Shown here: positions 1-37,089 of the stretch, one piece after another | Position numbering within the stretch: position 1 is the first letter of the stretch | How the letters are laid out: the number at the start of each line of letters is the position of its first letter | Virus record (IMG/VR): IMGVR_UViG_3300008113_000482 | Span: 1-37,089 of that record | DNA: 37,089 bases | Direction: 5' to 3' (one strand) | Origin: a virus | Made by a program: the position numbers and the translations under genes | The notes under the pieces: generated by a model | The model's database searches: none | Told to the model about the DNA's origin: nothing | What the model saw: the letters and a program-made list of their open reading frames with translations, nothing else

Positions 1-1
1 A

Positions 2-352
2 TATGATAATGACCAGTTTGTAGATAGTTCTTCTGGACTTATGAACGAGTTTATTGTTGCTAATGGACTTTGGATACAACCAAACACAAGATATTATGTA
101 ATGTTTAGGTCTACTACTGCTGCTGCTAATAAAAATATTTTTAGACTTATTATTCCAAGCGCCACAATGTTAGCAGATTTTACTGGTGGTATTCAGTGGG
201 GCGTATCAAGATACGCCTCTGGTACATTTATTGATGATGCCACTGCTATACCTTCAGCAGCATTAGAGATTTGTGGTATTAGGTATTTTCAAACTCCAGG
301 TGGAACTACTACTTATTCATTGCCAGCAGGATTTAACCAGTTAAGTTTTTAG
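2..352 (+). CDS. Fibre-like surface protein X2, C-terminal part (cut by window start)
   Basis: The reading frame is open from base 2 and has no start inside the window, so only the last 116 residues are present. They align without gaps to the end of the complete 360-residue protein at 34283-35365; from residue MNEF onward about nine of 103 positions differ. The product is beta-rich, Gly/Ser/Thr-rich and lacks charged helices, typical of phage surface or fibre proteins; the function is inferred. It is followed by a paralogue of the gene that also follows the 34283 copy, so the pair is duplicated. A perfect hairpin (8-bp stem, 200-217) lies in the coding sequence and is kept in both copies. Confidence 0.75.
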   Translation, partial: YDNDQFVDSSSGLMNEFIVANGLWIQPNTRYYVMFRSTTAAANKNIFRLIIPSATMLADFTGGIQWGVSRYASGTFIDDATAIPSAALEICGIRYFQTPGGTTTYSLPAGFNQLSF

Positions 353-354
353 CG

Positions 355-363
355 GATAAAATA
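355..363 (+). promoter_or_regulatory. GATAAAATA motif, candidate phage late promoter
   Basis: GATAAAATA lies 25 nt before the ATG at 389. The same nine bases occur at 27583, 31707 and 35364, each in an intergenic gap 19-26 nt before a start codon. I see no shared -35 box. It resembles the single-box T4 late promoters (TATAAATA). Assigning it to the phage sigma factor is inference. Confidence 0.45.
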
Positions 364-388
364 GAACAGCAAACTTTGAGGACCATAA

Positions 389-2857
389 ATGTATCAAATA
401 AAACAATCAGAAGCCACAGCAGCAAGAAGGAGAATACCTGTATTATTAGTAGATATTACAGATGGTTTTACGCCTGAAACTGGTGTTGTAACTCCTACTA
501 TCAATATATCTAAAAATGGTGCCACGGTTGCTTCTGGTGCTGGAACTTGGACTGAAATAGGTAATGGTCAATATTATTATGAGTTTACAGCAGCGGAAGT
601 TGATACTCTTGGATGGATTGCTGTAAATATTGAAAAAGTTTCAGTTAGTAGAGATTTTAATGCCGTTGTTCAGATTATGGCATATGATTACGCAGCAGCA
701 ACAAATCTTGGTCTTACTGCCATTCCTGCTGTGGCTACTGGCTCTGCTGGTGCCATTCCAACTACTGGTACTGGTGCAAACCAAATACAGGTCAATGGTA
801 GTGGAGCAATCTCAACAGTTGTATCAGTATCAGGCTCGGTAGGTTCTGTAACTGGAAACGTAGGTGGAAACCTTGTAGGAAGTGTTGGTTCTCTTACAGT
901 TACTGCTGTTGATAATATTTGGAATGAACCTACATCTTCTCTTACAGTTGTTGGTTCTATTGGAAAACTTCTTGTTGATAATGTAAATGCTACTATTTCT
1001 TCAAGAGCAACTGATGCTGGTGTATGGACAAATGCTACAAGAACTCTTACTGCTGGTACTAATATTGTCCTTGCAAAAGGAACTGGTATTACTGGTTTCA
1101 ATGATATTTCTGCTACTGACGTTTGGGCTGCTACTACTCGTACTCTCTCTGCTGGAACTAATATAGTACTTGCCAAAGGTACTGGTATTACAGGATTTAA
1201 CGATATAACCAGCCAATCAGTGTGGGATGTTGCTACTTCTGCTATAACTGCTGTTGGTAGTATTGGTGTTCAACTTAAAACTAATATTGATGCTGCTATT
1301 TCTACAAGAATGGCTACATTTACATATACTACACCTCCAACAGCAGCAGCCATAGCAACACAAGTATGGTCTGAAACTTTACCAGGTACTTACACTTCAA
1401 ACCAAGCAGGATTTAAGTTAAATGCTGCTGGAAGTGCTGCTGATCCGTGGGCTACAACTTTACCAGGTGCTTATGCTGCTGGCTCCGCTGGTAATATCAT
1501 TGGAAATAGATTAGATGCTGCTGTTTCTTCAAGAATGGCTACATTTACTCTTCCAACAAGATTTAGTTCTCTTGCTATTGATACAAGTGGTTTTGTAACT
1601 TTCAACAACGTCATTTCTATTCCAACAGCAGGTTCTATTGCTACCGCAGTATGGTCAGAGCCTATTCCTGGTTCTTTTGGTGCTGGTACTGCTGGTGCTA
1701 AACTTAACTCTGCTTCATCTGCTGGCGATCCTTGGAACACGGTTTTACCAGGAAGCTATGCAGCAAATACTGCTGGTAATATTCTTGGTAATAGATTAGA
1801 CGCAGCTGTCTCAACAAGAATGGCTACATTTACTTTACCTACTAACTTCTCAACTCTTGCTATTACAGGAACAGGAGCAGTTACAGCAGGTACTGTATCT
1901 GATAAAACTGGATATTCTTTATCCGCAACACAAACTTTCAACACAACCGGAAGTGTTGGTTCTGTAACTGGCAGTGTTGCCTCCGTATCTGGAAATATTG
2001 GAGGTAATGTACTTGGAAGTGTTAATAGCGTTGTTGGAAATGTTGGAGGAAGTGTTGTCGGAAGTGTTGGCTCCGTTACTGGATCAGTTGGAAGTGTAGT
2101 TGATGTATCTAATACTTGGAACCATCTTCTTGCTAATATTACTACAACTAATAGTATTGGTTTATTACTCAAAACCAACGTAGATGCTCAAATCAGTTCA
2201 AGATTAGCAAGTTCTTCTTATACTGCTGCTCCTACTGTAAATCAAATCTGGCAAGCAACATTACCAGGCTCATTTACAACTGGTCAAGCAGGATTTATTG
2301 TTGGTACTAATCTTGATGCTCAAATCTCTTCAAGATTGGCAAGTTCTTCTTACACAGTTCCTCCAACTACTACACAAATAACCAGTGCTATTTGGAACCA
2401 ATCAAGAGCCACAGCAAATGGTGGAAGTACTCCTGTTGCTGGTACATTTGGATTTTTCCTTGATAGTAGAGTATCAACTGCTGGTGGCGGTGGTGGTGGT
2501 GGAGTTGTTATCAAACAAGGACCATTTAAACTTTCTGCTACTGATTTAGGACCTAATAATATCCTTGATTTAGTTAAAGGCGATAACAGAAATATTCAAG
2601 TTTCAGTTGTTGATGAATATAATGAAAACTTACCACTAAATGTTTCCTATACTTATAATGTTAAGGTTTATGATAGCGCAAGTACATTAGTAGGAACATA
2701 TCCAGCAACTCTTGATTATGCTACTGGTGGATTAGCAAGTTTCAATATTGATACAACAACTACAAATGTCATAGGAAACTATAATGCTGTTCTTGTTGAA
2801 AATAATGGTACAAGCGACACTATTTATGGTGGATTAGAAATACAGGTAAGGTTATAA
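389..2857 (+). CDS. Repetitive tail-fibre-like protein Y2 (822 aa)
   Basis: The N-terminal ~105 residues form a compact beta domain. A long low-complexity region follows (about 110-690), built of recurring units such as VGSVTGNVGG, TRTLTAGTNIVLAKGTGITG and the RLDAAVSSRMATF type. Next come a seven-glycine linker near residue 700 and a C-terminal beta-sandwich of about 115 residues. The first and last domains recur without the repeats in the next gene. The ATG has a GAGG site and sits behind a GATAAAATA motif. It is probably a fibre or head/neck appendage with a repetitive shaft, a role inferred from composition and position. A diverged copy with the repeat blocks in another order starts at 35398. 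Confidence 0.75.
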   Translation: MYQIKQSEATAARRRIPVLLVDITDGFTPETGVVTPTINISKNGATVASGAGTWTEIGNGQYYYEFTAAEVDTLGWIAVNIEKVSVSRDFNAVVQIMAYDYAAATNLGLTAIPAVATGSAGAIPTTGTGANQIQVNGSGAISTVVSVSGSVGSVTGNVGGNLVGSVGSLTVTAVDNIWNEPTSSLTVVGSIGKLLVDNVNATISSRATDAGVWTNATRTLTAGTNIVLAKGTGITGFNDISATDVWAATTRTLSAGTNIVLAKGTGITGFNDITSQSVWDVATSAITAVGSIGVQLKTNIDAAISTRMATFTYTTPPTAAAIATQVWSETLPGTYTSNQAGFKLNAAGSAADPWATTLPGAYAAGSAGNIIGNRLDAAVSSRMATFTLPTRFSSLAIDTSGFVTFNNVISIPTAGSIATAVWSEPIPGSFGAGTAGAKLNSASSAGDPWNTVLPGSYAANTAGNILGNRLDAAVSTRMATFTLPTNFSTLAITGTGAVTAGTVSDKTGYSLSATQTFNTTGSVGSVTGSVASVSGNIGGNVLGSVNSVVGNVGGSVVGSVGSVTGSVGSVVDVSNTWNHLLANITTTNSIGLLLKTNVDAQISSRLASSSYTAAPTVNQIWQATLPGSFTTGQAGFIVGTNLDAQISSRLASSSYTVPPTTTQITSAIWNQSRATANGGSTPVAGTFGFFLDSRVSTAGGGGGGGVVIKQGPFKLSATDLGPNNILDLVKGDNRNIQVSVVDEYNENLPLNVSYTYNVKVYDSASTLVGTYPATLDYATGGLASFNIDTTTTNVIGNYNAVLVENNGTSDTIYGGLEIQVRL

Positions 2858-2858
2858 A

Positions 2859-3572
2859 ATGCAATATCATATTATGCCAGGAGGTTCTACTTCTGAAACT
2901 GTCCTTTTAGAAGTAAGAGCTAATAATGGTACTCCACAAACAGGTTTAGTGTTCAATTCTGCTGGTCTTGTAGCAAGATATGTAAGACCAGGAGAAGCAC
3001 CAGTTGCTATTACTCTTGTTAATCAAACAGTTACAGGAGCATATGTTTCTGGCGGTTTTAAAGAAATAGATGCTACTAACTGTCCTGGTCTTTATAGATT
3101 TGATATTCCAGATGCTGCTATTGCTACTGGAAAAGACCAAGTAGTTGTTAGTTTACACGGTTATGGTTCTTCTTCTACTGCTTATTATACTTTTCAACTT
3201 GGAGGTATTTTGACAGAAGCAAAGATAGCAACAGCATCTTATAAACTTAAATCAGACCAAACAACTTGCGATGATAAGTTAGATATTTATGTAGGAAATA
3301 CTCTTACTATAAACTTACAACTTGTTGATGCTAATCTTGTTCCAGTTGCTGTTGGTACTTCAACTTGTACTGTAAGAGTATTTGATTTAAGCGGAAACTT
3401 TGTTACAAACTATACTCCAACTGTTCAATACAATAGTAATGGAGAAATAACTTTTGATTTATCCACTGCTGTAACAAGTGTTGCTGGTACTTACAATATT
3501 TATGTAAGTAGAGTAGGAGCATCAGATACAGTTTCTTTTGGTCCATTACAGTTAAGAGTAAGAAGCTTATAA
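2859..3572 (+). CDS. Two-domain beta protein related to the ends of Y (237 aa)
   Basis: Residues 1-125 are a beta domain with the pattern GGFKEIDATNCPGLYRFDIP, the same general plan as the Y N-terminus (NGQYYYEF). Residues 130-237 match the Y C-terminal sandwich: YVGNTLTINLQLVD against VKGDNRNIQVSVVD, and AGTYNIYVSRVGASDTVSFG against a similar Y segment. It therefore looks like Y with its repetitive shaft removed. It may be a tail or neck appendage subunit or adaptor. It starts one base after the Y stop codon and is probably co-translated. The exact role is unknown. Confidence 0.65.
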   Translation: MQYHIMPGGSTSETVLLEVRANNGTPQTGLVFNSAGLVARYVRPGEAPVAITLVNQTVTGAYVSGGFKEIDATNCPGLYRFDIPDAAIATGKDQVVVSLHGYGSSSTAYYTFQLGGILTEAKIATASYKLKSDQTTCDDKLDIYVGNTLTINLQLVDANLVPVAVGTSTCTVRVFDLSGNFVTNYTPTVQYNSNGEITFDLSTAVTSVAGTYNIYVSRVGASDTVSFGPLQLRVRSL

Positions 3573-3994
3573 TGAGAATAAACTTTCAATCAAGGCTTAA
3601 TAAAAGAAAACTTGACAACTTGATTTCTAATATGAAAAAAGCCATCAACGGAACAGATACAGTAACTATGAAATACTGTACTTTGTTGCGTAATACTATG
3701 ATTGAAGGTATTTTGGCTTCTCCTCCTGATCCAACAAGAAAATATGGAACACACTATGCTTCTTTTCCTGGCAACTATCCAAGAAACTGGTCAGGAGATT
3801 TAATCAAAGGAATAAGTATAGCACCACCTTCTTTTGGTTTTAGAAATGTATTGATAGAAGTTGATTACGCAAGAGCATTAGAAAGTGGAACAAGAAAAAT
3901 GTCTCCAAGACCATTTGTTCAGCCTTCTGTTGATAAGTTGTATCCAGATTTCAAGAAAGAAGTAAAAGATTACTTTTTTAGGAGTTATATCTAA
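3572..3994 (+). CDS. HK97 gp10-like neck / tail-completion protein
   Basis: This 140-residue protein has the family signature near its C-terminus: YARALESGTRKMSPRPFVQP followed by a basic helix. The N-terminus is helical and the length is usual for the family. In HK97-type phages gp10 helps join head and tail. The TAATG overlap with the preceding stop suggests translational coupling, and the next gene begins the same way. Its place directly before the tail terminator and tube genes fits standard morphogenesis order. Confidence 0.8.
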   Translation: MRINFQSRLNKRKLDNLISNMKKAINGTDTVTMKYCTLLRNTMIEGILASPPDPTRKYGTHYASFPGNYPRNWSGDLIKGISIAPPSFGFRNVLIEVDYARALESGTRKMSPRPFVQPSVDKLYPDFKKEVKDYFFRSYI

Positions 3995-4470
3995 TGGCTT
4001 TTGAACCTATTATTATTGAAGAATGGATACACGATACTTTAACAGCAGATACTACTTTGAGAGGATATCTTGCTATTGATAGTAAGGTTCCTGGTTATCA
4101 AAAAGGTATCTATTTACATATGGCTCCTGACCAAGATCCGGTCAGCAACAAAATACCAGATGTACCTTATATTGTTGTAAATCATATTGGAAACTACAAA
4201 GTAGATGACATTGTACTTTGTGGCGATGTTGCTTTTACTTATCATCAATATAGAGTAATAGTTTGGTATACGCAGAAAGGTTCAGTGTCTTACGCTAAAC
4301 TTAAAAACATTGCTGATAGAGTTGATTTTTTACTAAATAATAAAAAAGTAACCTCAACTTCTCCAAACTTTACTACCAGAAGACTTGGAGCAACGAATGT
4401 AATGGATGTTTCTGCGGATGGTAGAATAGACTACGGTATGGTGCTCTCTTACGAGATTATTACAGTTTAG
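3994..4470 (+). CDS. Tail terminator / tail completion protein
   Basis: A 158-residue alpha/beta protein. It opens with a helix (IIIEEWIHDTLTADTTLRGYL) and continues with strands such as YIVVNHIGNYKV and YRVIVWYTQKG, a helix (YAKLKNIADRVDFLL), and a final strand (GMVLSYEIITV). This order of elements and its place between gp10 and the tail tube match tail terminator proteins, which cap the tube at the neck. Assignment rests on position and architecture, not on a diagnostic motif. TAATG coupling links it to the gene before. Confidence 0.7.
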   Translation: MAFEPIIIEEWIHDTLTADTTLRGYLAIDSKVPGYQKGIYLHMAPDQDPVSNKIPDVPYIVVNHIGNYKVDDIVLCGDVAFTYHQYRVIVWYTQKGSVSYAKLKNIADRVDFLLNNKKVTSTSPNFTTRRLGATNVMDVSADGRIDYGMVLSYEIITV

Positions 4471-4482
4471 AGGTAAAAATAT

Positions 4483-4962
4483 ATGGCAAAGTTAATGTAC
4501 AACAACTGTACAGTAACCATTAGACGTTCAGCAGGAATTCAGACAGGAGCAGCTCCTACATTTTCTGAAACTGCTATTACAGCAACTTGTTTTGCTAAAT
4601 CCATTAGTATTAATAAAACTATTGGTACAGTAGATGTTGCTGGTCTTTGTGATACTGTTCAGAAAATGCAAATAACCAGAAAATCTGGTACTCTTGATAT
4701 TGAACTTTATGTTGATCCAGCAACAGTTGTTTCTGGTGGTTTAGGTTCTTATATCTTTGAAGGTAAGTTAGGTTATTTTGTTGAAATCGCTTTTGACGCT
4801 GATGGTGCTGCTGCTGGCTTAACCGCAACCACTTACACAGGTGTTATTACAAATACATCTATTAATGTAGGTATGGATGATGCGATTACTGAAAGAGCAA
4901 CTATTACTCTTGGTGTCAATGGATTTGGTACATCAGGCTCTTCTGACACTTCTGTAACATAA
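4483..4962 (+). CDS. Major tail tube protein, copy 1
   Basis: A 159-residue beta-rich protein of the size and position of a siphovirus tail tube subunit. Recognisable parts are TCFAKSISINKTIGTVDVAG, RKSGTLDIELYV, FEGKLGYFVEIAF and the C-terminal strand pair around GVITNTSINVG. A clear GAGG site precedes the ATG. The next gene is a diverged paralogue, so tube formation may use two subunits, or one copy may serve at an end of the tube. Function is inferred from context. Confidence 0.7.
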   Translation: MAKLMYNNCTVTIRRSAGIQTGAAPTFSETAITATCFAKSISINKTIGTVDVAGLCDTVQKMQITRKSGTLDIELYVDPATVVSGGLGSYIFEGKLGYFVEIAFDADGAAAGLTATTYTGVITNTSINVGMDDAITERATITLGVNGFGTSGSSDTSVT

Positions 4963-4980
4963 GGTAGTTGAGAGCACCTA

Positions 4981-5421
4981 ATGGCAAAGATTACAATGTA
5001 TTCTGATGTTGCTGTTACCATCGAGTTTGGACCACTCCAAGATGGTACAGCAACATCGCCATTTACCACTAATCCACTTAACTATATTCCAGTTTCTTGT
5101 TATTGTAAAACTTTTTCAGTTTCTGAAAAAATGAACTTTACTAACTTGAAAGCATTATGTAATACAGATGACAAGTTGAGAAGAGTAGGTAAATCAGGCT
5201 CAATCAGTATGGACATTATGCTTACTGATGATCAAATGTTGCCTGGAAAAATACTATCTCAACCAGTATTTACAGGCAAGATTGGTTATTATGTTAGATT
5301 ATTATTACAAGAAGGCGCTTATTCTACTACTTATTTTGGTGTAGTCGCATCGCAGGACCTTAAAATAGTTGAAGGAGAACCTGGCATTGAAACAGTACAA
5401 ATAGTATTGTACGTTGATTGA
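4981..5421 (+). CDS. Tail tube-like protein, copy 2
   Basis: A 146-residue paralogue of the preceding protein. Both begin MAK, then MY with VTI. They share a C-x-(C/A)-K-(T/S)-(F/I)-S element, a (K/R)(K)SG(T/S)(L/I)(D/S) segment, GK(L/I)GY(F/Y)V and a final GV(I/V) strand pair. They are clearly diverged, so this is not a recent duplication. The ribosome site is weak (GAG about 10 nt before ATG), so it may be made in smaller amounts than copy 1. It could be a minor tube protein, an initiator ring or a second tube subunit. Confidence 0.65.
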   Translation: MAKITMYSDVAVTIEFGPLQDGTATSPFTTNPLNYIPVSCYCKTFSVSEKMNFTNLKALCNTDDKLRRVGKSGSISMDIMLTDDQMLPGKILSQPVFTGKIGYYVRLLLQEGAYSTTYFGVVASQDLKIVEGEPGIETVQIVLYVD

Positions 5422-5452
5422 TGTACTAAAATAGTGTAGAGGTAATAAAAAT

Positions 5453-5833
5453 ATGTCGTTTAATAGTTTGAAAAAGGTAAAGGTCAATCCTGGAAAGCCT
5501 AATGTTGAAGTAGATATTTCAGTATTTACAGAAGAAGAAGGTTCAAAGATTGTTTTTAGAGAGCCAAAAGCAGCAGACCTTTTTCCTGATGCTAATTTAA
5601 ATATGAAGATTGCTTTTCCAGAGTTTCCTGATGCTATGCTTTATCAGTTGTCATTGCTTTCAAAATGTTATGTAAGACAACACGATGATCCAGCAGAGTT
5701 AAATATTTTCAGAGAACTTGGAAATATCGCAAGAAATAATAAAGATGCTTTCTTTCATATTGTAAGTACATTTTTAGGAGCGTTTCCTACTGCTGATTTA
5801 GATGAAAAGGTTAAAGAAGCAAAAAACGCATAA
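5453..5833 (+). CDS. Tail assembly chaperone, short form (G-type)
   Basis: A 126-residue, mostly helical acidic/basic protein just upstream of the tape measure gene, the usual place of the lambda G-type chaperone. It ends VKEAKNA. Six bases of the slippery run lie directly before its stop, and a second overlapping frame continues to the tape measure gene. GAGGT lies about 12 nt before the ATG. Chaperones of this type coat the tape measure protein during tail assembly and are absent from the finished particle. A motif one base off the candidate late promoter (ACTAAAATA, 5424) lies upstream. Confidence 0.75.
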   Translation: MSFNSLKKVKVNPGKPNVEVDISVFTEEEGSKIVFREPKAADLFPDANLNMKIAFPEFPDAMLYQLSLLSKCYVRQHDDPAELNIFRELGNIARNNKDAFFHIVSTFLGAFPTADLDEKVKEAKNA

Positions 5834-6015
5834 GTGTAGGTTGTGCTCCACAGATTTTATATTATTGTGTGCGCTACCTACACAGACATCCATCAGAAGT
5901 GGATTTGAGTATTGACGAGATTGCGGAAGTTGCTTATATAGCAAAGGAAATAGAAAAACACGAAGCAGAAAACAGTGCGTCAATACTCAAAGCATTATTA
6001 GGTACGAGGTTATAA
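5453..6015 (+). CDS. Tail assembly chaperone, -1 frameshift product (GT-type)
   Basis: If ribosomes slip back one base on A AAA AAC (5821-5827), the protein continues in the other frame with RISVGCAPQILYYCVRYLHR and ends KALLGTRL at 6013-6015. The fusion would be 187 residues: 125 from the first frame and 62 from the second. The second frame has no start codon or ribosome site of its own, and it is stopped just upstream of the slip site, so it is useful only by frameshifting. This is the lambda G/GT arrangement; the T part normally binds the tape measure or tube protein. Confidence 0.8.
5821..5883 (+). promoter_or_regulatory. -1 programmed frameshift site with downstream stem
   Basis: The heptamer A AAA AAC fits the X XXY YYZ rule in the chaperone frame. 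After a six-base spacer comes GTGTAGGT (5834-5841), which pairs perfectly with ACCTACAC (5876-5883). The 34-nt loop contains a small TGTG-CTC-CACA hairpin (5842-5852). The spacing suits a stimulatory structure. Confidence 0.85.
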
Positions 6016-6016
6016 A

Positions 6017-8200
6017 ATGGCAGAAGTAGGAAATCTTACAGTTAAAGTTGGTATAGATGGAGCATCCAAAGCTGTACAAGACCTCGAAAAAATAAGGAGG
6101 CAGTTAGAGTTAATAAATACATTGGCTCGTAATGTAGCTGCCTCTTTTGCTACTGTAAATACACAACTCCGTACTTTTGACCAGATTACTAAAAGTATGG
6201 ATGGTGCTACTCGTTCAGGAGAGCGCTATAACTATACATTGCGTAATACTGCTCGTATTATTGGAGATTTAGGAAGAGGTAAGCCTGGTAAAGGTTTAGT
6301 TGACTTCTTACAAACAGCAGCAATAACAAGAAGTATGGCAGGAGATGGTTTTGGAAGATTTTTTAGTTCTTCAATGCCAAGAAATCGCTCTACTTTTGGT
6401 ATGAGAGCAGCAGCAACTTTTAGTCCTGGAAACTTTTTAAGAGAAGCAATGAGAAATCCAATGTTACAGGATTTTGCTATGCGTACACCTCTTGGAAGAA
6501 ATATGTTTGGTGTTGATCCAGTAGCAGGAACTTTTAGAGCTGGTGGCAATATGCAAGGTATTGCTCAATATATTACCAGTTTTACTCAACAAGCATCATT
6601 AGGTAAAGCATTAAATACACCATTTGCTACACAAGGTATTGGTCAACATATGAGTTTGACTGGTATTGGTTTAGCAGGTGGTGCTTTTGCTATTTTTGGT
6701 ACTGTTGTAGCAGGATTAGTAAGTTATATGAAAATGCTTTCAACAGCAGTTTTACAAGGCGCACAAGCAATGACTGGCTTTGTAAGAATGGCTATTGATA
6801 CAGCAGCAGATTTTCAATCTATTAGAAGTTCAAATATTTCAGGTATTTTAGGTTCAGATTTTGGTGGCGTATACAATCAAAATACATTATCGCAAGCAAG
6901 AAGTAAAAGTAATATGCAGTTTTCTTATATGAGAAAGATTGCTGAAAAATCTGTTTATACTTTGCCTGAAATCGCTGGTGCTGCTAACATTTTAACTCAA
7001 AATAAAATACCTTTGAATAAGTTTTTGGAAACAACAGCATTATCAGGTCAAGCGATTGGACTTAAAGGTAGAAATGTTGAAGAAGTAGCAAGAATATTTG
7101 CTCGTCTTTCTTATGGAGATTTTCCTGACAGAGAGATAGGTGCTAAATATGGTTTAGTTGCTACAAATCCTGCTTTGAAAAGATTAGGTTTTAGATTTGA
7201 CAAAAACAACTCTATGCTTAATACTCCACAACAAGCAGTAAATATGACACAACAGTTCTTACAGCAAAGATTTGGTTCAGGTTTTAAAGTTTCAGAAAAG
7301 AACTATGAGACAAAGTTTGCTTCATTGATGGATAAGTTTTACAACGCAATGGAAAAGATTGGAAAACCTATTATCAATGCTCTTATTCCAGCATTTGACC
7401 AGTTAGGTAAAACTATTGATTTCCTTGTAAAACAAGGTCTTTTTGATATGTTAGGTCAATCTATGGCTACATTTATTAGCCAAACAATGGACTTAATGAA
7501 AGGCGATGAGTTCAAAAGGTCATTATCATTTATTTTTGCTGCTATTAATGAAATACCTAATCAACTTTATATAATGGCACAAGGATTAGCAAAAGTTATT
7601 AGCATTATGAGCAGAACAACAACTGCTGATGTAATGGAAATATTAGGTGGTCCAGTAACAATGGCTGCTGGTGCTGCTACAAGAAAAATGCTTGGAAGTA
7701 AGGCAAGACAAAATCCATTATATGAACTTCCTGGTGCTATTGGAGATTTTGCTTCTGGACAAATATCTGCTGTTGAAAACATTATGAATATGACAAATAT
7801 GTTCTATGGAATGATGATGAGACCTCCAAGAACAATGAAAAAATCAAAAGACCTTGGAGAAGAACAGTTCAAAAGCGACCAACCAGGAAAAGGACAAGAA
7901 GAAGCAAATAAGAAACTTCAACAACTTGTAGATAACTCAAAGAAACTTGTTGATTTATTTGATTTACGCAGACAAACTATTGGATTAGGACCATTATCTC
8001 AAATAGGTGTAACTGGTGTTGAACTTGCTGCTGCTGGAATGCCAATGATTAGTTCTCATAAAATCGATCCTTCAAATTATAGCAGTATAAGTGCTGGACC
8101 TGTAAGAGGTATTAATGTTCTTGAAAAAGGTATCAATGCTTTGAATAGAGAAAATGCTAACAAAGCAAAAGCAGGTAGAGGCATTAGGACCAGTAGATAA
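6017..8200 (+). CDS. Tail tape measure protein
   Basis: A 727-residue protein with a helical N-terminal part (residues 15-75), a hydrophobic stretch near 215-245 (TGIGLAGGAFAIFGTVVAGL) followed by more helix, and a basic C-terminus. This is typical of tape measure proteins, which set tail length and later help DNA cross the host envelope. Using about 0.15 nm per residue as for known phages, the tail would be roughly 110 nm (inference). I see no lytic transglycosylase or peptidase motif. It starts one base after the chaperone frameshift product ends, with GAGG before its ATG. Confidence 0.85.
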   Translation: MAEVGNLTVKVGIDGASKAVQDLEKIRRQLELINTLARNVAASFATVNTQLRTFDQITKSMDGATRSGERYNYTLRNTARIIGDLGRGKPGKGLVDFLQTAAITRSMAGDGFGRFFSSSMPRNRSTFGMRAAATFSPGNFLREAMRNPMLQDFAMRTPLGRNMFGVDPVAGTFRAGGNMQGIAQYITSFTQQASLGKALNTPFATQGIGQHMSLTGIGLAGGAFAIFGTVVAGLVSYMKMLSTAVLQGAQAMTGFVRMAIDTAADFQSIRSSNISGILGSDFGGVYNQNTLSQARSKSNMQFSYMRKIAEKSVYTLPEIAGAANILTQNKIPLNKFLETTALSGQAIGLKGRNVEEVARIFARLSYGDFPDREIGAKYGLVATNPALKRLGFRFDKNNSMLNTPQQAVNMTQQFLQQRFGSGFKVSEKNYETKFASLMDKFYNAMEKIGKPIINALIPAFDQLGKTIDFLVKQGLFDMLGQSMATFISQTMDLMKGDEFKRSLSFIFAAINEIPNQLYIMAQGLAKVISIMSRTTTADVMEILGGPVTMAAGAATRKMLGSKARQNPLYELPGAIGDFASGQISAVENIMNMTNMFYGMMMRPPRTMKKSKDLGEEQFKSDQPGKGQEEANKKLQQLVDNSKKLVDLFDLRRQTIGLGPLSQIGVTGVELAAAGMPMISSHKIDPSNYSSISAGPVRGINVLEKGINALNRENANKAKAGRGIRTSR

Positions 8201-10500
8201 TGAATGTAAGAGATTTAAAGTTAAAGTTTGAAGTTGATGTAGCAGAACCAAGAGTATATTTAGGCAGATTAGTTGCTGGACTTGATGGCACTTCTGTAAA
8301 AATGTCATACTCTACTGATATGTGGCAAGATCCTGTAACTGGAACTATGATGCTAAAACCACTATCTTTAACAAGTGCGTGGTCAACTACATTTACTGGT
8401 ACTGGATATGTAAGAACAGCATTATCAGGCTTCTCTTTTATTACTCCTGGAAACTTCAAACAGGTACAAATAAGAGGCGCAGGAGACTATTTTATACGTC
8501 AATACAAAGGAACAGAAGAAAGGTTTACAACAACCACTTCTTATGCTCAAAACTCGTGTTTTAACGTGTCTTTTTTCAATTCAGGTATAGACACTAACTC
8601 TGATGATGTATTCCTAAAAATAGACTTTAACTACAATCTTTCTGGCGGTACTATTATCCAGTTATTCTTCTATGGAAATGGCAAAATAGAACTATATAAA
8701 AATGGAAGAATAACAGGTATTTTAGACCGTTCTACTAACAACTTTGCGCCTGGTAATCAACTATTCTATACACAAGCATTAGCAAATAAGTTCTGCGATA
8801 TTCTTATCATTCCTTATCGCAATAGAGATTTACTTATTCATACTAACTTTGGTACTTCTGGTGTATTTTCATTTGAAGATTTAGATCCTACAAGTACAAC
8901 TAATGCGATATTACCAGCAGGACAAGTAAGTTTTAGATTTCCACAAGCAAAAGGAAGTGTACAGTTTTCTCAATGCCACTTCAAAACTGCTGGAAGTGTT
9001 ATTGGAAGTCCTGTAAAGTTTAGATATGCTCCACCTGCTACTTACACATCTTTAACATTACAAAGCAGAGTTATAACTAATGATTTTGGTCCTGCTGCTA
9101 CTGTAACTGAAACTGCTACTCTTGTTGAAGATACTGCTACTCCTGGAACATTTGTTAACTTTGTTCCTAATGGTGTAAGAAATATTGCTTATTGTAAAAT
9201 CGCAGTAAATAGTTCAAACTCTCTTTCAAATACTGCTCTTGCTTGTGGAGATGCTTGGTATGAACCTACTCCTACAACTACTAATGCTTCTCCTATTGAT
9301 ATAACTACTGCTCTTGAAGAATGTCATTTAAGCATTGGAGAAGATGGTAAAGGTTCTGGAAGTATCTTATGTAGAAGGCAAAAACTTCTTGATTTAGGTG
9401 TTGCTCAACCTGGTATTACTGGCGATAGACCTTTTAGAATGAACTTCTATAATACCGCTTCTCCTCCTCAAAGTTTAGACATTATGAGAGGTACTATGAG
9501 TGCTCCTGTTATTACTTACACAGAAGCAGATACTAAATATAAAATCAGTACTTTGGCATACGAGTTAAGAGATAGAAGTTATGATTTTGAAATATCTCAA
9601 CTAACAGATAGTATTCCTCTTGATGGTATGACTTTTACACAAGCAATAGGTAATCTTCTTGCTACTATTGGCTATACTTCTGCTGATTTCTATGTCTCAA
9701 CTAATACTTTTGTTATTCCTACAAATCCTGATGTTGCTTCTGGAACTTATAATTTAACACCAAGTAGAGAAGATACTATTGCGTCTATTCTTGAAAAAAT
9801 GAAGAGAGATTACGCAGCAACTTGGTATACAGGATGGAGACCAGACTATCTTTCAGGAACAACTTATTATTATTGGACAGACCTTGATGCTGCTCCAAAT
9901 ACACCTGTAATAACCTTATATCAGAGCATTCAAAGTGCTATTAGTCTTACAGTACCATTATCTCAACCAAACGCTCAAAATCAGGTTATTTATAGCCTTA
10001 AAAAGCAATATGAAGCACCAGAAGCAAACCATATTTATGTATGTGGTGTAGATTATCGCACAGGTAATCTTATTTACAGTTTTTATAATGATACTGCTTC
10101 TCAAACTCCTAATACAGCGCCAGCAAGTAGACCTAAAAACTGGGTTGGAAGAACAAAGGCTGCTGTTTTGATTGATCCTTCTATTACTACACAGGCAGCA
10201 GCAGATTATAGTAGAACAATCTTACAAAATAGACTTTCTACTGGTCGTACTATTATTGAGTTTGATAGCGAGTTATTACAGTATACAAATGGTAGTAATA
10301 TGGATTTTGTATGGATTGGCGATTATGTAAGAATAATGATGCCAAATGGTACAGATGTTTATGGAGAGTTTCAAATCATTTCTATTCCTGACATTACTAT
10401 TAGACAAGAAGCGACAGGACTTGCTATTAAAAAATGTACTTATAGAGCAGTAATGAAAGCTACTAATCCTGCTTGGTACGCAGAAGGTACTGTTGCGTAA
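8200..10500 (+). CDS. Large tail-tip / baseplate protein (766 aa)
   Basis: This gene directly follows the tape measure by TAATG coupling, where distal-tail and tail-hub proteins are expected. Residues ~90-270 are beta-rich and resemble a concanavalin/LamG-like sandwich (FLKIDFNYNLSGG, IQLFFYGNGKIELYKNGRI). A possible carbohydrate-binding role is inference. The region after ~400 contains hub-like segments such as DRPFRMNFYNT and TPSREDTIASILEKMKRDYA. It may combine distal tail and hub functions in one chain. No enzymatic motif is evident. Confidence 0.6.
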   Translation: MNVRDLKLKFEVDVAEPRVYLGRLVAGLDGTSVKMSYSTDMWQDPVTGTMMLKPLSLTSAWSTTFTGTGYVRTALSGFSFITPGNFKQVQIRGAGDYFIRQYKGTEERFTTTTSYAQNSCFNVSFFNSGIDTNSDDVFLKIDFNYNLSGGTIIQLFFYGNGKIELYKNGRITGILDRSTNNFAPGNQLFYTQALANKFCDILIIPYRNRDLLIHTNFGTSGVFSFEDLDPTSTTNAILPAGQVSFRFPQAKGSVQFSQCHFKTAGSVIGSPVKFRYAPPATYTSLTLQSRVITNDFGPAATVTETATLVEDTATPGTFVNFVPNGVRNIAYCKIAVNSSNSLSNTALACGDAWYEPTPTTTNASPIDITTALEECHLSIGEDGKGSGSILCRRQKLLDLGVAQPGITGDRPFRMNFYNTASPPQSLDIMRGTMSAPVITYTEADTKYKISTLAYELRDRSYDFEISQLTDSIPLDGMTFTQAIGNLLATIGYTSADFYVSTNTFVIPTNPDVASGTYNLTPSREDTIASILEKMKRDYAATWYTGWRPDYLSGTTYYYWTDLDAAPNTPVITLYQSIQSAISLTVPLSQPNAQNQVIYSLKKQYEAPEANHIYVCGVDYRTGNLIYSFYNDTASQTPNTAPASRPKNWVGRTKAAVLIDPSITTQAAADYSRTILQNRLSTGRTIIEFDSELLQYTNGSNMDFVWIGDYVRIMMPNGTDVYGEFQIISIPDITIRQEATGLAIKKCTYRAVMKATNPAWYAEGTVA

Positions 10501-13397
10501 TGCCTACGTTTATTGACCTTTCAAGAACAAGTAAGCAAGATTGTACTTTTACTTTTACTGGTTTCAATACAAAAGTACAAGATCCAACTTGGGCTGCTCC
10601 ACCTGGTGCTTATATTCAAAGTACAGGTTTTGATTTTACCGTTGGTGGTCATTATGGATGTTCAGCAAGAGTTAGAAATTGGATAGTTATTACTCAACCT
10701 GGTGGTCCTATAACACCTTGGAACTGGTATCTTTATGCTCGTGTAACTGTAAATAATGGACACGGAACATCAAATACTGGTGATATTCTTTTAGCAAGTC
10801 AAACATCTATTACACCAAGTACTTTTAGCACTATTTCATTAGGTTCTTTTGGTGGTACATTTCATTTTGAAGTGCCATCAGACATTAAATATGATGTAAC
10901 TGAAACTGCTACAACTGTATTAGATTTTCCACCATACACAACATACAAACAATATGAGCGTAGTACTGTTGGTGGAACTGCTTTATGTCAAGTTACTATA
11001 AATGGCACAACTGTTTCCGCAAGTTCAACTGTTGCTACAAGTATAGGAACAGATTATAGATTTGATTGTAATGTAACTCAATTTTATAAGAGTGGAAGTG
11101 TTTCTGGTGTTAGTTTATTAACTGTATCTGGAATGACAACAAATCTTCTTGCTATGCCATCTTATGCGCACTTAAACTTTATTAGTTCAGATTTTTATGC
11201 TACTCATACAGGAACATCTGCGGAGTTTAAGATTTTAGGTACTGATGATGCTTTTGGAGATCCACAACAATCTACTATTACATCAACAATGGCAGAAGCA
11301 CAAGAAAGAAAAATGAAACTTATAGGAAAGATTAATGCTTTTGACATTACTTATCCACAAAGTTTACAAATAAAAATAACTGGTTTTGATAATGCTGGTA
11401 CTGGTTCTCGTACTATAACTCGCACAGGTAGTTATGATGAAACTGATACATTCTTTGATTATTCTTTATCATCAACCTTAACCGCATATCCTGGTAGTTC
11501 TCCTGTAACTGTAAATACTGGTCCTGTTTATACTGTTCCAGCAAGTTTAAAAACAGAAATAATAGCATCAACTCTTACTGCTAATGGAGATGATCCAAAA
11601 TACACGAGATTACCTTTCCGTGGTTGGAACTTTCCTGGTGCTTTTATGAGTTTAGCCAATGAAACTGAAATAACTGCTGGTGGAACAACTAATACAAGAA
11701 CATTTACTGGATTAGGAGAAAACTTTAATAGTTACAGATGGCTTGAAATAGAAGTAAAAAGTAATACTGGTACTTTACAATCAGATACACTTACTCTTAC
11801 TTGTCAACCAGGTTCTGACTTAAAAACTTGGTCATTTAGTACATCTTCTGCCACTTATGAAAGAAAGAGAATAGATTTACTTATTCCTTCTAATAAAACG
11901 CTTGGAATAGATGACCAAGATGATCCATATCCAAGACTTAATGCTACTGGTTCTAATCCAGCACAAGAAAGAACTAATAAAGATTGGTATGGAGTTACAA
12001 GACTTTCTCAACTATCAATAGCAAACGCAAATATTACATTAGGAAGAGTATTTCTTGTTGCTGATACACAAACAGAACAATCTAACTTCTGCTTCTGTCC
12101 TGAATATTACATAAAATACCAATCAGATAGTGCTGGTGGAATTGTATACACTGGAAGAAGATTATGGACACAAGATACATCAGGAAGAAATGAAGAAGAG
12201 TTTGATGTATTCAAAGAAAATGGTGTTCTTACAGCTGCTTCTCAAACTATTACTAACTTTGTAGGAAGAGTTAATGCTAATCATAAAGGATGGACTGCTT
12301 CTGCTTCAACAGCATCAGGAAGTGGACGTTTATCTTATGCTAACTCTGTAACTGGTTATGCTTGTTGGTTAGGTGGTATTACATTCAAATCTGATACTGG
12401 CGGTGGTACTGTCCAAAAAGATTATTTTAATGTGTATCAACAACAAGGAGAGGCTGATACTGCTGTTCTTGCTCAAACTATTTTTGATGAGTTTATTACT
12501 AATGAACTAATACCAGATTATGGAGATCCTTTTGGTATCTGGAAAGAAAACTCTTATCCACTTATTACACTTGCTTCTTCTTCTGTATTAAGAGGTCAAA
12601 CACACGGAACTATTATTACAAGTGGAAAAACGCCAGCAAATGGAGAAGTTGTAAATCTTTTATTGACAAGTGGATTATCTAATAGAGGTTCAGGAACAAC
12701 TAATATACTTGGCAACTATTACACAGGAGCACCAAGAGCATTAAGTTTCAAAAACCACATAAATGAATATACTTCTGGCGCACAACAAAAAGCATTAAAT
12801 CCTATGTATGCTGCTAAAAGATATAGAACAAGTTTCTTTCCTTCTATTGTTATTGGTGGTTGTTTGAGTGCTGATGAAAGTCCTATTCATACACACGCTT
12901 TTTCAGAAGTAGCAAGTAATACATTGAAACTTTATCTTACTGAACAACCAACACCAACAAGTTATTACAATGTTGTTGTTCCTATTACAAATGTTTCTTG
13001 CGCAAAAATGAAATATAGCCAGAAACTTAATGAACATAGAATACTTTTCTGTGTTGCTCATACAGATGGTTCAATAAAGAAATACTATACAAATGATGAT
13101 GGAGAAAGTGTATCCGTGGCAATAACATTAGGAACAGGTAGTAGTCCAGCAGTAGCAACAGATGATAGTGGATTAGAATACTATTTTTGGAGAACATCAA
13201 CTGGAAATCTTATGAGAGCAGTTTATGATGTTCAAGGTAATGTTTTCCACGCAGCATCAGCAATAGTTTCTTCTACTTGCGAGGATAAAGGTATTGGCGC
13301 TTACGTTAGATTGAATAAAGTTATTGTTGTTTATTCTGACAGCGCATTAGGATTGAGACAACTTTCTTCTACTAATGATGGAGAAACATTCAGTTAA
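10500..13397 (+). CDS. Large tail-tip / receptor-interaction protein (965 aa)
   Basis: The chosen start is the ATG overlapping the preceding TAA (TAATG); an upstream in-frame GTG would add nine residues inside the previous gene. The product is long, beta-rich and Ser/Thr/Gly-rich, with Trp and Tyr spread through it, like a tail-tip or receptor-binding protein. The stretch around ADESPIHTHAFSEVASNTLK begins a C-terminal region with repeated blade-like strands (HRILFCVAHTDGSIKKYYTN, GLEYYFWRTSTGNLMRAVYD), suggesting a beta-propeller. It is the last large structural gene before lysis. Host receptor binding is inference. Confidence 0.6.
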   Translation: MPTFIDLSRTSKQDCTFTFTGFNTKVQDPTWAAPPGAYIQSTGFDFTVGGHYGCSARVRNWIVITQPGGPITPWNWYLYARVTVNNGHGTSNTGDILLASQTSITPSTFSTISLGSFGGTFHFEVPSDIKYDVTETATTVLDFPPYTTYKQYERSTVGGTALCQVTINGTTVSASSTVATSIGTDYRFDCNVTQFYKSGSVSGVSLLTVSGMTTNLLAMPSYAHLNFISSDFYATHTGTSAEFKILGTDDAFGDPQQSTITSTMAEAQERKMKLIGKINAFDITYPQSLQIKITGFDNAGTGSRTITRTGSYDETDTFFDYSLSSTLTAYPGSSPVTVNTGPVYTVPASLKTEIIASTLTANGDDPKYTRLPFRGWNFPGAFMSLANETEITAGGTTNTRTFTGLGENFNSYRWLEIEVKSNTGTLQSDTLTLTCQPGSDLKTWSFSTSSATYERKRIDLLIPSNKTLGIDDQDDPYPRLNATGSNPAQERTNKDWYGVTRLSQLSIANANITLGRVFLVADTQTEQSNFCFCPEYYIKYQSDSAGGIVYTGRRLWTQDTSGRNEEEFDVFKENGVLTAASQTITNFVGRVNANHKGWTASASTASGSGRLSYANSVTGYACWLGGITFKSDTGGGTVQKDYFNVYQQQGEADTAVLAQTIFDEFITNELIPDYGDPFGIWKENSYPLITLASSSVLRGQTHGTIITSGKTPANGEVVNLLLTSGLSNRGSGTTNILGNYYTGAPRALSFKNHINEYTSGAQQKALNPMYAAKRYRTSFFPSIVIGGCLSADESPIHTHAFSEVASNTLKLYLTEQPTPTSYYNVVVPITNVSCAKMKYSQKLNEHRILFCVAHTDGSIKKYYTNDDGESVSVAITLGTGSSPAVATDDSGLEYYFWRTSTGNLMRAVYDVQGNVFHAASAIVSSTCEDKGIGAYVRLNKVIVVYSDSALGLRQLSSTNDGETFS

Positions 13398-13403
13398 AAA
13401 AGG

Positions 13404-13441
13404 AAAGAGGTCATAGATGAACGATAATCTACAACCTCTTT
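13404..13441 (+). promoter_or_regulatory. Hairpin enclosing a ribosome binding site
   Basis: AAAGAGGT (13404-13411) pairs with ACCTCTTT (13434-13441), and an inner TAGAT/ATCTA stem forms across a symmetric CA/CA internal loop. No T-run follows, so it is not a typical terminator. The left arm is the ribosome site of the small ORF starting at 13417, so translation of that ORF could be masked. Confidence 0.5.
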
Positions 13442-13500
13442 ATGAAAGGAATAAAGAACTGAACCAAACCTATATATATTATACCATTATTTCCAAATAA
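13417..13500 (+). CDS. Possible 27-aa peptide
   Basis: This short ORF begins 5 nt after GAGGT and encodes MNDNLQPLYERNKELNQTYI plus seven residues. It fills the gap between the last tail gene and the lysin gene. The ribosome site is good, but it and the start lie inside a hairpin that pairs with codons 6-9. It could be a regulatory leader for the lysin. No family is recognised, and the ORF may be accidental. Confidence 0.3.
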   Translation: MNDNLQPLYERNKELNQTYIYYTIISK

Positions 13501-13530
13501 TATTCCTTCAAAAAAAAATGAGAATAAGAA

Positions 13531-14052
13531 ATGAAAAAAGAAATAGCAATCAGAGCAGCAGACGAGGCTTTGTTAAATGTTGGCGTAGGAGAAATAGGAA
13601 AAGACAACCACGGACCAGCAATAAAAACTTATCTTCAAACAGTGGGACTTGATGAAGGTTATGCTTGGTGCGCTGCTTTTATTAAGTTTAGATATATGAA
13701 CGCAGCACAAGATTTAGATGAAGAACTTTCTGAAAGCTTCCTAAAACTTTCTGGTTATACTCCTGATTGGAAAAACTACGCACAAACTCATAATATTTGG
13801 ATACCTATGTCAACAGCAAAGAAAAATCCAGCACTTGTTAAAAAAGGCTATGTTGCTTTTTACTATTCAGAAAGCAAAGGCAGGATTTATCATTGCGGTA
13901 TTGTAATAAGTAGTAATAAAGATGGCTTCGTCTGTGTTGAAGGAAATACATCTCCTGGTAAAAATGTTGAAGCAAATGGAGATGGTGTTTATAGAAAAAA
14001 TCGCTCTTGGAATATGTTAGGTTCAGAAGGCGGTTTTATGATGACATATTAA
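13531..14052 (+). CDS. Endolysin-like CHAP/amidase-type hydrolase
   Basis: This 173-residue protein has the fold signature of CHAP-like cysteine hydrolases. The candidate nucleophile Cys47 is in GYAWCAAFIKF, the general base His121 in RIYHCGIVISS, and the polar partner Glu137/Asn139 in CVEGNTSPG. Such enzymes cut peptidoglycan peptide bonds. There is no separate cell-wall-binding domain and no signal peptide, so export would need a holin; holin-like genes are at 32590-33100. It follows the tail genes and precedes two small genes and the late terminator, a usual lysis position. Confidence 0.75.
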   Translation: MKKEIAIRAADEALLNVGVGEIGKDNHGPAIKTYLQTVGLDEGYAWCAAFIKFRYMNAAQDLDEELSESFLKLSGYTPDWKNYAQTHNIWIPMSTAKKNPALVKKGYVAFYYSESKGRIYHCGIVISSNKDGFVCVEGNTSPGKNVEANGDGVYRKNRSWNMLGSEGGFMMTY

Positions 14053-14062
14053 GGAAAAAATA

Positions 14063-14299
14063 ATGAGTATTTTTAGTAAGATTTTGAAGAAAGCAGTTGG
14101 TATGCCAGAAGTAGATTTAAATAACTTACCTATTGGAACACAACTTGTAAATGAACTAATAAAAAATGGAATAAAAGAAGCATTTAAGCCATTATCTGAT
14201 AGCGATATGAAAATACTTGATAAAGCAATACAAGTAGAAATGTACCATAGAAAAACAAAAGCAGGAATAGGTGTAGCATATGATACTAAACTTGATTAG
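14063..14299 (+). CDS. Small hypothetical protein (78 aa)
   Basis: Starts 10 nt after the lysin stop with a good AAGGA site. The protein is helical with a basic N-terminus (MSIFSKILKKAVGM) and no clear membrane segment. It lies in the lysis end of the late operon, but no family is recognised. Its end overlaps the next ORF by 20 bases. Confidence 0.6.
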   Translation: MSIFSKILKKAVGMPEVDLNNLPIGTQLVNELIKNGIKEAFKPLSDSDMKILDKAIQVEMYHRKTKAGIGVAYDTKLD

Positions 14300-14468
14300 T
14301 TTTTTAGTTTTACTACAAAATCCTTTATCAAATCAAACAAAAACAATAAACTTACAAAAACCAACATTGGTAGTAGAAAAAATAACATTACAAAAAATCG
14401 ACCAAGTTGATTTGCATCGTTTAGCATACATTTTACGATTAGACCAGTTTACAAGATACAAGAGATAA
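14280..14468 (+). CDS. Small hypothetical protein with hydrophobic N-terminus (62 aa)
   Basis: The N-terminus MILNLISFLVLLQN is hydrophobic and could be a signal or membrane anchor. A Thr/Gln/Lys-rich segment and a helical basic end follow. An overlapping small membrane-anchored gene next to a lysin suggests a spanin or lysis accessory protein, but no lipobox or spanin pattern is clear. The start overlaps the preceding gene. It is the last gene before the terminator hairpins. Confidence 0.45.
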   Translation: MILNLISFLVLLQNPLSNQTKTINLQKPTLVVEKITLQKIDQVDLHRLAYILRLDQFTRYKR

Positions 14469-14472
14469 AAGA

Positions 14473-14502
14473 ATATCCTACAAGAATAAACTTGTAGGAT
14501 AT
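14473..14502 (+). terminator. Perfect 12-bp stem-loop after late operon
   Basis: ATATCCTACAAG pairs with CTTGTAGGATAT around an AATAAA loop. It starts four bases after the last late gene. The T-rich stretch comes only ~25 nt later, so it may act as a 3'-end protector or as part of a double terminator with the next hairpin. Confidence 0.55.
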
Positions 14503-14554
14503 AGCTCTCATTCTAAAATAAACCTGGGCTTTTTATTTTATATATTCTTTATAC

Positions 14555-14591
14555 AATAAAGCCATCGATTTCGATGGCTTTATTTCTTTTT
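14555..14591 (+). terminator. Rho-independent terminator of the late operon
   Basis: AATAAAGCCATCGA (14555-14568) pairs perfectly with TCGATGGCTTTATT (14571-14584) around two T, followed by TCTTTTT. It sits between the rightward late genes and the leftward genes that end at 14781. Confidence 0.85.
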
Positions 14592-14665
14592 AAGGTCATC
14601 GTATTGCTCATTTTAATCATTCCGGTAGAAATACCAGTCAGTTCCTGTCTGCTGTCTTGACCTTA
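14591..14665. other. Possible structured RNA element
   Basis: TAAGGTCA (14591-14598) and TGACCTTA (14658-14665) close a 75-nt segment. Inside are GGTA-GAAA-TACC (a GAAA tetraloop) and CAG-T-CAG/CTGCTG with one bulged base. No protein gene covers it. Strand and role are unknown. The rest of 14469-14780 holds terminator hairpins and AT-rich sequence with nothing else recognised. Confidence 0.35.
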
Positions 14666-14780
14666 CAATATATTATACAATATTGCTATTCAACATTCCT
14701 TCTTCTTTTGCTAATATAATCTGAAAATAACATACCAAAATAAAAAGAACAAAAACACATTTGAAAAACATATAAATAAA

Positions 14781-15146
14781 TCATTTCTTACAACACTTCC
14801 TAACGTAATGACCTTTATCTATTACTATTTCAAGTTCTTCTATTGCTTTTAGCGCTGTTTCATATTTTTCTTTATATAACAATAATTCTTTATTTAAACC
14901 TTCTATTCTTTTAGCCTGTACTTTTTCGCAATATTCAAGAAGATTTATTTTATTAGATAGTTCTTTGTTTTTATTAACAAGTTCAAGATTATTACATTGT
15001 AAGTTCAATAAAACATTTTTATATTGTGTTTCAGATAAATATTCTCTTACACGCTCATCTCTATTACCACTCAAAATATGTTGAGCAAAAACTATTCTTG
15101 CGCCTTGTTCTGTCAACTCTGCTATTACTTCTTCTTTACTTTTCAT
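14781..15146 (-). CDS. Coiled-coil hypothetical protein (121 aa)
   Basis: From residue ~38 to 110 the protein is a long heptad-like helix rich in Leu, Glu, Lys and Asn (ELVNKNKELSNKINLLEY and similar), ending YVRKCCKK. A GAGG site precedes the ATG. It is the last gene of the leftward accessory operon, after a 29-residue membrane ORF. No known function can be assigned; an oligomeric or scaffold role is a guess. Confidence 0.6.
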   Translation of the reverse strand: MKSKEEVIAELTEQGARIVFAQHILSGNRDERVREYLSETQYKNVLLNLQCNNLELVNKNKELSNKINLLEYCEKVQAKRIEGLNKELLLYKEKYETALKAIEELEIVIDKGHYVRKCCKK

Positions 15147-15149
15147 CTT

Positions 15150-15239
15150 TTACCTCGCTATTATTACAAAACCAGATACATATATACTAACCAAAAATAA
15201 GGCTAAAAATAATACAATATCAAGCATTCTTTTCTTCAT
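15150..15239 (-). CDS. Small membrane peptide (29 aa)
   Basis: The ATG overlaps the stop of the upstream leftward gene (TAATG), and the ORF ends four bases before the next gene's ATG. The product begins MKKRML, then a hydrophobic run IVLFLALFLVSIYVSGFVII, and ends AR. It looks like a single-pass membrane peptide with a cytoplasmic basic end. The tight TAATG coupling argues that it is real. Its role is unknown; small phage membrane peptides can affect lysis or host functions. Confidence 0.5.
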   Translation of the reverse strand: MKKRMLDIVLFLALFLVSIYVSGFVIIAR

Positions 15240-15508
15240 TATAGTTTTCTCATTTGCCTACATATTAAATCCGCTAAAATGCTTTCTGGAATAAAACTAT
15301 CATCTACCATTTGTCTCTCAATAAGAAAAGTAAGAACATTTCCACCACTTCTAATAACACAAACATATGCTGTCATTTCATTATGTATGCCAAGTTTAAA
15401 TGTAACTACTTCATTACTGTAAATGCTATTATCATCAGTTTTTTCTTCTGCTTTCAACCAAATATCGCAAAACATCTTGATATCTGTAAATGTAATATAA
15501 TCAATCAT
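15239..15508 (-). CDS. Hypothetical protein (89 aa)
   Basis: The start overlaps the end of the methyltransferase gene by eight bases, with AAGGCAG as the ribosome site, so the two are probably co-translated. The sequence is mixed alpha/beta with a central strand pair (MTAYVCVIRSGGNVLTFLIE). No recognised family. It could be a partner of the methyltransferase, but only position supports this. Confidence 0.55.
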   Translation of the reverse strand: MIDYITFTDIKMFCDIWLKAEEKTDDNSIYSNEVVTFKLGIHNEMTAYVCVIRSGGNVLTFLIERQMVDDSFIPESILADLICRQMRKL

Positions 15509-16754
15509 TTTTCTGCCTTAAAATGTGCTCTATTCTTGCTTTTGATATCTCTATGTAACTTTCATCCATATCAATACCAATATAGTTAAATCCTTCAAGA
15601 ATAGCAGCTTTTCCTGTACTTCCAGAGCCATTGAAAGGATCTAATACAGTTCCACCTTCTGGACATACCATTCTTACTAAATATCTCATTAGTTCAGTTG
15701 GTTTTACTGTTGGATGATGATTTTTAGCTACACTCTTATTTCTTTGATAAGCTGTTTCATTCAAAGCTTCTCTACCATCAGAACTATATTGCTTCTCTTC
15801 TAAACTTTCACATCCTTCATTACGGTCTTTTTTATTAGCCTTCGCACAATAAAAGAAACGAGCAGCAGAACCTTCATCTCCATATGTTTCTGACAAAGGA
15901 TGATTTACATCAAACTTGCCATATATACCATTAGGACTTTCATCTGTATGTCTATTATGTTTTGATGTCATTTTTCCACTTTTAGTATTAGGAAATAAAC
16001 TTACAACTTCTTCTGAACCATCGTGTATTACATTTGCTGGAAATCTACCATCTGTATTAGCATCTTCTGTTCTAATATTATTTCTTATTTTTCCAACAGT
16101 AGTATCAGTAGAATAATCGCCAACAGGAAACTTTGTCTTATCATCGCAAGGTACTCTACAAGCATCAATATTTATAGCACCTGTACCATAAGAAATAACA
16201 TTTTCAGCAACTGTACCTTTAAATGGTTTTCTACACATTACAATAGGCTCATATGCTGGTTTTAATGCTGTTCCATAACCAGAATATTTTTTACCTAAAT
16301 CTGTCTTACCAACATAATCATCAACCTTATTTCCAGTAAGTTTATTCTTCTCTTTAACATCTGATGCTTGATATGTAGAAGCAGTAGGAATAGCACGTCC
16401 TCTATTACTATGACCAAAATGCTTATCAATACCTAAACCAACATTATGACTTTTAGGAAAACCACTTCCATAAATCCACATCAAACAATCTCTTACTTCA
16501 AAACCAGCATCTTCAATAGCACAAACCATTCTATGATAAGTACGAGTAGCTGAAAAAGATAATAAATAACCACCAGGCTTCAAAACTCTTAAACATTCAT
16601 TCCACATTTCTATATTATGAGAGATACCAGTCTTATCAAAACTCTTATTCATAAAACCAATCTCATATGGCGGATCTGTAACAATACAATCAATACTATT
16701 ACTACTCATTTCTTTCATCTTTTCAATACAATCGCCTAATACTAATCTATACAT
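15501..16754 (-). CDS. DNA methyltransferase, beta class (N6-adenine or N4-cytosine)
   Basis: A 417-residue protein with the catalytic motif IV near the N-terminus (VTDPPYEIG, DPPY at 27-30) and the S-adenosylmethionine site near the C-terminus (LDPFNGSGSTG, 371-381, then YIGIDMDE). DPPY before FxGxG defines the beta class. The ~300 residues between hold the target recognition part. The DPPY form favours adenine-N6. No restriction endonuclease partner lies beside it, so it probably protects phage DNA or marks it for replication or packaging. GAGGA precedes the ATG. Confidence 0.9.
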   Translation of the reverse strand: MYRLVLGDCIEKMKEMSSNSIDCIVTDPPYEIGFMNKSFDKTGISHNIEMWNECLRVLKPGGYLLSFSATRTYHRMVCAIEDAGFEVRDCLMWIYGSGFPKSHNVGLGIDKHFGHSNRGRAIPTASTYQASDVKEKNKLTGNKVDDYVGKTDLGKKYSGYGTALKPAYEPIVMCRKPFKGTVAENVISYGTGAINIDACRVPCDDKTKFPVGDYSTDTTVGKIRNNIRTEDANTDGRFPANVIHDGSEEVVSLFPNTKSGKMTSKHNRHTDESPNGIYGKFDVNHPLSETYGDEGSAARFFYCAKANKKDRNEGCESLEEKQYSSDGREALNETAYQRNKSVAKNHHPTVKPTELMRYLVRMVCPEGGTVLDPFNGSGSTGKAAILEGFNYIGIDMDESYIEISKARIEHILRQKND

Positions 16755-16801
16755 ATATTCCTCTTTTTCAGCCTAAAAAACCTATAAATAAGCCACTTTT
16801 A

Positions 16802-17017
16802 TTAGATTACTTTGTCAACACTATCAAAGCAACAATAATATACATTTACTATGCCTTTATCAATCAATCCTCTAATAAACTCTGGTATTCCTGCTTCTCC
16901 TACTAACTCCATAAACTCATCAACATTTAACTGATCGTGCTCTTCATTATGTAAGTTCAAATATATTCTCATAGTAGGAAATAATCTTGCTTCTACTTTT
17001 TCTTCTTCATTACTCAT
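16802..17017 (-). CDS. Hypothetical acidic protein (71 aa)
   Basis: The start overlaps the end of the nuclease gene upstream by eight bases. The product is acidic at the N-terminus, helical in the middle (VDEFMELVGEAGIPEFIRGL) and ends with a strand (IVNVYYCCFD). It has no known domain. Its coupling to the VRR-NUC gene may indicate a linked function. Confidence 0.5.
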   Translation of the reverse strand: MSNEEEKVEARLFPTMRIYLNLHNEEHDQLNVDEFMELVGEAGIPEFIRGLIDKGIVNVYYCCFDSVDKVI

Positions 17018-17384
17018 CTAATAAACCTAAATACCTTTGAATAAATAAAATGCCTTCTTCTATATTTCTTATCTCTACAAATAATGGCATCCTACTACTA
17101 TTTCTCATAACTATATCTTTGAACTGTTTCTGCTCTTTACTTAACTTTCCTTTTTCGCTTTTTATCTCAATATAGCAAAATGGATAAACACCATTATCAA
17201 TAGGAATACAAAGGTCATAAACTCCACTTTTTAATCCAAGTTTTTGTAACCATTTAACTACACCAAAACCACTACCAAAAAAAGAGTTTGGAGTATGATA
17301 AATACATTTTAATACCTCATAATCATCTTCGTTCTTTTTAATCCAATCTACTATGCCAACTTGAATATCTGTTTCTTTCATCAT
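17010..17384 (-). CDS. VRR-NUC domain nuclease
   Basis: A 124-residue stand-alone VRR-NUC domain. The PD-(D/E)xK-type core is visible: GVYDLCIPI (Asp57), CYIEIKSEKGKLSKEQKQF (Glu73, Lys75, Gln86), preceded by HTPNS and a GLKSG turn. Family members cut branched or flap DNA, including Holliday junctions, so a role in phage recombination or in resolving replication forks before packaging is likely (inference). A GAGG site precedes the ATG. An upstream leftward terminator separates it from the 17536 gene. Confidence 0.85.
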   Translation of the reverse strand: MMKETDIQVGIVDWIKKNEDDYEVLKCIYHTPNSFFGSGFGVVKWLQKLGLKSGVYDLCIPIDNGVYPFCYIEIKSEKGKLSKEQKQFKDIVMRNSSRMPLFVEIRNIEEGILFIQRYLGLLDE

Positions 17385-17394
17385 TACCTCAAAC

Positions 17395-17424
17395 TAAAAA
17401 AGGACTATGAATAAACATAGTCCT
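17395..17424 (-). terminator. Leftward rho-independent terminator
   Basis: AGGACTATG (17401-17409) pairs with CATAGTCCT (17416-17424) around AATAAA. Read leftward it is followed by a T-run (17395-17400). It ends the transcript of the 17536-17886 gene. The gap 17425-17469 shows nothing else. Confidence 0.7.
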
Positions 17425-17535
17425 CTCTTCTTTAGGAGTTTTATTACAATGCCAATAGTAATAATATTCTTATACTACTTCAGAGTTATTATTTCCTGCT
17501 TCTTCTTTTGGATTATATAAAGTTTCTATACAACC

Positions 17536-17886
17536 TTAACAAGTAAGAAGATGAAGATTAAAATAACAATACATTTTTTCAGCATCTAAATGATAACTAT
17601 ATTCAAATCTCCTAATAACACTTTCATTATCAGAGTTATAATCTAATACTAAAACTACAGGTCTATTACTCAATCTTAAATATTGCGCTACTTTGTTAAC
17701 TTCATAAATATCTAAATCTTTTACATCAGCAACTAAAAGATTATAATCATCAACAACTATTTCTTCTAATGAAACTTTAATATCTGTACCAGCAATATCT
17801 TTCTTCAAATCTGATTTATATAGATAACCAACTTTATCATAGATTTTTCCAGATAAAAGAATATTTACATTTTCTAACTTTGTCAT
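17536..17886 (-). CDS. Hypothetical protein (116 aa), possibly shortened by a stop
   Basis: The ATG at 17886 is preferred to an upstream GTG at 17898 because that GTG overlaps the GAGGTGG ribosome site. The protein has alternating strands and helices (VNILLSGKIYDKVG, NLLVADVKDLDIYEVNKVAQ, RPVVLVLDYN) of receiver-like alpha/beta type, but no family is clear. After the TAA the same frame stays open for 21 more codons (GCIETLYNPKEEAGNNNSEV and one more) to a second TAA at 17470. This hydrophilic extension may be the original C-terminus. Confidence 0.55.
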   Translation of the reverse strand: MTKLENVNILLSGKIYDKVGYLYKSDLKKDIAGTDIKVSLEEIVVDDYNLLVADVKDLDIYEVNKVAQYLRLSNRPVVLVLDYNSDNESVIRRFEYSYHLDAEKMYCYFNLHLLTC

Positions 17887-17902
17887 TTTAAAATCCACCT
17901 CT

Positions 17903-17935
17903 AATAAAGTTTATCAAGAAAACAAAAACTTTATT
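17903..17935 (-). promoter_or_regulatory. Leader hairpin ahead of the 17886 gene
   Basis: AATAAAGTTT (17903-17912) pairs perfectly with AAACTTTATT (17926-17935). Read leftward, the hairpin ends three bases before the GAGGTGG site of the gene. It may affect initiation or mRNA stability. Confidence 0.4.
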
Positions 17936-18569
17936 TCAAAAACTCGCAAGCATCGTTTTTTCATAAGAGTTTTTGTTAGGTCATCTTTATTCCATTACTG
18001 CCAAGTAAACTTGTCATCCATTACATAAAGAAGACACTAAAAGTATTCTGAACTTTATTTCATATAAAAGATTTCTTTATAGAAGAAGCCAGATTTATTT
18101 CTTACCTAACCAGGATTTCTCTATATAAAAAAGTGTTTGAAAATAAAAAGACTACTCTGCTGGACTATACTACTTTTTCCGTTAAAAACCTCTGGTTTAG
18201 GAAAAATAGGATAGTACGGCAAAATAGTTTTTATTCGTTAAGCAAATCGCCAGATTTGTAGAATAAAAACTATTTATATATAACAATAATAATAAATAAA
18301 AAAATAACAATAAAGAATAGAGATGCGCTTTTATTTATAAAAGCATCAATTAGTTTCTTTTCTTTTGCTTCTTTTCTTTTCTTTGTAAGTGTTTCTATAT
18401 TAGTTATTTATAAAGAAACAGTCATTTGGAAACAGTTAATAAAAACAACAATAATCAGTAATATATGCGCTTTTATTTTAGTAAAAGCATCCTTACATTT
18501 TCTTTTATTTTTGCTTCTTTTTCTTTTCTTTTATGACTGTTTCTATATTAGTTATTTATAAAGAAACAC
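17936..18569. other. Non-coding AT-rich stretch with hairpins and repeats
   Basis: No supported gene is seen on either strand. The stretch holds a 54-nt nested hairpin (18222-18275), two tandem diverged units with internal hairpins (18323-18588), and pyrimidine-rich tracts on the plus strand. Together with 18750-19550 it is the best origin candidate. Confidence 0.5.
18222..18275. repeat. Large nested inverted repeat
   Basis: AAATAGTTTTTATTC (18222-18236) pairs perfectly over 15 bp with GAATAAAAACTATTT (18261-18275). Inside, CAAATC and GATTTG form a second 6-bp stem with a GCCA loop. No coding sequence is involved. It could be an origin hairpin, a protein-binding cruciform or a transcript end. 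Confidence 0.7.
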
Positions 18570-18588
18570 TTATTTGGAAACACTCATA
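18323..18588. repeat. Two tandem repeat units (A 18323-18441, B 18465-18588)
   Basis: Each unit begins ATGCGCTTTTATTT with a GCTTTTA/TAAAAGC hairpin, runs through a pyrimidine tract, contains TATATTAGTTATTTATAAAG, and ends with two GAAACA(G/C)T repeats 14 nt apart (18415 and 18429 in A; 18563 and 18577 in B). The arms flanking the central block are exchanged between units, so arm AAGTGTTTC of A matches GAAACACTT of B, and GACTGTTTC of B matches GAAACAGTC of A. Iteron-like. Confidence 0.7.
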
Positions 18589-18746
18589 TATCTATCTAAA
18601 AAACCACGCTTATTTGTTGTCTTATTAAAAAATCTCTTCTTGAAAAATCCATAGACTTTACAACAAACCATATAGATATAAAACAACACAAATGTAGCTA
18701 TAACACTATCCAAAAACACCAGTCTCATTTCATTAGTAAACATCAT
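18570..18746 (-). CDS. Small membrane protein (58 aa)
   Basis: A strong GGAGG site lies six bases before the ATG. The product begins MMFTNEMRLVF, has a membrane segment LDSVIATFVLFYIYMVCCKV, then a basic tail (FFKKRFFNKTTNKRG). The last codons lie inside repeat unit B, so the gene runs into the iteron region. No family is recognised. It would be an early leftward gene. The ribosome site is the strongest in the region, so it is probably expressed. Confidence 0.55.
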   Translation of the reverse strand: MMFTNEMRLVFLDSVIATFVLFYIYMVCCKVYGFFKKRFFNKTTNKRGFLDRYMSVSK

Positions 18747-18941
18747 TTTATTCCTCCAAAAAAATCCATAGAAAATACTATGATTTAGCCACTTTTATTC
18801 TTATTTTGATATATGAACCAACAATCCTAAAAAAACCTCTTATTCTTTTTATTTCAGCACTTATTCAGGATTTTAGCCATACAGTATTACAGAACTTTTT
18901 TCTTATTTACTATATTATTCTATGTGGATTTTTATTAGACC

Positions 18942-19085
18942 TCCAAAAAAAAATTAAACCGGGTTTTGTAGTTGAGATTTTTCCTCCAAATATATAGTTA
19001 GTGTTTCTGACATTTTTATCAGGATATTTTTCCAGAGAAATAGTTAAGAAAAAAGAAATCCAAAAAAAAATTAAACCGGGTTTTG
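18942..19085. repeat. Pair of 27-bp direct repeats
   Basis: Identical 27-bp copies lie at 18942-18968 and 19059-19085, 117 bp apart. Each has TCC, nine A, then TTAAACCGGGTTTTG with the palindrome AAACC-G-GGTTT. They may be binding sites for an initiator or regulator. Confidence 0.75.
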
Positions 19086-19142
19086 GAGTTTCAGTTTTGC
19101 ACCAAACAGTGGTCGGTTGGTAGGTCTTTTTTACTGTTAGAC

Positions 19143-19161
19143 ACCATATTATAGACCACCA
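19143..19161 (-). repeat. 19-bp motif, inverted partner of 24582-24600
   Basis: Read on the minus strand this is TGGTGGTCTATAATATGGT. It matches TGGTGGTCTATATTATGGT on the plus strand at 24582-24600 at 18 of 19 positions. The two lie near opposite ends of the GC-richer block. Confidence 0.65.
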
Positions 19162-19229
19162 GACAATAGTATGGTTTTTATGAGCCACCAGCATATAAAC
19201 AGGTAAGAAATAGACAGGTTGCTATATGA

Positions 19230-19299
19230 CACCTTACTAATATATGTAGACAATAGTAAGGTGGAGAAAAACAGGTGGAGAAAAACAGGTGGAGATATC
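19230..19299. repeat. Inverted repeat followed by 14-bp tandem repeats
   Basis: CACCTTACTA (19230-19239) is the inverse of TAGTAAGGTG (19254-19263). The unit AGGTGGAGAAAAAC stands at 19259-19272 and 19273-19286, with a third degraded copy at 19287-19299. Compact iteron-like sequence before the ATPase block. Confidence 0.65.
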
Positions 19300-19345
19300 A
19301 GGTGCTAAATATACACGCTAGCTACTACAATATAGTGTGTGTATG

Positions 19346-19392
19346 TATCCTTCTTATATAAGGATAAGCGCCAGCGGCAACGCCGCGGGCGC
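19346..19392 (+). promoter_or_regulatory. Tandem hairpins; the second is the first member (H1) of the intercistronic hairpin family
   Basis: TATCCTT/AAGGATA (19346-19366) is followed directly by a GC-rich hairpin (19368-19392): lower stem GCGCC/GGCGC, an A-G mismatch, upper stem GCGGC/GCCGC, loop AAC. This layout recurs between the genes downstream. Confidence 0.7.
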
Positions 19393-19419
19393 AACTGTAT
19401 CTAATGTGTAGCACCAATG

Positions 19420-19538
19420 GAAACGGTCAGTAGAAACAGTTAGAGGAGAATTCTTGAAGGTCCTTGCGCAAACCGTGTAGAATGTGTACAATGTCAGTAT
19501 TACCAAGCAGGAAACTGTCGGAAACAGTTAGAAACAAA
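19420..19538. repeat. GAAAC-type iterons
   Basis: GAAACGGTC (19420), GAAACAGTTAGA (19433), GAAACTGTC (19511), GAAACAGTTAG (19521) and GAAACAAA (19531) form two clusters. The same GAAACAGTTA occurs at 18429 in repeat unit A. A shared protein-binding site is likely; an origin role is inference. Confidence 0.55.
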
Positions 19539-19552
19539 TATTGAAGGTGGAC

Positions 19553-19581
19553 TTGACACCGACACAGAATGAAGGTAATAT
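19553..19581 (+). promoter_or_regulatory. Candidate sigma70-type promoter for the ATPase block
   Basis: TTGACA (19553-19558), a 17-nt spacer and TAATAT (19576-19581). Transcription would begin near 19588, about 40 nt before the first large gene. This looks like a host-type promoter, unlike the GATAAAATA late motif. Confidence 0.5.
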
Positions 19582-19630
19582 GGATACAGCAGCGTACCAA
19601 GCGTTGTTGTTAGAAGGAATGAAGAAATGA
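19580..19630 (+). CDS. Possible 16-aa leader peptide
   Basis: MDTAAYQALLLEGMKK is preceded by GAAGG, and its TGA overlaps the ATG of the next gene (ATGA), so it could couple translation. It would need a transcript starting upstream of the promoter proposed at 19553-19581, whose -10 box it overlaps. Both cannot be used on the same transcript. Confidence 0.25.
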   Translation: MDTAAYQALLLEGMKK

Positions 19631-20133
19631 ACGTAGTATTTGAAATCGCAGAGTTGGAGCACAAGGTCTCTAACCTGGTAGTGTCTATCGTGTACAGCGG
19701 TACAGAAGACACCATCGCAGTGAGTGGTCTCGGTGAAGCTATATTAGACGCAGCCAAAGCGCAAGGTCGTAAGGTAGTACCTATGATAGATAGTGTCCGC
19801 ATCAACAGCAGTATGATCATCAAGCCAGCAGCCGGTAAGGTCTACTGCTACGCAGGTCTCATCGTAGAAGGTGCGGAGATACCTGAACCTTGGCAGGTGG
19901 TCAACACGGTGCCTATCATCGTGGAGATAGACAAGGAAGCAGCCAAGCAACAGGACCTATTCAAAATGTTGAAGTTAGTAGAGACAGCGGAAGCACTGTG
20001 TAAATCTCATAATGAAGGTGATCCTTTTGAGACACACACTGTCCACCTGGTAGACAAGCTGCGTGTCAGCAGGTTTAGACAGGACCAATGGAACGTACTG
20101 CGCAACACCACAGCTTACCTAATCAAGCTGTAA
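19627..20133 (+). CDS. Hypothetical protein, first gene of the ATPase block (168 aa)
   Basis: AAGGAATGAAGAA precedes the ATG. The sequence has an N-terminal alpha/beta part (VVFEIAELEHKVSNLVVSIV, GLGEAILDAAKAQGRKVVPM), a strand region around KVYCYAGLIVEGAE and a helical C-terminus. No family is recognised. Codon use favours C-ending codons and AGC serine, unlike the late genes, and one 60-base line here is 32/60 G+C against 21/60 in the tape measure gene. It starts a rightward operon of hairpin-separated genes. Confidence 0.6.
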   Translation: MNVVFEIAELEHKVSNLVVSIVYSGTEDTIAVSGLGEAILDAAKAQGRKVVPMIDSVRINSSMIIKPAAGKVYCYAGLIVEGAEIPEPWQVVNTVPIIVEIDKEAAKQQDLFKMLKLVETAEALCKSHNEGDPFETHTVHLVDKLRVSRFRQDQWNVLRNTTAYLIKL

Positions 20134-20146
20134 TCTCAACAATGTC

Positions 20147-20169
20147 GGGTGCGGGCACAGCCCGCGCCC
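20147..20169 (+). promoter_or_regulatory. Intercistronic hairpin H2
   Basis: GGGT-GCGGGC, loop ACA, GCCCGC-GCCC; one T-G pair at the junction. It begins 13 nt after the preceding stop and ends 24 nt before the next ATG, which has the AAGGAAAAAATCAAATG leader. Confidence 0.8.
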
Positions 20170-20193
20170 GCTAATCAAGAAGGAAAAAATCAA

Positions 20194-20633
20194 ATGAAAG
20201 CAATCAAGATAGCATCGGAACTTACACAGTGGACCAATGAGGTACCAGTGTCATATTTATTTACCTACAAAGGCACCAAGCCTTACAATATCTTTGGTAT
20301 GTCTCCATATATTGTGTCTCTCGCAAGCCAGCAAGGACACAGCGTGGAGCACGGTCTTATCCTACCATCGACGTGGATACCAAGGACGGTGAGGTTGTTG
20401 TAATTCCAGTGGTTGTCAAGACCACAGCGGACCAACTGGATAGCATTAGCGCACTGTGCGATACCGCAGTGGCAGGTATCCAAGCTAACTGCCTACCACC
20501 TTCCACAACTTGGAAGCCACGCACCAAGATAACCAAGACCATTAGCACCAAAGATAGCTACCTCTTGGACCAGCGTATGTGTATCTATATCAATGGCAGC
20601 GGTAGACACTGTAATCTATCTACCAAAGCATAA
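20194..20633 (+). pseudogene. Hypothetical gene broken by a -1 frameshift
   Basis: The first frame starts at ATG 20194 behind the conserved AAGGAAAAAATCAAATG leader and stops at 20403 after 69 residues. From about 20361 the coding pattern moves to another frame (IDVDTKDGEVVVIPVVVKTT onward), which stays open to 20633 before the next hairpin. Restoring one base after CTACC (near 20366) would join them into one protein of ~146 residues with the sense LILP-IDVDTKDG. No slippery heptamer is seen, so a one-base deletion or a sequencing error is more likely than programmed shifting. Product unknown. Confidence 0.6.
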
Positions 20634-20645
20634 TCATCATCAAGC

Positions 20646-20671
20646 GGAAGCGGGGCGCAAGCCCCGCGACC
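20646..20671 (+). promoter_or_regulatory. Intercistronic hairpin H3
   Basis: Upper stem GCGGGGC/GCCCCGC with a GCAA loop (20650-20667), flanked by GG/CC around an AA/GA mismatch. It starts 12 nt after the preceding stop and lies 31 nt before the next ATG. Confidence 0.75.
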
Positions 20672-20702
20672 ACACTGTAATCAAACTATAAGGAATAGAA
20701 AA

Positions 20703-21464
20703 ATGAACGGAATGAAGACAAATGGTACCTTTGAGTACTTCAACAGCGCAGTAGCAGCAGCAAAGAACGTGCCAGGACAGAAGTGGTTGGCATATGACCA
20801 GAATGCTTTCAGCGGAGACGTGTGGACCATCCAAAGCGGGTTGACCTCTGAACCGCTGGCAATGGAGATACTTGGTTGTCTCTTGGATACCGGCACCTTT
20901 ACAATGACAGGCAGCGGAAACTTCAACAGTGTCGTGCTATACACAGGTGAGTACAGCAGCGAAGAATACCGTGAGACCATCAAGCAACTACAAGAAGCAC
21001 TGCCAGGAATGTTGGTAAATGACGCTAAATCTAATGGTAAAGGCGGTATTACATATGAACTTTGCTGGTCTGACCTTTATGTGTGGAATATGAGCACTTT
21101 CTCCTCCATTACTAATCTGGAAGGTTGTGATAAGTGCCAGCACGAACACCTTGGCAATATGAAAATGGAATACTGCGACAACTGCGCATCCACTTGGCAG
21201 GAGCACTTACACGGCACCTATATCAACTACCTTGAATTGGCAAAGGAACTTCTCGAAAGCATCGCAGAAAGCATCAACGAAGGACACGATAACCACATAT
21301 ATGAGTATGCGGAAGACCTTGAATACATCCTTGACCAATACCGCTGTGCTATGGCAAACGGTAATATTGACATCCTCGACTTCCTTGATAGCACGAGAGA
21401 ACAATATATCCTTATCAAAGCAAACCAACACCGCCTGGAAATGGCACACCTATACATCGACTAA
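20703..21464 (+). CDS. Hypothetical zinc-ribbon-like protein (253 aa)
   Basis: A central CxxC-x12-CxxC pattern (Cys142, 145, 158, 161; CDKC and CDNC) suggests a structural zinc site. The N-terminal ~110 residues are mixed alpha/beta with a YTGEYSSEEYRETIKQLQEA helix, and the C-terminal 80 are helical and acidic. It precedes the ATPase gene by one gene in the same operon. A DNA- or protein-binding role in replication is inference. AAGGAAT is the ribosome site. No family is recognised. Confidence 0.6.
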   Translation: MNGMKTNGTFEYFNSAVAAAKNVPGQKWLAYDQNAFSGDVWTIQSGLTSEPLAMEILGCLLDTGTFTMTGSGNFNSVVLYTGEYSSEEYRETIKQLQEALPGMLVNDAKSNGKGGITYELCWSDLYVWNMSTFSSITNLEGCDKCQHEHLGNMKMEYCDNCASTWQEHLHGTYINYLELAKELLESIAESINEGHDNHIYEYAEDLEYILDQYRCAMANGNIDILDFLDSTREQYILIKANQHRLEMAHLYID

Positions 21465-21473
21465 CAACTACAA

Positions 21474-21498
21474 GGGCAGCGGGCGCAAGCCCGCGCCC
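21474..21498 (+). promoter_or_regulatory. Intercistronic hairpin H4
   Basis: GGGC, bulged A, GCGGGC, GCAA loop, GCCCGC, GCCC. It begins nine nt after the preceding stop and ends 23 nt before the next ATG. A second pairing of AGCGGGCGC with GCGCCCGCT is also possible, so two folds compete. Confidence 0.8.
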
Positions 21499-21521
21499 GC
21501 TACTATGAAAGGAAAAATCAA

Positions 21522-21815
21522 ATGAAAAACATCAGCATCGGACACGAACCTGTCTACATCAACACACCATATGGCACTATCTATATTGAGTGCGCAGAAT
21601 GGTCAGAAGCAAAGCCAGAACTTATCGTAGGTATTTTTGACCTGTCAGATAGCGCTAACTTGTGCCTATCAGTGTCAGATCAACAGGAAGAATACACTAT
21701 TGATACCAGCACTACCAAAGCACCTAACGCTGTAATGCCACCTATCAAGGACATCGACACCAGCAAGCTAAAAACACCTAAACCTATCATCGACAAGGCA
21801 GGAAACTTACTATAA
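21522..21815 (+). CDS. Hypothetical protein (97 aa)
   Basis: Follows the leader TATGAAAGGAAAAATCAA. The N-terminal half is strand-rich (VYINTPYGTIYIECAEW, LIVGIFDLSD) and the C-terminal half is Pro/Thr/Lys-rich and probably extended. No family is recognised. Its first 17 coding bases plus three before are identical to those of the small holin-like gene at 32861, an odd match between blocks of different composition. Confidence 0.55.
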   Translation: MKNISIGHEPVYINTPYGTIYIECAEWSEAKPELIVGIFDLSDSANLCLSVSDQQEEYTIDTSTTKAPNAVMPPIKDIDTSKLKTPKPIIDKAGNLL

Positions 21816-21827
21816 ATACAACAGCAA

Positions 21828-21853
21828 GGGCAGCGGTACGCAGTACCGCGCCC
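21828..21853 (+). promoter_or_regulatory. Intercistronic hairpin H5
   Basis: GGGC, bulged A, GCGGTAC, loop GCA, GTACCGC, GCCC. It shares the layout of H4 but has a different stem sequence with both sides changed. It starts 12 nt after the stop and ends 25 nt before the ATPase ATG. Confidence 0.8.
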
Positions 21854-21878
21854 ACTACTACCAAAGGATATAAATGAA

Positions 21879-22829
21879 ATGAAACTTGAAAAAATCGCAG
21901 ACCAAATCAAGGTGTGGAGCAAACTACCAGCACCGGAATACCTCGTAGATAAACTATTCATCGAAGGTAGCATCAATATCATCGCAGCACCATCGAATGC
22001 TGGCAAAACACTTATCGCAACAGAGCTATTCCTTACTATTGGAACTGGCGGAACCTTCTTTGGCAGAACGGTGAAGAAATCTACCGTGATGTACTTTGAC
22101 CTTGAACTACAACACTCCTTGTACTTCCTACGCTTACGCAAACAACACAGCGGAGAGCTACCAGACAATATGTACTATGAAGAAGAGCGCATCGACGTAC
22201 TTGACGATAGCGTAATCAACAAATGTGCGGAAGAGATGTTGGCAGCAGGTGTAAAGGTCATCATCGTGGACAGTTATAGCCAGTGGTGTAGCGGGTTGGA
22301 AGAGAATTCTAATAGCCAACACGCTATCGTGCTGACACAACTCATCAAGATGCAAAACAAAGGTCTAACACTCATATTCTTGGCACACACACGCAAAGGA
22401 GCCACAAGCGCTAATCCTATTGAGATGATCCGTGGCGGTAGTGTGATAGGCAGCGGAGCATCAACTATCCTATACTTGGAGAAGCAGGTTGACACATACA
22501 GACTGCGACAAATCAAGGATAGACTGATACCAACGGAAGAATGGTTGGATGTGTACTTCCGCTTCAAAACCAATGAGCACGGAGAACTAAAACCTATGCT
22601 AATGGAAGACGCTAACATTAACAATACACTGTCAGCACAAATCATCAGCCACCTCGAAAGCGCACCATATTCAAGCGGAAATGATGTAGCAAAGGCAGTA
22701 AGCGCACAAAGAGCCACAGTGTCAGCAGAACTCAAAAAACTGGTGGAAATCGGTGCTATACAACAGGAACCGAAAGAACCACGCAAAGGTCAACGTGTCA
22801 AATATTACCTGCCAGAAGACCAAGGATAA
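21879..22829 (+). CDS. RecA-like P-loop ATPase (RepA/DnaB-type helicase family)
   Basis: A 316-residue protein. The Walker A motif is IAAPSNAGKT (35-44), Walker B is KVIIVDSYSQW (Asp131), and FLAHTRKG (167-174) is the usual sensor segment, followed by IRGGSVIGSGAS. This order is typical of AAA_25/RepA-type hexameric ATPases of phages and plasmids. The last ~65 residues look like a winged helix (NDVAKAVSAQRATVSAELKK). It probably loads on or unwinds DNA in phage replication. The ATG at 21879 follows a two-codon ATGAAATGA and an AAAGGA site. It is the only recognised replication-type gene here. Confidence 0.85.
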   Translation: MKLEKIADQIKVWSKLPAPEYLVDKLFIEGSINIIAAPSNAGKTLIATELFLTIGTGGTFFGRTVKKSTVMYFDLELQHSLYFLRLRKQHSGELPDNMYYEEERIDVLDDSVINKCAEEMLAAGVKVIIVDSYSQWCSGLEENSNSQHAIVLTQLIKMQNKGLTLIFLAHTRKGATSANPIEMIRGGSVIGSGASTILYLEKQVDTYRLRQIKDRLIPTEEWLDVYFRFKTNEHGELKPMLMEDANINNTLSAQIISHLESAPYSSGNDVAKAVSAQRATVSAELKKLVEIGAIQQEPKEPRKGQRVKYYLPEDQG

Positions 22830-22838
22830 CAACAACAA

Positions 22839-22869
22839 GCTGTGTGCGGTACGCAGTACCGCGCACAGC
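22839..22869 (+). promoter_or_regulatory. Intercistronic hairpin H6
   Basis: GCTGTGT-GCGGTAC, loop GCA, GTACCGC-GCACAGC: 14 pairs including one T-G. It begins nine nt after the ATPase stop and ends 20 nt before the next ATG. Confidence 0.85.
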
Positions 22870-22889
22870 GCTATGAAAGGAAAAATCAA

Positions 22890-23219
22890 ATGGAAATCAA
22901 GAACACAAAGCACATCAAAGCAAACAAAGAAGGATATGTACTGCGCCACCAAAGCAAAGGTATTACACGCAGCTACCTTGACCACCTATATATTTGGGCA
23001 GTGAAGAATGACCTTTATCTCTATATCCTTGTGAAACCTAATGAAACAAGAATGGCACCTGGATATGAAGATAGGTGGATAATGGAATGGAGAAAATACT
23101 GTCCTGCTGTCCAAGACCAAATAGGAGAGAATGACCAATGTCGTGGAATGTATTACTGTACCTTTGGATATATGCCTGACCAAGAATTAATGGAACAGGA
23201 TCCACGATATAAAGGATAG
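22890..23219 (+). CDS. Hypothetical protein (109 aa)
   Basis: The start chosen is the ATG behind the conserved GAAAGGAAAAATCAAATG leader; an upstream start would place the N-terminus in the hairpin. The protein is rich in aromatic residues and basic at the N-terminus (HIKANKEGYVLRHQSKG), with WAVKNDLYLYILVKP as a likely strand. No family is recognised. Codon use drifts back toward the AT-rich style in the second half. It is the last gene before a strong terminator. Confidence 0.6.
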   Translation: MEIKNTKHIKANKEGYVLRHQSKGITRSYLDHLYIWAVKNDLYLYILVKPNETRMAPGYEDRWIMEWRKYCPAVQDQIGENDQCRGMYYCTFGYMPDQELMEQDPRYKG

Positions 23220-23239
23220 CAACACACCGGCACCACTAC

Positions 23240-23278
23240 AAAGACCAAGCAGCACGAACACTGCCTGGTCTTTTTTTT
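23240..23278 (+). terminator. Rho-independent terminator of the ATPase block
   Basis: AAAGACCA-A-GCAG pairs with CTGC-C-TGGTCTTT around CACGAACA and is followed by a T-run to 23278. It starts 20 nt after the last gene. Confidence 0.85.
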
Positions 23279-23280
23279 GT

Positions 23281-23380
23281 CTATATGTTGTGTATATGTG
23301 GCAAATATCTACTAACTAATACTATATGTTGTGTCTACTAATGGAGCGACACGCAGTGTCGCGACCAATACCTTGGTCGC
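23281..23380. repeat. Orphan hairpin leader H7 with direct repeats
   Basis: CTATATGTTGTGT occurs at 23281-23293 and 23322-23334. Then GCGACAC-GCA-GTGTCGC (23346-23362, flanked by TGG/CCA) has the family layout, followed at once by GCGACCAA-TACC-TTGGTCGC (23361-23380). After it comes AAAATGAAGGAAATG but no gene, only an 11-codon frame. It may be the leader of a lost gene. The rest of 23381-23487 shows nothing. Confidence 0.6.
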
Positions 23381-23487
23381 TAAAATGAAGGAAATGATAT
23401 ACCTTTTTGCTGTTATATAGATGTACCAGCACAAATCATATACCTAACAATATCCACCTATTTTTGACCATATTTTAGGCACAAAAA

Positions 23488-23521
23488 AGGCGGTATCAGG
23501 AAGTAGAACCTAATACCGCCT
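23488..23521 (-). terminator. Leftward terminator of the 24199 gene
   Basis: AGGCGGTAT (23488-23496) pairs with ATACCGCCT (23513-23521), with AGG/CCT continuing inside. Read leftward, a T-run follows. It lies 18 nt beyond the gene's stop. Confidence 0.8.
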
Positions 23522-23539
23522 ATAAAGAAGACCTATCTC

Positions 23540-24199
23540 TTACAAAATATTACCTGCCTGTTCCTTCCAAGCGTTCCATAAGGTTGTGTGCGCCAGATAT
23601 ATCTCTTCCGGCATCAAGGTTCTCAAATGTGCGCAAGCTTCTTTGATATTGTTATTGACCTTGTTGTAGTAGTTGATATTCTTCTTGACCGCAGCAAAAC
23701 CATCCATCATATTCCAATGTTGTTCCGCTTTACCAGGAGAAAAATATTTATATGAAGTTGGCTCGTGCTTGATATCGTTTAGCTCTATTGATGGCGCACA
23801 CGGAGACACGCTTGAAAATAGCACCTGGAATTCTCTCTCGGTCATAATGCGTGTCTCTCTTGTCTTACTCCACACAACAGCAGCATAGTTAGCAGGTATT
23901 ACACGGTAGCTATAATCTTGGCAATAGTAGCAAATGAAGGCTGGCTGTACTGAATAGAATAATGCCACCTGTTGACCTAATGACACTACTGGCGCTACTA
24001 ACGTGCTGCCTTGATATTGACACGCTTTTAGTTCAAATATAAGGCTGAAATATCCACGATTTGACACTTTATATTGTGTCTCGCTGTCTATTGCGCTATC
24101 TTCATCAAACACACTCATATTGGCGCCATATTCTTTAATTCTGGTGCTGATTTGATAGAGAGAATGGTCTTCCGCTCTATTTTGCTTTACTTGGTTCAT
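23540..24199 (-). CDS. Hypothetical protein, possible nuclease fold (219 aa)
   Basis: This leftward gene is convergent with the ATPase block but shares its GC-richer codon use. The segment GYFSLIFELKACQ (Glu56-x-Lys58) after an acidic stretch (VFDEDSAIDSE) recalls the E-x-K of PD-(D/E)xK nucleases, but the match is weak. The C-terminal third is helical. The AGGT site is modest and is preceded by a perfect 10-bp hairpin 16 nt upstream, repeating the hairpin-leader plan of the block on the other strand. Function unknown. Confidence 0.55.
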   Translation of the reverse strand: MNQVKQNRAEDHSLYQISTRIKEYGANMSVFDEDSAIDSETQYKVSNRGYFSLIFELKACQYQGSTLVAPVVSLGQQVALFYSVQPAFICYYCQDYSYRVIPANYAAVVWSKTRETRIMTEREFQVLFSSVSPCAPSIELNDIKHEPTSYKYFSPGKAEQHWNMMDGFAAVKKNINYYNKVNNNIKEACAHLRTLMPEEIYLAHTTLWNAWKEQAGNIL

Positions 24200-24215
24200 A
24201 TTCTTTTTACCTATC

Positions 24216-24238
24216 GCATCGGCGCTCCGCGCCGATGC
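24216..24238 (-). promoter_or_regulatory. Leader hairpin H8
   Basis: GCATCGGCGC and GCGCCGATGC form a perfect 10-bp stem with a 3-base loop (TCC on the plus strand). It lies 16 nt before the ATG of the leftward gene. Confidence 0.75.
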
Positions 24239-24247
24239 TTTGTTTTG

Positions 24248-24285
24248 ATATATGTAGGCTCCGCTGTCGCTCCGCCTACATATAT
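24248..24285 (-). promoter_or_regulatory. Leader hairpin H9
   Basis: ATATATGTAGGC (24248-24259) pairs perfectly over 12 bp with GCCTACATATAT (24274-24285). The 14-base loop reads GGAGCGACAGCGGA on the minus strand, with GGA at each end. It stands directly upstream of H8. Confidence 0.7.
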
Positions 24286-24763
24286 TCTTTTACAGTTGTT
24301 TAGTAAATATTCCTTGCCATATGCTGATAAATGTGGTAGCGGAAGAAAAAATATATCTGCCAAAAATGTGTGCGAAAATGTACAGATATAAACAGTAAAT
24401 AAATATGAATGGTAAAGAGATACAAACTAATAACAGATACAAACCATTAGAGAATATTCTTGGATATCGCACACAGTATTTTGGCACCATACTAAAATAA
24501 AAATAATATAAAATGGTGGCTGATAATATGGTCGCTTATAGTATGGTGTCTTATATGATGGTAAATATTTTTTTTATATAATGGTGGTCTATATTATGGT
24601 CGCTTATAGGCTGGATACTGAAAAAAGAATATTTTTTAATTTTACGACGACCTTACACATATAAAAAGCACACCAAAATCAGAGACCATTTATATACCAA
24701 AATAATCCGAGCTTTAAAAAAATATCTGATAAAACAAGTTAGATTATATACTTGGAGTTGATA
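24286..24763. other. Divergent intergenic region with operator-like repeats
   Basis: No well-supported gene. It contains two 29-bp imperfect direct repeats (24513-24541 and 24581-24609) that share TATGGTCGCTTATAG exactly, a third related ATGGTGTCTTATA at 24543, and AT-rich sequence. GATAAAACA at 24728 is one base off the late motif and 27 nt before the XRE gene start. The repeats are plausible operators for the XRE protein (inference). Confidence 0.5.
24513..24609. repeat. 29-bp imperfect direct repeats
   Basis: Both copies (24513 and 24581) begin ATGGTGG and end TATGGTCGCTTATAG. The second contains the 19-bp motif found inverted at 19143-19161. Spacing is 68 bp. Confidence 0.7.
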
Positions 24764-25141
24764 ATGGAAGATAGAGATAAGAAACAGTTAACATTTGCGC
24801 CAGTAGAAGAGAAGCAGCAGTTTAGAGTTCATTTAGATTTGAATGTTGCTATATTACAGAAAGGTTATACTCAAAGTCAACTTGCTGATTTATTAGGTAC
24901 CAAGCAAAGTCATATTTCAGATTGGTTGAGAGGTAAGAAAGGTATTAGCGAGGAATATTTATTTGGTCTTGCTAAAATACTTGATATGGATCCTTATGAT
25001 TTGTCTCGTATTTTAAAAGGTAGGAGAGATGCTTACAGTAGAGTTATGAAGATAAGAGATAAGAATAAGAGGATACAGGATGAATTGGAAGATTTACAAA
25101 AGGAAAAGGACAGGCAGAGAGTTAGTTTCTTTAAGCGTTGA
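24764..25141 (+). CDS. XRE-family helix-turn-helix regulator with coiled-coil tail
   Basis: The start is the ATG at 24764 with GGAG upstream; an in-frame TTG at 24752 overlaps that site and is less likely. Residues ~27-80 are an HTH_3/XRE domain (GYTQSQLADLLGTKQSHISD, then WLRGKKGISEEYLFGLAKIL). Residues ~95-120 form a charged coiled coil. The protein probably binds the repeats in its upstream region. Its gene overlaps the sigma factor gene by 62 bases, so the two are co-expressed. It may act as a switch regulator of the sigma-terminase operon. Confidence 0.8.
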   Translation: MEDRDKKQLTFAPVEEKQQFRVHLDLNVAILQKGYTQSQLADLLGTKQSHISDWLRGKKGISEEYLFGLAKILDMDPYDLSRILKGRRDAYSRVMKIRDKNKRIQDELEDLQKEKDRQRVSFFKR

Positions 25142-25877
25142 AGAGGAGCGATTTTTATTTAGTGTTATAGATGATGATGAGTTATTAGTATTAGAAGAGT
25201 TATTAAAGTGTAATGTTGGTTTGATACATAAGATTTGTCATAATCATAGTAAGCAAGGTGTAGAGTATTCTGATTTATTTTCTTCTGGAATGATTGGTTT
25301 AGTAGTTGCTGCTAAAAAGTTTGATGTTAGTAAAGGTAATCGTTTTTCCACTTATTGTTATTATTGGATTTCTCAAAAGATAAAGAGAAATATAGAGAAT
25401 AATGCTACTATTATTAGGTTGCCAGTTCATATAAAGGAAACTATTAGGCAGTTAAATAATATCCAGGATTTATCAGTATTGGAGATTGCTACACTTACTG
25501 GAAAAAGTTTAAATAGTGTAATAAATGCGATAAATGCTGCGGAGATTAATGTTTTTAGTTTAGATTATAGTGGCGAGGAAAATGAGTATAGTTTTTATGA
25601 TGTAAAGTCAGATGATAGTGCTGATCCTTTATATGATGGTTTAGTTGAGCAGGAAGGTATTAAGTTGATATACGATAGTTTAGAACAGTTAAATGAAATG
25701 GAAAAGAAGATTGTGCTTTACACTTATGGTTTAGGTGTGGATCGTATTAGTATGGTTGAGTTTTGTAAGAAGTTTCAGATAAATGGTAATCAGTATCAGG
25801 ATTATTTATCTTCTGCTATGGAGAAACTAAAAACTAATGCTGCTTTGAAGGAGTGGTTTAAAGATGGATTACAATGA
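25080..25877 (+). CDS. Phage-encoded sigma70-family factor
   Basis: Region 1.2/2.1 is seen as LSVEEERFLF; region 2.2-2.4 as DLFSSGMIGLVVAAKKFD, NRFSTYCYYWISQKIKRNI and IIRLPVHIKE (residues 65-120). This is close to the primary sigma pattern, including the aromatic -10 recognition segment. Region 3 is short and region 4 (~200-255, LEQLNEMEKKIVLYTYGLGV) is degenerate, so -35 recognition may be weak or absent. GAGG precedes the ATG at 25080, inside the XRE gene. It probably directs host RNA polymerase to late promoters (inference). Position just before the terminase fits. Confidence 0.9.
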   Translation: MNWKIYKRKRTGRELVSLSVEEERFLFSVIDDDELLVLEELLKCNVGLIHKICHNHSKQGVEYSDLFSSGMIGLVVAAKKFDVSKGNRFSTYCYYWISQKIKRNIENNATIIRLPVHIKETIRQLNNIQDLSVLEIATLTGKSLNSVINAINAAEINVFSLDYSGEENEYSFYDVKSDDSADPLYDGLVEQEGIKLIYDSLEQLNEMEKKIVLYTYGLGVDRISMVEFCKKFQINGNQYQDYLSSAMEKLKTNAALKEWFKDGLQ

Positions 25878-26235
25878 GTTGATTAAGCATCCTGAAATAT
25901 ATGCGGAGGTTCAGAATGCTTTGATGATTGGAATGACAGAGAGTAAGATTGCTAAAACTTATGATTTGCCAGTTTCTACTATTCAAACTATTCAAGAGCG
26001 TATGCAGCAGAGTATTAAGGTTGCGGATGATTGGTCAGAGAATAAAAGATTAGATGATTTACTTGCTGATTTGATTACAGAGAATACGAGAGCTTTGAGG
26101 CAGATTAGTAAACAAGCATTAGATCCTGGTTACACTTTAAATCAAAAAGCAGGAGATTTAGGAAACTTATATGAGAAGATTGGACAGTTTACAATTCGAC
26201 TTCTTGAAGCCGCAGCAGAAGCAAAAAACAAATAA
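25864..26235 (+). CDS. Terminase small subunit
   Basis: A 123-residue helical protein with an N-terminal helix-turn-helix (MTESKIAKTYDLPVSTIQTI) and a helical oligomerisation region, the usual plan of small terminases that bind the packaging start site. It overlaps the sigma gene by 14 bases, with AAGGAG before the ATG, and it overlaps the large subunit gene by 65 bases. Length is in the usual range. The family is inferred mainly from fold pattern and position. Confidence 0.75.
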   Translation: MDYNELIKHPEIYAEVQNALMIGMTESKIAKTYDLPVSTIQTIQERMQQSIKVADDWSENKRLDDLLADLITENTRALRQISKQALDPGYTLNQKAGDLGNLYEKIGQFTIRLLEAAAEAKNK

Positions 26236-27574
26236 GGATCGTATTTTATTACCTCCTGACAACTATTTACAGTATATGATTGATACATTGCCACAAGGTT
26301 GGAGTGTAGATGCAAAACATATAAAGTTGATTTGTAAGCATTTAGATATGGTTGAGCGTGGAGAGATAAAGAGGTTAATGATAAATATGCCTCCTCGCCA
26401 CGGTAAAACTGAAACTATTACTGTGCGATTTGGTGCTTATTTTTTAGAGAGAAATCCTACTGATAATGTTCTTGTAACTGGTTATAATGAGCGTATTGCG
26501 AGGCGTTTTAGTAGAAAAAGTAGGCAGATTGTTAAAGAGAGAAGACCACTTTCAGATGATAGTACAGCGCAGGATGAGTGGACTTTACCAGAAGGTGGAA
26601 CATTTTTAGCAAGAGGTGTTGGTTCTCCTCCTACTGGTGTTGGTTTCAAGCTTATTCTTATTGATGATCCTATTAAAAGTAGAGAAGATGCTGAAAGTAT
26701 GATTATGAGAGATAAAGCGTGGGACTGGTATAGCGATGATTTATTTACACGTTTAGAGCCTGGTGGTGCTATTATTATGGTTTGTACGAGATGGCACGAG
26801 GATGATGTTGCTGCTCGTGCTTTGGCTTCTGAACCTGATGGATGGACAGTGTTAAGTCTTCCTGCTATTTGCGAGGATGAGGATGATGCTATTGGTAGAA
26901 AGATAGGAGAGCCACTTTGGAAGGAGCGCTATAATAAAGTAGATTTGAATAAAATTAAAAAAGTTATGATTGCGCAAAGTGGAGATTATGGTTGGAATGC
27001 TCTTTATCAGCAAAATCCTATTCCTCGTACTGGTGCTTATTTCTCTCCTGAAAAGATAAAAATAGAGCCATTTAAGCCAAAGATTATAAGGCAAATAAGA
27101 GCGTGGGACTTGGCTTCCACTGCTAATGCTGGCGACTTTACTGTTGGTATTCTTTTAGGTAAGGATATTGATAATAAGATTTGGATTTTGGATATGGTTA
27201 GAGGTCAATATGATGCTGGAACAAGAGATAGGATTATTAGACAAACAGCAGAACTTGATGGAGTTGATACAAGAATAAGAATGCCACAAGATCCAGGACA
27301 AGCAGGTAAGAGCCAAAAGTTACATATGGCGCAGTTATTACAAGGTTTTCCAGTAGTATTTCTTCCTGTAAGTGGTAGTAAACAGTTAAGAGCAGATCCA
27401 GTAGGTAGTCAAATAGCAGCAGAGAATGTTTTTATGTTGAAAGCAGATTGGAATAGATATTTATTAGATGAATTAAGAAGTTTTCCGCTTGGTAAGAATG
27501 ATGATATTGTTGATGCTTTGGCTGATGCTTATTCAGAAGTAAGTAGAAGTAGAAGTGGTTGGACAGCAGCATAA
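26171..27574 (+). CDS. Terminase large subunit
   Basis: ATPase and nuclease for DNA packaging. Walker A is MPPRHGKTE (73-81) and Walker B is LILIDDP (161-167), with the coupling segment MVCTRWHEDD (203-212). The RNase H-like nuclease follows: IRAWDLASTANAGDFTVG (Asp313, Asp322) and NDDIVDALADAY (443-454). At 467 residues it is a normal length. The ATG at 26171 has AGGAAA upstream and lies inside the small subunit gene. Packaging mode cannot be decided from the protein, though the circular layout suggests headful or cos circularisation. Confidence 0.95.
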   Translation: MRRLDSLQFDFLKPQQKQKTNKDRILLPPDNYLQYMIDTLPQGWSVDAKHIKLICKHLDMVERGEIKRLMINMPPRHGKTETITVRFGAYFLERNPTDNVLVTGYNERIARRFSRKSRQIVKERRPLSDDSTAQDEWTLPEGGTFLARGVGSPPTGVGFKLILIDDPIKSREDAESMIMRDKAWDWYSDDLFTRLEPGGAIIMVCTRWHEDDVAARALASEPDGWTVLSLPAICEDEDDAIGRKIGEPLWKERYNKVDLNKIKKVMIAQSGDYGWNALYQQNPIPRTGAYFSPEKIKIEPFKPKIIRQIRAWDLASTANAGDFTVGILLGKDIDNKIWILDMVRGQYDAGTRDRIIRQTAELDGVDTRIRMPQDPGQAGKSQKLHMAQLLQGFPVVFLPVSGSKQLRADPVGSQIAAENVFMLKADWNRYLLDELRSFPLGKNDDIVDALADAYSEVSRSRSGWTAA

Positions 27575-27582
27575 AGTTTTTT

Positions 27583-27591
27583 GATAAAATA
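27583..27591 (+). promoter_or_regulatory. GATAAAATA motif before portal gene
   Basis: The same nine-base motif as at 355, 31707 and 35364; it ends 26 nt before the portal ATG. Candidate late promoter. Confidence 0.45.
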
Positions 27592-27617
27592 AGCGCAAAT
27601 GATTTATGAGGTAAAAG

Positions 27618-29318
27618 ATGGCATTATTTGATATTTTTAAGAGTAAGAAGGCTAATACATTGCCATCATCAGCACAAGCTCCTTTTCCGCTATCTCAAAG
27701 TGGATTTAATAGGCTCAATGCTTATGGAAATGGTAGTTTAGTAAGTTTATTAACAAGACAACTACCTGGAAGTCATAGAGATTGGAGTACAGAAGCAGGA
27801 GATTTAGGTCTTAATAGTATTGTTGCTATTTCAATAGACTGGTATAATCGCAACTTCTCGCAAGCTGTACCAAAGGTTTATCGTCCTTCTTCTACTCAAC
27901 AAGATGATAGTGTTGAGCATCCTATTATAAATCTCATTAAAAATCCTTCAAATCTTTATGTTTCTTCTATATTTTGGTCTTTTGTTATTCAGGATTACAA
28001 GTTATTAGGTAATGCTTATGTAAGAAAGATTAGAGTTGGTGGAAAAGTAGTAAGTTTACAATATTTACCAGCAGATATGGTTCAGCCAGTTGGAAATACT
28101 ATAACACCTATTGAATATTGGACATATACAGTTGATGGTGTAAGTTATAAGATTGAAAACAAGGATATTATTCATTTCCGTTATGGTAGAGATCCAAAAG
28201 ATTTACGTTTAGGTAGAAGTCCAGTAGCAAGTGTATTAAGAGAGATTGCCACTGATAACTATGCTTCTTCTACTGCTTTTGGTTTGATGAGAAATGGTCC
28301 TATTCCTGCGATGATTTTAGGTCCAGATGCTAATGATTTGGCTGTGGATATTTCTCCTGATGATGCTAAAACTGTAAAGCGCAAGTTACAAGAAGATTTT
28401 ACTGCTGATAATGCTGGTAATGTAGCAGTTATGACAGGTCCTTATAAAATGGATCGTGTTTCTTGGTCTCCGGAAGAGTTAACACTTGATACTATTAGAA
28501 GATTGCCGGAAGAGCGTATTACTGCTGCTCTTGGTATAAATGCGATGGTTTTAGGTTTAGGTGCTGGTTTAGAGCGTAGTACTTATCAAAACTATGAGAG
28601 AAGTCAACAACAAGCGTGGGAAGATGGAATGATACCTCTACTCAAACAGTTGGCAGAAGTTATTACTTTTACTCTTATGTATGAATATCCTGAAACACAA
28701 GATGGCGAGTATTTTGAGTTTGATGTTAGTAATGTAAGAGCGTTAGCAGATGATTTAGATAGTGCTGCTAAAAGAGCGGAGATACTTTACACTGCTGGTA
28801 TTGCTACTTTGGAAGAGGCAAAACTTATTGCTGGTCTTACAAATACAAGTACTCCAACTGTTTCTGATGAAAATACAGTAAGGACGCAGCAATCGGAAAC
28901 ACTCTCTAAAAGTTTTGCGAGAGAAGTAGCACAAGAAATATTAAATACACCAATAGTAGAACCATCTTTTTATTCTTATTTTGAAGAAACAAAAGCCACT
29001 CCAACACAAGGTATGAAAGATGCTGCAAGAAGAGCATTAAAGTGGAAAGAAGAAGGTTTTGATGGTGGTACAAGAGTTGGTTTAGCAAGAGCAAATCAGA
29101 TTGTCAATGGAGAAAACTTATCTGATGACACTATTTTAAGAATGTATAGTTTCTTCTCTCGCCACGAAGTTGATAAAAAAGCATCTGGTTTCTATGAAGG
29201 ACAAGAAGGTTATCCAAGTAATGGTAGAGTTGCGTGGGATTTGTGGGGCGGAGATCCAGGTTTTTCTTGGTCTAAAAAAAATAGAGATAGAATAATAAAA
29301 GAAGAAGACGATAAATAA
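27618..29318 (+). CDS. Portal protein (HK97 type) with C-terminal extra domain
   Basis: Residues ~1-410 are a HK97-like portal (ISIDWYNRNFSQAVPKVY, LLGNAYVRK, QYLPADMVQP, IIHFRYGRDP and the GLGAGLERSTYQNYERSQQQ segment). Residues ~460-555 form a second unit (MKDAARRALKWKEEGFDGGT, RMYSFFSRHEVDKK, GYPSNGRVAWDLWGGDPG) that I recall from other phage head-module proteins. Its function is not known. The portal ring is the packaging channel. GAGGT precedes the ATG. Confidence 0.9.
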   Translation: MALFDIFKSKKANTLPSSAQAPFPLSQSGFNRLNAYGNGSLVSLLTRQLPGSHRDWSTEAGDLGLNSIVAISIDWYNRNFSQAVPKVYRPSSTQQDDSVEHPIINLIKNPSNLYVSSIFWSFVIQDYKLLGNAYVRKIRVGGKVVSLQYLPADMVQPVGNTITPIEYWTYTVDGVSYKIENKDIIHFRYGRDPKDLRLGRSPVASVLREIATDNYASSTAFGLMRNGPIPAMILGPDANDLAVDISPDDAKTVKRKLQEDFTADNAGNVAVMTGPYKMDRVSWSPEELTLDTIRRLPEERITAALGINAMVLGLGAGLERSTYQNYERSQQQAWEDGMIPLLKQLAEVITFTLMYEYPETQDGEYFEFDVSNVRALADDLDSAAKRAEILYTAGIATLEEAKLIAGLTNTSTPTVSDENTVRTQQSETLSKSFAREVAQEILNTPIVEPSFYSYFEETKATPTQGMKDAARRALKWKEEGFDGGTRVGLARANQIVNGENLSDDTILRMYSFFSRHEVDKKASGFYEGQEGYPSNGRVAWDLWGGDPGFSWSKKNRDRIIKEEDDK

Positions 29319-29334
29319 TGTTTAGAGGCTTATA

Positions 29335-30339
29335 ATGGACGAAAACTTATATTTTTTTGGTGAGAATATCAAACTTGTAGGAAATACAGTTCAAGGTTAT
29401 TTAGTGCGTTTTGGTAATCCATCAGATACTGACCTTGAAGGAGATTATTTTACTCCTAACACTGATTTTGGTCGTCCATTGAAAGATGGTCAAAAGTTTG
29501 CTTTAAATCTTTATTACCACCACGGTCAAGATAGTGTTATTGGTACTAAATCTATTGGTACTGGTATGGTATCTATGGATGATAAAGGCTTATGGATGGC
29601 TGCTCAAATAGATATGAATGATGAATACAACAAAATGATAATGGAACTTGCTAAAAGTGGCAAGTTAGGTTATTCAAGTGGAGCAGCAGGTCATATGGTT
29701 GAGAGAAAAGCAGTTGGTAAGTCTTATGAAGTAAAAAGATGGACACTTGCGGAAGCATCTTTAACTCCAAGACCAGCAGAAAGCAGAAATATTGTTTCAG
29801 CAAAGATGTTGAAAGAATATTGTGTAAAAAGCGAAGATGAAATGGAAGAACCATTAGATCCAGAAAACATTTTCCAAGGCATTCAAGAAGATATGTTATT
29901 TGATAGTTTAGAATGCTTAAATGAAAGATTAAATGAGGCTATCAAGTTATTTATTGAAGATAGTTCATCAGTAGATTTAGAAATGTTGTTCAAGGATTAT
30001 GCTAAATATTCCGTTTCTACTATAAACAATTTTATGTCAGCAGGTATTGATGTTGAAAAAGAAGTAAAAAACTTATTGAGTAAACAGCCACATAGACCTG
30101 CTGATGTTAGAGATGCTGAAAAAACATTGCGAGAGGCAATGTGTTTAAGCAGAAGCGAGGCTAAAAAACTCGCAAATATCTTCTTTACTACTTTGTGTGA
30201 GGCAAAGAGTTATGAAGAAGAAATAAATGATGAGATTATTGAAACAAAATCAGCAGAAATAGTTGAAAATGTAGATAATAGTCAAAATATTAAGCAAATG
30301 CTTCTCAAAAAAGCAATGTTGGATCTTATTGGAGATTAA
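29335..30339 (+). CDS. Prohead protease with C-terminal scaffold-like region
   Basis: The N-terminal ~165 residues are a peptidase S78-type protease: GYLVRFGNPSDTDLEGDYFT, the His in LYYHHG (62/63), the Ser in LGYSSGAAGH (114/115) and the acidic partner in TLAEASLTPRPAE. The remaining ~170 residues are acidic and helical, which suggests a scaffold that the protease releases during head maturation. No separate scaffold gene is seen. Family members cleave scaffold or delta domains in the prohead. AGAGG precedes the ATG. Confidence 0.85.
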   Translation: MDENLYFFGENIKLVGNTVQGYLVRFGNPSDTDLEGDYFTPNTDFGRPLKDGQKFALNLYYHHGQDSVIGTKSIGTGMVSMDDKGLWMAAQIDMNDEYNKMIMELAKSGKLGYSSGAAGHMVERKAVGKSYEVKRWTLAEASLTPRPAESRNIVSAKMLKEYCVKSEDEMEEPLDPENIFQGIQEDMLFDSLECLNERLNEAIKLFIEDSSSVDLEMLFKDYAKYSVSTINNFMSAGIDVEKEVKNLLSKQPHRPADVRDAEKTLREAMCLSRSEAKKLANIFFTTLCEAKSYEEEINDEIIETKSAEIVENVDNSQNIKQMLLKKAMLDLIGD

Positions 30340-30340
30340 T

Positions 30341-31645
30341 ATGAATATCGAAGCTCTTGAAGCTAAAAAGAGAGAAAATGCTCTCAAAGCGAAAGAAATC
30401 TTATCATCCGAAGAAGGAAGTGTTGAAGAAGCACAAAAGTTCCTTTCTGAAAATGAAGAAATCAACGCAAAAATCAATGTATTGAAGGCTGCTGATGAGC
30501 AAATCCTTCCTGTTGTTAATGAGGTAAAATCTGTGGAAACAAAATCTGATATTATTTTGCCTATGAATGAAAGTGTTTATAAGAGCCTTCCATTCAGTGG
30601 CTCAACTGGTTATGAAAAAGCAAAGATGGGCTACGCCTTTGGTATGTTTGCTCTTTCAACAAAAGGCAATAAGAAAGCAATCAAGTGGCTTTCTGAAAAC
30701 ACTTCTTACAAAGCAGTTAACGAAGGCACCAACAGTGCTGGTGGTTTCCTTGTTCCTGATGAACTTGTTGCTGAACTCATCTTTTTGAGAGAGCAATATG
30801 GTGTTGTTAGACAAAATGCTACTATCCGTACTATGAGTTCTGATACTCTTTGGATACCAAAGAACTCTGCTTCTACAACCGCATATTGGGTTGGAGAAAG
30901 CACTGCTATTACTCAATCTCAACCAGTTTTTGATAGAGTTCAAGTTCTCGCAAAGAAACTTGGTATTCTTACTGCTGTAACTTCCGAAGTAAATGAAGAT
31001 AGCATCATTGAAATCGGTACTGCGTTAGCGCAAGATATGGCGTGGAAATTTGCGCAAGAAGAAGATAGAGTTTGTATGGTTGGTTCTTCTGCTACTGCTA
31101 CCGATGGTAATATCAACGGTTTTATTACAGAAGCTAACGGTGTTGCTTCTAACGTAGGTATCGTTGCTGGTGCTACTGGTTCTGCTGCTAACTACAATGC
31201 TATTACTCTTGCTAACTTCCGTTCAATGGTTGGAAAGTTACCACTTTACGCTGATACTGCTGATGCTAAATGGTATATGTCCAAGGCATTTTTTAATGAC
31301 GTGGTCTGCAACCGCCTTGACGCATTGTCTGGTAATGCTGCTCTTGACCTTATGAACTTCCAAAATGGTAGACCAACTCTTTATGGTTATCCTATCGTTT
31401 TCAGCCAACATTTAGCATCAGTTGCTGCTGGTACTAACGGTGCTCCTCTTTGTGCTCTTGCCAACCTTAAAACTGGTACTGTACTTGGAGACCGCAGAAG
31501 TGTTCAAATCAGTGTTTCATCTGATTACCTCTTCAATACCGATGAGTTGGCGTTCAAGGCTGTTGAGAGATTTGGATTTACCTGCCACGATCCAGGTACT
31601 TCTACTGCTGCTGGTTCAGTCATCGTTCTCCGTAGAACCACATAA
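30341..31645 (+). CDS. Major capsid protein (HK97 fold)
   Basis: A 434-residue protein. Residues 1-70 form a charged coiled delta-like domain. The rest matches HK97-type capsids: TNSAGGFLVPDELVAELIFL, YGVVRQNATIRTM, TTAYWVGESTAITQSQPVFD, KKLGILTAVTSEVNEDS, and an end rich in Gly/Thr. The ATG at 30341 is chosen because GGAG lies 6 nt before it; an in-frame TTG at 30329 overlaps the protease gene. A terminator follows directly, so capsid mRNA may end here. Confidence 0.95.
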   Translation: MNIEALEAKKRENALKAKEILSSEEGSVEEAQKFLSENEEINAKINVLKAADEQILPVVNEVKSVETKSDIILPMNESVYKSLPFSGSTGYEKAKMGYAFGMFALSTKGNKKAIKWLSENTSYKAVNEGTNSAGGFLVPDELVAELIFLREQYGVVRQNATIRTMSSDTLWIPKNSASTTAYWVGESTAITQSQPVFDRVQVLAKKLGILTAVTSEVNEDSIIEIGTALAQDMAWKFAQEEDRVCMVGSSATATDGNINGFITEANGVASNVGIVAGATGSAANYNAITLANFRSMVGKLPLYADTADAKWYMSKAFFNDVVCNRLDALSGNAALDLMNFQNGRPTLYGYPIVFSQHLASVAAGTNGAPLCALANLKTGTVLGDRRSVQISVSSDYLFNTDELAFKAVERFGFTCHDPGTSTAAGSVIVLRRTT

Positions 31646-31700
31646 TCTTAATATAAGATTATTTTTAGAGGAGGTAGTATCGAAAGGTATTACCTCCTTT
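31642..31700 (+). terminator. Double terminator after capsid gene
   Basis: ATAATCTTA-ATA-TAAGATTAT plus T5 (31642-31666) overlaps the capsid stop. Then GGAGGTAGTAT pairs with GTATTACCTCC around CGAAAG (31670-31697, with a GAAA tetraloop), followed by TTTTATTTT. The second is a strong rho-independent terminator. Confidence 0.8.
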
Positions 31701-31706
31701 TATTTT

Positions 31707-31715
31707 GATAAAATA
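31707..31715 (+). promoter_or_regulatory. GATAAAATA motif before neck genes
   Basis: It lies ten bases after the capsid terminator stem and 19 nt before the next ATG. A start site is needed here if the terminator works, which supports a promoter role. Confidence 0.5.
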
Positions 31716-31734
31716 CCTTATCGAGGTGGTAAAA

Positions 31735-32217
31735 ATGCCGTTAACAAAACAGCAAGCAGTAGATAAGTTAGCAAGTATGTGTCAGGCAGAAGTATTTCCT
31801 GTCCTAAACACTGATATTTTAGTTGAGATTATTGATGAAAATACTCGCTCTACAACTTGGACTGCTTCTCAATATTATTCATATGGTTCTATTGTTCAAC
31901 CTACTGTTCCAAATGGCAGGTTTTATCGTGTTATTGTGCCTGGAACAAGTGGCTTAACAGAACCTATTTTTCCAACACAAGGATATACAGGTCAAGTAGT
32001 ATCTGATGTTGGAGATTTATTATTTGTCGATTACGGTCCAGCACAAGAAGAAGTTTATGATGTTAGAAGTGCTGCCAGAGCTGCTTGGATTAGAAAAGCA
32101 GGTATTGTTGCTAATCTTACTGATGTAGAAGATGGAGAAAATAAACTCAATCTTTCAAAAGTTTATGAGCAATGTATCAAAATGTCCAATCTTTTTAGAC
32201 CAATAGAGATTTATTAA
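31735..32217 (+). CDS. Head-tail connector protein
   Basis: The ATG at 31735 has GAGGTGG upstream; a TTG at 31705 would read through the candidate promoter. The 160-residue product has helices at both ends (AVDKLASMCQAEVFPVLN, YDVRSAARAAWIRKAGIVAN) and an inserted beta hairpin of a type common in phage structural proteins (NGRFYRVIVPGTSGLTEPIF). Position after the capsid gene and before the head closure gene fits a connector that binds the portal. Confidence 0.7.
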   Translation: MPLTKQQAVDKLASMCQAEVFPVLNTDILVEIIDENTRSTTWTASQYYSYGSIVQPTVPNGRFYRVIVPGTSGLTEPIFPTQGYTGQVVSDVGDLLFVDYGPAQEEVYDVRSAARAAWIRKAGIVANLTDVEDGENKLNLSKVYEQCIKMSNLFRPIEIY

Positions 32218-32218
32218 A

Positions 32219-32590
32219 ATGCCACCTAAATGCCTTCTCGATATTTATAGAAATGTTTCAGCAATGTATCATTTGCCTGATACTGCCACTGTTTATAGAA
32301 TGATTACAGAAACAGATGCTTATGGCGGTATTAGCAATGATTATAGAAAACTACACGACTATGCTTGTAGATTGGTATTTAAACTTGAAGATACAAGACA
32401 AAATGGTGGCGTAGTTTTACAAGATGCTAACTATAAAATACATTTTCCTTTTACTGCTGAATTAAAGCAAAATGACAGAATAAAAATAAAAAATGATGTT
32501 GATTGCGACAGATATTTTGAAATCATCAGTGTTGAATATGGTTCAGAAGGAATGTTTAATAACGCTATTGTAAAAGAGAGATTTAACTAA
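32219..32590 (+). CDS. Head closure / head-tail joining protein
   Basis: A 123-residue beta-barrel protein of head-tail joining type: DTATVYRMITETDAYGGISN, YACRLVFKLEDTRQ, KQNDRIKIKNDVDCDRYFEI and a final strand. The length and the order after the connector fit. It plugs the portal after packaging in related phages. It begins one base after the connector stop. Confidence 0.75.
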   Translation: MPPKCLLDIYRNVSAMYHLPDTATVYRMITETDAYGGISNDYRKLHDYACRLVFKLEDTRQNGGVVLQDANYKIHFPFTAELKQNDRIKIKNDVDCDRYFEIISVEYGSEGMFNNAIVKERFN

Positions 32591-32880
32591 TGGACGCAAA
32601 TGTAATAAATGGAGTAATAGGTAATGGAATATTGGTCCTTACTACAATCGTCATACCAGGATTTTTATTTTTCTCCAATATTTCCAAAAAGATAGATGGT
32701 ATGTCAATAAATCTTTCAACTGTAAAAGATGATGTTGAAAAGATGAGTAGACAAATCGAAAAAATAGAAGGAAAGATTGAAAACAACGAACAGGCTGTAA
32801 ATAAACTTCATACTACTGTTGGAGTATTACAAGCAAAGGTAGAAATGTTGGAGAAAGCAAATGAAAAACATCAGCATTAG
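32590..32880 (+). CDS. Small membrane protein with coiled coil
   Basis: Starts with TAATG coupling. Residues 10-30 (VIGNGILVLTTIVIPGFLFF) are a membrane segment; the remaining ~65 form a heptad coiled coil (VEKMSRQIEKIEGKIENNEQ). This resembles holin-associated or spanin-like proteins, but a structural neck role is also possible. It overlaps the next small membrane gene by 20 bases, so the pair may act together. Confidence 0.55.
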   Translation: MDANVINGVIGNGILVLTTIVIPGFLFFSNISKKIDGMSINLSTVKDDVEKMSRQIEKIEGKIENNEQAVNKLHTTVGVLQAKVEMLEKANEKHQH

Positions 32881-33100
32881 TAAAATGTTTATTGTAATAG
32901 TAATGGCATTTATTATTACATTTTTTACCAGTTTTTCAGTAAATCTAAATAACCTAAACCTACCAGAAAATCCATCATTTAGCGATTTATTACAGATATT
33001 AGAGACAAGTATAGTATCATCAATAAAACCTGCTATTAGTGCTATTTTGGCCAGTATTTTAGGTTATTTTACTAACAACCAAAAAGAGATAAAAGAATAA
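32861..33100 (+). CDS. Holin-like membrane protein (79 aa)
   Basis: Two hydrophobic stretches are visible: MFIVIVMAFIITFFTSF (9-25) and AISAILASILGYF (~58-70), with a polar loop and a charged C-terminus (NNQKEIKE). Size and layout fit small holins that open the inner membrane for the lysin. It is far from the lysin gene at 13531, though in a circular genome both are late genes. The start is shared at DNA level with the 21522 gene over 20 bases. Confidence 0.55.
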   Translation: MKNISISKMFIVIVMAFIITFFTSFSVNLNNLNLPENPSFSDLLQILETSIVSSIKPAISAILASILGYFTNNQKEIKE

Positions 33101-33246
33101 TGGAAGAAGTTATTTTAGAAGAGATTGTAGTTCAAAACGATTGTGTAAATGTAATGTTTGATGATGTAGGTATACAGTTTGGAGACGAACAAAGTTATCA
33201 TAGTTATGTACACGGTTTATCTTATAATAGTTGTCTCTTGGTATGA
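33100..33246 (+). CDS. Small acidic protein (48 aa)
   Basis: The ATG overlaps the preceding stop (TAATG), and the TGA overlaps the next ATG (ATGA at 33243). The product is MEEVILEEIVVQNDCVNVMF and 28 more residues, acidic and without a membrane segment. Coupling at both ends strongly suggests a real gene. It begins the fibre-like gene group. Function unknown. Confidence 0.55.
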   Translation: MEEVILEEIVVQNDCVNVMFDDVGIQFGDEQSYHSYVHGLSYNSCLLV

Positions 33247-34283
33247 CTGGTAATGCTGTAGGTTCTTCCATTACTGCCATAACTACCGCAAATGTTGGAC
33301 ACGCTATGGGCTTTCAGTTTTTTGAAAATGCTGCTATTACAAGATTTGCTGTTTATGTTGGAACAGTTACTACAAATCCTTCAAACTGTCAAATAGGATT
33401 TCAAACTATTGATACTACTACTGGTTTACCATCAGGCACATTTCTTACATCAGTAGCAGCAAACTCTTATACTTCTAACTCTTGGAATGTTTTTACTCTT
33501 GCTACTCCTTATAATGTTACTGCTGGAGATAAGTTGTATGCTGTTTGGTTCAATAATACTGGAAGTACTATAAACCTTGGACTAAATACTCAAGAAGGTG
33601 GTGCGAGAATGAAAACATTAAATCCAACTTATTCTGCTTCTAAAACAACTACTGCTGGAGCGTGGAGTAAAGCAGCAGTAGCATTTCCAATGTATGTAGG
33701 AACAGCAACAAGATGGTTTGGCGAAAGTCATCCATTTACAACTGGTGTAAACTTTACACCTAACTTTACTGATGAGTTTGGTTTTTCTGTTACATTGCCA
33801 TCAAATATTCCAGAAGTAAGATTGAGACAAATAGAAGCATCATTAGGTATTTCAAATATAAATACAATAGACATTACTTTTAAGATTTATGATAGTGCTG
33901 GTACATTATTACAAACTATTGACTCTTATGATGGTGCTCGTACAAGTCTTCAAAACAACACTATTATTAGCAACACTTTACATACACACACAACAGATTT
34001 ATGGCTTACAGGTGGCGTTAAATATTACATAATGATGGCACTTTCAGGTACAGGTACTTTTTCTGTTCAACAAAGAGTATTAGGATTAGACCAAAATAAC
34101 TCATCCACAGGAATAGTTAGTAAATACACATCAAAAGTTGGTACTACATTTACAGAAAGCACTGATAGTTATATTCCTATGAGACTTATTTGCGATGCTT
34201 ACAGATATGATGATGCTACTGGTGGAGGTGGAGGTGGTTATAGAAATGCCTCATTTATGTTTGGAGGAGGATTTTCAGGATAA
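33243..34283 (+). CDS. Fibre-like surface protein X0 (346 aa)
   Basis: Starts at the ATG overlapping the previous stop, rather than at an upstream TTG. It is built of two similar beta domains joined near residue 160 by VGTATRWFGESHP, and ends in a Gly/Tyr tail (GGGGGGYRNASFMFGGGFSG). The next gene has the same plan, with VGSATKWYGYAIP at the joint. The sequence is rich in Thr, Ser and Asn with almost no helix. It probably forms part of a head or neck surface structure or a fibre; position between closure and gp10 genes supports the neck, but evidence is indirect. Confidence 0.6.
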   Translation: MTGNAVGSSITAITTANVGHAMGFQFFENAAITRFAVYVGTVTTNPSNCQIGFQTIDTTTGLPSGTFLTSVAANSYTSNSWNVFTLATPYNVTAGDKLYAVWFNNTGSTINLGLNTQEGGARMKTLNPTYSASKTTTAGAWSKAAVAFPMYVGTATRWFGESHPFTTGVNFTPNFTDEFGFSVTLPSNIPEVRLRQIEASLGISNINTIDITFKIYDSAGTLLQTIDSYDGARTSLQNNTIISNTLHTHTTDLWLTGGVKYYIMMALSGTGTFSVQQRVLGLDQNNSSTGIVSKYTSKVGTTFTESTDSYIPMRLICDAYRYDDATGGGGGGYRNASFMFGGGFSG

Positions 34284-35365
34284 TGCCATATGTAACTTCT
34301 AATACATTTAAAGGTTTTTTACATCCAGATGGTCCATCAGGTACATCTGCTAATGCTTTTACTACATTTACGCTAAACAATGATAATATGGGCATCGCTT
34401 ACACAGTAACGATGCCAGAGGCTGCTACTATTACAAGAGTTTTGCTTTATTGTACTGCTGCTTCTGGTTTGACGGATCCAGCAACAGTAAGACTTGAAGG
34501 CATTGACCTAACTAATGGACAACCTAATAATACATCTCTTTCTGGTGCTGCTGTAAACATTCCAAACACTGCTGGATTTCTTGAAATACCTCTTACTACT
34601 CCTTATTCAGCAGCAGCAGGAGAAGATTTTTATATTGTTATTAGATTAGCAAACCAAAACTCTGGCTCTCAAATCTTTGGTCTAACAAGAAGATATTCTT
34701 TTCAGCAAGCAACTCCTATTGTACTTACAAGAGCAACAGGAGCAGGTACATTTACAAAAAATGCTAATAATGGTTTTCCACAAGCAATAGTTGGAAGTGC
34801 TACAAAATGGTATGGTTATGCTATTCCAGTACAACCACACGCTTCAGGAGCAGTTCAGGCTAATCCTACTTATGTTGGATTTTATTTTCAAACACCAGCA
34901 TCATCTCCAGAGTTTCTTTTAAAATCAGTTTTTTGTGGTGTTCAGATGACTGCTAATCAACTTACTGATTTTGTTATTTTTGATGCTGCTGGAACAACAC
35001 TTTATAGTAGTGTATATGATAATGACCAGTTTGTAGATAGTTCTGCTGGTCTTATGAATGAGTTTATTGTTGCTAATGGACTTTGGATACAACCAAACAC
35101 AAGATATTATGTAATGTTTAGGTCTACTACTGCTGCTGCTAATAAAAATATTTTTAGACTTCTAATTCCTTCAGCAACAATGTTAACAGATTTTACTGGT
35201 GGTATTCAGTGGGGCGTATCAAGATACGCCTCTGGAACATTTATTGATGATGCTACTGCTATACCTTCAGCATCATTAGAGATTTGTGGTATTAGATATT
35301 TTCAAACAGCAGGTGGAGCAACTACTTATTCTTTACCTGCTGGATTTAATCATTTTAGTGGCTGA
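34283..35365 (+). CDS. Fibre-like surface protein X1 (360 aa)
   Basis: A complete relative of X0 and the intact counterpart of the X2 fragment at window start. Domain 1 spans ~1-165, the joint VGSATKWYGYAIP follows, and domain 2 includes the conserved YDNDQFVDSSAGLMNEFIV to the end. It begins by TAATG overlap with X0 and is followed by a GATAAAATA motif and the Y1 gene. The C-terminal third differs from X2 at only about nine of 103 positions. Role inferred as for X0. Confidence 0.65.
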   Translation: MPYVTSNTFKGFLHPDGPSGTSANAFTTFTLNNDNMGIAYTVTMPEAATITRVLLYCTAASGLTDPATVRLEGIDLTNGQPNNTSLSGAAVNIPNTAGFLEIPLTTPYSAAAGEDFYIVIRLANQNSGSQIFGLTRRYSFQQATPIVLTRATGAGTFTKNANNGFPQAIVGSATKWYGYAIPVQPHASGAVQANPTYVGFYFQTPASSPEFLLKSVFCGVQMTANQLTDFVIFDAAGTTLYSSVYDNDQFVDSSAGLMNEFIVANGLWIQPNTRYYVMFRSTTAAANKNIFRLLIPSATMLTDFTGGIQWGVSRYASGTFIDDATAIPSASLEICGIRYFQTAGGATTYSLPAGFNHFSG

Positions 35366-35372
35366 TAAAATA
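35364..35372 (+). promoter_or_regulatory. GATAAAATA motif before Y1
   Basis: Overlaps the X1 stop codon by two bases and ends 25 nt before the Y1 ATG. Counterpart of the motif at 355. Confidence 0.45.
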
Positions 35373-35397
35373 ATAGAGCACTCAAGAGGACCAAAAT

Positions 35398-37089
35398 ATG
35401 TTTCAAATAAAACAATCAGAAGCCACAGCAGCAAGACGTAGAATACCAGTATTATTAGTTGATATTACTGATGGATTTACTCCAGAAACTGGTGTAGTAA
35501 CTCCTACTATCAATGTATCTAAAAATGGTGCTACTGTTGCTACTGGTGCTGGTACTTGGACAGAAATAGGTAATGGTCAGTATTATTACGAGTTTACTGC
35601 TGGCGAAGTTGACACTTTAGGATGGATAGCAGTAAATGTTGAAAAAGCAACTGTATCAAGAGATTATAATGCAGTTATTCAAGTTATGGCATACGATTAT
35701 GCTGTCGCTACAAATCTTGGTTTATCAGCCTTACCTGCTGTTGCTTCTGGTAGTGCTGGTGCTATTCCAACTACAGGTACTGGTGCAAACCAAATACAGG
35801 TCAATGGTAGTGGAGCAATCAGCACAGTTGTATCAGTATCAGGCTCGGTAGGTAGTGTAACAGGAAACGTAGGTGGTTCTGTTGCTTCTGTTGTTGGTGC
35901 TGTTGGTTCAGTTACTGGAAATGTTGGTGGAAACGTAGTAGGTAGTGTAGGAAATCTTGCTGTTGCTGCTGTTGATGCTATTTGGAATGAACCTACATCT
36001 TCTCTTACAGTTGTTGGTAGTGTTGGAAAACTTATTGTAGATAATGTAAATGCTACTATTTCTTCAAGAGCAACAGATGCTGGTGTATGGGCAGTTGGAA
36101 CAAGAACTTTAACTGCTGGTACTAACATTGTTCTTGCTAAAGGTACAGGTATTACAGGTTTTAATGACATTAGTGCCACTGATGTTTGGGCAGCAACAAC
36201 CAGAACATTATCTTCAGGAGCAAATATAGTACTTGCCAAAGGCACTGGTATTACAGGATTTAATGACATTGCTGCTATTGATCCTTGGAATGTTCTTGCT
36301 GCTAACGTAACTACAGCATCAAGTATTGGACTTCAGTTAAAAACTAACATTGACACTACTATTTCAAGTAGAATGGTAACATTTACTTTACCAGTAAGAT
36401 TTAGTTCTCTTGCTATTGATACTAATGGATTTGTAACTTATAACAATGTCGTATCTATACCAACTTCTGGAAGTATTGCTACTGCTGTATGGTCAGAACC
36501 TATTCCTGGATCATATGCTGCTGGTACTGCTGGTGCTAAACTCAATGCCGCTTCTTCTGCTGGTGATCCTTGGGCTACAGCACTTCCTGGTAGTTATGCT
36601 GCTGGAACTGCTGGAAATATTTTAGGAAATAGATTAGATGCTGCTATTACTACAAGATTAGCATCAGCATCTTACACAACTCCTCCTACTACTGCTGCCA
36701 TTGCTACACAAGTATGGTCAGAAACTTTACCAGGTTCTTACACAGCAACACAAGCAGGCTTCAAGTTAAATGCTGCTGGTAGTGCTGCTGATCCTTGGAG
36801 CACAAACTTACCTGGATTGTATCCAGTAGGTACAGCTGGAAATATAATTGGAAATAGACTTGATACCAATGTTGGTTCAAGAATGGCTACATTTACATTG
36901 CCTTCTAACTTCTCATCTCTTGCTATATCAGGAGTAGGAGCAGTTACAGCAGGTACTGTATCTGATAAAACTGGATATTCATTATCTGGTTCTCAAACAT
37001 TCAGCACAACTGGAAGTGTTGGAAGCGTATCTGGCAGTGTTGCCTCCGTATCTGGAAATATAGGAGGTAATGTCGTTGGAAGTGTTAAT
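35398..37089 (+). CDS. Repetitive tail-fibre-like protein Y1, N-terminal 564 residues (cut by window end)
   Basis: The frame is open from ATG 35398 to the last base, so the glycine linker and C-terminal sandwich lie outside the window. It parallels Y2 (389-2857): the same N-terminal domain (MFQIKQSEATAARRRIPVLL), GSV-type repeats with about two more units than Y2, and the TGITGFNDI repeats. After that the blocks are in a different order: the FSSLAIDTNGFVTYNNVVSI block comes before the IATQVWSETLPG block, while Y2 has them reversed. A ribosome site GAGG is present. Confidence 0.75.
   Translation, partial: MFQIKQSEATAARRRIPVLLVDITDGFTPETGVVTPTINVSKNGATVATGAGTWTEIGNGQYYYEFTAGEVDTLGWIAVNVEKATVSRDYNAVIQVMAYDYAVATNLGLSALPAVASGSAGAIPTTGTGANQIQVNGSGAISTVVSVSGSVGSVTGNVGGSVASVVGAVGSVTGNVGGNVVGSVGNLAVAAVDAIWNEPTSSLTVVGSVGKLIVDNVNATISSRATDAGVWAVGTRTLTAGTNIVLAKGTGITGFNDISATDVWAATTRTLSSGANIVLAKGTGITGFNDIAAIDPWNVLAANVTTASSIGLQLKTNIDTTISSRMVTFTLPVRFSSLAIDTNGFVTYNNVVSIPTSGSIATAVWSEPIPGSYAAGTAGAKLNAASSAGDPWATALPGSYAAGTAGNILGNRLDAAITTRLASASYTTPPTTAAIATQVWSETLPGSYTATQAGFKLNAAGSAADPWSTNLPGLYPVGTAGNIIGNRLDTNVGSRMATFTLPSNFSSLAISGVGAVTAGTVSDKTGYSLSGSQTFSTTGSVGSVSGSVASVSGNIGGNVVGSVN

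Follow-up and report, generated by a model that had tools for sequence, protein, structure and literature searches.

A family of intergenic GC hairpins that may punctuate the mRNA of a six-gene phage block

Why should the genes of one short phage block be separated by hairpins that share a shape but differ in sequence? The window analyzed here is the whole 37,089-nt viral record, and in it the family motif [A/T]-GCG(n)C-loop(3-4)-G(n)CGC-G matches seven times on the plus strand and never on the minus strand. All seven copies (H1 to H7, Table 1) are noncoding, in a record of which ~12% is noncoding. In 300 dinucleotide shuffles of positions 19300-23450 the motif occurred 0.0067 times on average and at most once, and the hairpin folds have z-scores of -2.5 to -5.5. 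Against the possibility, raised with the original prediction, that such hairpins are equally frequent within coding sequence, none of the six block genes (0/6) contains a comparable one. A rough survey of the co-directional gaps in ~140 other viral loci, a GC-rich set selected by pattern, found a GC hairpin without a T run in 18% of the gaps and in no case three such gaps in succession, as are present here even if the split gene was miscalled. The hairpin family is real and far beyond chance, and only one genome is known to carry it.

Table 1 Hairpins, genes and transcription signals of the block (positions in the window)
Feature	Position	Strand	Structure, match or remark
H1	19368..19392	+	GCGCC-A-GCGGC-AAC-GCCGC-G-GGCGC; block's upstream edge
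Candidate block promoter	19553..19581	+	TTGACA-17-TAATAT; scan as a whole at chance level
Gene 1	19627..20133	+	168 aa; no family match
H2	20146..20170	+	CGGG-T-GCGGGC-ACA-GCCCGC-G-CCCG
Gene 2	20194..20633	+	split over two frames (20194-20403 and 20373-20633)
H3	20646..20671	+	GG-AA-GCGGGGC-GCAA-GCCCCGC-GA-CC
Gene 3	20703..21464	+	253 aa; without relatives in phage or plasmid records
H4	21474..21498	+	GGGC-A-GCGGGC-GCAA-GCCCGC-GCCC
Gene 4	21522..21815	+	97 aa; no family match
H5	21828..21853	+	GGGC-A-GCGGTAC-GCA-GTACCGC-GCCC
Gene 5	21879..22829	+	RepA/DnaB-like AAA ATPase (AAA_25, PF13481); 39% identical to L004 4946-5908
H6	22839..22869	+	GCTGTG-T-GCGGTAC-GCA-GTACCGC-G-CACAGC
Gene 6	22890..23219	+	109 aa; 58% identical to L004 4150-4491
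Intrinsic terminator after gene 6	23244..23279	+	imperfect stem AAGACCAAGCAG/CTGCCTGGTCTT, then T run
H7	23343..23366	+	GG-A-GCGACAC-GCA-GTGTCGC-GA-CC; between two convergent terminators
Terminator of convergent gene 23540-24199	23488..23521	-	

Pairing was tabulated by script over the seven copies, and the anatomy agrees with the original prediction: the upper stem varies (GCGGC, GCGGGC, GCGGGGC, GCGGTAC, GCGACAC) with a matching partner strand in each case, the loops are AAC, ACA, GCAA (twice) and GCA (three times), and the stem junction is an A.G mismatch, an A bulge, A.A/A.G or a T.G pair. Stem totals range from 9 to 13 bp, and both stem and loop lengths vary among the copies. Every one of the 72 pairs in the stems is Watson-Crick, G.T being confined to two junctions, and the hairpins' own arms pair at 100% of positions as against 74% for swapped arms. 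In this genome taken alone, there is support for a structural element that is conserved through compensating changes in its stems. H5 consists of the lower stem of H4 and the upper hairpin of H6, and a palindrome at 23361-23380 overlaps H7 and competes with its weak lower stem (GG/CC). The exclusively Watson-Crick stems suit a DNA palindrome no less than an RNA. Perfect pairing and the sharing of whole helices between copies would also be the outcome of template switching, and a GC-rich hairpin duplicated with its spacer might keep its pairing by such mutation and not by selection; the single known genome agrees with this neutral origin, but the presence of a copy in every gap, with constant placement and fixed orientation, makes it very improbable.

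The five hairpins that the original prediction placed between block genes were all confirmed. H2-H6 fill all five gaps of the six-gene block, one copy each and in the orientation of the genes, starting 9-12 nt past the stop codon and ending 20-31 nt before the next start; the wording that a hairpin stands between every gene holds if the split second gene is one frameshifted gene, and not otherwise. Each gap is a module of ~60 nt composed of a stop codon, an A/C-rich unpaired linker, a GC hairpin of 9-13 pairs, an A-rich linker with AAGGA and a start codon. The leader predicted to be shared by three copies was also found, with AAGGAAAAA(A)TCAAATG following H2, H4 and H6 (the leader sequence here is AAGGAAAAATCAAATG). 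The gaps are of uniform length (57-69 nt), whereas most neighbors in the phage's other operons overlap or lie <50 nt apart. In the predicted folds of H2 and H4-H6, the AAGGA ribosome site stays free of pairing. On the plus strand none of the copies is followed by a T run (0/7), which rules out intrinsic terminators.

As the best of the readings compared, we suggest, tentatively and with a probability of about 0.4, that H2-H6 are punctuation stem-loops on a polycistronic phage mRNA. The one copy per gap, the near-fixed distances to stop and start, the orientation, the uniform gaps and the free ribosome sites all count for this reading, as do the missing T run, the matched changes in the two arms and the lack of hairpins inside the six genes. 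The strand bias counts in the same direction: the plus-strand RNA folds better than the minus strand in five of the seven copies, and both junction T.G pairs work on the plus strand only. For such punctuation we infer effects on cleavage, protection and expression: mRNA cleavage would take place within the unpaired, A-rich leader that follows the hairpin, the upstream gene's message would then end in the hairpin, as a cap that protects its new 3' end from 3'-5' exonucleases, and the hairpin may keep the translation of neighboring genes from interfering while the next ribosome site stays free. Weighing against mRNA punctuation, the stems contain no internal G.U pair, which is unusual for a selected RNA.

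The nearby ribosome site would also suit a protein-binding RNA operator, in which each hairpin, in the manner of coat-protein or boxB hairpins, is bound by a phage protein coordinating the block's translation or antitermination. The C-G closing pair and the A or T at the 5' junction stay constant across variable stems, and the loops are mostly GCA or GCAA, but some loops are AAC or ACA and the junction may be an A bulge, a mismatch or T.G. Moreover, the ribosome site is not occluded, there is no candidate RNA-binding protein, and H1 and H7 would be left unexplained, making an operator improbable.

The two outermost copies were predicted to have the same layout as the others, and here the prediction failed. 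H1 does not come after a gene, and 234 nt separate it from the first block gene; H7 lies beyond the terminator, 123 nt past the last stop, and the plus strand has no gene start for ~1.4 kb after it. Because the likely promoter lies downstream of H1, and H7 stands between convergent terminators, both probably fall outside the block transcript. The candidate promoter has a counterpart, TTGACA-16-TAGAAT, at the same place in the sister phage L004 (about 2607), and a consensus promoter scan of the region found 29 matches against 29.0 expected, singling out none beside H2-H6. Of the predicted selected RNA element with conserved structure, the compensating stem changes stand, in one genome, and an RNA is plausible for H2-H6, while the mRNA role leaves H1 and H7 (2/7 copies) unexplained, which counts against punctuation. 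A hairpin might itself be a promoter, as in phage N4, where the virion RNA polymerase recognizes DNA hairpins of the form C(GNA)G. Three copies have a C-GCA-G triloop on a 7-bp stem, in agreement with the loop rule of N4 (PMC4496689), but the N4 loop lies on the template strand and the present one on the coding strand, two of the loops read AAC or ACA, and the largest ORF encodes 974 aa as against a virion polymerase of ~3,500 residues (PMC12633501), leaving this explanation barely conceivable.

The probable position of H1 and H7 outside the transcript and the stems that are all Watson-Crick would suit a mobile DNA hairpin like a REP, in which a single-strand (Y1/HUH) transposase of the host or donor spreads a short imperfect palindrome that is tolerated only between genes. 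Alphaproteobacterial genomes likewise have the core AGCGnnnC-GCA-GnnnCGCG in repeated extragenic palindromes, the genome of L259 contains nine pattern matches of which eight have the same palindrome GGAGCGATGCGCAGCATCGCG, and a Pseudomonas contig has repeats of a similar element, GTAGGAGCG..CGCGAT; however, the search pattern for these bacterial matches was derived from the motif itself, which in part selects for the likeness. E. coli REPs likewise have a mid-stem mismatch region (PMC8266576). No Y1 transposase is present in the record (PF01797 absent in six frames; control genomes positive), which counts against the GTAG type only, because CGTC REPs have no dedicated transposase (PMC3733652). 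A conserved GTAG or CGTC tag is lacking as well: CTAC (GTAG on the minus strand) follows H4 and H5 only, H2 is followed by CTAA and H6 by CTAT, and H1, H3 and H7 by neither. Random insertion would not yield exactly one copy per gap in one orientation at fixed distances, and we consider a REP-like origin unlikely.

By composition the block looks foreign, with a GC content of 46% and a third-position GC of 0.38-0.54 as against at most 0.28 elsewhere in the phage. Genes 1, 3 and 6 gave no matches in phage records, gene 3 and the ATPase gave none in plasmids, and no tRNA was found. L004, whose terminase is 94% identical and which is the only sister found that covers the site, has different genes at that place, tightly spaced and without hairpins; its equivalent block differs in gene content and order, and its homologue of gene 6 (4150-4491) has no hairpin in front. 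Searches of IMG/VR with the ATPase, gene 6 and the terminase returned relatives only without hairpins. Searches with four hairpin patterns in IMG/VR and with a single one in GTDB genomes gave, among the matches listed, scattered and mostly high-GC hits plus bacterial REP-like repeats, and no hairpin-carrying relative appeared among those listed from either database with the patterns tried. The hairpin-free block of L004 and the single carrier genome count against mRNA punctuation. If punctuation is correct, the block may have been acquired by exchange from a GC-richer donor, and H1 and H7 would be copies left behind at its edges.

The same foreign composition and the difference from L004 in gene content and order also suit a cassette joint, in which the intergenic module, with its hairpin as ssDNA or cruciform, is a site of gene swapping. 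H1 and H7 bracket the block, and the modules share pieces, H5 with H4 and H6 and the leader among H2, H4 and H6. However, the shared stretches are short, the same cassettes were not found in any other order, and the record has no tyrosine recombinase (PF00589 absent); reading the flanks, we saw no integron attC core box GTTRRRY. A cassette joint alone is quite unlikely, and taken jointly with the REP-like element it forms a possible but doubtful reading. The ideas could be combined in a phage cassette array, where a DNA hairpin of constant shape and variable sequence would delimit each gene of the foreign block and bound it at both edges, genes would be gained, lost or reordered without a dedicated integrase, and the hairpins would double as mRNA punctuation; we regard this as rather improbable.

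The hairpins are not a member of any family tested. Rfam covariance models gave no match above the gathering score in the window, the best sub-threshold hit being an irrelevant snoRNA (19.4 bits versus 42). In the early promoter hairpins of N4, too, a short stem carries a C(GNA)G triloop (PMC4496689), but here the loop is variable and on the other strand and a virion RNA polymerase is missing. REPs (GTAG- or CGTC-tagged; BIMEs) are likewise GC-rich imperfect extragenic palindromes of 20-40 bp, often between co-directional genes (PMC3733652), whereas the present hairpins are phage-borne, one per gap and in a single orientation, with neither tag nor Y1 transposase. In Cluster K mycobacteriophages, a conserved ribosome-site leader (SAS) likewise precedes non-structural genes with an inverted repeat (ESAS) just upstream (PMC3203893). 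The 17-bp ESAS repeats stand beside a 13-bp start-associated sequence, GGGATAGGAGCCC, not encountered here, and lose base pairing when they vary, for which their authors favor DNA-binding sites; here the stems are shorter, the loops are 3-4 nt and both arms covary. The PeSLs (promoter early stem-loops) of T4-type phages are likewise repeated intergenic stem-loops in a variable non-structural region with proposed gene shuffling (PMC4503421), and archaeal virus HGTV-1 has a motif similar to them (PMC3950731). The predicted likeness to these T4-type cassettes is an analogy only, as a PeSL combines a promoter with a terminator stem-loop and the hairpins here have neither a T run nor a standout consensus promoter. 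Repeated phage intergenic stem-loops have been described already in PeSLs and ESAS, with a role inferred in each case, and a hairpin in every gap, with both arms matched and beside a hairpin-free sister phage, offers a clean natural comparison.

Both strands of the window were scanned by script for the motif [A/T]GCG(n)C followed by a 3-4 nt loop, the exactly complementary arm and a closing G. All seven matches lay on the + strand, the - strand giving no match, and these are H1 to H7, the GC-rich hairpins described in the original prediction. When 19300-23450 was shuffled 300 times with dinucleotides preserved, the motif occurred 0.0067 times on average (maximum 1), far below the number recovered, and a broader hairpin definition gave 8 observed versus 0.12 in shuffles. 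None of the six genes of the ATPase block holds a comparable hairpin, so the concern that such hairpins might be equally frequent inside coding sequence can be set aside. RNA fold z-scores range from -2.5 (H7) to -5.5 (H6). In each hairpin 2-6 pairs form the lower stem and 5-7 pairs the upper one, which starts with GCG and ends in a C-G pair closing a GCA, GCAA, ACA or AAC loop; the junction between the two stems is a T.G pair, an A bulge, A.A/A.G or an A facing G. H5 combines the lower stem of H4 with the upper hairpin of H6, and therefore the helices are shared as units. All 72 stem pairs (72/72) are Watson-Crick, and own arms pair at 100% and swapped arms at 74%, among seven copies in one genome that may not be independent; template-switch mutation can also produce matched arms without selection.

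Positions of features in the window
Feature	Position	Remark
H1	19368-19392	block edge
H2	20146-20170	block gap
H3	20646-20671	block gap
H4	21474-21498	block gap
H5	21828-21853	block gap
H6	22839-22869	block gap
H7	23343-23366	block edge
Gene 2, two overlapping frames	20194-20403, 20373-20633	together 20194-20633
Candidate promoter TTGACA-17-TAATAT	19553-19581	between H1 and first block start; conserved counterpart in L004
Terminator with T run	about 23244-23279	upstream of H7
Terminator of convergent gene	23521-23488	beyond H7
AT-rich noncoding stretch	18282-18600	
TTAAACCGGGTTT	18954-18966, 19071-19083	leader upstream of block
Diverged duplication	19418-19460 / 19510-19548	leader 3' of H1
Sigma factor	25080-25877	Sigma70_r2; PHROG 351
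Terminase	26171-27574	
Portal	27618-29318	
Similar record ends	1-2400, 35014-37089	tail-fibre-like

Much as predicted, H2-H6 start 9-12 nt past a stop codon and end 20-31 nt ahead of the next start. The block gaps measure 60, 69, 57, 63 and 60 nt; in other operons of the window, most neighbouring genes overlap or sit <50 nt apart. Each gap runs from the stop through an A/C-rich linker (e.g. CAACAACAAG), the hairpin, a second linker (often beginning with CTA) and AAGGA to the start, and predicted folding leaves the ribosome site free in H2 and H4-H6. H2-H6 thus occupy the block gaps, and their placement between every gene holds only if gene 2, split between two frames, is a single gene. Gene 2 looks like one protein frameshifted near 20350-20375; a real, a programmed and an erroneously assembled frameshift are alike possible.

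The same layout had been proposed for H1 and H7 and does not apply: no gene precedes H1, the first start lies 234 nt downstream, and H7 sits between two terminators, with a weak lower stem that competes with an overlapping palindrome. The promoter candidate leans on its counterpart at the same place (TTGACA-16-TAGAAT) in L004, a sister phage contig, because promoter matches overall are at chance level. Since this candidate follows H1 and terminators flank H7, both copies are probably outside the main transcripts. The leader 3' of H1 also carries the diverged duplication (77% over 43 nt, GGAAAC.GTC..AAACAGTTAGA...TTGAAGGT). The palindrome-containing TTAAACCGGGTTT, possibly an operator or origin element, likewise occurs twice in the L004 leader (about 2098 and 2290; one variant is CCGGGGTT), the pairs being kept despite diverged surroundings. 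The AT-rich stretch holds two diverged copies of a ~155-nt repeat, both matching one L004 stretch (about 1580-1745).

We tentatively favor, at a probability of about 0.42, that H2-H6 punctuate the mRNA. Each hairpin would cap the 3' end of the upstream message against exonucleases and separate neighbouring cistrons, leaving the next ribosome site exposed, and the mRNA may be cut in the A-rich leader, judging from how bacterial mRNAs generally decay. However, H1 and H7 are probably untranscribed and the stems lack G.U pairs. A DNA-level palindrome, whether REP-like or a cassette joint, would account for both points, and we regard the two DNA readings together as possible, though somewhat less likely; a protein-binding operator appears improbable.

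The window, an entire IMG/VR virus record (37,089 bases) without end repeats, is a tailed phage, encoding terminase, portal and prohead protease. Its two ends resemble each other (94% down to about 78% identity, with many Gly/Ser/Val repeats), as either paralogous genes or an assembly overlap between two strains. The closest terminase relatives (93-100% amino-acid identity) are mostly on short contigs; L004 (34 kb) is one close relative spanning the hairpin region, with 83-96% amino-acid identity across most packaging and head genes. The phage-encoded RNA polymerase sigma factor is 83% identical in L004. The block has 46% GC, with third-position GC of 0.38-0.54 in its genes versus 0.10-0.28 for the other genes listed. 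Within the block, L004 has counterparts of just the ATPase (39% amino-acid identity) and gene 6 (58%), in reversed order, and at that site most L004 genes are tightly packed, with no hairpins of this kind between them. By its composition the block looks foreign, apparently acquired from a GC-richer source, and since the L004 site is free of hairpins, these would have arrived with the block or arisen in it.

Homology searches (ATPase, gene 6, terminase) found no other IMG/VR virus with such a series, nor did four hairpin patterns among the matches listed. A search of 50,697 phage records gave no relatives of genes 1, 3 or 6, and plasmid records gave none of gene 3 or the ATPase. GTDB pattern matches were mostly chance ones in GC-rich genomes; repeated same-core palindromes occurred in alphaproteobacterial genomes (e.g. 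GGAGCGATGCGCAGCATCGCG, at 8 sites in the genome carrying locus L259), and a Pseudomonas contig showed the REP-like GTAGGAGCG..CGCGAT. This resemblance is partly selected because the pattern was built from our motif, and we treat it as a lead, claiming no relation to the phage hairpins. In an alphaproteobacterial MAG (L259, L270, L273, L276-L281), CTCATCYTGAGGAGCGATGCGCAGCATCGCGTCGCGAAGGATG is present in at least 8 copies, probably a CGTC-type REP family.

REPs bear a tag, and GTAG types accompany a Y1 transposase (PMC8266576, PMC3733652); neither a tag on the hairpins nor this transposase in the record was found, and no Rfam family matched in the window. N4 promoter hairpins (PMC4496689) share the C(GNA)G loop, but their polymerase is absent here and the loop is on the wrong strand. 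PeSLs combine promoter and terminator (PMC4503421, PMC3950731), whereas our hairpins lack a T run and promoter matches are at chance level. Where Cluster K ESAS repeats vary in sequence, their pairing is lost (PMC3203893); H1-H7, in contrast, keep pairing while varying. We class the series, known here from one genome, with the repeated intergenic phage stem-loops.
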